From contig JAAOMT010000607.1 of assembly GCA_016748015.1 (NCBI GenBank), positions 30,999 through 94,998 of the forward strand: a stretch of DNA of 64,000 nt, read 5' to 3'. This document shows, piece after piece, positions 1 through 64,000 of the stretch (position 1 is the first letter of the stretch; every line of letters begins with the position of its first letter). The notes under the pieces are model-generated. The model saw only the letters and a list, made by a program, of their open reading frames with translations, did not search any database and was not told the origin of the DNA. Both the position numbers and the translations under genes were made by a program. Source of the stretch: Geosiphon pyriformis (Eukaryota; Glomeromycota; Glomeromycetes; Archaeosporales; Geosiphonaceae).

Positions 1-1320
1 GATTAAATATAATTTATGGTTGAAAAAAACATTTAATAATCCATGATATTGTTTAAAATGAAACGACAAGATATCTAAATAATGATAAATATATCTTTTA
101 GAACTGTTGGTCAAATGAAAACAATATATTTCTAACAATAACTTTATTCCAAAACGGGTATTCATTATACTTAATTTCCATTAAGATGTGAAACCCATTG
201 TGCTATCAATATTTAAGTTTTATACTGTGAAAATATTTACCTTTGATATTGAAGTTTCACACACAGAAAATTTTTAAATTTTCTGCACATTGACTTGATA
301 ATTGATTTAAAATTTTCATTTGGGAATAAGAATTCTTGCTGCTATTATTTAATACAATAGGAAACGAACCGAGGAAGAAAATTTCATTTCAATGAATCAT
401 GGGCAGTATCGGTACCAATACCTTGGTCATAATTTTTTTTTAATAATACCCCTGTTGGGCTTCTTGTGTATTAGGCCTTTAATTCTTAGCTTCTTGTATT
501 GTTATAGATGTATTTCTAAAAATGAAGAATTTGTAAAATTGATTAAAGAAAATTATAGATTTTAAAATTAAATTTCATTAGTTTTTTTTTTGAAATTTTT
601 ATTTTTGTAAAAATTCAATTAATTTTCCGAACTTTTATGTTTGTAAAAGAAAAAAATAATCCTTCCCAGAATATAATTTGAAAACAATTTCTTATGATTA
701 TTTTTTCTTTTCACATAGATTGGAAGTATTGACGATCGTTAAATACTTGTCATGTGATAAGCCTTCATCACAATTTAAAACAAGCAAATAGATGAAAATT
801 TATTTTTTTCGAAGATAAACTCTTCTAAAAACTCATAACTCTCTTCCTGTAGTATAATATAATTCTGGATCAATTCAAATTTTTAACCCTCGGAGTTTCT
901 CTAAATTTATACACAACTACAGTTGGAAAAAAAATTATTGAGTGAAGGGTACAGAAAGAATGGTCTAGTAGAAGGAAACGCTGATAAGATTAGTGCAAAA
1001 CAGTGTATGGGTTGGCGAATGAAATGGTTTGGTAGTCTATTTCAAAAATTAAAGTAGAGAGATTTTTTGGATCAATTAAATTAAACGATACTAACTATTT
1101 TATCAATGTACGAGATTTGAATGCGGGATTCGTGATTGAAAATTCTATAGGTGTATGTATATTTTCGGGGTGTTAATGGTATTGGAGGATTGTAACTTTG
1201 TTCTATCGACGATAACAACGGACTCTGTCCAGCCGAGTTTGATATTTTTCCAGCAGTCTCAATGTTGTGATACTGATGCTTCCAACTTAAAATTATACAC
1301 TTGTTGCATTTTTTTCTTAT
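1..1320. other. Intergenic, no gene seen
   Basis: AT-rich sequence with stop codons in all frames. No repeat family, RNA gene or transposon motif was recognised. It precedes the 3' end of the secreted-protein gene on the minus strand. Confidence 0.5.
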
Positions 1321-2064
1321 TTATGGGAAAGTCAAGAGCTGATGTTTAAGGGCTTCATCGAATTTATCGCAAGATTTTCCGTTACAGAAACTCGATTTGA
1401 AAGCTTTTGGAAAAATTCCCATTTTAGTCTTGATATTTTTTGAAATTCTGAGCGATAATTTGGTGATTTGATTCGTGGTCAGGCCACTTTTTGATAATTT
1501 GGTATGTACAGTTGAGAATAAGGTTGTTTCATAGTCAGAAATACCATTTTCAAGAGCACTATTGATTGTTTTAACATTTCTTTTCTTGATTAATCCAAAG
1601 AAATGACATATTGAAGGAGGATTTCCACAAATGAAATTCATCTTTTCACAATCTTTTTCGGTCCATGAAACACCTATTGGTGGTTGTTTGACGCGTTTAT
1701 GGCAATCACCCATGAAAGGTGGGCTTTGATGAAATATCGAATCGTATACCAATGTAGATAAACTATTATCGAATTCAGATTCTATTCTCTTTATATGTGA
1801 TTTAACAGATTCCATGATCTCCGTTTTCACACTTGCTGCAACTTTAGTTGGAAGATATGAACGAAGATTGACTCCAGATAAAACTGATGACGTCACATTA
1901 TTGGAAAGTGCTACCCAAATGGGTTTATCAACTTTTCTATATCTTTCGGCGAACGCATCACTAATCGATTGGCGACAATTTTTTTCACAGGCTTCTATAG
2001 TCTTTGCAGACAAGAGAAATAGTAAAGTGGACCCTGCAAAGAAAATAATTTTAAAAAATTTCAT
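1321..2064 (-). CDS. Secreted cysteine-containing protein, function unknown
   Basis: An intronless ORF of 247 residues. Residues 1-25 form a classic signal peptide: MKFF, a hydrophobic core FFAGSTLLFLLS, and a cut near TIEA. The mature part has eight cysteines arranged as C-x3-C just after the cut, one in GDC, three in the block DCEKMNFICGNPPSIC, and a final pair in FCNGKSC. This suggests disulfide bonds in a small extracellular fold. An Asn-x-Thr site (NNVTSS) lies near residue 55. No enzymatic motif or named domain was recognised. The ATG chosen is the first in frame and starts the signal peptide directly. A secreted effector-like or cell-wall role is possible in a symbiotic fungus but is only inference. 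The gene stands alone, with no close neighbour. Confidence 0.75.
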   Translation of the reverse strand: MKFFKIIFFAGSTLLFLLSAKTIEACEKNCRQSISDAFAERYRKVDKPIWVALSNNVTSSVLSGVNLRSYLPTKVAASVKTEIMESVKSHIKRIESEFDNSLSTLVYDSIFHQSPPFMGDCHKRVKQPPIGVSWTEKDCEKMNFICGNPPSICHFFGLIKKRNVKTINSALENGISDYETTLFSTVHTKLSKSGLTTNQITKLSLRISKNIKTKMGIFPKAFKSSFCNGKSCDKFDEALKHQLLTFP

Positions 2065-4950
2065 GATGTTGAAATTTTTACAGTGAGAGGTTTTTATTTG
2101 AAAATAAGTGCTGTCGTGGTTCCCCTGTGTGTGTCTCGATTAAAATCTTTTGGAGTGTTGATTCGATTCTCGAGCTCGAGTTGAAAATGAAAGTTTGTGA
2201 GATATGGAGGAATTAGGTGAAAATAGGCTAGGTAAGATGATTTGGGCTCTTAAAATTAGAAATTTAAACTTGAAATTTTGTAAAAATCAAGTTTTTGCCA
2301 GCAAAAAAATTTTTTAAACTAATAAAAAACTACAGCCAGCTGTGTGGGTATGATGTGGTCGGGTTTGAAAGAAGTAATAGTAATGGTATGATGGGTTTAT
2401 ATGAGTACACCTTCAAAGGTGAGGAGGGAAAGACGTGATTAAATGAATGAGAGGGATTTTTTGGGCTGAGAGCCTTAATAGAGAAGGAAATTAAGGAAGA
2501 GGATAACCACGACAGTGGGCGAAAAGGACGGAAAAATGTTGTGAGTGAAGGAGTGGGTGTTAAAAAGCACATTTAGAATCAATCAATAGCTTATATCTTG
2601 GATTGTTGCACATCGCATTCGATGCATTAGCTGTACAAAAATTAGGCTTAAAAATTTATTATACATTTAATTTGATTTATATTGGGCTAAAATCATGCGT
2701 TTAGTTAAAGGTCTACCACCAATATCAATGTCATTTCAGATAGATTAAATGTTGAACGCCTATCTTTAATTTTCCATGGGTGGACTAACATGCATTTGTC
2801 CAAAAAGGTTTAAACTTTTTGGCGAATCTTTTTTCTTTTTTCGTAATTTGGTCCAACTAACAGTTGTACATGCGAATTGGCAATTTACTTTGTGTTCCAG
2901 TACCTTGATATTTGAATGACATAGTAGATGAGGTGGCAAATTACGTTAATTAAAATGGATAATGTTTATTAATTTTATGAACTCTGCTTTGAAAAGCAAA
3001 AAATTTAAGGTTTGTACCATTTGATCGAGAATATGACTTACAGAGATGTTTTAATTATCAGACTTATTACCTAAAGACCCGAGTGTTAGTGTTACCTTTT
3101 AAATTTGATGAGTTTGATCACAATCAACTTCGGCGAATAATTAATAGAAAGTTAATTTCAGGGAAAATCAAAAATTTCTATCAATCAGATTTTTTATACT
3201 ATGAGGGGAGATTCTCCTTTTTAAAAGGGTCTAATATGTTAATTTTATCAGCCTCCAAACATTCTCAATCAGATTTCATTCGACATTAATGGCCATGGGA
3301 GAACATTCACATCATTTTTAAGATTTTCCTGAAAGCAAATCAATACAAAGTAGAAAAACAGCCACACACACACATTTGATCTGAATATTTTTCATATCAA
3401 TTTTTTTTTAGCAAGCTTTAAAATCTTGTTATTTTCTCTTTTAGTTATGATTTAAATCTTGGTTGATTATTATTTAAAAGTTTTTTTTTCTCTTCATCAT
3501 TGAATCTAATAAAGTATTGTGAGTTTTATTACAATAAACATAATTTGCTGTAGCTAAAAGTTCTAGCTTTGAACCTCTGTAATTTGTATGTAAGAAAACA
3601 GTTTCCTATTACTTTTTAGTTGAAAGAAACATACTTAATATAAAGAACTTATTAATCTATAAAAAGCATACAATATCAAATTTTATTTCATTTTTTACCT
3701 TTATAAAAAGTTAAGATGTTTAATATAATCTATGAAAAAAATTATTTGGATCTGATACTTTTTTGGGTAACTGTATGAGAATTTAAGGGTGACAAACAAA
3801 ATTCCAAGTTTCAGATAACGCTTGGGAGCATATTTTAAAGATTTGGTTTTGGGCAGGGAAACTTACGAATGATTCAAATTTTTGACAATTGATTTATTGA
3901 AATTAAAATTTTCAAAGAAAAAATTTCAATATCTTGTTGGAAAAACATGAAGCTCAATTCACTTAATGATTATATTGTAAGATATTATGAAATTTTATTT
4001 TTTGGTTGTTGGGTTAAAGTTCAAATTTTTCGGTAAGCTACACAGCATAAATAGTCAAACTTGAGCTTTTATTAAAATTCAATAAGTGGGAAATTTGATT
4101 TGCATTTAATTTTTGATACATGTACATCAAAAATTTGAACCTGCTTTTCAGCTAATTTCTGAGGAAAAAAGTGAAGCATAAGAATGGTTAATTAAAATGA
4201 AGGAGTAAATTTCTGTTTGAATGAAATGAATATAAAGCAGCAACATGTGGAAATAAAATAAAAAATTGGTTATGATTGGGTTATATCATAAGTTTTCATA
4301 TTAACTAAAAAAATTTTTGCAACGATGAAATATTAATTTGAAATTAAAGTTGGGAAGCTTCGAATTAGAATATTTATATTTGACGTTAGTATTGACCAAT
4401 GAGAAAAATTTTGCATGACCCCAGTTTTTCTGAGACTTACTTAAGCTTATATCATAATCAAGAGTCGTAGGTTTAGTCGTCATACGAAACGAAAAATATT
4501 TCCTTTAACAATAAATCGAGATTTTTCCAAAAAGAATTGATTTCTTTGGATTTCAGATTAAAAAAGTATGACAGTTTTCTCTCGGACTTGGCCTTTGGTT
4601 ACAAAATATTTTTATGTACAAAATAAAATATAGGGTTTTTTGATAGTTGATTGGTTTTATATTTATTTATATTACTTTCATAATTTAGTAAGAATATATT
4701 CTTTGATCTGAGTAGCGGTTCAGAAAGATTTGTCTTTGTTTTTGCATGATCAAACAGGAAATTAATTTTTTACAGCTGCTTTAACTTTAGTGAAGCATAT
4801 GATAGTTGAAACTAATGGGTCGTACTTTTCAAAAACTTTTTTGGAGTTTTTATTAATAGCACGTGATAAAAAATTAATTTTACAAATTGATCACAGTGCG
4901 ATTACTTTCGATAATCAATTCGCAACGCCGCAACATTGAATTTACTAAAT
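2065..4950. other. Intergenic, no supported gene
   Basis: AT-rich spacer. Short ORFs (2330-2572 minus, 3083-3289 plus, 4301-4483 minus) have low-complexity or unconvincing composition and no recognisable motif. Confidence 0.45.
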
Positions 4951-5520
4951 TTATTGGCATGATTTTTGGCAAAGAATTCCCTTCTTCAACCATATATCGC
5001 TCATATTTTGCAACATTTGTTTTTCTAATTCACACTTAACGATTGCCCACAGATTTTCAATAGGATTTAGATCCGAACTACACGATGGCCAGTCAATAAC
5101 TTCAAGTACATGTTTTGACAAAATTTCAAAACAAAACTTAGCATTCATGATATGCCAAAACAACATAAGCTGATTTTCCCCTTCATATAAAAACCCCTAC
5201 ACAAATATTTTTATACAATCTTTTTGTCTTGGACAAATTAGTCTTTTTCTCTCTTACCAATGTCCCAATTGTGTTTGAGAACAATTGAAATGTTGTTTCA
5301 TCCCAAAATGAAGTTTTTTTTTTAAATTATCAATAAGACAAAATTTGGCCTATTCAAGAGTTCTCTGCTTTTAAACTTGCATGAACATTGACATAGTAAT
5401 TGGTGAGCGTTTCATATATTCCAACTTTAACATTGTATCGTACAGTTGAGATAGGTAGCTTATTGATTTTAATTAATTTTAGAACGGAACGCTCACCTTC
5501 ACTTCAGGAGGAGATCAGCT
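4951..5520 (-). pseudogene. Tc1/mariner-family transposase relic
   Basis: Cut-and-paste DDE transposases of this family end in a block like WPSxSPDLNPIENLW. The minus strand here carries DWPSCSSDLNPIENLWAIV in an open frame of 71 codons ending at 4951. Upstream on the same strand, in other frames, are a WDETTF segment (first catalytic Asp block) around 5290-5310 and a helix-turn-helix-like stretch with RSVLKLIKINKLPIS around 5450-5490. The pieces lie in the right order but are separated by stops and frameshifts, and the N-terminus is short or missing. The copy is therefore dead. No terminal inverted repeats could be assigned by eye. Confidence 0.8.
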
Positions 5521-8402
<2,882 letters not shown>

Positions 8403-9108
8403 ATGAATAATATATTTTTCGTTTCTTTTTTAATTCTGGCGATATCATTTTCTTTTAATGTAAACGCTGTCCCAATTAAATCTTTACCTTGGACAAAAAG
8501 AATAAAATTTCCATCACCAGGTGTGAAGGCATTCGTTAAATTTGATTCAAAGCATTTGTAAGTATTTGTTTACTAGATATCTTTGATTTTCTAATTAAAT
8601 TTCCTAATGGTTATAAATTTTAAATCTAAAATTTGATCACATTCTTTTAAAGAAAAGGGTTTTTTCAAATACACGATAATCTAATTGAAAGTGGTACTCG
8701 AGTGACAGGATATTGGCGAAAAACATCATTCCCTAAAAAAACTTTAGTATTCTATTCTTACATCAACGCAAATTGTAATACGGTAGAAACTGATACGGTG
8801 TTGGAAGTTGACGTAACTAACGATTTTACACCTAAATATGTAAATGAAAAAGGGGAAAGCAAATTATTTACAAGAAGTAATTTGTCATGGCTATATGGAA
8901 GACACGTGCAAACTGTTATCGTGGCTTATGAGGTTAAATATACGGTATGCGTTTTTTTTTTTTTATTTAAATTAAAAGATTATTAGTTTTTTTGGCGTCA
9001 CTTAATCAGGGTACTAAGTTTTTTTTTTGTAATTTTTTATAGAAATCTGGAAAGGAATATGTTCAATCGCTGACATGTTCACCAATTCAATACGAAGCAG
9101 ATGAATAA
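8403..9108 (+). CDS. Small secreted protein, spliced, unknown function
   Basis: Three exons give 170 residues: 8403-8557, 8653-8944 and 9043-9108. The donors gtaagt and gtatgc and acceptors ending in ag keep the frame through all junctions. Residues 1-22 are a signal peptide (MNNIFFVSFLILAISFSFNVNA). The mature protein is rich in aromatic and beta-prone residues (VKAFVKF, TLVFYSYI, VIVAYEVKYT) and has two cysteines, in NANCNT and LTCSP. This pattern would suit a small extracellular beta-sandwich, but no named domain was recognised. The first ATG follows directly after a stop-rich leader. The gene converges on the minus-strand serine-rich secreted protein, whose stop codon lies about 320 bp away. 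Splicing is predicted from signals only. Confidence 0.7.
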
Positions 9109-9425
9109 TAAACATCAGCTGAGCAAAACAAGTCAGAAATCTAAAAAAGAACATTTCTTAAAAATCCTTGAGAGAATTCAAAGTAAACTTGAAACCATAA
9201 ATTAAAATAAAATACGTCGGACTCTAGAATTTTTTTTTGAATCAAAAATCATCATATTCAAGAGAAACTTTTTAAAATCAAAAATTCCACATCATTGCCA
9301 TAAAGTTTTGTTTCAAAAATTTAGAGAAGAAAGAATATTTATTTCAAATAAATCCAATTCAATTGATCCCACTAAAAATTTCAATATATCTCTTGCTGCA
9401 TATAATCAATGGGAAAAATATTTCA

Positions 9426-10016
9426 CTAATTCATTCCACCTAAAAGTCGTCCTTTGGAAGCAATTTCACTCATCAAACCATTACCATTCCCTTTCAAACC
9501 ACTCAGTCTTCCTCTTCCTTTTACTGTTTTAACATCGCTAGTTTCCCATTCATCATTCAAACTATACTGAAAATTATCTTTGGTTTCATTTTCATTGTGA
9601 ATTTCTCCATTTGTTGTGCCTTTGCCTTTTTTAGCCTTTGCGAGGAAAGGTGGCGTTGAGGAAACATTTAGTGGCTTATCAATGTATACCTCGTTGGGTA
9701 GCCTTTCAAGTTTTGTACGTTTTATGATTTGAGGCTTGAACTCGCCTGGATCGAATGCTGCAGAAACAGGGAGTTCCTCAAGGGACCCAATAAATGGACC
9801 AGGAAGAAAGGGTAATTTGAAATCTGATGATGACGATGACGATGATGATGATGATGATGATGATGATGGTGAGTTTGGATTATTGTCACGTTCATAATGA
9901 TTTTGGGATATTCTGATTGGAAACGTATATGTTTGACGGGGTTGACATATTGTTATGCAAAGGGATGCAAATGTCATTTTTAGAAGCCAATAATTGATAC
10001 GCAATCGAATTAACAT
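9426..10016 (-). CDS. Secreted serine-rich low-complexity protein
   Basis: A single-exon ORF of 196 residues. The N-terminus (MLIRLRINYWLLKMTFASLCITICQ) can act as a signal peptide. A second in-frame Met at residue 14 (MTFASLC) would give a more typical one and may be the true start. A run of 14 serines around residues 51-64 comes from a TCA/TCG repeat (9827-9868 on the plus strand, GATGAT/GACGAT), so its length is probably variable. The remainder is proline- and lysine-rich and disordered-looking, ending in a Gly/Arg-rich tail (KGRGRLSGLKGNGNG). No domain is recognised. It could be a cell-wall or secreted linker-type protein. Composition supports a real gene, but function is unknown. Confidence 0.6.
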   Translation of the reverse strand: MLIRLRINYWLLKMTFASLCITICQPRQTYTFPIRISQNHYERDNNPNSPSSSSSSSSSSSSSSDFKLPFLPGPFIGSLEELPVSAAFDPGEFKPQIIKRTKLERLPNEVYIDKPLNVSSTPPFLAKAKKGKGTTNGEIHNENETKDNFQYSLNDEWETSDVKTVKGRGRLSGLKGNGNGLMSEIASKGRLLGGMN

Positions 10017-12990
10017 AGCTTCTAGTTTGAGATTTTTTTGAAAACATGTGTGAAGGGCAAAATATACATAATTTTCATATCCAAAACTTTGTAATTTCTA
10101 ATTCAACAAGTCGATATATTCCATTTATTATAATTTGTTACATTTGATTTTATGTGCAGTAAATCAATCGTTAAACATTTTTAATTGATGGCAAAAGCGA
10201 AAATGCAATTTTTTTGTCTAAATTAACCTATTAAACATTTTTCTGATTTTATAAAAAAAAAATAGCTTAGGGATTTTTAAATTTCTACAAACCGAAATTT
10301 TTTATGCTACTTTGAGGCTTTTTCTCCTCCATTCTCAATTGGTTAAGAAATGTTTAACTTTTCAGTGTTCTGAAACACTTTTATTATCTCCCAACATTTT
10401 TTAAATATGATCTTCATCTTTTTTTCACAGTGCATTATCAAAATGAAAAATTAAATATTATCCTAAAAAGTGATCACTCTTTAAAAAATCTCAACTTTTA
10501 TGAGAAATTCTGAAACCGATCGTGAAAGTAATTTTTTTTTAATCGGGGGGTTATCTAAATATCTTGTGGCCTTGAAATGATGTGTACAAAAATTATGTTC
10601 TAAATTCTTATTTATTTAAATTAGACACAGATTTCCAAATGTGGGATTACTTTTGTCTTGTCTTTTTGTAAAAATTCTGCATGCACCCTAAAATATTTTG
10701 TATCATACTGTGATATTATTTTATCCATTTTCTGTTGCATGGTCTAAAATTGTGATTTAACTCTGTAAAAAAATTAATAGTCTTATATGAGTCAGGAAAA
10801 ATATATATACATTTTGACAAGATTCAAAAAAGCTTTTCTGTTACTGCTCAAAAACAATAGTGAAATTTATTTATTTTTAAAAAAATTTAATGTTAAAAGT
10901 AGTAAATGTAGTTGTAACAATTTTTAAGATATTTATTTCCAAATATTTCAACTAAAAATTTTTATAGATTTTAACAAAAATTGAATGATTTTCGAATCTA
11001 TACAGCAGCTGAAAAAGAATGGATTTGTAAAACTATTTTTTCCGCAATCTTGGCGTGGGAAGCGGAATAAATTGAACTCATTAAAGAAAAGATGAAAAAA
11101 AAATTATTTTACTCGATGAGATTGATTTTGAGGTTGCTTACTCACTTATTGTATTACATTCTAGTGCATTTTCTTTTCTCACTTTTGTACCATTCGAACA
11201 TACATGATATTTATTTTTTCTTTTTACTCCAGGTTTCACTAAGGATCAAATGTGAATAAGAAGCAAAAGGTTTTAGAAAGTTTCACGAGATGGGTATTTT
11301 ATGAATCGTTTTTAACTAAATATTCTAATTTTTTTTAAAGAAAATAAAATTCAAAGAATTTTGATGTCTAGTATAATTTTTATTTTACCTTTTGATTAAA
11401 ATTTGATAATCTTAATTATCATTAAAACAAATTTATAAATATTTCATTTTAAAAAAAAAAAAATTTCTTTGTCAAAAATCGGATATTTTTTTCTTTATTA
11501 AAAAGCCTATAGATTTTATTGAAATTAATTCTATCTATAATCTATATTCGGCTTAGAATTGATGAAATATATCTTGATCAATAAATTTTTATTATTAGAG
11601 TTAGACCTACTCCAAGGTTGGAAGATAGTAACCTGAAAATGCATGACCAAAAAAGGAGACTCTACCAGAACCAAAGCCTGCTTTTTTGTCTGAAATTTTT
11701 CTCAAATCAAACTGATACCAACTAAATTAATGTTAACTCTTATTTTTTGAATATAGATTATTTTTTAACCTTCATTCTTTTTCTCTTTTCAGAAATAAAA
11801 TGCTTACACAGAACAATGAAAGGTTGCACCAATTATATAATTTTTTCAAAGCCATGGGGTACAATAAACGATAAATGAGAAAAAAAGTTAAAACTTCAAC
11901 TAATAACTTTAACAATGATGAAATAGCATGGACACATTTAATAAAAATTTTTTGTAACGTTTTTTTAGGCTTATTATTTCTCTTATCTTTCCTAATTTTT
12001 CTCTTGCTCTCTCTTAACTCTATATATTATTTGTAAATCTTTCTCTATTTCTCTGCTTAAAACTAAAAGGAGTCTTTTGCATGCAAGAACAAAGACGCTG
12101 GGGCATGCATGCATGCATAGTGAGAGAAAATTGAGCGCAAATTCTTAAACTATGTTTTAGGGATAACATGGCGTACTGTTAATAATGATTTTTTCGATAT
12201 GCTAATTAAATCAACCTATGTTTTCAATTTTAAGCATCTCAACGAGAATTATGGTGGTATCATGATAATAGCTCCTTTATCTTGTGTTTAGGATTAGTGT
12301 TACCCTGTCATCCACCATACTAAGGCAAACTATATCTCTCTTTACATGCAAAATATTAAAATTTGGGTAGGGGTAGTGGTCTTCAATTAACAGTTATTAG
12401 CACAGAATCGGGCCACCGTTCCCAAATTTGTCCATTCTTGATGAGGATTAAAAAAACTGATTTTTTTTGACCGAGGAAATAAAAATCAAAATTATATAAT
12501 AATAAACGGTTTGTATAATTATGTCAGCAGGAGTAAATATACTCTAATCTTTATTTTGATATTTATCTGTTAAATTAATTACTATTATTGTTTGTTTACA
12601 AAGTCTTTTAAAAATTCTCACCACGAACTTTGTTTACTAATTGTGAAACAAAAAATTTCTCATGAGAAATTGAACCAGTGACAATAAAATTCGGAGATTG
12701 ATTTAAAAAAAATTTGTTTATTGTTTAAATAACAGACAAGATTCTTAAAATCATGCCATTACGAAAAATTTGTAAATTCTATTTATAAAAATCTTAAATA
12801 AACAGATAAATATAAATACACACATGTACATGTATTTAGTTAGATACATACTGTACATAAATAGATAGAGTAAAAAATTACAAATAAAATTCGTTAAAAA
12901 AAAAAAAACTAATGCAATCACAAAATGATACATGTAGTGGGCTTCATGATCTAAATTCCTTTTACCATATAAGGTTCTTGTGATTCAATC

Positions 12991-13027
<37 letters not shown>

Positions 13028-14021
13028 CATAATAATAATAGTAATAATAATGATAATCATTAATATTATTTAATATTATTAATATTTAAATCAATAATAA
13101 AGCAAATCATTCGAAATTAATAATACATATGCTTAGAGTTTTATTTTATTGTTTCCCGAACGGACAAGTCAAAATATCCCCACCCGATAAAAGCAAAACC
13201 CATTCAATAATGATGACGGTAAACAGGAATGACGGTAAAACCGAAATATTTTCGGTTTAAAATTTAAAATTTTTTATCCCAAAGAGTCAAAAACCATGAA
13301 CCAATCAAATATCGTCATTTCGTATAGAAGCTCATCACAGAAATGAACAAACCTATACCATCTGGTTTTACTTAAATTTCCTATTCATAGCTATAACCCA
13401 TATTTAGTATTCATTATTTTTGATAAATTCAATCCACTTTTCTTTTTTTCTTTTTTTTTTTAAGAAAAAATCAGACTCTTGTCCTTTCATTTTTGTTTAG
13501 ACACTTTTAATCACCAAAGATTACCTTAATACGTACAATAAACATTACCTTTCCCGAAATAAGGTAGTCGCACTTGATTAACCTTAACCCTTTTGAAGTA
13601 TTTTAATTTTTTTCGAAAAAACAATTAGGTTTCTTAGCTCCTTTGTGTTTTCTTTTTCTAGTTTAAAACTTTTTATTTTAATTTGGAAAATCAAAATCTA
13701 TCACGAATATATACTAGAACAATTACATCAATTCATTGGTTTCAATATAAATAGTCTTAGTGGGTAATTTTTGAAAGAAACAGTAATAACCTTTCCTCGC
13801 TGTAAAAAACTTTAAATTTCAAATTTAAAGAATTAATCAATTAATTTCATTCTTGCTTTAAAATACATGATATATTCGGTTTCCTGTTGGTCAAAATTTA
13901 AATTCAATTAATCTATCACCGCTTGTTTCTACATTCAATTAAATAAAATATTTTCTCTACATTATCCCCAAACATCTATTTAAACCCCCTCTCCCCATCA
14001 TTCAATTTCATTTCAAAATCC
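10017..14021. other. Intergenic, 4 kb, no supported gene
   Basis: AT-rich with many homopolymer runs. It contains a short GCAT-repeat (around 12105-12120), a (TAA)n tract near 13000 and a small perfect hairpin at 13238-13258. No ORF with convincing composition was found. Confidence 0.45.
12991..13062. repeat. Imperfect (TAA)n microsatellite
   Basis: TAA/ATA units interrupted by TCA, TAG and TGA variants, running into an AT-rich palindromic stretch (TTAATATTATTTAATATTATTAA). Confidence 0.85.
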
Positions 14022-15806
14022 ATGGCCGAGGTGTCAATAACAGTTATCTTATCATTTCTTTTGACCGCTTTCACTTATATATCGTTCGCCTATATCTTTG
14101 TTCACTTTCTACTTCTAAACGACGATAAAAAAAAATCTAATCGTCATAATCAAGGAAAACATCGCAAACAATCATCATTCTCAACAATGAAAGCTTCAAT
14201 TGTTAAACAATCGACTAGAACCAACACAACTACCACCACAACAATGAAGAAACCAATCACAAATGTAAATACAAGCCCTTTAACCCTATCGTTTGTCCTA
14301 CCCAAAGGTATAAAGCCTTTACCTGGGCCAACTTCATTACCAGTCATTGGTAATCTCCATCAGCTATCTGATCCTTTGCACATGACCTTGAATGATTGGG
14401 CTCAAATTTATGGTCCTATATTTCAAATTCGTATGGGATCAAAAGTTTGGGTCATCTTAAATGATCATCAAATTGCCAATAAACTTTTCCTCGAGAAAAG
14501 TGATATTTATCAACCATCATCTTCAAATTTATTAATCTCATCCACCCCTTTATCTCTGACCGCAAGGTCGCTTGCTCAACAAGCTTTATCACAAAAAACG
14601 GTCGAAACAAATTATACTCCTATTGTCCATAAACAAACTAAATCCTTAATGAGACATTTCTATAAATACTCGAACCAAACCATTGACCCTAGCGAAGCAC
14701 TTGGAGAATTTGTCTCGAAAACCTTTTCCACTTTAACCTTTGGAAGTGTGGCAGAAAAATTTTCTGATGATTTTAGTCAAGTATTAGAATTAACCAAATC
14801 TTTAGAATCAAAAAATGCTCGATTAGAAGCTTTACCATTTCTTCGTTCTTTCACCTCATCACCGAAACTTGAATCAGAAGCTCGTGAAAGTGTACTAAAG
14901 TTTCAAGAAGTTTCCATGAATTTGGCAGCCACGTTGAAAAATCGTAACGCTAAAAAAAGCCCTGCCATTGATAAATCTTTCGTTTCACAAATTTTACGAT
15001 CTATGAAATCGAAAAATTCAATCGATGACCATGAATTAATGAATTTGAATACAAACTTTTTGTTCAATGGTACCGATTATACGATCAAAGAAATTAAATG
15101 GGTCTTCCTGCTGTTGTCATATGCACCACAAGTTCAAAAACGAATTCAGCAAGAATTACTCAAAGTAGTTGGAAAAGGAAAATTACCTGAGGCTAACGAT
15201 TATGCTAATCTGCCTTATTTGCGAGCCACCATAAAGGAAATCATGCGTTTCAGGTAAAAATCGTAATGATTTTTCCTGTTTTATTTTAAATAGTTTTGAA
15301 ATTCATTTTTTTGAAATCTCACTTTTTGAATTTTTTTTTTTTATAGACCCGTTGGTTTCTTCTCAAAAACATACACAGCAACAAAAGATGACATCTACGG
15401 AAATTTACACATCCCACTCAACTCAACTGTAATCTTAAACACAAACTTTCTTCACTTTAGTCCGTCAGTTTTCGAACGTCCAAAACGATTTTCACCTGAA
15501 AGATTCTTGGACTCTAATGGAAACTTAAAAGAAATCGATTCAACTCTGGACACTTGGTTGTTCGGTAAAGGACCAAACGAAAATTTGACTCAACACCTAA
15601 CCGAAATCCTTTTATCATGTGTTACCACCTTCACCTTATCACTATTCAACATACAAGCTGAGATTGATCAGAAAACTGGGGAAGAGGTTGATATTAATTT
15701 GGAAGGCATTTCACGTGGTTTGGAATTGGATGCACCAGAATTCAAGATTATATTGGAACCGCGGGAAGATGTGCTTGATACTGTGGCCATTATTGGACGA
15801 TATTAA
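14022..15806 (+). CDS. Cytochrome P450-like protein lacking the heme-ligating cysteine
   Basis: Two exons (14022-15253 and 15347-15806) give 563 residues; the intron splits an Arg codon and the frame stays open. Residues 8-32 form a membrane anchor. A Ser/Thr/Lys-rich linker follows, then the hinge KPLPGPTSLPVIGNL near 98-112. P450 landmarks are in order: I-helix FNGTDYT (349-354, where AGxDT is usual), K-helix ExxR as EIMR (406-409) and PERF (461-464). The heme loop, normally FxxGxRxCxG, reads FGKGPNENLT (483-492). Asn490 occupies the Cys position, Asn488 the Arg and Thr492 the Gly, while the flanking Leu and Glu are kept. A protein like this is not expected to form a normal thiolate-ligated P450. 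It may be a pseudoenzyme, bind heme differently, or be recently inactivated. The reading frame is otherwise intact. The anchor would place it on the ER membrane. Confidence 0.85.
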
Positions 15807-16432
15807 CAACTGGTTTTTAGTAGTAGGAAATTAGGTTTAGGGTATTAAATTTGGGAAAACAATTTGTAGATCTTTATGTAGCTAGCAGGACTTTTTCAAT
15901 CTTCGGATAATAGCCAATTAAATATAATTAGCAAAATTAAAAATGGGTTTATTGGTTCTTTTTTACACATGTATTGGAAGTTTTAAATTGAAGAGAAAAT
16001 CGAATAATTCTGTTAGGAATGTTTTTGTTACCTGATATGGCTAGTTTTTTCTAAAATGAATTATTCTATTTAGAAAAGTTTCAAACAACAAATCATTTCA
16101 TGAATTAAATTAGATTTACAAAAGGTGAATAAATATATAAAACATTTCACTCGTGACGAAGATATTTTGTACCATTCAGAAATATACACTTAATGATTAA
16201 ATATTTTACAAGGGATCTAAGATTAAATGTAAAATGCCTCCTAAATTATTAAAGTAATAATTAAGAAACGTTGAGAAAATGGTTGAGAATAATTTAAATT
16301 ATCATTTATGATGCAAACTTTAGAATCAAAATTCAAATAACAATTTCGATATTAGTCAAAGAACCAGGTATGAATTTTAACATGTTCAAAAATTTTGGAC
16401 TTACGCTTCTGGCGGAATGTAATGGACAATTT
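15807..16432. other. Intergenic, no gene seen
   Basis: The 3' flank of the P450-like gene. AT-rich, no ORF or repeat recognised. Confidence 0.45.
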
Positions 16433-16780
16433 TTAAAACACAAACTCGGGAGATCCTTTATTGAAGATGTATATAAAAATTAGTATGTAGTGTGAACTCC
16501 TTCTGCCTTTATATATAAGCTTGAATACTGGTAGACATGCTACGAATATTTGCTTATTCTTTTTTACTAGTCTAAAAAAAACCTTATGAGACACTGTTTT
16601 TTTTTTTGCAGCCATTCCTTTTACCTTTTTCTCTATATTATGGGCAAATATTCTCAATGGGGTTGAGGTCAGAACACGACATGGAAGTCTTGCTTGGAGG
16701 TAATCGCACAAATTATTGGAGATGAGGGACATTATTGAGCGGAATGACAATTTAGCCAAGCCTTGAATCCTTGTCCCGGA
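16433..16780 (-). pseudogene. Tc1/mariner transposase C-terminal relic
   Basis: On the minus strand one frame reads SCSDLNPIENI, the hallmark block before the last catalytic acidic residue in Tc1/mariner transposases. A neighbouring frame continues with EKKVKGMAAKK and then a VHYIP-type tail. Frameshifts and stops separate the pieces, and the catalytic core and DNA-binding part are missing or unrecognisable. A 150-codon ORF across this span (16433-16885) is a chance frame over the relic, not a gene. Confidence 0.65.
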
Positions 16781-16784
16781 CAGT

Positions 16785-17006
16785 TTATTTGCCGACTTTG
16801 AACTCTGGATGTATTTCTTTGAACGCTTTGATTTCTGCTCCAATAACAAATAATTTATATGCATGATTTGCCCATCCGGCGACAAGTAAGCTTGTGACTG
16901 TTTTTATGAAGTAATACAATGTAACGTTCACGGGAGCAAGGGAAACGCCAGTTAGTTTAGCCATTTCGAATGCATTGCTGTAACCAATTGGGTCAAGCCT
17001 ACTCAA
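16785..17006 (-). CDS. Short ORF, possible gene fragment
   Basis: An ORF of 73 residues with balanced composition: a hydrophobic centre (VNVTLYYFIKTVTSLLVAGW) then a charged tail (EIKAFKEIHPEFK). It could be a small one-helix membrane protein, or the exon of a gene whose other part was displaced by the adjoining Tc1 relic. No family was recognised, and start and splice status are uncertain. Confidence 0.3.
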   Translation of the reverse strand: MSRLDPIGYSNAFEMAKLTGVSLAPVNVTLYYFIKTVTSLLVAGWANHAYKLFVIGAEIKAFKEIHPEFKVGK

Positions 17007-18950
17007 CGAGTTTATGGTTCGAATTTATGACGTTAGGGTGCATTAGGTAGGTGAAAAAAGATAAAATGAATTGCGCAGGAAAAAAATGAAAGTTTTGTGA
17101 TATCAGGAGTAAAAAAAACATCATTTACACGTTGGCATTTTCTGAAAAGAGGTTCATAACGCGACAATTTTTTTTAATGGTGTTACCACATACTTTAATT
17201 AGATTTATAACAAGAAATTAAAATTTTAATAAATGGAAACTAATTCTTGTAAACGTGTAATATTATTATATTGATAATTTCAAAAATAAGATAATATATC
17301 AAAGTTATAGTATATTCAAAGAATGGCCAACACATATTTTAAAGTGTCATGGTTTTAATTACGCCTAAATATTATGATTTTACCATATTAAAAATGGTTC
17401 GAAAAAACGATTTTAACTTTCAGTTATGGAATGATTACGCATCAAAATTTTATATCTTTTAAACATGCCACTAAATCTAAACTCTTATATAGCATATGTC
17501 AATTTTTATTTGAAATAATTGAAAAAAGGTTAAATTTTATATTTTTAGAAATGGTGCTTATACTCAAGAGGGCAAGGAACTTGAAAAAATTGAAATTATT
17601 CCTTTTGAAGAAAATATTTAATATGTTCAGAATCCGTTACTTTATATGAAGATTCAAATCTAAATACTTTATAGCGATTTTTTTTATAAAGAAAAATCAA
17701 AAATTGTATACAACTATTTCTTGTCTAATATTTCTTGAAAAATGGGTTTAGGCTAATGGGAAGTTTCGTCAAAATTGTTATGGGATTTTGAGCAATAATA
17801 GTTATGCAACAGGATTAAGCATTTTGCAAAAATCTTAGTCCCTTACTTACCCTGCTCTTAATACTTCTCACGACTTGAAAATATTTCAGAAATTGTCATC
17901 AAATTTTATATTCTTCTTTGAATAAAAGTAGACGCGTTTTTTGCATATTCTTATTCCAAAGCGATTCGTTATTTATCTTTCGATTTAAAATTTTTTTTTA
18001 CTTGAATTTTCTTTTGGTTTTGTAAAGCGATTTGTCTGATTTTTTAATTTGGGAAATTTTCAGGACACATTTCGACAAAACTTATAATTTTAAACTTCGG
18101 ATTCCATATATGTCCTTTTTTTTCTTCTTTTTTGGAATGGATATGTTATAAATTTTTCACATTAATTGATACTTTTCTCACCATATCATCCCAAAATTTT
18201 CTTTTCTTGATAAGGCCAATTAAATTTATCTGTAAATGACTATTATCATTAAAAAGAAGTGGATTGCAAAAACAAAATAATAGTACATGTATAAATTTTT
18301 TAGCGATGATGAGCAGAATGCTAATATATCAAGGTTATCCAATGTATTATTTTGGCCTTTGGTTTTCTGCTACCTCTAGCTCAAATAAATTTTTTTTTCA
18401 GAAGGGTAAAACTCTTGAAATAATGCTCACAAATAAATCAAGACAAGATTTTGAACAAAGGTGTGTCTGTCAAAAGAGCGTTTTGGGTACTTTGAATCAG
18501 CTTGTCTTTTGAAAATGTTTTATGATACTGTATGACCAATCTTTTATCATTTAATTTTAATTTGATTGTGCTTTATTTTTTTTGGGGTGATATAAATTTC
18601 ATTTTTCTACTATTTACTTTATCTTGTAGAAATTTCCTTAATGTGATATATTAGAAATTCTGGCTTAGCTTTGATCTTAATAGCCAATATTTTCGTGACA
18701 TTTTAAATGTATATAAATTATTTTTTATATTTCATGATTCAAAACTGGTTCCAAGCTCTATAGTGTAAAAATTATCTTCAGAAGATTTCAAAGCATTAAT
18801 ATTTTTATTCCAGAGTGCTTAAAAGTTATCCATCCATCTGGCAAGATTTGTAAATTATAAACCTCGAATGGTATTAAACAATTAGGTATGTGTTGGATAA
18901 AATAAAATGACAAATTATTTCCGTTAAATTTATTAGCAAAAAAAAAAAAC
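17007..18950. other. Intergenic, no supported gene
   Basis: AT-rich spacer. Short ORFs at 17431-17649 and 18264-18512 on the plus strand have no motif and lie between stop-rich stretches. Confidence 0.4.
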
Positions 18951-18957
18951 TAAATAC

Positions 18958-19097
18958 ATTGGAATATTTTCTATAGGCAGAGCATTCATTCGAATCATAG
19001 TTCTAATTCCATCGATATCTACCAGGTGCCACCAAAATGAGTTCGATTCATACTCATATCGCGTGACGATTCCAAGCTTCCGTCCAACCATGTTCTA
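18958..19097 (-). other. Possible extra 3' exon of the gene at 19111-20155
   Basis: After an AG at 19098-19099 the minus strand stays open with coding-like composition in two frames. One reads TWLDGSLESSRD, then HFGGTW and a stop. The other reads GRKLGIVTRYEYESNSFWWH and continues. Either could be spliced on in place of the weak tail MSILLSLMRI of the previous exon. The donor is not clear: gtttca or gtcgat are the options. Confidence 0.35.
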
Positions 19098-19110
19098 TAT
19101 TCGGATCAAT

Positions 19111-20155
19111 TTAAATCCGCATAAGTGACAATAAAATCGACATTTGAAACTTTAAAGCTAAAAATTCGAATCTATATTTATATTCATAGCTTCCCCAACG
19201 ATGCGGCTTAGTGAGCCGTTGATACTTGTACGTTACCTCACCACTTTGATCATTAAACGGTTTCACTATGATTTCTGGTATAGCTGGGGTCAAACGGGAA
19301 GGTTCAGATGGATCAAACTGCGGTTCTATCAAAGATGGGTGCGATGTTGACAATTCCCCAAGAAGCATAAGTGGTGATAGTTCTAGTTGAGGTTTTTTAG
19401 AAATGCTTGTTTCTGGGGCTAAGAAGTTCAGTGGAAATAGCATTAATGGAACGTGTCTTGTTTCGGATACGTTCCCAGCGTTTTCTATAGGTGGGATTAC
19501 GAAGCAAAGTACTAGATCACAATCTTCAACATAGTTGGTTTCAAAAATACATGGACCTTTTAGAGGTGTGTATGTGAAAAATTGATTATCTGGATATCCA
19601 AGTTTGGTGATGGTTGCTGGGTTAGAAGAGGGAGAAATTGTTTCGGAAGTCGAAGCATTGTTGTTTGAAGTTTGAAATGGCTCAAGGTGAAATTGAAAAA
19701 TTTCTGTAGATTGCGGTTTACACTGCTAAAAAGAAACAGAAACATACGAAAATATCAATTTCAAGACCAATTATAAACTGTTCAAAAACACATTTCGTCC
19801 AGCTAAATATGGTAATTTACCTCAACATCAAGATACCAAAACAAATATTTTGAGAGCGAATCGGTCATAACGATAACGATTAAATCTCTCCATTGTCTAC
19901 AAGTTCGTTGAAGACGCCACAAATCTTTAACACTACCGTTTGGGTAAATCGAAAAAATTTTCGATCAGTGAGTGTGGTTGTACGAATGTGGCGATAACCA
20001 GGGGTCGATCCGAGAAAATCACGATTTATGAACAACTTTTTTTATTTGACCGGCTCGATTTTAATCATCAACGTTAAAAACGGACATAGAATAACGCAAA
20101 AATGATTACCTATTTTGTCGAAGAAAGATGGAGAATATTTCCATCCAGAGCTCAT
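19111..20155 (-). CDS. Spliced hypothetical protein
   Basis: Three exons on the minus strand: 20155-20110, 19924-19821 and about 19725-19111. Exon 1 encodes MSSGWKYSPSFFDKI and joins in phase to DLWRLQRTCRQWRDLIVIVM, a Trp/Arg-rich helical stretch that resembles the middle of an F-box (weak resemblance only). The third exon is Pro/Ser/Thr-rich (SETISPSSNPATITKLG), contains scattered cysteines, and ends in an aromatic, charged segment (PHRWGSYEYKYRFEF). Total about 255 residues. No named domain. Donors gtaatc and gtaaat and acceptors aaag and gcag fit. The 3' end is uncertain because a further coding-like segment follows. It is the last gene before the relic-rich region. Confidence 0.55.
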
Positions 20156-20529
20156 TTGGCAAAGCAATGTTTAAAGATGACATTGTAAATGGGTAAAGTG
20201 ATGTTTTGATGAAAAAGTGGGAAAAGATGGGTACAACAATTGATTGGTGCTTTTATTTATACTACTGGTTAGCGTCAGCATGATTTGTACCAAAGCTCTC
20301 AGCCGGATCATGTGCAACCCATTTATTTTGAAATCAACCAATAAACAAACTGATTGATGCCTTCAAAGCTTTTGTACTAACCAGTTACGCCACATTAACA
20401 GTGTTGTCTAGGCTTATTGATGAGAATATGTGATTTGTCTTTTATGCCGATTAGGAACCTTCAAACTCGCTAGAATTCTAAACCAGTTAGAAACTGTATT
20501 AATCATGGATTCTCTGGATTGATTTACTC
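20156..20529. other. Intergenic, 5' flank of the hypothetical gene
   Basis: Slightly less AT-rich sequence upstream of the spliced minus-strand gene. No distinct promoter element or ORF was recognised. Confidence 0.35.
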
Positions 20530-20811
20530 ATCCAAAATATACGTTGAGTTTCTAAAGTTTCAATCCATACTTCTGGCTTCAGTTTCCATCAAAAAGCTTT
20601 TAAAGAGCTGTTTTGAAAAATTCTAAATCGTATCCAATATTCAATTCATTGGCATATGATTTAATATGAACCTTAATTTCAATAATATGAAATTTTTGTA
20701 ATGCTTTAAAAGGTTTAAAGATTCCATCTGTTTGAAACATGTTTTTGGTTGGAAAATGCTATGGTTGTTATTAAAATTGAGCCTCAAAGGTGAAGTTGAT
20801 TTAATATAGTA
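20530..20811 (-). pseudogene. F-box/LRR gene relic
   Basis: Several blocks match the intact F-box/LRR gene at 41974-43494 at the nucleotide level and in the same order. TTCTGGCTTCAGTTTCCATC followed by AAAAAGCTTT corresponds to the intact gene near 42147-42173. The stretch with GATTTAATATGAA corresponds to about 42291-42304, and GCTATGGTTGTTATTAAAATT to about 42429-42450. Intervening LRR sequence is missing and frames are broken. The homology stops within about 20 bp of the 3' end of the Fanzor relic, so that element may have landed in or beside this copy. Confidence 0.75.
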
Positions 20812-20821
20812 AACTACCAAA

Positions 20822-22065
20822 CATCCGGATGGATTGTAATATATACATAATAGATAATGCTAAACATTGCCCGGAGAAAAATACCCGTGAACGCCATTTT
20901 CATCACTATCTATTACAGTCTAACAATTTCGGCATTTATATATCTCAGATTCTCCGGTGTTTTAGGTGTTTCCGCACCAACTGCAATCTTGGGCATATAA
21001 GCTTCATTTTGGATAATAACATAAACCCCTAATTCCTCTGCTTTGGCTATTAAACATTTCTCAAAATCAAGAATGTGCCCAGCCAAGCATCTTTTTAAAT
21101 GTTTTTTTTTGTAATTTTTCATGTTTTTCGGTTCTTCATATTTGATATCTCAAGAGGAGTAATAATAATGACATCAAATTCATGAGTCCAAAAAGCAATA
21201 ATTTTTTTGTGAATTTCATTTTAGAAGTGTTTAATTTTTTGTTGAATGCATGTTATTGCTTTATCAAGCCCTTTAGCCTACTTCTTTTTGCATTTAAAAG
21301 TTGATGTATCAACTTCTTTTTTTGTGATATTAAATTGTTCATATAGATGCAAATATGAGCAATATTTTCAATATTTTATTGACTAATTTTATCTATTCCT
21401 TTAGTAGGAGAATATCATGTAATGGGTGTACAAATGCCAAGTAATAAAACTGCATAAATAAAGCTATTTGCTTGGGTTTTGCAGACTTGTTTTTGTATCT
21501 CATAAAAATCAGGCAAACTTCTATTTATTAGTTTTTTGAAACTAGATAAGTTTGCTATCAGATATTATTTTGTATATAAAGGACCACTTGCACTTTGTTT
21601 CAAAATGGAAAGAACATAATGAACATTCATTATTATTTAAACTGGAAATAGGCTTGTATTGATAAAGTATAAAGATAATGTATTAGTACATTTTTTATAA
21701 TTGTGTACTATATTGAATAACTTCATTTCATGCGGCCAATCTTTGATTAATTCTTCATTTGTAATATTGAGATAAATAATTTCATAAAAGCATGTCCAAC
21801 CAAACAACAGCTTTACAAGACATTTGTTCACTCCAAATAGCTGAATTATCATAGAAAAGAAGTTGTTTTTTTCTAAAAGTTATAAGCTTTAACCAACTTC
21901 TTTCAATAATACCATTTTGATTTCTTCTAATCTAATCTATTCCACTACTGTATTAAAAACAAATCTGACCAATCTTATCCATTGCTTTAAGAGTTGTTTT
22001 TGATAATGGTTTGGATGTATCTTAATTATTAATGTTCATTGAGAATTTTTTCTGTTTTTTGGCAC
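20822..22065 (-). pseudogene. Fanzor/TnpB-type RNA-guided nuclease relic, copy 1
   Basis: Fanzor proteins are eukaryotic relatives of the transposon nuclease TnpB, with a split RuvC core and a C-terminal zinc ribbon. On the minus strand, in order, are: a RuvC-I-like block ending LGICTPIT (about 21410-21440), where the expected Asp reads as Leu; a basic linker with KRSRLKGLIK; a RuvC-II-like block NEIHKKIIAFWTHEFDVII then TPLEISNM, with the candidate catalytic Glu; KRCLAGHILDFEKCLIAKAE; VIIQNEAY; CSWCG; YKCRNC; and DSDENGVHG, the RuvC-III block. The reading frame shifts and holds stops (for example in CRNC followed by a stop), so it is not expressed as a full protein. The 5' edge is placed where L1's promoter homology begins. 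Copy 2 lies inverted at about 25990-26635. Confidence 0.82.
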
Positions 22066-22543
22066 TTATTAAATAAGTTTCATTGCTAAGTATTTTTTGC
22101 TTCGAAATACTTATACTTATTCACTGAAACTTAAGCTGGTAAAATTGTAACCGACGAAGAATGTGTAATGCTTCAATAATATTTATCATGCTTCGAGATA
22201 TTTATTTGTCTCGTTAGGTAAAAATAAAAAGTGATCAATGAAAGTAAATCTGATACCTGAAAGTTTTTTCATATTTTAAGCATTGGTTTTTTATATGCTT
22301 AAGGTATACTAAATTCCCAAATGTTATTCTGTGCTTATCTTGATTCTCTTTTTGTTTGTCAGAACAAATAACAATCGACGATTCCAAAGATTACATGTAT
22401 ATTCGTTTGGGAAATTTACCATTTGACGAAAATATTTGCTTTTTGATTAATAAACCTAAAACCATATAGGGGAATAGATCATCGAAGCCAGGATACAGTG
22501 ATAAGTTCAATATCTAAGAAGTAATTTTTATTCATGTTTGAAA
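22066..22543 (+). promoter_or_regulatory. Shared upstream region of lipase-like L1
   Basis: Homologous to the 5' flanks of L2 and L3. The shared run starts at GCTTCGAAATACT and includes GTAACCGACGAAGAATGTG, a TTCTGTGCTTATCTT box and a TATA-like CATATAGGGGAATAGAT (about 22463-22479), roughly 65-80 bp before the ATG. Conservation across three copies mainly reflects recent duplication, but the TATA-like element is a reasonable core promoter. Confidence 0.6.
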
Positions 22544-23844
22544 ATGAAAATTCTTTCAAGCTTTTGGTGGTTGCTCATTTTGGGGCTATTTCACATGGTG
22601 ATAGTTTCCATAGCAAAATTTGAAACGAAACGAGAAGAGTATCTTCCAATCAAAGATGTAGATCTCAGCCCCCCCAAAAAGAATTTTATAAACATTACTA
22701 AACAGCAAAAAAGGTCCAAAATTGATGCAAGCTTCCACTTTCAAAAAATTTTAGTAGAGGATCAAGAGCTCCTCGGGATGCTAGCTAATAATGCTTACTA
22801 TGCAAGACAGGCTGCATTTCTTGGAGATGAGAGCGAGCGCCTGTGGGGACGCTTTTTTGGTAAAACCATATATATTTTTTGAAATTAGAAAATGCATCAA
22901 TATTTATATTTGATAATTTTAAATTTTAGTGGGAATGCCAGAAAGTTTAAATCCAACCAAAGGAACGTATCAACAAATAATATTGACTTTCAAATCTAAA
23001 GAAAGGGGATACAATCATTGGCAAAGGATAAAATCAACATCTATTGCATATCCTAGAATACAAGAGGCCTATGTAGAAAAAAGTCATTTTAATATATGGT
23101 TAAAGGGTAGAAAAAATTTTTGGACTAAAATGAGATACATGCAATTAAAACCTTACTTCAATGTTAAAAAGAATTACTTTACATTCACTGGTTTTGGGCG
23201 AGCGGGTAGTAAGTTGTGATTATAATATTAAATATTGTTGCATAATGCCATTTTATATTATTTTCATTTTGAAATTTTTTAGTAATAGCAGTATATGCAG
23301 CATTAGAATTTGCTTCTGAATATGCAGTTAAACCAACAGTTATCACATTCGGCCAGCCACAAATGGGAAATAAGAAATTTGTCGAATTTGTAGCAACTCA
23401 AATTACGCTTTATCGTGTCACGTATCGGGATGATTTTACCCCAAGTGTTCCAAGATTTGGTAAAAACTTTGATGGAAAAGCAATTGGCTATTTTCAATTG
23501 AGTGGCGAATACTGGATTTCATTTCAAGATCAATGTGAATGCTCACCTCTTTTCACAAAAACCTCCGACTTAGAACCATCAGTAAAGTTTCCGTCTGTTT
23601 ATAAATGTTTACAGGTCGGAACATTAAATGAACATCCGGTGAGGAAATTTTGAAATTTAAGAATTTTCCAAAGCTAAATGTTATTTTCAAATTTAATGCA
23701 ATCTGAATTTTTTATATCTGCAAGGATTGTAATAAAAATCGTAATGACCGCAGAAGACAAGACGGTCGAAATGTTAAGACTAATGAGGGTAATGACCATT
23801 TCGGACCTTATTTTGGATACATGATGATTGAATCCTATTATTAA
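22544..23844 (+). CDS. Lipase-like protein L1, class-3 lipase fold without Ser and His
   Basis: Four exons (22544-22859, 22930-23208, 23283-23638, 23725-23844) give 356 residues. Intron phases 1, 1, 0 match the paralogs. Residues 1-27 are a signal peptide (MKMKILSSFWWLLILGLFHM). Class-3 lipases use Ser in GHSxGG, then Asp, then His. Here the nucleophile elbow is TGFGRAG (192-198), with Gly195 at the Ser position. The Asp in YRVTYRDDF is kept (249). The His site before EYW is Gln270. VITFGQPQMGN (218-228) is the usual strand after the elbow. A CEC pair and a DCN near the C-terminus are conserved across paralogs. Hydrolysis by the standard triad is unlikely; lipid or carbohydrate binding is possible. 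The last residues (MMIESYY) lack the terminal Cys found in other members. Confidence 0.85.
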
Positions 23845-25985
23845 TTTTTTGAGATAAGCAAGTTAGTTTAATTAGCTAGATGCCTAGTAGTTTCAATTTT
23901 AATAAAATAAATAAATCTAGTTTAAAGACAGCAGCCTCAATAAAGATCAATTATAATAAATATGATTCACCATTTTTTAAAAATGAATGAAGTTGCTCTG
24001 GTTTTTCCAAATTACAAAATAGTTTTTGAAAAATCTCTGCAGTACTGGATACCATCTATCAAATAATATTTTGTATAACAATTTTCTTTTGAAATTTCTT
24101 TCTGATCAATCTCACTCTTACAACTTTTCAATATCTATTTTATAAATTCAAATCCAAATTTGAAAATCAGAGTGGTACCAAGTAGCAACAAGAAATTTTT
24201 GACTTTTAATTTAATTGGTGTTATAAAAGCAGTTTTCTAAGCTATACATAATATCACAGATATCTGAAATATCACAGGATTTTCCAGATTGTACTGGAAT
24301 ATTTTAGATGTTTTTTAAAATAATTAGTAAGAGATCAGAATATGTGAATTTAAAAATAAGGACTGAATGTATTTCCAATTCTTCAAACAGATCAATACTA
24401 ATTACAAAAATTAACAACCAGATTGGTTTATACTTTTATTTATCTTGTCTTATTTGGTTTTTTGTTCTGTTTTATCATAATAGTTTGATCTGTTTCCACT
24501 CTTTTATAGCTCATTATTTTTGCAGACCAAAATATTTTGCTCAAGTTGTCCAAGCTTTTTACATTGTTTAACAAAAAAAATTGTTTGAAAAAATTTCTTG
24601 CACAGCTTGCTTAAGCTATTTCGCTTTAGTCTATAGCACTTAAATCAAAAATTAGCTTGTTTACAGTAGTTATTTAATGTTTGAGAGTTTGTTAATCAGA
24701 TCTAACTTGTTATACAATTTCATTTTTGTTATTCTCTAATAATGTTAATCAAGTTAGATTTATCAGCACACTCTTTATTAATATTATTCTTACTTGGTTT
24801 GTTTTGTTAATTAAAATATCTGTTCTATTACTTTAGAAGTTTAAAACAATTTTTAATAATACAAATAAAACCTAGTTTTGGCCAACTAATTATATCATCT
24901 TTGTTAAATATTATCTTACTGCAATAAATATTACTAAATTTCATTAAATCAATATATAATATTAATTGAAAAAAGAAATATTATTCAAACTTTGTTGTTA
25001 ATTTTAATAAATGTTACAAGGCTGAATAAAGTTATTAATAATACAATCTGTTATAATAACCAATATTGCGAAAGTCATATTTTTACAAAAATATTATACT
25101 ATTGCATTTAATAGCAGATTAATTAACATTTATATCATATAATAATCTAATATTAATTAATATAATTTACTTTAAGTATTTTATTAAAGCTAGTATTGAA
25201 TTAACAATTTTTAATTATGTTGTAAAAATGCTTATTATATTATTTATTAGTGGTTTATTAAGTTAATTAACAAAATTATTACAGTTTTGTCAAAAATAAC
25301 TTTTTTCTACTTTTAATGTTTAAAATTCTGTTAATATAACAAATTATGTTTTGTATTTTATTTTAGTTAAATTTCAAGTTTTACTTATAGAATACAAAAA
25401 TAATAAATAACAAAATATAAATGAAAACATAAAAACCAAAAAGTGTAAAAAAATAACAACAATCTATAATAAAATTCCAAAAACGAAAATAATTTTTAAT
25501 TATACATTATTAATTAAGATATATTCGAATTATTTTTGAAAATAATTATTAAAATAAGAAATAAAGTTGACCAAATGTGCCTTTAATATAATAGTGAAAT
25601 AAAACAACCAAAAGAAATTAAAAGAGTATTATTGAAGAAATTGGTTAAAGTTTATAACTTTTCAATAAAACAACTTCTTTTTAATGATAATTTTTATTTG
25701 AAATAAGCAAAAATTTTATAAGTCGTTGTTTAAGTTTAGTTTTGCCAATATTATAAATGAAAAAATTGATTAAGCACTGATTGTATAAAAAAAATTTATT
25801 AAAAATAATACATAGTAACAACAAAATGCAAAAATCTATTATTTTTTCTTTTGTTTTTGTAAAGTACCATATCAAATAATTATAATTTGTGCCAAAATTT
25901 TAGCAAAATCTTTTGGAATTACTTCATGTTTTTTATTTTTACATTTTATTAATATACAAATATGTATATTAATATATATTTATTA
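23845..25985. other. AT-rich intergenic between L1 and Fanzor copy 2
   Basis: Extremely AT-rich, with scattered stop codons and no convincing coding sequence. The ORFs at 24308-24571 and 25681-25875 are low-complexity. It may hold further decayed element sequence, none recognised. Confidence 0.4.
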
Positions 25986-25989
25986 TGGC

Positions 25990-26635
25990 TTTTTAAGCAC
26001 AAACAACAAATGACTTTTTTTATACAAGATAATATCTAATAGCATACCTATCTATTCTTGAAAAATCAATGAATGAAAGTTTGTTTAAATTTATAAAATA
26101 CAAAAAAAAGTTTACAAAACCCAAATAAATAGCTTTATTTATGCAGTTCCTATTAATTCTGTTATTTATACACCCTTTATATAGTATTTTTTACTAAAGA
26201 AAAAGGTAAATTGGTAAACAAAAAACAAGAAGACTAAAATACTTGCAAAATGAAATTTACAGAAAGACTATTGCTTTTTTTGCTCATAAATTTAATGCCA
26301 TTATAATTTTTTCTTTTGAGATATAAAATTACAAAAAAAACAGTTAAAAGATGCTTAGCTGACATATTATCAATTTTGACAATGTTTAATAGCCAGAGCA
26401 GAGGGATTAAAAGTTCATGTGATTATCCAAAATGAAGCTTATACATCCAAAACACCGGGGGATCTGAGATATATAAATGCCGAAACTGTAAAATTGTAAT
26501 GGATAGAGATGAAAATAGTGCTCACAGAATTTTTCTCTGGGCATTGCTTTGATTCTCTTGGGAGATCATGCAGAAAATAGTAGCAATGCTTAGCATTATC
26601 TATTATTGATATATTACAATCCACCCGTAATAAGT
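25990..26635 (+). pseudogene. Fanzor/TnpB-type RNA-guided nuclease relic, copy 2
   Basis: The plus strand is homologous to copy 1 but in the opposite orientation. Blocks in order: RuvC-I-like TPFI around 26150-26165; NEIYRKTIAFFAHKFNAII then FSFEI (RuvC-II-like, Glu kept) at about 26249-26320; a KRCLA-type helix; IARAEGLKVHVIIQNEAYTSK across frames; then YKCRNCKIVMDRDENSAH (26472-26525) followed by RIFLWALL and a stop. The RuvC-III Asp and the second CxxC are intact. A deletion of about 25 bp next to TCCAAAACACC removed the first CxxC of the zinc ribbon. Frameshifts make it non-functional. Both copies share a 3' tail (ATGCTTAGCATTATCTATTA), where a guide-RNA-encoding end would be expected in an active element. 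Confidence 0.82.
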
Positions 26636-28190
26636 ATCCTAAGGTCTAAAATTAAATTATAAGTAATTCATTAAAGAAAATAAAAAAACTTTGATAAGCA
26701 AAGATCCAATTAGTAACATCTGGTCAACAAATAATTTTATTAGTAGATTTGTAAACACAAGAATAGGGTACCCAAGTTCTTTTAGAACTTGATAAACCAT
26801 ATATTGGATTCTGATCTGTGAATTTTCGTAGTAGATGATCATTTTAAAATATGTTTAAATGACTGAAAACCATTTTTAGAACAAAATAGGTTACTTGTAA
26901 TAAAATCTGTTTTGTGATATTTAATATTTATAAATAAAATTTGAAGCTAAGGTCAATTTGACTTCTTAATCCTCCTTTAAAGTGGTTTTTTATCTACTTT
27001 GATCTAAAACTAAGCCAAGGTTTTTTTTATTTCTTGAAATTCGCTTTTAGATCCCGAATCTTTTATCTCAATGAATAGAAATAATCTGAATTTTTATATC
27101 TAAACAAATTTCTTATTGGGAATATTTTCCCACTGTTTGAATATATTAATTTTAGTAAGATAGATGACAGTTAAAATCAAGCTAGAAATCCTTTCAAGAA
27201 AATAGATATATATTTTTAGCTAATTCGTTAAAAGCTCACTCTAATGTATAAAGCATAATCTCATGGAAACTATATAAGAGTATTAAATGATTTAAGCTTA
27301 TTTATGCGGCTTCTCTAACAATAGTGATTTAAAAATCAAAACCTTTTCCGAATATGAGGAAAATATTTTATTGAATTATTAGAAATTTTAATATTTAAAA
27401 ATTGAAGTAATTTTACAATGTGGGAAAACAAATGAATTTGGTTTATTTTTGTTTGCCTTTTATAATTTTTTTATCAATGTGAAATGAGATGAGTTTGTTC
27501 ATTTTAAAAGTTTTAACCTAATACAATTTTCAGTGGTCGAATCAAAATTTAATAAATTATAAGCCTGAAAATGTTTTTTGGGCAATTCAAAAAATTTGAC
27601 ATTAAGAAGCAATTAGAATAAAGTTAGAAATAGACATTTTAAGCTTTAGGATGATAGCTGAGAAATCCAAAAAAATAAACTTTTGAATTTTATTTTAATT
27701 TGATAAAAATAGGATGTAAAAATTGGAATAAATATTTAGCTGCTTTATAAAATTTAATAGATTAAAAAAAATCATTCATAACTTTGAAATTGATGTCGAT
27801 CACAGTTTGTAAATTTTTATATTTGATAAAGAAAATACCGTTTTGGGTAAAATCTTACTTTGTAAATATTTTTAGCATGTCGAATCACTTTGAAACTAAC
27901 TTTAACAAAGACCTTGGATGAAAAAGAAAATTAATTGTTTTTAAAAAAATTTCTAAGCCTTTGAATTATATTCAAAATTCACGTATTCTGAAAAAAATCT
28001 GAAAATCTACAACATATTGGGTTTTCCATCTATTAGCTATTTTATAGATTAATCAAAACGATTTAATACACATTTATTGCTATGGCAACAGTTATTACTG
28101 TCTACCATAATGGACATCATTTAGCGAAATCTCTCGTCTGTTTTCCCTTTTTCAGCGCATCCTGAATCAACTCCTGTTAATCCCAAATTT
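26636..28190. other. Intergenic, AT-rich
   Basis: No gene supported. A minus-strand ORF at 26657-26842 (YQVLKELGYPIL) has somewhat protein-like composition and may be part of an unnamed element, but nothing is recognised. Confidence 0.35.
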
Positions 28191-28194
28191 AGTA

Positions 28195-28440
28195 TACAAA
28201 ACTGGCTATTTTAAGAACATGGTAAAGAACCAAGGACATATTTTTAAAAAATTTAAGCCATATTCCTTGAAGGCTAGTTGATATCGTTTGTTTAAGAATT
28301 CAAAAATTACATATGGGATGATGGGTTAAATAGAAATTTTTATTATATATCGAACACATGTGAGGTGGCCGAATACAGTCAAAGTCGTCTATATGAATTT
28401 AAATATTAGCCTACCTGGGAAGTCAAATTCTCAAGACTAT
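28195..28440 (+). repeat. Segment homologous to the 3' flank of L4
   Basis: Matches 41165-41400 in collinear blocks: AAACTGGCTATTTTAAGAAC, TTGATATCGTTTGTTTAAGA, ATGGGTTAAATA, and TAAATATTAGCCTACCTGGG. It sits directly 5' of L2's promoter region, so an L4-type gene end once preceded L2. Confidence 0.8.
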
Positions 28441-28878
28441 ATAAGTGCAGATATTTCAATAATATATTGATTCACTGCTAATATTCTTTGCTTCGAAATA
28501 CTCATATCTATACACTGAAACTAAGTTGGTAAAATTGTAACCGAAGAAGAATGTGTAATAATATTTATCATGATTCGAAAATATTTATTTGGCTCCTTAG
28601 GTAAAAATAAAAGCTGATCACTGAAAGTAAATCTGGCATCTGAAAGTTTAAGCATTGGGTTTTCTAAATGCTTAAGATATACTAAGTTCCCAAATGTTAT
28701 TCTGTGCTTATCTTTGATTCTCTTTTTGTTTGGCAGAACAAATCGATCGTCAACAATTCTAAAGATTACGTGTATTTTCGTTTGGGAAATTTAAAACAAT
28801 ATAGGGGAATAGATCATCGAAGCCAGAATACAGTGATAAGTTCAATATCCAAGAAGTAATTTTTATTCATGTTTTAAA
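28441..28878 (+). promoter_or_regulatory. Shared upstream region of lipase-like L2
   Basis: A close copy of L1's 5' flank from GCTTCGAAATACT (about 28492) to the ATG. It includes the TATA-like CAATATAGGGGAATAGAT at about 28797 and the adjoining TCATCGAAGCCAG block. Confidence 0.6.
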
Positions 28879-30186
28879 ATGAAAATTCTTTCAAGCGTTT
28901 GGTGGTTACTCATTTTGAAGCTATTTCACATGGTGATAGTTTCCATAGCAAAATTTAAAACAAAACGAGAAGCGAACTTTCCCGAATGTCTTTCAATCAA
29001 ACATGTAAACCTCAGCCCCCCAAAAAAGAATTTCTTAAACATTACCGAAGAGCAAAAAAGGTCCAAAATTGATGCAGACTTCCACTTTCAGAAAGTTTTA
29101 GTAGAGGATCAAGGGCTCCTCGGGATGCTAGCTAATAATGCTTACTATGCAAGACAGGCTGCATATCTTGGAGATGAGAGCGAGCGACTATGGGAGCGCT
29201 TTTTTGGTAAAAATCATAAATATTTTTTGAAAATTAGAAAATACATCAATATTTATATTTAATAATTTTAAATTTTAGTGGGAATGCCAGAAAGTTTAAA
29301 TCCAACCGCAGGAGCGTATCAACAAATAATATTGACTTTCAAATCTAAAGAAAGGGTATATGATCATTGGAAAAGGATAAAATCAACCTCGATTGCATAT
29401 CCTAGTATACAAGAGGCCTACATAGAAAAAAATCATTTTGATGTATGGTTAAAGGGTAGAAAAAAATTTTGGACCAAGATGGAAAACCTGAAATTAAAAC
29501 CTGACTTCGATGTTAACAAAGATTACTTTACATTCACTGGTTTTGGGCGAGCGGGTAGTAAGTTGTATTAAAAATATTAAAAATTTTTGCATATGCATAT
29601 TCTAAATTATTTTCATTTTGAAATTTATTAGTAATAGCAGTATACGCAGCATTAGAATTTGCTTCTGAATATGCAGTTAAACCAACAGTTGTCTCATTTG
29701 GCCAGCCACAAATGGGAAATAAGAAATTTGTCGAATTTGTAGCAACTCAAATTACGCTTTATCGTGTCACGTATCGGGATGATTTTACCCCAAGTGTTCC
29801 AAAATATGGTTATACCTCTGATGGAAAAGCAATTGGCTATATTCAATTGAGTGGCGAATACTGGATTCCATTTCAAGATCAATGTGAATGCTCACCTCTT
29901 TTCACAAAAACCTCCGACTTAGAACCATCAGTAAAATTTCCGTCTGTTTATAAATGCTTTGAGGTCGGAACATTAAATGAACATCCGGTGAGGAAATTTA
30001 AGAATTTTTCCTAAGTCAACGTTATTTTTAAAATTTAAAACGATCTGAATTTTTTTTATCTGCAAGGATTGTAATAAAAATCGTAATAAACGTAGAAGAC
30101 AAGACGGTCGATTAATTAGGACTAATGAGGGTAATGACCATTTCGGACCTTATTTTGGATACATGATGATTAGAACATATTATTGA
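28879..30186 (+). CDS. Lipase-like protein L2, triad Ser and His missing
   Basis: Four exons (28879-29206, 29279-29557, 29632-29987, 30067-30186) give 360 residues. It is the closest sister of L1: introns 2 and 3 and long exon stretches are near identical. The signal peptide is MKILSSVWWLLILKLFHM. The elbow is TGFGRAG, with Gly199 where the nucleophilic Ser should be. Asp in YRDDF is kept; Gln precedes LSGEYW where His is expected. A four-residue insert relative to L1 (after TKRE) accounts for the length difference. Like L1 it ends without the terminal Cys (MMIRTYY). All splice junctions use gtaa or gtga donors and keep the frame, so it appears transcribable. Its 5' side carries a fused L4-type 3' flank. 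Confidence 0.85.
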
Positions 30187-31500
30187 TTTTTGTATATTTC
30201 ATTAATAATTATAACTAGTGAAAATATTAAAAATTCTATAGTAATTAAAGTGGTAGTATTTTCAGTAATTTTATTTATGAAATTTACATAATTCTCAAAT
30301 TATAAAATATATTTAGGTGAAAATTTTTGATTATATAAACAATCCTTACATTGTTTATAACTCAAAATTTTTCTTATATTTTTGCAAATAAAATTAGCTT
30401 AATATTTTTTGTTCAATAATTTTCATTAAAATAAAAGATTAAAGCTCAAATTTATAAGTTATAATTAAAATTAATTCTTTTTATTTAATGGCTTACCATA
30501 TTTTTTTCTGATCTTATTTTCTTTTAGTTTTGCTATCTATTAGCTTGTCACGCTGACCAGATTATATTCAAATGTAGAAAATAAATACAAAATATTATCA
30601 GATTAGCCTATTATTCTCAATCACACTTTTGAAAAGTTATTAAGTGTTAATTTTAAGTTTGATATGGTATTTTAGATGATTTTCACCAATCATATAAGTC
30701 ATGATACAAAACTTCACACTAGACTTTTGGTTATTTGTGGAAGTAAATTTTGTCATTTCAAGACATATTTAAGTATATATTTTCAAGATTTCTGCTTATA
30801 TAAAAATGAATTTTTTGTTATATAGTAATATTTTGATTTTCATTTCAAAGATGTATAGCTTAAAGAATCTATAAAAGTTTCAAGATATAAAATTATCTAA
30901 TTCTGAGTTTAAAATCAATTGATCACGACTTTGTGTTTTTTAAAACTTAATTTTAATATTAGACTTTAAGAACATAGGAATGCAAATTTATTTTAGGCAA
31001 TTTTTTTCCGAATTCAAAAAAATATTATAATTTTGAAAACTAGGTTTTATGCATTTTGATGATCGGTACTTTCCCGTTTGGTAACTTTTCTTTCAGCGAC
31101 AAAATTTTTTTAGATCTGTGATTCAGGTTTTGTGGCAGAAATGTGCGATTACTTATAAAATGAATAACAAAATAAATTTGAAAATTCTAAAAAAAATACT
31201 ATTTTATATTGCAGATTAAAGCAACACATTAAGTAATAACAAAAAATAATATCTTAGTAAAAAAGCAAATTGAATCTATACACAATTCAATTGATGTAAT
31301 CAGTTTCAAAAATTACAATTATCAAACTTTTAAAATATATTTAAAAGAAAAAACAATTCTTAATTGTTAGTTTAGCATAAATTTCTTATTTTCAAATTGA
31401 ATTAAGAAAAAAAGTAAAAAAGTAATAGATTATTTCAAATGAAAAATTAAATCAAAAAATTTCTATAGCTTTAGAAAGTCGCATTTGCATAGATAATAAA
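30187..31500. other. Intergenic, AT-rich
   Basis: No supported gene. Homopolymer-rich sequence with stops in every frame. Confidence 0.4.
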
Positions 31501-31504
31501 ACAA

Positions 31505-31670
31505 ATGAATAGCCAAGTTAACAACTAGATTAACAATTAGGTCAACAATCAAGTTATTAATAATGTTAATAATTAAGTTAACAACTAATTTTAAGAATAG
31601 AATGGTTAAAATATATAAAATTAGTGGCTAATACATGTGTGATATAATTATAATTAAATACAGTATGGCA
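31505..31670 (-). mobile_element. LTR-like fragment, reverse orientation
   Basis: Homologous to the reverse complement of 34220-34350: shared TTAATAATTAAGTTAACAAC, AATAGAATGGTTAAAAT and GTGGCTAATACATGTG blocks. It is a diverged partial copy of the LTR-like sequence at 34.2 kb. Confidence 0.5.
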
Positions 31671-32850
31671 GAATTTACTTTTAATGAAAATTCAACTGTA
31701 ACAATATGAAAATTTTCATATCAAGCTGGACATAAGATTTTGCAAATAGCTTTACTTTTTAGCAGAAATTTAATGAAAATCCAGATTAAAATTAAATGTT
31801 TCCAAATAGATCCCTTAAAGAATCAAAATTTTCATCTGTATAATTAAAAATTTCTTTTAAGTCAATTTTATTGCTAAATTTAGCAGCTCCCATTCCACAG
31901 TTTTTTCATATTTAGGCATCTTTAAATAGAATTTGGACTAAAGCACTTTATTGAAGGAAGAGACATCTTGAGGATTGAAACAGGAGCTGAATTTTTCAGA
32001 GCGATTATAGTGCAAATTTTGAACGGATTATGCATAAATAATGCTTCATGCAAAATAGAATTATAAATTTTCAGCTTTTTTGCATGGTATTTAATTAGAT
32101 AGTCTTCATGATGAGCAATGAGGTTTTATCAGAAATTCTAAAATTTTCGGTATTCTGTGTTCATTAAGTAATGTTTTTGCCACTATAAATATATATAGAG
32201 GAAACCAAAAATCCACTAATGCGAATAAAATATTTAAGCAAACAAAAGTGTTTACTGAAGAGTTGTCTCAAAAATTTTCAGTAGTAGAGAAGGCAAAAGT
32301 ATTATTTTTCTTTTAAACCAAATCGCTAGAGAGGGTTATAGTGAAATAAATCTAGAAAGAGTTCTAGAAATGTTGTTAGCAAGTTTATAAAACTCAAATC
32401 AGTACAAAAGTCACTTTAGTTTGATGCTAAGATTTGTATGTCACTTACAAGTAATTTAAGGGTTTAAAATAGTATTTGCATTCATTTTTATTACTATTCA
32501 ATTATTTTACAATTGAGCTCTTGATTCCAATTTTTCTCTATTGAATACAATTGTTTTGATGCCCATTAAAATGACCTTTTGAAAAAAATCTGTTGTCAAA
32601 ATTATTTAATGACTTGGATATTATTAAATTAAATCTGGGGTTATAACTAGTAAATTTTTAGTTTATATGAAGAGTACATGCTGTTTTCAACTAATTATAA
32701 CAAAGCGGTAATGCTATTTGTCACTTTTATTCACTATTTTTAGAAATAGTTTTTTCTTAAAAGTCAACATTTTTTGCTTTTAGGATTTAGGTTTCTCTTA
32801 AAGATGTATTTGTTTGATTTTTACTAAAACAAGGTTGGCCTTTCTTTTTT
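31671..32850. other. Intergenic, AT-rich
   Basis: No supported gene or named repeat. Confidence 0.35.
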
Positions 32851-32855
32851 TTTAA

Positions 32856-33020
32856 ATGGAGGTATTGTGGCGAAGTTAATAATTTGTGATAAAAAAGTAT
32901 AAAATGACATACTGTCATGTCTGTTATTCTCGTACGCGGATTTATTTTCCTAAATTTTCTACGATACTCTATTCTCCACAATATTCTGTTCTATACAATA
33001 CCTCCATTCGCCACAGTACT
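32856..33020. repeat. Degenerate 17-18 bp minisatellite with inverted outlier
   Basis: Read on the minus strand, 32944-33020 holds about four tandem units of the form TACTGTGGCGAATGGAGG, then TATTGTATAGAACAGAA, TATTGTGGAGAATAGAG and TATCGTAGAAAATTTAG. A unit in the opposite orientation at 32856-32874 creates a perfect 13-bp inverted repeat (ATGGAGGTATTGT against 32995-33007). Between them is a small palindrome, ATGACA-TAC-TGTCAT (32904-32918). It could be the remains of a short nonautonomous element. Confidence 0.7.
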
Positions 33021-34205
33021 CCTCTTACCTTATATATATTTAAATGTTTAACAAAAATTGAATAAAGTGAAAGGTTAAAATTGAAATGATATGGTTTTTT
33101 TTAAACCTTAAGTAAAAAATTTTATTATCTATGTGAAACAGATTTGCTAAAATATCAAATATGAAACTTTCAAACCAACTTGAGAAATTCATAACATTAG
33201 CTACCTCTTCCCATATAGCTTTAGAAATAAAATAGCCTTTTTAAGTAACCAAATATTGAAGCTGCTTGTCAACTCTTTTCAAATTCAAGATCTTTTTAAT
33301 TTCAAATTCAGTACTGCTCTTAAGCTGAATAAATAAAAAAGTTTTTTACATAACCAAAAATAATTGATTTAACATATAGTTTAAGCAATAGATTCTGTAA
33401 TGTGCAAAAAGTTCTAATTAATGGACTATAAAATTGAGCTGTTGAACCACTAAAAAAATATCAAACTGTTTATAATTTAATTAATTACAAAACTGTATTG
33501 TTTTAATATTATACTATAAGAACCAAATTTTGTTTTTCATCTTGAATTTTGGTGCTCTTTGACATTGTCTATTTGCTCTTTTTTTATATTAATTAATATT
33601 ATTTTGTAGCTTAAATTCAAATTTTTTAAACTCTTATTTTGGCAACACTTTCCTTAGCAAAAAGATTTACTAATTTTTTAACAACAAAAAAACTAACTTT
33701 AAGATTTATTTATGATTAACAAAAAAAGACATTGTTTTTATTAGAATATGAACAGTATTGCTTTATTAACATGCTTTGTTTGATTATTGGTTTAAGAGTA
33801 AAATATTAAGAACAGAGATTTTGTTACTAAATAGTTTGAAAAGTTATTTCCAAAATTAAAACACATATTGAAAACCATAATTAAAAATAAATTTATCTGA
33901 AAGATCATAAAATCTAATAATATTATAAAGAATTAACTAAGCCATATTTTCAGAAGTCTTAGTTTTTAAACAGAAAATAAAGTAGCTTATTTTATTAAAT
34001 GATTTATAACACAAGAATCAAATTTTTATTATTTGCTAAAAAAATTTCTCTTGTTCAGACCACCAATAATTTCTAATAATATTCCTTAAAGTTTTATTCA
34101 TTCTAAAATCACTAATAAAGAAACTGCTATAACTTTTTTTAAAACTTGAAGATGTTCTGAAATTTTAAAATCATAAATTTAATTATTATAAAACAAAAAA
34201 CTATT
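33021..34205. other. Intergenic, AT-rich
   Basis: No supported gene or repeat. Confidence 0.35.
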
Positions 34206-34209
34206 ATAT

Positions 34210-34490
34210 TGTTACGGGTGAAACTTTTATTTTTTAGTTTTATTTATTTAATTAGCTATAGTTAGTCACATGTATTACCCACTGATGTCATTATTAGCCA
34301 TTCTATTTTTAGAATTAGTCGTTGATGTAATTATTAACTTAATTAATGACTTTGACCTAATTATAAAGAATATATAAGCAAGATTTTTCAAAGTCAAAGT
34401 AATTTATTCACATATGGATTAATTTATTTAAAACAAAGATTAATACAATAATATAAACTCTTTTATTTCTTTTTCGCTATTTCTTTTCTC
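34210..34490 (+). mobile_element. Solo-LTR-like sequence
   Basis: Begins TGTTACGGGTGAAAC, the TG-type start common to fungal LTRs. It has a TATA-like AATATATAAGC downstream (about 34369) and pyrimidine-rich sequence after that. A partial inverted copy lies at 31505-31670. No reverse transcriptase or integrase sequence is seen between or beside them, so these are isolated LTR relics. The 3' boundary is not defined. Confidence 0.5.
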
Positions 34491-35286
34491 TTTTCTTTTT
34501 TTGATTTATATAATTGTTAGTTTTTATAAAGTATATTGAACTAAAAAGTTGATATTGAATTTTAAAAGCACTAATGTGAGACATAAAATTATACCTGTAT
34601 GTTATTTTTTGTTGACAATATGGATTATTTCTCTACCTTTAAATTCTCTTATTATCTTTTGAAAAGAATAGTAACTAAAATATTTATGAGACTAATCTCA
34701 CACATTGAATTCTTACTAATTCAATTTGTTTATAAAAGTTGAATTATTCTTTTATTATTTTTATTGCCATACAATACTGTTCTTTCTTGCTATATATTAG
34801 CATGTTATATTTGACTATAATAATATATTCTTTTAATTAATAACACATTATTAATTTATTATAAAATTTATTAACTTTACTAATAGTAAACAGTACTTTT
34901 TATTATGTTTTTAAAATATTACAAAAAATAATTTTGGGTGATTGGTCATGAGTAAAAAATGCATAAGCTGCATTTATTGATTAAACATATGACAAAGTTG
35001 AAACTATTAACAAAGCAAAAGGCATCTAGTTAATTTAAATTAAATTGCTTATTCCAAAAAAGCAATAATAGAATTCAATACAAAAGATTTTTCTCAAAAT
35101 GAAGGGAGAGATACTATAGAAAGCATTATACAGTATTTTCCTTTCAAAATTAAAGGTCTAAAAAATACATGATTTACATCAAGAACATATTTTTATTCTG
35201 AAATAAATTAGAAAATTGAGGTTTTAAAAATTTTGAGATACGCCTTACAACATACTGTATATTGCTTTAATAGCTCTCTAATAATT
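34491..35286. other. Intergenic, 3' side of L3
   Basis: AT-rich; no gene or repeat recognised. Confidence 0.35.
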
Positions 35287-36602
35287 TTAAATGTTAACTG
35301 GTTCTGAGGGGCATATTCCCATCATGTAACCAAAATAAGGTCCGAAATGGTCATTACCCTCATGAGTCCTAACTAATCGACCGTCTTTTCTTCTGCGTTT
35401 ATTACGATTTTTATTACAATCCTTGCATATATAAAAAAATTCAGATCGCATTAAATTTTAAAAATAACGTTTGACTTTAGAAAATTTTCTCACCGGATGT
35501 TCATTTAATGTTCCAACCTCAAAACATTTATAAACAGACGGAAACTTTATTGGTGGTTCTAAGTCAGAAGTTTTTGTGAAAAGAGGTGAGCATTCACATT
35601 GATCTTGAAATGGAATCCAGTATTCGCCACTCAATTGAAAATAGTCAATTGCTTTTCCTTCAAAGCTATAACCATATTTTGGAACACCTGGGGTATAATC
35701 ATCCCGGTACGTGACACGATAAAGCGTAATTTGAGTTGCTACAAATTCGGCAAATTTCATATTTCCCATTTGTGGCTGGCCAAATGTGACAACTGTTGGT
35801 TTAACTGCATATTTAGAAGCAAATTCTAATGCTGCGCATACTGCTATTACTAAAAATTTTCAAAATCAAAATAATTTAGAATATGCATATGCAAAAATTT
35901 TTAATATTATAAATACAACTTACTACCCGCTCGCCCAAAACCGGTGAATGTAAAGTAATCCTTATTAACATTGAAGTCAGATTTTAATTTCAGGTTTTCC
36001 ATCTTGGTCCAAAATTTTTTTCTACCCTTTAACCATACATTAAAATGACTTTGATCTACTAAAGCTCCTTCTATTCTAGGATAACCAATCAAGGTCGATT
36101 TTTGCATTTTCCAAAGAATGTATCCCCTTTCTTTAGATTTGAAAGTCAATATTATTTGTTGATACGCTCCTGTGATTGGATTTAAACTTTTTGACATCCC
36201 CACTGGAATTTAAAATTAGCAAATATGAATTTTGATGCGTTTTCAACTTTTCAAAAAAATGGTTATTATTTTACCAAAAAAGCGCCCGTATAAGCGATCG
36301 CTCTCATCTTTAAGACATGCAGCTTGCATTGCATAGTAAGCATTATTAGCTAGCATCGCGAGGAGCCCTTGATCCTCTACTAAAACTTTTTGAAAGTGGA
36401 GGTCTACATCAATTTTGGACCTTTTTTGCTCTTCTGTAATGTTTAAGAAATTCCTTTTAGGGGGGCTGAGGTCTACATGTTTGATTGGAAGATATTCAGG
36501 AAAGTTCGCTTCTCGTTTTGTTTTAAATTTTGCTACGGAAACTATCACCATGTGAAATAGCTTCAAAATGAGTAACCACCAAAAGCTTGAAAGAATTTTC
36601 AT
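35287..36602 (-). CDS. Lipase-like protein L3, triad Ser and His missing
   Basis: Four exons on the minus strand (36602-36275, 36202-35924, 35849-35494, 35421-35287) give 365 residues, with the same exon lengths as L2 except the last. Signal peptide MKILSSFWWLLILKLFHM. Elbow TGFGRAG with Gly199 at the Ser position; Asp in YRDDYTP kept; Gln before LSGEYW in place of His. Unlike L1 and L2, it keeps the family C-terminus DHFGPYFGYMMGICPSEP with the terminal Cys, so it better represents the ancestral end. Orientation is opposite to L1, L2 and L4, so this copy has been inverted. Conserved C-x-C (CEC) and DCN cysteines suggest disulfides in an extracellular protein. Confidence 0.85.
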
Positions 36603-37035
36603 TTTAAAACATGAATAAAAATGACTTTCTTAGATATTGAATTTATGGTTTCGAAAATCTATTCCCCTATATAGTTTACGTCTATTAATCAAAATAACAA
36701 ATATTTGGTCAAATCGTAAATTTCCTAAACGTAATATACGTAATCTTTCAATCAAATTTTTGCTGACAAAGAAAAAGTAAATCAAAATAAGCACAGAATA
36801 TTATTTGGGAATATAGTATACCTTTAAGCATTTAAAAAAACCAATGCTTAAAATATGAAAAAACTTTCAGGTGTCAGATTTACTTTAATTGATCAGTTTT
36901 TATTTTTACCTAACACATAAATATTTTCGAAGCATTACACATTCTTCTTCGGTTACAATTTTACGAGCTCAAGTTTCAGTGAATAGATATGAGTATTTCG
37001 AAACAAAGAATGCTTAGCAGTGAAACTAATATAGA
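36603..37035 (-). promoter_or_regulatory. Shared upstream region of lipase-like L3
   Basis: The reverse complement matches the L1 and L2 promoters: CTATATAGGGGAATAGAT (36657-36674), TTCTGTGCTTATTTTGATT, GTAACCGAAGAAGAATGTG and AGTTTCACTGCTAAGCATTC. Homology extends to CAAAGTCGTCTATATT, which also occurs 5' of L2. Confidence 0.6.
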
Positions 37036-39600
37036 CGACTTTGACAAATCTTTTGATCTATGTTTATTTATGCAATTTTTTTAACCAAATTTCAGCTGAT
37101 ATAAACTCAATATATATCTTGATAGAATAATAATAATAATAATATATATTTAAATCGAAAAAGCTCTTTATGAACAAAATAACTTGAGTCTAATAAATTT
37201 AAACCAAAGGTTCAAATAAGATAAAATGGTTAAATAATTTTGAATTAAAGACTTTAATGTAAAATTCTAATAGATAAATTCCTTTTTAAAAAAACTTATT
37301 AACAAGGAATTGATATTTATGACCCCTAATCAATAAAAAACATTATTTTTCATTTTAATTTCAAAATGACATTTTATTTGTATTCTTATTTAAAGTAGCT
37401 TCTACAAAACACAAAAAATTCATTAACAAAAAAAATATTTTGATATAATGTATATAAAATTGAAGTGTATTAAAAATAGAGAATCAATTTATTTTTTCAA
37501 AGGCAATTAAATTTTAAAATTTGTAATCATTACTCAAACTTTATTCATGAATTTTTTTACTTTCATCTAATTTTAAATTCATATTTAGTTGTTTCACCCA
37601 CTTTTGATATAAATTTTACCAAGATAGAAAGTAAGAGCTGAATAGAAAATAAATTTTTCAAGATTAAAAATTTCTTAAAACTGAATAATTTAACAGACTC
37701 TAAAATTTCAAACTTTTAATTTTTACTTCAACATATTCATCATCATTATATAATATTTATTTTTTCTAATAATTTGTGACTTAGTTATACCAGAAATTTC
37801 CAATGCCTGTGGCAAAATTAAGGTCAACATATTACCAATGAGAAAATTATTTATGCTACTACTATAAAAGCTTTGATGCCCTTAATTATTATGCCATTTT
37901 TTTTTAAAAATGAGTTAATTATAATGAAAATTTTTTAAATATCAAATATTTATTATGTGCCGTTGCTTTGTGACAGTAATCAAAGGGCGTAATAATACCA
38001 AATAACTTTTCATCAATTTGTGCTTAACCGAGAAAATGTGGTCAAGACTTGTTAGAGAAACACAAAATTGCGTGGGAAATTATTTTCCACAAGTTGATTT
38101 AAGATAAAAATATTGGGAATATGGAAGAGATTTCTTGTTTATATGCGGGTTTATTTGTTTTAATGAATCTTGTATTTTCTTAAACTTGTTTAATTTTCCC
38201 AAGCTTGTTTAATTTTCTCACAAAAATTAAATAGTGTATACCGCTCAATTTACAAAACAAGAGAATCATCGTGAACACAAAGCTTCCAAATGTAAGTTTC
38301 TATTTCAATGAAGCAAATTTTTGTTTTCAACACGGAATAAACAGATCCGATAATAATTTCAAAGAATTGGGTGTTATACCTCAAATCATTTTGCTCTGTT
38401 TGCTATGAAAATTATTACCATTTATACGACGAAAATTTAATAGTTCATTTAATTTAATTAATTAACGGAAATCATTTAGTAAAGACAAGATCAATGTACT
38501 TAATTTTTTTTCAAAATTAGTTGAATCTTTAACTATAAACAAACCAAGAAATTAATGAAAAATGTAAATAGAGTATTAATGAATGAAGTAGTAATATTAG
38601 CTTTTCTTTCAGTACTACTGGCAAAGTTTGTTAGAATAAAATTTACAAAGTCAATTTAACATTAATTTGTAAAATATTCAAAATTTGAAAGTTTCAAAAA
38701 TTTTATTAATTTTATTTTTAAGGAGCTAGTCACAAGTAAGCAACATCAATTTATAAAAGCTAAACCCAAAACTCCTAGAAGATCGAATATGACATAAACT
38801 ATATTAAATAGTTTTTTTATTTTTAAAAGTAATTGAAATAGTAAAAGTTTTCCTTTCCTCGTTCAAGTTGAAAATTTTCAATTTAATATGAAAAGTTTAT
38901 TTTTTTCACAGTTTAAATGATATATGATAAGAGAATTCGATTGTTAATCTCTTCTTGACGCTGTGCTGATACCTCGGGCAATTAATTTCAAAAAATTCAT
39001 TTGTTTTAATAATCACTGTTCAATAATACCAAAGTACTCTCAAATATATATTAATTTTTCTTCTTTAAGGAATCAATTTTATTTTTAGAAAGTTACCTTC
39101 TGAAAATACCTGAACGCGTTTAATATGTCATTTTTATTGTAAAATCATCAAAATTTGACTGGAAATCTAGACCCTTCTAAGCTATTATAGCTTTTTGAAG
39201 ACTCAGAAAAGTTTATTGAAATTTTTGTTAGCTTCAGCTAACAAAAATAAAATAAATCTTCGTAAAAAGATTTTATCATTTAAGAGATATTGTTTTCTAT
39301 GTTTCTATCTCCTTAAATTTAAACATGCAAATCCTTTTCTATGGGTTAATATTTTGTTGTTTTTTTATAAACAAACGTATTCAAGGTTGGTTCCATTTCG
39401 TAGGTTTTTATTGAAATAGGACTAAGCCATTTTAACTAGATAAAGTGGGGAGATCGGTCGGAAAATTTATCCTATCTGATCATTGGCGCTTTGCCAATGT
39501 ATAATAAAATGATTAAAAACTCGATCATTAATTAAAAAAATTTTGAATTCGCAAAATTGTTTTTGGTAGTGACTCTTAACGATTATTTAGTTATATAAAA
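37036..39600. other. Intergenic, no supported gene
   Basis: AT-rich spacer between the divergent L3 and L4. ORF 39195-39419 is Lys/Phe/Leu-rich and has no motif. Confidence 0.4.
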
Positions 39601-41168
39601 ATGAAGACGTTTTCAAACTTTATGTGTACACTCATTTTGATTATGGTCCACATGGTAACATTTGTGGTCCTATTTGAAATCAAAAGAGAAGTAAATTTCC
39701 AAAGATGACTTTGAAACAAAAATTTAACAAAACTAAAAACGAATCAAATATAAATTTTAATTGTCCCTACAAGAGTACAATTCGGGAAAACTTTCGTGAA
39801 GGGATAAGCCTCAATGCTGGAAAAAGGGATTTCTTAAATATTACTAAACAGCAAAAAAAGTCAAAGATTGTTGAAAACCCAAACTTGCGAAAGATTTTAG
39901 TGAAAGATCAAGAGCTTCTCGGGATGCTAGCTAATAATGCCTACTATGCAAGACAAGCTGCATGTCTTAACCATGAAAGTGAACGCTTATGGAGATTGTC
40001 TTTTAGTGAGCTCAATAAATAGTTTGGGAAACTTTCTTCTCGTTATACTTTAAATTTTAAATTTTTTAATTTATTTCAGTAGGGATGCCAAAAAGCCTAA
40101 AACCTACTCCAGGATCATATTCGCAAGTAATATTGACTTTCAAATTTAAAGAACGAGTATATAATAATTGGAAAGGGCATCAATCAATCTCGATTCCTTA
40201 TCCTAACGTAAAAGAGTCATTAGTAGATGAATATCATTTTAATATATGGTTATACTGTAAAGAAATATTTCGGGCCAAGATAGAAAACTTGAAATCAAAT
40301 TCTGAATTTCATGTTAATAAGAAGTACTTTACATTCACTGGTTTTGGGAGAGCTGGTAGTAAGTTGTTAATTTTAATATTAAATATTGTTGCATTTTATT
40401 TGCTATGTATCCATTTTTTAAAAAAATATTTTCGATTTTAATCATCATTTTTTATTAATTGCAGTATATGCATATTTTAAATTATTTTCATTTTGAATTT
40501 TTTTTTTAGTAACGGCAGTATATGCAGCATTAGATTTTGCTTCTGAACATGCAGTTAAACCAACAGTTGTCACATTTGGCCAGCCAAAAATGGGAAATAT
40601 GAAATTTGTCGAATTTGTAACAACTCAAATTACGCTTTATCGTGTCACGTATCGAGATGATTTTACTCCAAGTGTTCCAACATATGGTTATGATATTGAT
40701 ACAAAAGCAATTGACTATTCTCAATTGAGTGGCGAATACTGGATTCCATTTCAAGATCAATGTGAATGCGCACCTCTTTTCACAAAAACCTCTAACTTAG
40801 AACCACCAATAAAGTTTCCGTCTGTTTATAAATGTTTTGAGGTTGGAACGTTGAATGTAAATCCGGTACGTGAATTTTAGGATTTAAGAAATTTTCTAAA
40901 GTCAAAAGTATTTGAGCGGTAGTATTAAATTTAATGAAATTTCAATTTTTTTTATATCTGCAAGAATTGTAATGAAGGTCGGACTAAACGCAGAAGAAAA
41001 GAAAATCGAGGAATGAAGAAAAAGGATACTGATGACCATTTCGGACCTTATTTTGGCTATATGATGGGAAAATGCCCCTCTGAATCAGTTGAAAAATCTA
41101 GTGATATGGGAATAGTTACTACTCACCATGTTGAGAGACACTTTTATATGAATACCCCTTTAAACTGA
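39601..41168 (+). pseudogene. Lipase-like L4, frameshift splits off the signal peptide
   Basis: The ATG at 39601 encodes a signal peptide (MKTFSNFMCTLILIMVHM) that runs into TGA at 39706. The rest of the protein continues in the next frame from ATG 39705. Measured from 39601, exon 1 is one base short of the phase seen in L1-L3, consistent with a single-base loss. Downstream exons are intact: to 40005, 40080-40358, 40510-40865, 40965-41168. From 39705 the product would be 379 residues without an export signal. Elbow GFGRAG, Asp in YRDDFTP and Gln in SQLSGEYW place it in the triad-lacking group. Its last exon is longest, with a tail after MMGKCPSES. Either a young pseudogene, an intracellular version, or an assembly error at the indel. 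Confidence 0.8.
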
Positions 41169-41400
41169 CTATTTCAAGAACGGTAAAAAGACGATGAAAG
41201 AACCTAAATCATATTTTTTAAAGGTTTAAACCCGTTTTTCTTGATATCGTCTGTTTAAGATCTCAAAACAAAATTACACACAGGCTTATTGGGTTAAATA
41301 TAATTTTCTTGTATACCGGTTAGATTGTGTGGTGTGTATATTCAAATTCGTCTATAGGATTCTAAATATTGGCCTGCCTGGGAAATCGATGAAAATTTTT
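41165..41400 (+). repeat. 3' flank of L4 homologous to the 5' flank of L2
   Basis: Collinear with 28195-28440. Blocks include AAACTGACTATTTCAAGAAC, TTGATATCGTCTGTTTAAGA, ATTGGGTTAAATA and AATATTGGCCTGCCTGGGAA. Confidence 0.8.
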
Positions 41401-41973
41401 AAATTTTTATCTTAAACTGAAATTCCCAAATGTATTCTGTATATAAAATTCGAGTCTTTTTTTATTAATTGAATTTGTTAGAGTAGTTTTAAACTTTTTT
41501 TGCTATTACTCATTATATCATTTCAATAAATCCAAATTTAAAGGAAAAAATTTTCTCATCTGCTTGTATAAAAAATCGATAATTTCCTTATGAAATTGTA
41601 ATATTTAATCGAATCAAGGCTTTATTTGTTCTTTGTATACTCTTATCGCTAATTTTGTAACCTAAGCATCTATTAAAGAACATTTACTCAAATCCCGAAA
41701 ATAGGGTACATTGGTTGAGATACTAACATGGAAAAAAAATCTATTATAGTATTAGTTCAAAAATAATTTCGTCTTTATATATTTCAAAAAATCTTTATTT
41801 GTCCAATTACAAATATATTAGCTGGTCAAATAATTCTAAGCCTTCGTTTAACAATAATTTTTAAAAAGTGTTTTCATAATCTTTGTTAACCCTTTACATA
41901 AGTGTACCCATTTCTCTCGTTAAATCTTTGTAAACTTTTTTTTTAAAAACACAAAATTTGATTAAAAATCTTT
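41401..41973. other. Intergenic, 3' side of the F-box gene
   Basis: AT-rich; nothing recognised. Confidence 0.35.
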
Positions 41974-43494
41974 TTAAATTTTTAAATAATTAAATTTCTT
42001 GAAATTCTTAGCTACTTGCAAAGCGTCTTTTGTTATAAATTTTGCATTTTCAATATTGAGATACTCAACAAAACCATATTCGAATATCACCTCTAAATGT
42101 TCATCTGAAATACATGTCGAATTTCTAAAGTCCAAATTGACAATTCTGGCTTCAGTTTCCATCAAAAAGCTTTGAAGAGCCATTGGGGAAAATTGTAAAT
42201 CTGTGTCCAATCGGAAATGAGTTACGGTCGAAGGTAGACAGTGCCACAATTGAGAAACAAAATTATCGATATCATCTTCGTCACAATTTGATTTAATATG
42301 AAGCGAAAGGGTTTTAAGGTTATTCCAAATTTCAATAACATGAAGTATTTGTGGTATTTGATCAATTGTTAATAATGCCTCAAAAGTTGTAAGGTTCTGA
42401 TTGTTTGAACCGTATTCTTGGAGGAATGCCATGGTTTCTGTTGGAATTAAGCCGCAAAGGTTGAGTTCGTTTAATGCAGAACTGGAATGAAGCATCAGCA
42501 AACTGATAATATTCGGTGAGATAAAAGAATTGTGGAATTCAATTGCTTTCAAATTGTTAAATGATTCAACTGGTAACTGGGGATAGAAATTCGATAAAGG
42601 TACTGAACAGCTTCTGAGAACAACTCTTTCTAAATCTTTATGTACCGAGATGACTTCAACAAATAAATAGTGTTCAGCCAAATCAATCTCGTTCAATTCG
42701 AGATGCATTAAGGTGCTGGAATGAAGCTGAAGAACGTCGAAAAATCCTCGTAAATCTCTCGTCGATTCTCCTTTGTTATATTTTTGGATTTTGATAAATT
42801 TCAAAGATAATTGAGCAGCAATTAGAACAATTAAATGATCGATTCTTTCAAAAACCGCTTTATCTGGTGATGTATTTAAATTTGGATTCAACTCGATATC
42901 GATTTCTGAAATATTTGTACATAGTCGCGAAGCTGAATAAAGAATTTCTCCTGGATATTCACCATTCAATCCTATTCTTCTTAAATTGGCTAAAGATTTC
43001 CTTGCACCAGGCCATTCAAAAAAATTCCAATCCATATCTCCCCAATGATAATCATCCGAATTAATAACGTTAAAATCCAATTCTAAATCTAAAATTTTCC
43101 CATCACCATTAACTATGTTGATGGCGAATGTATGTAAAAGTCGGGGAGAAGTTCGACGATGTGGAACAGGGGAACACCAATCATTTATCGAATCGAATAA
43201 GCGCTGAAGTGAAAAATATTTGATGTAGCTAAGATAGGGAAATGTGGGAGAATTAAAATCTCTTTCTGACTTGATAACGCCATATTTTATTTGTTCCACA
43301 ATTGGGAGACAAGTTATTAGAGTGTTGATTAAGGAGCCTGGAAGAGAAGCGGAAAACGGTTTACTCCATAAAAAAGTAATTCCTTGTCGACACCAATCTT
43401 TATTTACTAATATGCAAGAGTGTAAAGATTTTCTATCCTCTGGTAAAAATTGGAATATCTTTTCGATGCATGAATTTGGAAGTTTAGAAGCCAT
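41974..43494 (-). CDS. F-box / leucine-rich-repeat-like protein
   Basis: A single-exon ORF of 506 residues. The N-terminus MASKLPNSCIEKIFQFLPED then RKSLHSCILVNKDWCRQGI is a typical fungal F-box (residues about 3-45), the part that binds Skp1 in SCF ubiquitin ligases. The rest is built of leucine-rich segments such as STLMHLELNEIDL, DLERVVLRSCSV, LKAIEFHNSFI, ALNELNLCGL, NLKTLSLHI and IVNLDFRNSTCISDEHLEV. These resemble LRRs that bind the target protein. Arbuscular mycorrhizal fungi carry large families with exactly this layout, often single-exon. The target is unknown. The start is the first Met, directly before the F-box. A broken copy of this gene lies at 20530-20811, so the family has moved within this window. 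Confidence 0.88.
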   Translation of the reverse strand: MASKLPNSCIEKIFQFLPEDRKSLHSCILVNKDWCRQGITFLWSKPFSASLPGSLINTLITCLPIVEQIKYGVIKSERDFNSPTFPYLSYIKYFSLQRLFDSINDWCSPVPHRRTSPRLLHTFAINIVNGDGKILDLELDFNVINSDDYHWGDMDWNFFEWPGARKSLANLRRIGLNGEYPGEILYSASRLCTNISEIDIELNPNLNTSPDKAVFERIDHLIVLIAAQLSLKFIKIQKYNKGESTRDLRGFFDVLQLHSSTLMHLELNEIDLAEHYLFVEVISVHKDLERVVLRSCSVPLSNFYPQLPVESFNNLKAIEFHNSFISPNIISLLMLHSSSALNELNLCGLIPTETMAFLQEYGSNNQNLTTFEALLTIDQIPQILHVIEIWNNLKTLSLHIKSNCDEDDIDNFVSQLWHCLPSTVTHFRLDTDLQFSPMALQSFLMETEARIVNLDFRNSTCISDEHLEVIFEYGFVEYLNIENAKFITKDALQVAKNFKKFNYLKI

Positions 43495-44056
43495 CCTTGT
43501 TCAAGCACCGAATTAAATGATCTCCCCCTTTTCCCAGTGAGTTAAGAAAATCTCCAGCCATATCCAAAAAGGAATGGTGAAACCAGAAAACAATGGGGCG
43601 CAGAAATTAATCTAACCTAGAATTTTGATCACCAGTGTAGTGTAACCCTTTAATTACTCTATAAAGTCTGCTCTTTTGTTAGTCAATGTTTCACACTTAA
43701 AAACAAAAGCTTTTCAAAATGACTCGAAAATAATTGTGAGACATTTTTAATTATCCTTAAACTGAATTTTTAGTAATTGAAAGTGGTATAGTGAAATTAT
43801 TTTTAAAAGGCATAAAAATTCATCCATTGAGATTGCACATTGATGAGCAATAAAAATTAAATGTAATATTTTATAAAAATTATAAATATTAAAATATATA
43901 AATAACAACAACAAAGTTATTTATAAAATTTATTAAGAAAAATACTTTAATAATCAAAACTTTATTAATTTATTTATATATAATAAACCTATTATTATGA
44001 ATGAATAATAATAAATTATTTATTTTTAAGAATTTTTTTGTAATCAAATCAAATCG

Positions 44057-44093
<37 letters not shown>

Positions 44094-44836
44094 TTTTCAA
44101 TTAAAATATTTTATGCAAATAAAAATTTGCAATATTTTTGAATCAAGTTATCAAATTTATTATAATAAATAACTATATTTTTTAAAAATAATATAATAAT
44201 ATAATAATAATAAATATATTTAGTTAACAAATAATTTTAAAAATTAATGTAAAATAATTATAAATAATATATCTAATAAAATATTAAAAATTGATTACAA
44301 GAAATTTTTTTTTTATAAAGATGAAATTTATTAAAAATTTTGAAACCACAAAAATCTCCATCTCTAATATATATATATATATATATATATAATTAAGTTT
44401 TTATATTTTCTAAAATATTTTTTGCATTAGACCAAGTCTGTTTAAACAATTTGATTATTATTAAAATAGTTTAACCTAAGTTTGCAAAAATTTTCAAGTG
44501 AAAAATAAAACTATAAATATTCTAAAGTGTAACAAAAATTCGTCATTGTATGAAAAAACAAATTATTACTACGAAAATTTAATAGTGATTATTGCATATA
44601 AAGAGTAATTTTCAAAATTCACATAATAATTACATTCATTTCTTTATTAACAATTCTATTTCTTAATCTGTTTACTATCAACATATCTTGCAAATTCAAT
44701 TTCTCCAATTGGGTACTAATAACCAGAAAGTTCTTATTTGTTGATAAAAATAGTCAAAAAAGATATTTTGGGAATTATTAAAGATTATCAATGAAAAATT
44801 CCAGAAATTAATTGTACATAAGTTATCAAAGAGGGT
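43495..44836. other. AT-rich intergenic with two (AT)n tracts
   Basis: No gene. Contains perfect (AT)n runs at about 44059-44090 and 44367-44390, and TAA-rich sequence between them. Confidence 0.6.
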
Positions 44837-46394
44837 TCAAATTATAATATCTTCCATTCCTTTATCACATTTACCCATTGTTACACCGAAATAAGGGCCT
44901 TGATTGGCCAAGGAACCTTTAGTATACCGCTGACCGCGATTACAATACTGCAAAGTAAAAAATTAAAATGACAATAAGAATTATTCAAATTTCAATAAAA
45001 AAATTCGAATTAAAAAAATTAGAGTTATTACCGGATTTTCACCAGGTAACTTAAATACATCGCATCGAATCAGCTGATAACCATCTAATTTTTGATCATA
45101 ACAATCACATGGTATCTTAGAGATCCAATACTCAAAATTTGCATGAAGATATTTTCTTTTTTCTTTTGACATCACTGGAAACTGGGAGACATAGTCATTT
45201 GTGTGCGTCACTCGAGAAATAAAAGAATTTTCATTGAGAAATGATGCGAAACGTTCATCCCCAACTCGAGGCTGACCATACGTATAAATCGCCATTAAAT
45301 CACCAAATGGTTTTGCTAGACCTTGATGACCGCCTTGCTTATAAAATAGTAGTTCATTCAATTTGTATAAGGCTCCTGCTAAGGTAGCGTATGCTAAATT
45401 AAAAATTAAAAACACATATTAAAATTCAAACTTTTTGAAATTAAAAAACGAAAGCTTTTAAAAATTTTATAGATTTTATAAATTTCGAAAAATGCTTACC
45501 ACCACCTATACCATGCCCAGTAAAGGTAACCTTCACAGCTTGTGCGTATAGCTGTTTATGTACAACTTCCCTGGCAATCATCACAAGCTTCTCTATTTTC
45601 TCAAAAAGTTTCCCTTCCTCTATCATTGCTTTTACATGTTTATACCATACACGATCAACAAAAAAACTTTTAAATTTTTGTCTAAGAATTTCCGGAATCT
45701 TATACTTGATTAAAACTGAATCTCTTTTTTTCCATTCCTTTAGTGATAAATTTCGACCACGAAAATATACAATAACGCTATAATTTTCTGTTCCTTCGTA
45801 TCCAAGTATTGGATCACGTTTTATCAAAAAAAGGTCAACTAATTATGCAAATAAATTGAAAAAATTTTAATTCATAAAAAAAATATACAAAAATCGAGGG
45901 CAAGAAAACTACCAATGATCCCCTTCTTAACAAAAAGGCCGACACTATTTCTTGGTGAGCAATAAGCCATATTTGCAAATTTTGCCATATCTCTTAAATA
46001 TTGACTTGTAGTGGATGTATTTCTTTGGGAGAATATTGGTTTCAAAATTTTAGATCGAGCCTCCAACAGGGTTTGATTTGTTACTGGATTGAATGAATTC
46101 GATTTTATAGTATTATTTGATTGAGTTTCTTTTAAATCATTGCCTAGAAAATATTCATCGGAAAAGAAAGAAAAGACAAATTGTGATTAAAATTTAAATC
46201 CAAGTTTTTTATTTTTGAATGAACTATAGAATTTCTTGAATTTATTTACTTTTTTTAGGAATTTCTGTGATTTGAAAGATCTCAAAGGCCGTATTTTTGA
46301 GGATTCTTTTATCGAGAGATAAAGAGAAAAGTCTAAAGAGAATTATTATAATAAAGATAAGGCCTAAATTTTTTTGGTATAGAATATCTTTCAT
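44837..46394 (-). CDS. Lipase-like protein L5, nucleophile Ser replaced by Gly, Asp and His kept
   Basis: Five exons on the minus strand (46394-46250, 46143-45913, 45838-45500, 45393-45032, 44947-44837) give 395 residues. An extra phase-1 intron near the N-terminus is added to the family pattern. The N-terminus (GLIFIIIILFRLFSLS) is a signal anchor or signal peptide. The elbow is FTGHGIGGA (232-239): GHSxGG with Ser replaced by Gly235 only. Asp is present in THTNDYVSQFP, and His in YLHANFEYWI. TYGQPRVGDERFA is the standard post-elbow strand. The C-terminus YCNRGQ and NQGPYFGVTMGKCD keep the family cysteines. It is thus one substitution from a canonical triad and intermediate between the active-looking and GFGRAG groups. 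Catalysis by the usual mechanism is unlikely. Confidence 0.85.
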
Positions 46395-46539
46395 CGTAAT
46401 TTTTGTAAGAAAATTTAATTATCTCAGAAATCGACCAGTGAATTAAATAATTTCAAAAGAATTTCGATTACATATTTCCCTTGATCACGGGGGAAACAAG
46501 TTCCAAAAAAATCGATTCGAAATTTAATTAAAAAATTGT

Positions 46540-46775
46540 TTTACCATATGGCTGTAAAAAAAAAATACATACATCATACTGACAGGGTCATTTTCTACCG
46601 TAAATCCAAAATCATAATTTTGTCCTTCAATAATAAAGAATGAATCATGAGAATATTGAGAAACTATTGAAGAGTCGGAAAAATGAAATGTGTGCGTTTT
46701 GTGGTTAATTTTGGAAATATTACAAGTATTCTTTATTTCATCCGGAATTTCGATCAAAAATATGATAATCTATAA
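46540..46775 (-). pseudogene. Possible orphan exon upstream of L5
   Basis: On the minus strand an AG (CTTATAG) opens a frame reading IIFLIEIPDEIKN then HTFHFSDSSIVSQYSHDSFF and VENDPVSM. It ends at a consensus donor GTATGT. Composition is protein-like, but no partner exon was found on either side and an upstream Met frame is broken. It may be a gene relic. It is not part of L5, whose own start lies 3' of it. Confidence 0.3.
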
Positions 46776-49229
46776 GTTCATTGTTATGAATATTATTGAT
46801 CATGTTATTTGTATTACTTCATGGTATGAAACAAATAAAGCAAAAATTCTTATTGAAAAAAAACAACACACGAAACGAGATTTAGATATTCTCACGGTTG
46901 AGATAATTCCTAAATTTTCTAGAAAACTTTGTTTTTGGAAATAATTCACACCTTTAAATTATGGGAATGTTTATTAAGAATAAAATTTTTCCTGTTAAAT
47001 CGAAACATCAAGATCTCGTTTTGTTTAAATGACTATTTTACTTTCGGATAATCTATGTGATCAATAATTAAGATTTAATTTTCAATCTAATTCTATTCTA
47101 TATAATGAGTCATGAGTTTTCGACCTTCATTTATTAAAGCAAGTAAAACAAGGGTAGAAAATTTTTTATTAGAAGAGTCAGTTATAATAATATTTAAGAC
47201 TAGTAACTATCGACCCTGTCTTATTCGCCAGAAATGGTTAATAATAAAAGGCTTTAGTCCAAGTGGTTAGATTTTATCACGTGTTTATTAATTAATTAAT
47301 TATGTGCATAATTTTTGAAACGAGATATATTAAAATTTATATTCGCTGATAAATACTAATATGTTTCTATTCACTGATAAATAATAAGTTAATCATCAAT
47401 TAGAAGCAGGGTAATCATTGGTAATCAAAATCTCAAACTTGCTGATTTTTTTAGACTTATCGGTTAACCTTTCAACTTAAAAAATTTAGTTCATATTTTT
47501 TTTATGAAAAAATCCCAAAAAAATTTCTTATTTCACTATAATATTATAGTTTTTTGGTCCCAAATTCCATTTTTTAAAAAACCATTTCTAACATCTCGTT
47601 TTAATCGTTTCTCAATTTGACATTTGTTTAGAAGAAAGATAAAATCGTTCAAAAATATGAATAGGTTTAACCTTGATTTTACTTTGATTTTATGGAGCAA
47701 ATCTTGAAAATTTTCATTACAAAATGATTGGAAACCGATTATTTCAAATGATATTCCCTTTGATTTATTGTAAATTACATATTTTGTTTTCCATTTTTTG
47801 AAAAGAAATTAATTTAGTTACATAAAAATTTTAAATTTTTTAACTTATTTAAATCGATTTTACGGTGATACGAATAATAAAATAATTATTATTTTTTCTT
47901 TTCCTTTTTTTTAATATCTATATCGAAAAAATCAATAAATACTTTTAAAATATTGATAACCTATTTATTCAATTTAATCATTTTCTTCGTATTAAAGGTA
48001 ACAAATCAAATGTGAAGATAATAAAAAAGTATTTTCTTTCATGTTATCATTATTATTTGTATTATAATTATAGTTAAACTTTTTGTTTTTTTATTGGTTA
48101 TCAACACCTACCTTGTTTTACTAAAATTCTTATCACATTTTAAGATGTTTAATATCCCTTGTTAAAAATTTTCATTTAATTCATGTCTAGATTTCCTATA
48201 TTACGCTAATGATCACAATAAAAAATGCCTCCATAAGGGTTCACAATAAGTAGCCATTGTTTTATAGGGTCTCTTTCAAAATTTACATTGACAATAAATA
48301 ATTAATATCCTATTATATTATTCTTAAAATTTTCTTACATTTATTTCCTTTAATATTAAAACAGTGTCAATTATAAAAGACAATACCAAAAACATCTCCG
48401 AAGTCGGATTTTCTTTTTGTTAATGACGTACGACGCAACTTGCAGGTATCAAGATTTCCTGATTTAACCAGAATGAGTTGTACAAGCGGTAGTGTCCAAC
48501 TCCTGGATTGTTGGAAATTCTCGGGTTTTGCATCAGTTAATACAATGGAGAATTACACACTATATGCATTAGCATGCGACCGTATTCGAAATCAATGCAT
48601 CTATACAAGAAAGTAAAAGATATTCTATGCCATTCTTTTAAGCGAGAACATGGTGATAACGCTCAATCATTAAATCGCCTGGCTCCAAGGATTCAACATT
48701 GCATTACCCGAATGAAGGTAACAAAAGGGGTAATTCCATTATGTTAACGAAGAATTGATGATGTTATCATGTACGCATATCCCTTGAGGCACTTTCTTGT
48801 AAAATAAATAAAAAGGGTGGTGAGAGTGAGCTTGGAATTGATGGTTGGGCTTTTCATAGGTTGGGTTATTGACTGATTTGATTTTTCAATTTCATTTCTC
48901 AAGTTTGTTCTTGCGTTTTCTTGTTTGCCGCTTTTTTGCTCTATTGAATGTTATTTTCCTTCCAGATATTAAAAAAATCCTTATCCTTTCTTTTTTTTCC
49001 CTCCTTTTCAATCTTTAATATTTCAAGAATATTCTTGAACCTAATTACATCTTAGTTTAAGGAAATTTCTAATGTTCGTAGCCAAATATTTAATTCATTG
49101 AATTGAGTTTTTTCTTACTGGCTGGTCCCTCCCTCCCCTTTTTTTTTCTTATCATACCAGGAAATTTACTCGTCATTATTTTCTCCAACCCTTTCACATA
49201 TCTACCACTTCGAATAAAATTTTCCCAAA
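46776..49229. other. Intergenic between L5 and the receptor gene
   Basis: Mostly AT-rich. A less AT-rich patch at 48400-48830 includes a 47-codon plus-strand ORF (48473-48616) with four cysteines, MSCTSGSVQLLDCWKFSG at its start. It has no signal peptide, splice partner or recognised motif, and could be a relic or chance. Confidence 0.35.
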
Positions 49230-50817
49230 ATGATGTCCTGGTTAACCATTTCCTTAACAGTACTTTACTCATCCCTATTCACATTATCCTCGATAATAAC
49301 AAATACAAGTGCTTCTCCAATATCAAACGCTGCGCTAATATACGATGGAAATAGTTCAACTCGATTGGACATGAACAATACAAATACCTTAGACGAAGCT
49401 CAAGATGCGGACTATAGTATAATTGGTGCAAAATGGTTATTTGGAATTTCATTCGCAATAATGCAATTAAATGCCATCGGCTCAATATACGTTATTTATC
49501 GAACATTTTCAAAATGGTATGGACAAGATGGATATCGAAAAACTTTATCAATGGCTTTGAGAGTTCCTTTTTATATTGCGATATCGGATTTTTGTCTGTA
49601 CATAGCTCATATGTTTAATCAAAGCTATACCGTATTGAATGAGACAACATGGCCTGGTTTTAGTTGCAAAGTTGTTGGTGGTACAGTTTTTTACTTGGTT
49701 GCTGTTAACATGACATTAGGTGAGTTTGAAACTGATTTCAATATTATAAAATGTGTGAGACGATTAGTTTATTAAAAACTAATCTCTCTGATTCAATTTT
49801 CAAATCTATTTCAATAGTTGGTTTCATAGCACTAGCAACTTATCTTCGAGGTAAAAATTATAACCATTTATTCTTCTTAATTGTTTGTTTTTTATAATAA
49901 AACAATCCATTCTTATTAATCATCAATTTTATCTTTCACAACCTTTTAGTCTGTCGTCGAATTTTAATTGATCTAGGCCGTTTTGATTGCAACCTATTTC
50001 TAATAGTCCTTGGATTCCCATTGATCCTAACATTGTGCAGTATCCCATCTTTTGGCCCAAGCACTTATTGGTATGTGCCAAAACAATTCATATCATTTTT
50101 TTTCCGAGTTATTTAGTTGAATAATTAATGTTTAAATTTACTCACCGAATTTTTTATAGGTGTTACACAAATAAAACGAATCACATAATGCCCCTGATAA
50201 CTTTAATTCTAAATTTCTCGATCATCGCCCTCAACATATTTTGTTACTTTTTCACACTACGAGAGATTAATACGTCCGGTAATCGCTTAGCTAATGTTCG
50301 GTCTAAAGATAATCCTGGCCTAGCTGCAAATATTGAGCAAAGAGTCACAAGAAAAGTAGCTGCTTATGTGCTAATATTTACAATTCAATGGACGCCTGCG
50401 ATGCCATATGTAGTTGCGAGTGTTGTTAGTAACGTAAGTAGAATAAATGATCTTTTTGTTTAATTATTATTCATTCTGACAGGAATTTTCATCAAATAAC
50501 GTTTGATTCTTCTAATTATTTGTTGATAGTCAACACCATCAGTAGCACTATACTTACTATGTGACGTTGCCATAAATTTGGGCGGAATCGGTAACTGCAT
50601 ACAATATGTTCTAAACGAAGGTTGGAAACATCGAAACGAGGAATCGACAGATGATACTGAAATTTCATCAAAAAAAATGAATTCAATCAACTCTCGACAA
50701 AAAAATCAGATTGGTACAATTTCCAGTTTTTCAGCAATTCAGACCAGATCCGATGAATATGATTTACAGGACTGGAATTTACCCTCCCCACCACCACTAG
50801 TCGTAGAGCATTATTGA
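49230..50817 (+). CDS. Seven-transmembrane G-protein-coupled-receptor-like protein
   Basis: Five exons (49230-49719, 49818-49850, 49950-50070, 50160-50433, 50530-50817) join to a 401-residue protein. The 33-nt second exon and the others keep the frame exactly. An N-terminal hydrophobic stretch (signal peptide) and an Asn-glycosylation-rich outer segment (NNTN, GNSS) precede seven helices: WLFGISFAIMQLNAIGSIYV, VPFYIAISDFCLYIAHM, VFYLVAVNMTLVGFIAL, LFLIVLGFPLILTLC, IMPLITLILNFSIIALNIFC, VAAYVLIFTIQWTPAMPYVV and SVALYLLCDVAINLGGIG. A Ser/Asn-rich cytoplasmic tail follows. The layout resembles fungal cAMP-receptor-like or Git3-type receptors, which signal through heterotrimeric G proteins to cAMP. 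The ligand is unknown. Class assignment is inference from layout. Confidence 0.82.
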
Positions 50818-51597
50818 TCTTAGTAATGATGATTCTTAATTAAATTTAGGATATGAATCTCACACAAAAGCAGCAAACAACGCATGAGAAATATTTTAAA
50901 ATGATAAAAAAAAAAAAAAAAAAACTTCATTTTGATTACGACTCTTCATAGTTTATGAAATGGGACAATGTATTTATAGTCATTTGGGAAAGCATAGCAT
51001 AATTGTACAAATATATCATATTAACATTATTTATCATAGGAAACAATTAAAGGAAATCGTTACATTGAGTGTTTAACGTAAAAGTTCTCTGATATCAATT
51101 GCACATTTTTTTTTACCTCCATTGTATAAATATGGGGCGTGTGGTGCAAAAAAAACTGATAAAGTGAACATTCAGCATCACTCGAAGCATCAAATTTCTG
51201 ATTATTTAATTTCTTCCTTTTCTTATTCCATAATTTTTTATTATTCAATATACTCCATTTAACAATATCCAAAGTAACGAATCCTAAAGTATAGATTACA
51301 TAAAAGATTCTTTTTTTCTTGTTGTACTATCTTCATACTTTAGATTATTTTTTATTCTTTTTGATGTTAGTCAAATCAGAGTCCTTAAAAGATCATAATT
51401 TATGGGATTTTAATTGTTCTTTAAAATACAACTACATTTATTTCAGGTGGAAATTAAGTTTTACAATAAAAGTTTTTTATATTCAGTTCCTTTACACACA
51501 CATAATTTTTTTAATCTCTTAAGGTTTTTCAGTGATTTTAATAAAAATAAAACAAAAAAAAAGTTTTATATAATGTTAGGTTCTTTTTCTTTATTCA

Positions 51598-51631
<34 letters not shown>

Positions 51632-53030
51632 TGGTAAAAGAACTAAAATATCTAGATTACCATTTGAAAGATAATTATTATTAATACTTGAGCTTATAAG
51701 TTTTATTGAATTTAATAAATCAGATAATAAATAATATTTAAAAAAAAAATTAACCTTTTATTTATTACAAAATTTTTCTATAATAAAACATTCAAAATAA
51801 GCAATTATATTTTACAATAAATTAGTAAAACCCATGTAATTTTAAAAACTTTAAATCTTTTTTAGTTTAAAAAATTTCTTGATATGAAATAAAAATCTCT
51901 TTTTTGTATCATCTAAAAAGTTTAAAAATAAAAAGTTTCTAAAAAGGTTTTAAAAATAAAAGCAAAAAAAAATTATTTCTTATCATCTCTTTATCACAGG
52001 TGTAAAGAGTACTATATTAAATATACAAAAGACAAGAACAAAACTTGAAATTTTGCAATTAAAGTATAAATAATATTGGGCAACGTTATTGTAATTTCCA
52101 AGACACCACATCTTTGAAATTTTTTTTGAAAATAATAGCAAAAGATTCAGCCTCACAAAGATGTTCACGAGAGTATATACAAACAAGAAGGCTGTCAATT
52201 TCAACATTCACGGCAGGCACAAAAAAAAGGCTGCAGACAAATATTGGTGATCAAAAAAAAGTGTCAAAACGGTAGGTTGATTTGATAATGATAAGTGTAG
52301 AAGAAATTTTGAGACAATTATTAAAGAAAAGATATCGTAAGAAACTTTTAATTCTCGAAAATTCTGGAATAATTTTTCTTTAAGTTGATAAATGATTAGA
52401 AGGGGTCCAAGAAAAGCAAAAGTTTCACTAGTATGTAAGCATCAAACTTGAGCGCCAAAAACTTTTTTAGGAAAATCATCACGAGTATTGAATGCCCGAA
52501 AAATTCTACGCCCAGAATTATGGCATTTAAGGTGTGACAAAGGCAAAAAACTGAAACAATTGCCAATCTGATACCACAACAGATGAAGTGCGCCAGAATT
52601 TTTCTAGGCGATAAAAATTCTTTGACAAATGCGGTGTTCAAAGAACTGGTGATCACCGTGAACCATCTTGCAAGATACCATTAAAAAATGTTACCTAAAA
52701 TAAATGTATAATGATTGGTCGATTCTAGATTTAGAGCTTGAGTCAAATAAAATAGAAGCCAGTTATTATTATATATTCAAAATTTGATGACTTAAATATT
52801 TTCTATTTAGCTAATCTTTCAAAAGAATAAATATATATATGCTTTAATTTTTTTCTATTTAATCAAATCATTGGCAAGTATATATATAAAACTGAAGGAA
52901 AAACACTAAAATCCTACCAAACTTTTTAATAAGGAAATATTCAATTTCATGCGATTGAATTTTTAAATAAAAAATTAGAGACTTTTTATTAGTCGGAATG
53001 ATTCGAAAAGTTTTTTAATCAACCATCTCG
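50818..53030. other. Intergenic between the receptor gene and L6
   Basis: AT-rich, with a 19-A run at 50906-50924 about 90 bp past the receptor stop and a (TAA)n tract at 51599-51629. The segment 52130-52690 has mixed, somewhat coding-like composition in several frames with many stops. It may be a decayed gene or element, not identified. Confidence 0.4.
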
Positions 53031-54638
53031 TTAATCATATTTAAGCAAACTATTAGCGGGTCTAGATAGAAGCCTTGGGTAAATTCCATCCATATTTAAA
53101 GCGCAATTCCCCATTTCTATTCCAAAATATAGACCATTATGAGCCATAACACTTTCTGGTTCAGAGTAAATTTGTGCAGCATTACATTCCTAGAAATTAT
53201 CAAAAAAGAAAATTTTATAAGTTGAGAGGCAAAAAAAAAAGAAAAGAGAAATTTCTCTATTTCAAATTTCAAATTATTACAGGATGCTCCGCAGTCCTAT
53301 CCCAAAATTCATCAAGATTCATCAAAAAATTATCACATTGATAAAGCGGGTAATATGATGCACCATTGCCTACGCAATCACAAACCGGCCAGGCAATCCA
53401 ATGTTCAACTTCATGATGCTGAAATTTAACTCCATTCTGATCCAATACTGGATAATGAGGGAAAAAATCATTGGTATGTGTCACTCGGTAGATAGTGTTC
53501 ATGAGGAATTGATTGATCATTTTTGCAAACGCTGAATCTCCAATACGTGGTTGTCCAAACGTAATTGCCGAGATCACAGCCGACCCCCAGATAGTTTCCA
53601 TTCCGTACTTCTCCATATCATAGATTTTTAGCAATTTAAACTGCAAGGCAGCAAGTAATGCATATACTATTTTCAAAAATTAATGAAAAGAAAAATATTG
53701 AAGGAGATATATTATTCATACGCAGTTGAAAAATTTTTAGATTTGAAAATTTTTTAATTTGAGTAAAACAAACCTCCTCCAATAGAATGACCTACAAACT
53801 TTACATTTATACTTTTCTCATAGTAATCAATTCCATTGCTTCTTTTAAAAACAACATCCATTAAAGATTTGATTTTTAGAATTATTTTCTGAAATGCTGG
53901 ATCAAAGTTAACTTTCCAGGATGATTCAACCAATGGGACGTCGGGCTTGGTCCAATTTAGAAGATATTTGTACGGTTTCATTTTATAAATTCCATTTTGT
54001 AGTTCTTTTAATGTAATCATTGGCGCCCAAAAGGTTACAATTATATCATATCCATCGGGACCACGATCAATAAAGGCATGTGCTACCCCATTAATTTTAT
54101 TATATAATAAAATATTTGATTAGTTGATGATGAAGGAGTTTATTAGATCTTTGTAAGAAAAAAAAGAAAAAAGCTTCCAACCTTTAAAACCACCAAAGTG
54201 GAGCATTAACTTTTTTTTTTTTAAGCAATAAGCCAAATTTGCAAACCTGGCCATACGGGCTAAATCCTTATGAAAATATGGTAGTTCAGTTTTGGGTGGG
54301 TATGGAGTTCTACCTGTCGAGTCCACCATAGCTCTTTTCATTTTCAGTTGGCCATAATGTTGTGTTAAATTTTGATGAAAAATATTTGATTGATCCAATA
54401 TGATCGACTGAACCGAGTTATTTGGAAGTTGACCAATCAAACTAAAATTTAAATGATTTTTTGACTTTATTAAATTTTGAAGCTGATTATCATTCCAGCT
54501 TATTGTATGAGAATGTAAAAAAAATAGTCCAACATTAAATGTGCAAGAAATTAAGAATATGAAAATAGGAAAAATGATGAAAATTTTTTTTATGTAAAGA
54601 TCGTTATTTTTTAATTTATGAAATTGAATTTGAAACAT
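53031..54638 (-). CDS. Class-3 lipase L6, canonical triad
   Basis: Four exons on the minus strand (54638-54182, 54082-53774, 53666-53281, 53189-53031) give 436 residues. The start chosen is MFQIQFHKLKNND, just before a membrane anchor (KIFIIFPIFIFLISCTFNV). The ORF is open 51 codons further upstream, to a Met at 54791. The anchor suggests a secreted or type-II membrane protein. The elbow VGHSIGGV (249-256) holds the nucleophile Ser252. Asp lies in THTNDFFPHYP, and His in FQHHEVEHWI. TFGQPRIGDSAFA follows the elbow. These are the features of fungal triacylglycerol lipases and related esterases. The C-terminal exon ECNAAQ and GLYFGIEMGNC match the family. One of two members here expected to be active; substrate is not predictable beyond a lipid or ester. 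Confidence 0.85.
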
Positions 54639-55727
54639 ATTGACACAGAAACTTTCAAACTCATTACCTTTACTGAATATATTTATAAACCGGCAAAAGT
54701 AGAAATAAAAAACGAGCTCATTTTTGCAACCAATTTTAATTCGACAGATTTGGATTTTGTATTTGTTGATGAGTAATAAATTGCTTTTCAATTAAGACCG
54801 ACACTATTCTAAATATATCATCCCGGTCAGCAGAATTTATGGTTGGGACCTCCGGATAAGTAACTATTAGCAAAAAAGATATTTTAAAAGATATGCATAA
54901 AATTAATATTGGTAATATCGGAAAAATTAATTTAGTCTCGTGATAAGGGAGACAGTCATCAGTTGATTGTTTTTATCATTTTTTTTTTTTTTTTTTTGGT
55001 GTAGGATTAAAAAAAAGTCACTAGGAATATGTGAAACCAAATTATTGTTAAATATTAAATCATCAAGTATACAAAAAATTCTAATATTTATGTTATTATC
55101 AAGATTTTACTTTGAAGATAATCTATGGATGTTTCGCTAATTTGATAAGATAAAATAAGACTTTTAAATTATCTGTTTTTTCAACAAAAAATTTTTTGAA
55201 ATTTGATTTTATTCCTTGGAAAGAAGTTATAGTAATTTTGAATTCCTTTGCTCTAGTTATTTATTGTATACCATTTAAAAAAAGGGAAATCACGAAATTA
55301 ATAAAAAATTATTGAAGCAAAGAAAAAAAATTTTTAATCTCCCTTAGAAAGTTGAGATGACAATAACATGGAAAATTGAAGTGCAAATAGAGAGATTCAA
55401 TTATTTTTCAAAAATTTAATATAGCTATTTGTTTATCAAATAGTATTTACAATACGTTAGAAAATTTCCAAGTTTTCCCAAATAATTATAAGACATTCTT
55501 TGAATTTCTAGCGTAAAAGTTTAAATATCACTTTTGGAATATGAAGCATGAACAATTCATGATTAGTATGTTTGAGTTTATTTTTTGTTAGAATTATTGC
55601 TTTATAAGCATTAAATTTTTTTCCAAAATTTTTTTTCAAGTTTTTTTGGTTCATATTTAATTTTATAACATCTCAAAAGCTTTAAGTTTGAATAATTTTC
55701 TTTTGTTTTTATTTCTCTCTAACTTAC
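54639..55727. other. Intergenic between L6 and L7
   Basis: AT-rich spacer with a T-run at about 54980. No other feature. Confidence 0.4.
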
Positions 55728-55837
55728 TTATGGACATATATTCATAATATAACCAAAATATGGCCCAAAGTGATCCGAAATGTTCGCGGATCGTCTTCCA
55801 CTTGCATAACGTCTGTGTTTTGCCTCTTGATTGCATT

Positions 55838-55873
<36 letters not shown>

Positions 55874-57175
55874 AAAGAATAATCAAATTTCGTCTAGTCA
55901 TCAAAATATTGAAAACAAACCAAATATGAAAACTTAAATACCGGATTCGCTCTGAAACTATCCTGGGCAAAACACTTGAATACTGTGGGAAATATTGGTG
56001 GTTTTTGTTGAATATACGTTGGGGCACATTCACATTGATTCTGTATTGGGATCCAGTATTCTGTTGCTAATGGAGCATAATATATGATGGCCTTGGTCTC
56101 AGGGTTATTACCAAATTTTGGCCACAATGGAGTCCAGTCATCAGCGTACGTGACTCGATAAACATCCAATTTACTATAAACATATTTTACAAATTCAATG
56201 TTTCCCATTAAAGGCATTCCAAAGGTAACAACAACGGGTCGTGTTTTCAAATTGTGATACGTCACAAATTCAAGTGCTGCATAAACAGCAAAAACTATTT
56301 CATTAAAAGTTATAAAGTATTTAATCAAGAGTATTATGTATTAATCAGAAGTGTTTGAGAAAAATAGTTAAAAAGAATATTACCACCAGCTCGGCCAAAA
56401 CCTGTAAAGGTAAAAGAATTTTCCATCGTTTTAAATTTAATCATTTTCTCCCAAAACCGAACGCTAGCTTTTAACCATCGATTGTAGAAAAGCTCTTCAA
56501 CAAAAGCATCAGAAAGATTTGAATATCGAACAGCTACTCCGGTACCTCTTCTTCTATTACTGTAATGCACTTCATGGCTTCGAAAAAAAATTATAGCTTG
56601 TTGTGGTTCCCCTGACTGTAGGGATGAAAGTTTTTGAGGAAATCCAGCTGCAAAGCTTAAAATACTTATTCAAAGTTTGGAAATTTCGAAATTTTTGGAC
56701 TTCAAATTAGCTCACCCATCACTTTTGGTCCTAAGCCATCACGTCGAGATTTAAGACATGCGGCTTCTCTTGCCATATAAGCATGATTCGCTAGCATTCC
56801 TAAAATTTTTGTGTCATTTATTTCCAACTTGTAAAATATGGTTTTTTCTAATGCCATTGATATTCTGCTATCAATTTGGGATAACTTGAAACTATCGAAA
56901 TCTTTTGATTCAAGTCTATCAGGAACAAAATGATTGTATTCTAAATTTCTGACCATTAATAAGCTCGGTAAATATGAGAAATTGGTTTGTTCGATTTTCA
57001 ATCCATATACACGACCATTGAAACTTTCAGGGTGTATAGCTACCATCGTGGTCAACAAAAAGATTGTAAAAATTAAGGAAATGTATGTCCAACAGTATTT
57101 TTTGCAAATCAAAGTTTGACACTGTTTTTGATAAAATCTCGTAATAAATTCTTTTTTGGGTTTTGTCAAGTTCAT
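55728..57175 (-). CDS. Lipase-like protein L7, triad Ser and His missing
   Basis: Four exons on the minus strand (57175-56716, 56647-56384, 56294-55942, 55838-55728) give 395 residues with family intron phases. After a basic start, residues about 29-47 (TYISLIFTIFLLTTMVAIH) form a signal anchor. The elbow is TGFGRAGV with Gly238 at the Ser position, as in L1-L4. Asp is kept in YADDWTP; the His site before TEYW is Pro (PLATEYWI). The C-terminal exon KCNQEA and DHFGPYFGYIMNICP keeps the end Cys. It diverges well from L1-L4, so the GFGRAG state is older than their duplication. The last intron is odd: in mRNA sense its 3' end is a run of 33 A before the AG. Confidence 0.83.
55840..55872. repeat. 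33-base poly-T run inside the last intron of L7
   Basis: An uninterrupted T run on the plus strand, immediately next to the splice acceptor used for L7's final exon on the minus strand. Likely length-variable. Confidence 0.95.
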
Positions 57176-59718
<2,543 letters not shown>

Positions 59719-60682
59719 TTAATAGTTTGTTGGCCTTCCATTTGACTTTAATACTGCTTCAATCCTCTGTAAGATTGAGACAATACCCTCTTCAAGGGAT
59801 ATAGGCATCGAATTTCTCCCATTCCTTTTTTAGCGTAATTTTAAGTTCGACCATAGACTTGGAGAAAATTCATGTCTTTGGATATTTTCCTTCAACAGCT
59901 TCCAAATGTTCTTAATTAGATTCAGGGCTGGCAAATTTGCTTGCTAGTTAATAGTCTTAATTTTATTTCCGTTAATTGTTTTTGGATTTTTCCCGTAGTA
60001 TGAATCAGCAGGTTATTTTGCTGAAAAATTGTGTAGCCTCCACTTAATAGCTTAAATACGTTCTGAAGTTAGTATTTTTACAAATATCGATGGTCCTTTT
60101 AATCTTCCTGCAAAACACCCTAAAAATTATAGATTTTTGTGCATTTTTGAAAGTAAGGGCTAAGGTTTTAGCATTAAATTCTTCTTCAGTGTGCCGCCAA
60201 ATGTTTGGTTGTCGTGATTGCTTCCCGATTCCACACTCGTCTCATCAGAAAAGATAGCTTTTCCCAATCGCAAGCGGTTTTAGTTTTATTTTCCTTACAC
60301 AATCTAACACGAGTATAAGCATGTGTTTCTGAGATTCAAGATTTTTTTTGCTGCAATATGTGAGTGAAATCCGGAATTGTAGGTACATTTGCAGCAATTG
60401 ACAGACTACATTTCAGACCTGAATTATTGACAATTCATGAAGTGATGCAGGTCATTTTTCTTTGACTTTATACACCAATACATCTTTTTCGTGGTTGCTA
60501 AGAATTTGTGATCTTCCAGAACGTAGTAAATTTTATTTTTTTGGTACTCGTCAATAGAGAGCTGTATCGTTGTGAAGTCACGTTAAACCATTTTTGTAAT
60601 TTTAACAGGATTTTATGGTTATCATGTATGCCAGAATCTTCCCTTTTTCAATTTCGTTTAAATATTTATAAATAGGTGCCAT
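59719..60682 (-). pseudogene. Tc1/mariner transposase relic, nearly full length
   Basis: On the minus strand the relic runs from ATG at 60682 (MAPIYKYLNEIEKGKIL) to TAA at 59719 (SNGRPTNY), about 960 bp, close to the length of a Tc1-type transposase gene. In order and across frames are: a helix-turn-helix region; FSDETSVESGSN, with the first catalytic Asp, at about 60225-60260; GCFAGRLKGPSIFV; NLPALNLIKNIWKLLKEN, the SPDLNPIENLW block, at about 59895-59950; and the tail EGIVSILQRIEAVLK. Several stops and frameshifts make it inactive. Flanks show at best a weak ATACxAxTTTGCAT similarity, not a clear inverted repeat. It lies in the gap between L7 and L8. Confidence 0.85.
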
Positions 60683-61193
60683 TTTTACACAACAATATTA
60701 CAATGTTAGAAATTCGTAAAAAAGTAAATAAATTTAAAGTTTATTTGTCAAGAAAATGAGAAAACTTGATATATGTACATCTATTTTGATATTTAAAAGT
60801 GGTCAAACATGCAAAATCGTATAAAGAAGAATTCTCAGAAGACATTTTATAATATAATCATTTAATAAAAAAATTTGATTTTCCAACTAACACATGTTTC
60901 ATTATTGATATCAAATAATTTCATTGCACATTTATATAGCCAGCAATGCTTCTGAAAGAAATGAACACAATCTGTTGGGTGAAGGTTGAGTTACCGACCC
61001 AAACTTCGCGCTCGGGATTAATTTTCTGAAATCATATTGGTCAGCACATTTCCTTCTGCTATAAAGGATCTATATATTACTGATCAACCAAAAGAAATAC
61101 ATGAATTTATTTTAGTAATACATTTCGGAATAACTATTTTTCTATATAAAAAAGAAGGCTTGGAAATTAACATGTGTTCTATATTCATTAAAC
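60683..61193. other. 5' flank of L8
   Basis: A mixed AT-rich region with TTATATAGCC (about 60932), a possible TATA element, far from the ATG. No homology to the L1-L3 promoters was noticed. Confidence 0.35.
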
Positions 61194-62629
61194 ATGAACT
61201 ACGAAAAGGTTGTCTTGACCCAATATATCTTTCACAGAATTTTCAACCGAATTCTTATTCTCTTTATTCTTTTCCTAATTATATTTCTTTTAAAAACTAA
61301 AGCTATAAATAAAAACTTAACCTTTCATCTAGAATCTGACAATAAAAGTAATATTCAATCAGAAAATCATACTCTCAACTTATATACCAAAAATGAAAGA
61401 GTCAAAAAGTTTTCCAAATTAAATCTATTTACTTCACTTGACAAAAATTTAAAGTTGAACAATTCAAACTGGAAGAGAGAAGATGCCCTACATTCAATAA
61501 TTGTACCTGTTACTGACGAGAGAATACTTCAAATGCTTTATTATATGGCCTTCAAGGCCCATGAAATTTCATGCATAGATGAGAATGCAAAAGGGAATAT
61601 GCAAATTGGACATGATGTTTTTGGTAATTCTTTGATTCTAATTTATAAACTTCAATTAAACGTGAAATAGGCTAACAATGGAGAATTTTTATTCTAAAAA
61701 TTATAAAAGTGAGTTTGCCTCAGACATTAGCCTTTTTTGATTCAGCAGTTGCACCCAACCTTCGAAAAAAAAATGTTGTAACATTTCACAGCAAAGAAAT
61801 TAGCTACGGTCGATGGACGCACATAGATTGGGGGCCAAAATCGTATTCTGGAATGTTGTTTGTTTCATATTTTTTTAATAAATGGATGAGATATCGGGAA
61901 AATTTCTGGAAAAAAATGAACCAAGTTGAAACGGATAAAAATTTTCTAAAAGCCAGAAAAAGTTTTGCTTTTGTTGGACATAGTTTTGGTGGGGGTAAGT
62001 ATTTCATTAAACTAAATACAGTAAACAATTATTTATTTATTCTTTAAGAAACAATCAACTGTTTTTTAAATTTTATGCCTAGTTTTTGCAGTATATGCAG
62101 CGTTAGAATTTTACGGAAAACACAAAGCCATACCTTTTGTAATTACATTTGGCCAGCCAAGAATGGGAGATATAAAATTTGTAGCATCTGCAATTACAAG
62201 ACTGTTTATATATCGTGTCACTAATGCTGATGATTGGGTTTCAAGTTTTCCGAAGAATAAAGATGGTTTCAAATATACGCACTTAACCCCAGAATATTGG
62301 TCTCCATTACAAGAAGATTGTGACTGTATAGGAACAGAAGTTAGCAAGATCAATGAGGATACTCGACCACCTGCTTACCCAAGGGTTTACAAATGTTGGA
62401 AGCTTAGAGGAGAATGATGTAAATTAAGTTATTATTTGGTAACTGATTTGTGTCATGCAAAATAATAAATCTGAAAATTTTTATATTTTTATATTTTAAA
62501 CCGTCCTGGCGAAGCTAGAAATGCAATTTACAATGGCGTCGCCGAAGAAAACTCAATAAGAGACCAAGGAAAATATTTGATGATCATGCTGGGCCGTATT
62601 TCGGTTTTGTAATGGGAAGGTGTTTTTAA
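61194..62629 (+). CDS. Class-3 lipase L8, canonical triad, last exon out of frame
   Basis: Exons 61194-61623, 61710-61994 and 62092 onward. Residues about 13-33 form a signal anchor (RILILFILFLIIFLL). The elbow VGHSFGGV (232-239) has nucleophile Ser235. Asp is in VTNADDWVSSFP, and His in YTHLTPEYW. TFGQPRMGD follows the elbow. So the triad is complete. Exon 3 as written reads into TGA at 62415-62417, giving 346 residues. A conserved final exon lies at 62519-62629: 37 codons, KCNLQW to DHAGPYFGFVMGRCF, the same length as in L5 and L7. A gtaaat donor at 62419 would be reached in phase if exon 3 were one base shorter. A single-base insertion (or assembly error) therefore appears to cut off the family's C-terminal module. 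Confidence 0.8.
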
Positions 62630-64000
62630 TCGGATTTTTGCCTTTTAGCTTAATTCGGTTTTTTTTTGTTATATCAGATTTTATTCTTACACCACATATG
62701 AAAAAATCTCCTTCATTTAATTTCCTTGCGAGTTGTTCAGATTGATTTTCACTGACATGTTTAGAAAATAATAAAATATAGTGTAAGTTTGATGAACTAG
62801 CTATTTCTAATTCATACTTAGAAATTCAGGTTTAACAAATTTTCACCATAGCTGATGAAAATTTTAAATACCATATTGTTTTATCTCGAAAGATAAAATC
62901 AAAGGTCATAATAATAATAATAATGCAGCCACGTATTACATGTACTTTCCATTTATGAATTGAATTCGTTCTTTTTTAAAATCAAGACCTTATTGATAGT
63001 GGTAAGAAAAATCTACAAAATTGTGTTTAAAAAAATTAATGGTATTTTTTACGAGAAAAAGGTTATTTTTTTAATGCCATAAGCGAAGATTATGCCTCTC
63101 TTTTTATAGGGATATATTTAACAGAAATACTGATAAGAGATTTTGACTTAGAGTTTTCATTAATTTTGGGAAAAACAGAAATATTTTGATTAATAAATTT
63201 TAATAATAGATATTCGGATTTAAAAGTATTCCCACTGATATAATAATTTCTTCAGATGTCCATAAGGCTCTGCTACCCAACATATTAAGATCGTCTTTTA
63301 ATATTTTTGGGTTTTTTCTTGTGTCCTTTTTTTAATAAATTTTTTTATGAATATTCTAATTATTTAACTAAATTTAAGGCTTCACTATTTTTAAATGAAA
63401 AGCTTCAAAAAATCGAAGTAATTAAAATTTTATTTTGACCTTGCCTTCATTGAAAAAGTATTTCAGCGTGGATTTAATTTGAGGCAAATTAATATAAAAT
63501 TTTCAAATCCCAATAAAATTTGTTTTGCAATTTAAAATTATGGTTTTAATTAAAATAAACACTCACATTTTTCTCATTTAAAACTAATGGACATAAAAAT
63601 ATTTTCCTGACCATAAAATTTTTTATTCGTGCTGATCAAATTAATATATTTCAATAGCAAGGGCAGAGGGTTTTCGTTTTACTCGGTGAAAAAGTATATT
63701 AAGCATGCTCAATATTACCTAATTTTAATATTTGAATCCGAACTTGTGTAAAAAAGGTCTCAAGAATATTTGATCATTGGTTTAAAAATAATGTTATTAT
63801 TGCTTGGATTTAAGCTAATATTAGCAATTCTTAAAGTTACTACCGAACTATTTCATTTAAAAATACTTATATTAATTACAATAGTTTATTATACATTAGG
63901 TTTCTTAAATATTTTATATCGATCATTTCAAATTTCTGAATTAGATTTCAATAGGCTTAAACAATAAACAGTAAATAACAAGAGTTTATCAGAATTGGCA
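62630..64000. other. Intergenic to window end
   Basis: AT-rich. A hydrophobic Leu/Ile ORF at 63770-63967 has no support beyond length. Nothing else recognised. Confidence 0.4.

Follow-up and report, generated by a model that had tools for sequence, protein, structure and literature searches.

We analyzed a window of 64,000 nucleotides from Geosiphon pyriformis (on contig C328 of its 124.7-Mb assembly). Its minus strand carries a decayed gene, copy 1, which we read, with a probability of about 0.9, as the dead, 5′-truncated remnant of a Glomeromycotina IS607-type transposon with a tnpB of the Fanzor2 type. Copy 1 makes no working protein. The finding adds a dead member to a known kind, from a lineage unnamed in the main texts searched. 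A mycorrhizal-type genome had been presumed in the first-pass annotation; the host does belong to Glomeromycotina (Archaeosporales) but is not known to be mycorrhizal itself.

A decayed tnpB on the minus strand

With the metagenome relative P0013 as query, tblastn matched the window at 126 bits (E = 2e-35, positions 21504–20878), compared with a best score of 28.1 bits for four queries on 30 dinucleotide-shuffled windows. PF07282 was the best Pfam family for the reading of copy 1 joined across frames (44.6 bits, cut-off 26.3) and matched a piece read in one frame, with stops written as X, at 26.5 bits. Other zinc families stayed below their own cut-offs, C1_1 coming next with 17.2 bits (cut-off 26.5). 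The proposal of the first-pass annotation, i.e., a minus-strand TnpB/Fanzor relic recognized by its diagnostic block order, hence holds against shuffled DNA as well as against other zinc-ribbon families, and the limits given there (20822–22065) lie within 6 bases of ours at both ends.

The blocks follow the TnpB/Fanzor order in the minus-strand translation, spread over three frames (Table 1). No stop-to-stop frame of at least 100 aa covers them, and the best row of a genome search with the copy-1 reading crosses nine stops in one frame, so the broken frames and the verdict of a dead copy were correctly recognized at first sight. The RuvC D-E-D set is incomplete. As annotated, the RuvC-I Asp is lost, with the Asp of SIDPG aligning to Leu or a gap, and the shifted Glu of NEAY (21003–21005) and the RuvC-III Asp are kept. 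The annotated order of RuvC blocks stood; the catalytic Glu of this clade, however, lies in NEAY, directly ahead of the zinc ribbon, rather than in the FDVIIITPLE block, at the position of the invariant E433 of alignment A3. In the relative P0002, PF12323 was matched at 27.4 bits. On the left, repeat homology ends at 22071, where a flank common to lipase genes begins, and because copy 1 stops there we regard it as 5′-truncated. No tnpA trace was found within the 64-kb window, neither for copy 1 nor for copy 2.

Table 1. Positions of tnpB-related features in the window (asterisk, stop codon).
Feature	Position	Strand	Basis
Copy 1, decayed Fanzor2-type tnpB, truncated at its 5′ end, from an IS607-type element	20827..22071	-	tblastn, PF07282, repeat comparison
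N-terminal block LIIKIHPNHYQKQLLKQWIRLVRFVFNTVV, counterpart of the HTH_OrfB_IS605 part of P0002	21943..22032	-	53% identity to P0002 29-58, E 2.6e-7
RuvC-I region LLLGICTPIT*YSPTKG with its upstream part, one stop after	21397..21504	-	three-frame translation
Block FDVIIITPLEISNM (= IAFWTHEFDVIIITPLEISNM), P0013 counterpart FFTHEFDAIIIPPFEASNM, other frame	21122..21199	-	three-frame translation, P0013 alignment
QNEAYMPKI block, third frame	20985..21068	-	three-frame translation
C4 zinc ribbon CSWCGNT*NTGESEIYKCRNC, one internal stop	20923..20985	-	translation, PF07282
RuvC-III block DSDENG, Asp kept (relatives: DRDENG)	20893..20910	-	translation, relatives compared
Right end of element: stem-like GCAATGTTTAGCATTAT and terminal CAATCCATCC	20827..20870	-	repeat comparison
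Copy 2, decayed tnpB, orientation opposite to copy 1	~25381..26626	+	repeat comparison, alignment
Right end of copy 2, closing with CAATCCACCC and followed by G	26583..26626	+	right-end comparison

The numbering as copy 1 had implied a further copy, and this exists as the plus-strand copy 2, in which the RuvC-I Asp reads Asn and the NEAY Glu is kept; the first Cys pair of the zinc ribbon was not found in copy 2. The observed/expected CpG ratio was 0.36 in copy 1 and 0.40 in copy 2, against 0.82 in the window, 0.77 in the sibling L012 and 1.00 in the sibling L063. TpG plus CpA was raised to 1.28 and 1.19, respectively, against 1.09 in the window. From base composition, this CpG depletion would suit a silenced element that was methylated and then underwent C-to-T change. 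Copy 1 decayed via stops, frameshifts and CpG loss.

Sibling copies in the Geosiphon genome

The PF07282 profile gave 67 matches in the genome. The copy-1 reading, with 150 of 293 candidates scored, gave at least 149 rows, some places being represented by several of them, and copy-1 DNA, with 40 of 86 candidates scored, gave at least 71 rows. Our sibling set comprises 49 distinct places with tnpB, most of them top scorers. Among the Geosiphon loci read in translation, a subset of all places, no intact tnpB copy was found. Of the sibling places that could be aligned, 17 of 29 retain the RuvC-I Asp, its losses being of differing kinds; 32 of 46 retain the NEAY Glu, and 25 of 40 the RuvC-III Asp. 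Since all three residues are kept at many places, we conclude that the ancestor was catalytic and that the losses are scattered.

The same genome holds a second, separate tnpB family (L001/L042, L003/L055, L004 and L016; 100/100 in the second tree, see below) with overlapping tnpA frames by reading and GT...AG intron-like breaks by eye. It was placed with cyanobacteria at 89/86 in the first and 92/69 in the second tree, where its grouping with the window family was not rejected (p-AU 0.434). This second IS607 family may have entered Geosiphon on its own.

A probable IS607-type element

Using tblastn with tnpA pieces, we found that 19 of the 49 tnpB places carry traces of tnpA, each of them upstream of tnpB and on its strand, with tnpA–tnpB gaps between -244 and 1,015 bases; one of the 19 (L064) had been picked for its resolvase, and without it the count is 18 of 48. 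At L063 (contig C397) the sequence immediately ahead of tnpB reads as a serine recombinase and matches Resolvase at 32.0 bits (cut-off 23.3). Pfam resolvase matches number three genome-wide, and those on C310 and C397 fall within one identical 1,489-base piece. This piece, shared by L063 at the start of C397 and L070 at the end of C310, is either an unmerged assembly overlap or a recent duplication.

Outside Geosiphon, the Cetraspora proteins P0019 and P0022 have recombinase-like starts that score below cut-off (17.0 and 15.8 bits). P0231 unites MerR, Resolvase and PF07282 in one protein, and tnpA-like and tnpB-like frames overlap on the IMG/VR contig L067. Read from sequence, the arrangement in the siblings, P0231 and L067 is the IS607 layout. 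Fanzor2 proteins are located in eukaryotic IS607 elements (PMC3627910, PMC10711439). Because the serine-recombinase traces upstream of the siblings mark an IS607-type element, we assign copy 1 to the Fanzor2 and not the Fanzor1 type. The initial assignment to TnpB or Fanzor thus stood for the family and could be narrowed to an IS607 tnpB, also with mimivirus Fanzor2 as the nearest structure (see below).

From the frames read on L067 (2296–3918), the long N-terminal extension of the predicted tnpB looks like the other frame of the overlapping tnpA, and the long tnpB extensions of P0107, P0136 and P0025 are supposed to be the same. A Fanzor1 domain, considered from N-terminal stretches resembling LWLPTETD, was rejected; in L063 and L067 these are the other frame of the overlapping tnpA.

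Relatives, phylogeny and predicted structure

Open-frame relatives in metagenomes are 43–58% identical to a Geosiphon sibling, and annotated ones occur in Cetraspora and Gigaspora. The expectation that intact relatives might exist in the same lineage was therefore well founded. In alignment A3 (81 sequences), Q276, D287, G289, M389, E433 and R466 are invariant, P288 is nearly so, and D467 occurs in at least 90% of the sequences; the family hence has the RuvC D-E-D set (D287, E433, D467). The described mark of all Fanzors is DPG in RuvC-I together with a Glu six residues before the zinc finger (PMC10711439). The relatives carry D287-P288-G289, E433 and C440, with DSG in P0018, and all of P0001–P0017 have the RuvC-I Asp; copy 1 keeps the Glu alone.

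The window family grouped with Cetraspora, Gigaspora and metagenome proteins at 98/97 (21 rows) in a first tree whose bootstrap had not settled, and at 99/97 (12 rows) in a second tree, from which P0202 was dropped for want of the motif used for cutting. Mimivirus L79 was the sole named Fanzor2 in the first tree and had an end branch of 3.6. In the second tree, a 13-row group of cyanobacteria, virus and metagenome sequences (100/97) contained neither Geosiphon family.

With the predicted model of a relative, Foldseek returned mimivirus Fanzor2 (PDB 9b0l) as best match (E = 3.6e-19), whereas the Fanzor1 SpuFz first appeared at rank 31 (E = 5.7e-8); SpuFz was absent among the 50 VIA-align rows listed. 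Mimivirus Fanzor2 was also the best PDB match in a sequence search of P0002 (E = 3e-24). An 82-aa piece of L057 gave no relevant PDB chain. A first structure model, built from 18 sequences, was discarded at a pLDDT of 47.1.

The right end

The right end of the element is sharp, i.e., copies end in TATTATTGATATATTACAATCCATCC and unrelated flank lies beyond it. In 34 distinct right-end windows with no more than 8 mismatches over 27 positions, two of them spurious by eye, the following base was G 21 times, A 7 times, T 4 times and C twice. For IS607, a fixed right-flanking base has been described (PMC10711439). A 7-bp stem lies just inside the right end and overlaps the tnpB stop in the reading of better-kept copies.

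We rejected this stem as a proven RNA structure because it lacks covariation support (1 pair changed on both sides versus 2.2 in shuffles). The stem alignment comprised 25 of the 34 right ends and omitted nine, namely the two spurious ones, L061's second end and six that gaps or insertions interrupt, although in one of these six, L020, the stem itself is whole. Paired cells made up 81.0% versus 81.7% in shuffles and 23–49% when slid, a pairing that is flattered because the broken right ends were left out. The fold of one right-end sequence had a z of -1.65, and no Rfam match was obtained within positions 20500–27000. The right end of copy 1 may be taken as a candidate 3′ part of a guide-RNA scaffold.

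In six siblings (L010, L012, L022, L026, L062 and L063) a motif like GCTTAGTAATGC(C/T)TAT lies upstream of tnpA near the left side. It resembles the right-end GCTTAGTATTGCCTAT, and these could possibly be recombinase-binding repeats.

Comparison with known systems

Fanzor2 in IS607-like elements, as listed in PMC3627910 and represented by mimivirus L79 (PDB 9b0l), resembles the present family in the DPG of RuvC-I and the Glu just before the zinc ribbon of the relatives, and in the serine-recombinase gene upstream in the siblings; it is also the top PDB match in both the sequence search and Foldseek. In contrast, copy 1 is broken and has neither the Asp nor tnpA, the host is glomeromycotan, and decayed copies are very many; L79 is also distant, with 22% identity over 381 aligned residues. 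The cyanobacterial IS607 TnpBs called pro-Fanzors (PMC10711439) share DPG, the shifted Glu and the IS607 association, but are prokaryotic, form a separate clade (100/97) and are about 30–37% identical to P0002 in A3. Fanzor1 (SpuFz, PDB 8gkh) belongs to the same superfamily and has DPG and the shifted Glu as well (PMC10711439), yet it resides in non-IS607 eukaryotic transposons (PMC3627910, PMC10711439) and its fold is farther, from rank 31 downwards. TnpB of IS200/IS605 (ISDra2, PDB 8h1j) differs by a canonical RuvC-II Glu that precedes the zinc finger by about 50 residues, by its D-hydrophobic-G motif and by its unrelated Y1 transposase (PMC10711439).

Alternative readings

Our own first reading, now rejected as improbable, was a Fanzor1 of a eukaryotic DNA transposon that moves by cut and paste and has terminal inverted repeats. 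It started from the right-end 12-mer CGGATGGATTGT, which occurs 40 times in the genome against once for its reversed control and is found inverted in two siblings. In L061 (C210:448284-449289) right-end sequence faces inwards at both ends, with about 75 bases repeated inverted, and in L030 it stands inverted on the left. Moreover, Mucor, Rhizopus and Phycomyces yield Fanzor1 and not Fanzor2 according to PMC3627910. However, most of the 40 matches inspected were right ends of tnpB copies, and L061 may be read, from its sequence, as a composite of two right ends. The tnpA traces upstream of the siblings and the far weaker Foldseek match of SpuFz likewise speak against Fanzor1 and for the IS607-type element.

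We consider it very improbable that Geosiphon recently acquired the family from its cyanobacterial endosymbiont. The fungus houses Nostoc, and the named prokaryotic relatives found by searching are cyanobacterial (Moorena, 30–35% identity). Cyanobacterial IS607 TnpBs have also been named as likely Fanzor ancestors (PMC10711439). Yet the window family groups with Cetraspora, Gigaspora and metagenome proteins, the cyanobacterial group of the second tree excludes both Geosiphon families, and a scan of genome contigs with A1, whose two short patterns detect close relatives, gave one relative, from Alicyclobacillus, at 27% identity. Next to negligible is the idea of a domesticated, nuclease-dead guide protein kept without the RuvC Asp, for which one could cite that both window copies have lost this Asp and kept the NEAY Glu. 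Stops and frame changes, however, occur throughout the gene, and the Asp is retained in P0001–P0017 and at many sibling places with losses of differing kinds; we rejected domestication on account of these scattered losses. This leaves the remnant of an IS607-type transposon as the preferred reading.

Proposed mode of action and significance

The living ancestor of copy 1 would have carried two genes head to tail for TnpA and TnpB/Fanzor2. TnpA, as a serine recombinase, would mobilize the element in double-stranded form and leave no target duplication. TnpB/Fanzor2 would load RNA from the right end, with a guide reaching into the flanking DNA, and would cut the matching empty site, where repair then restores the element. 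As the cut DNA would match the flank, retention of the element would be favored. By analogy, we infer RNA guidance, DNA cutting and this retention role for the family. The description as a programmable nuclease may thus apply to the family, but not to copy 1.

More tentatively, and at less than even odds, we suggest that Glomeromycotina carry a still-living IS607/Fanzor2 lineage, i.e., an autonomous serine-recombinase transposon that also encodes an RNA-guided nuclease and persists unbroken in glomeromycotans of soil and perhaps in Gigasporaceae, that a burst in Geosiphon left many remnants, and that the second IS607 family was maybe a separate entry. Among the fungal Fanzor2s in Table 1 of PMC3627910 are four yeast entries with one family each. 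The string "Glomeromycot" is absent from the main texts of PMC10711439 and PMC10432273, whose supplementary tables may list it. Our literature search gave nothing for Fanzor with Glomer or for IS607 with arbuscular mycorrhizal; Fanzor with Rhizophagus or mycorrhiza matched the review PMC12451028.

Being dead, the window copies themselves have no direct use. Nevertheless, a fungal lineage that combines many remnants of IS607 and two separate families of it with unbroken relatives and a common right end would be a natural set for defining guide boundaries and target motifs, and could serve to date the burst of a bacterial-type transposon in a eukaryote.

Genomic surroundings

Lipase-like genes, some in either orientation, also form a cluster in the window (22505–23653, 28840–30014, 35458–36629, 39678–40880, 44981–46186, 53269–54791, 55894–57181 and 61134–62417). 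The frame 23273–23650 matched Lipase_3 at 36.7 bits, and the remaining members were judged by eye. Three lipase-like genes have their 5′ flank in common as far as about 22070. Immediately past copy 1's right end, a degraded piece (20528–20805) is 71–79% similar to an F-box-like gene at 41974–43500, which itself matched F-box-like at 21.5 bits, below the cut-off of 24.3. A cytochrome P450 gene lies at 13947–15254 (148.9 bits).
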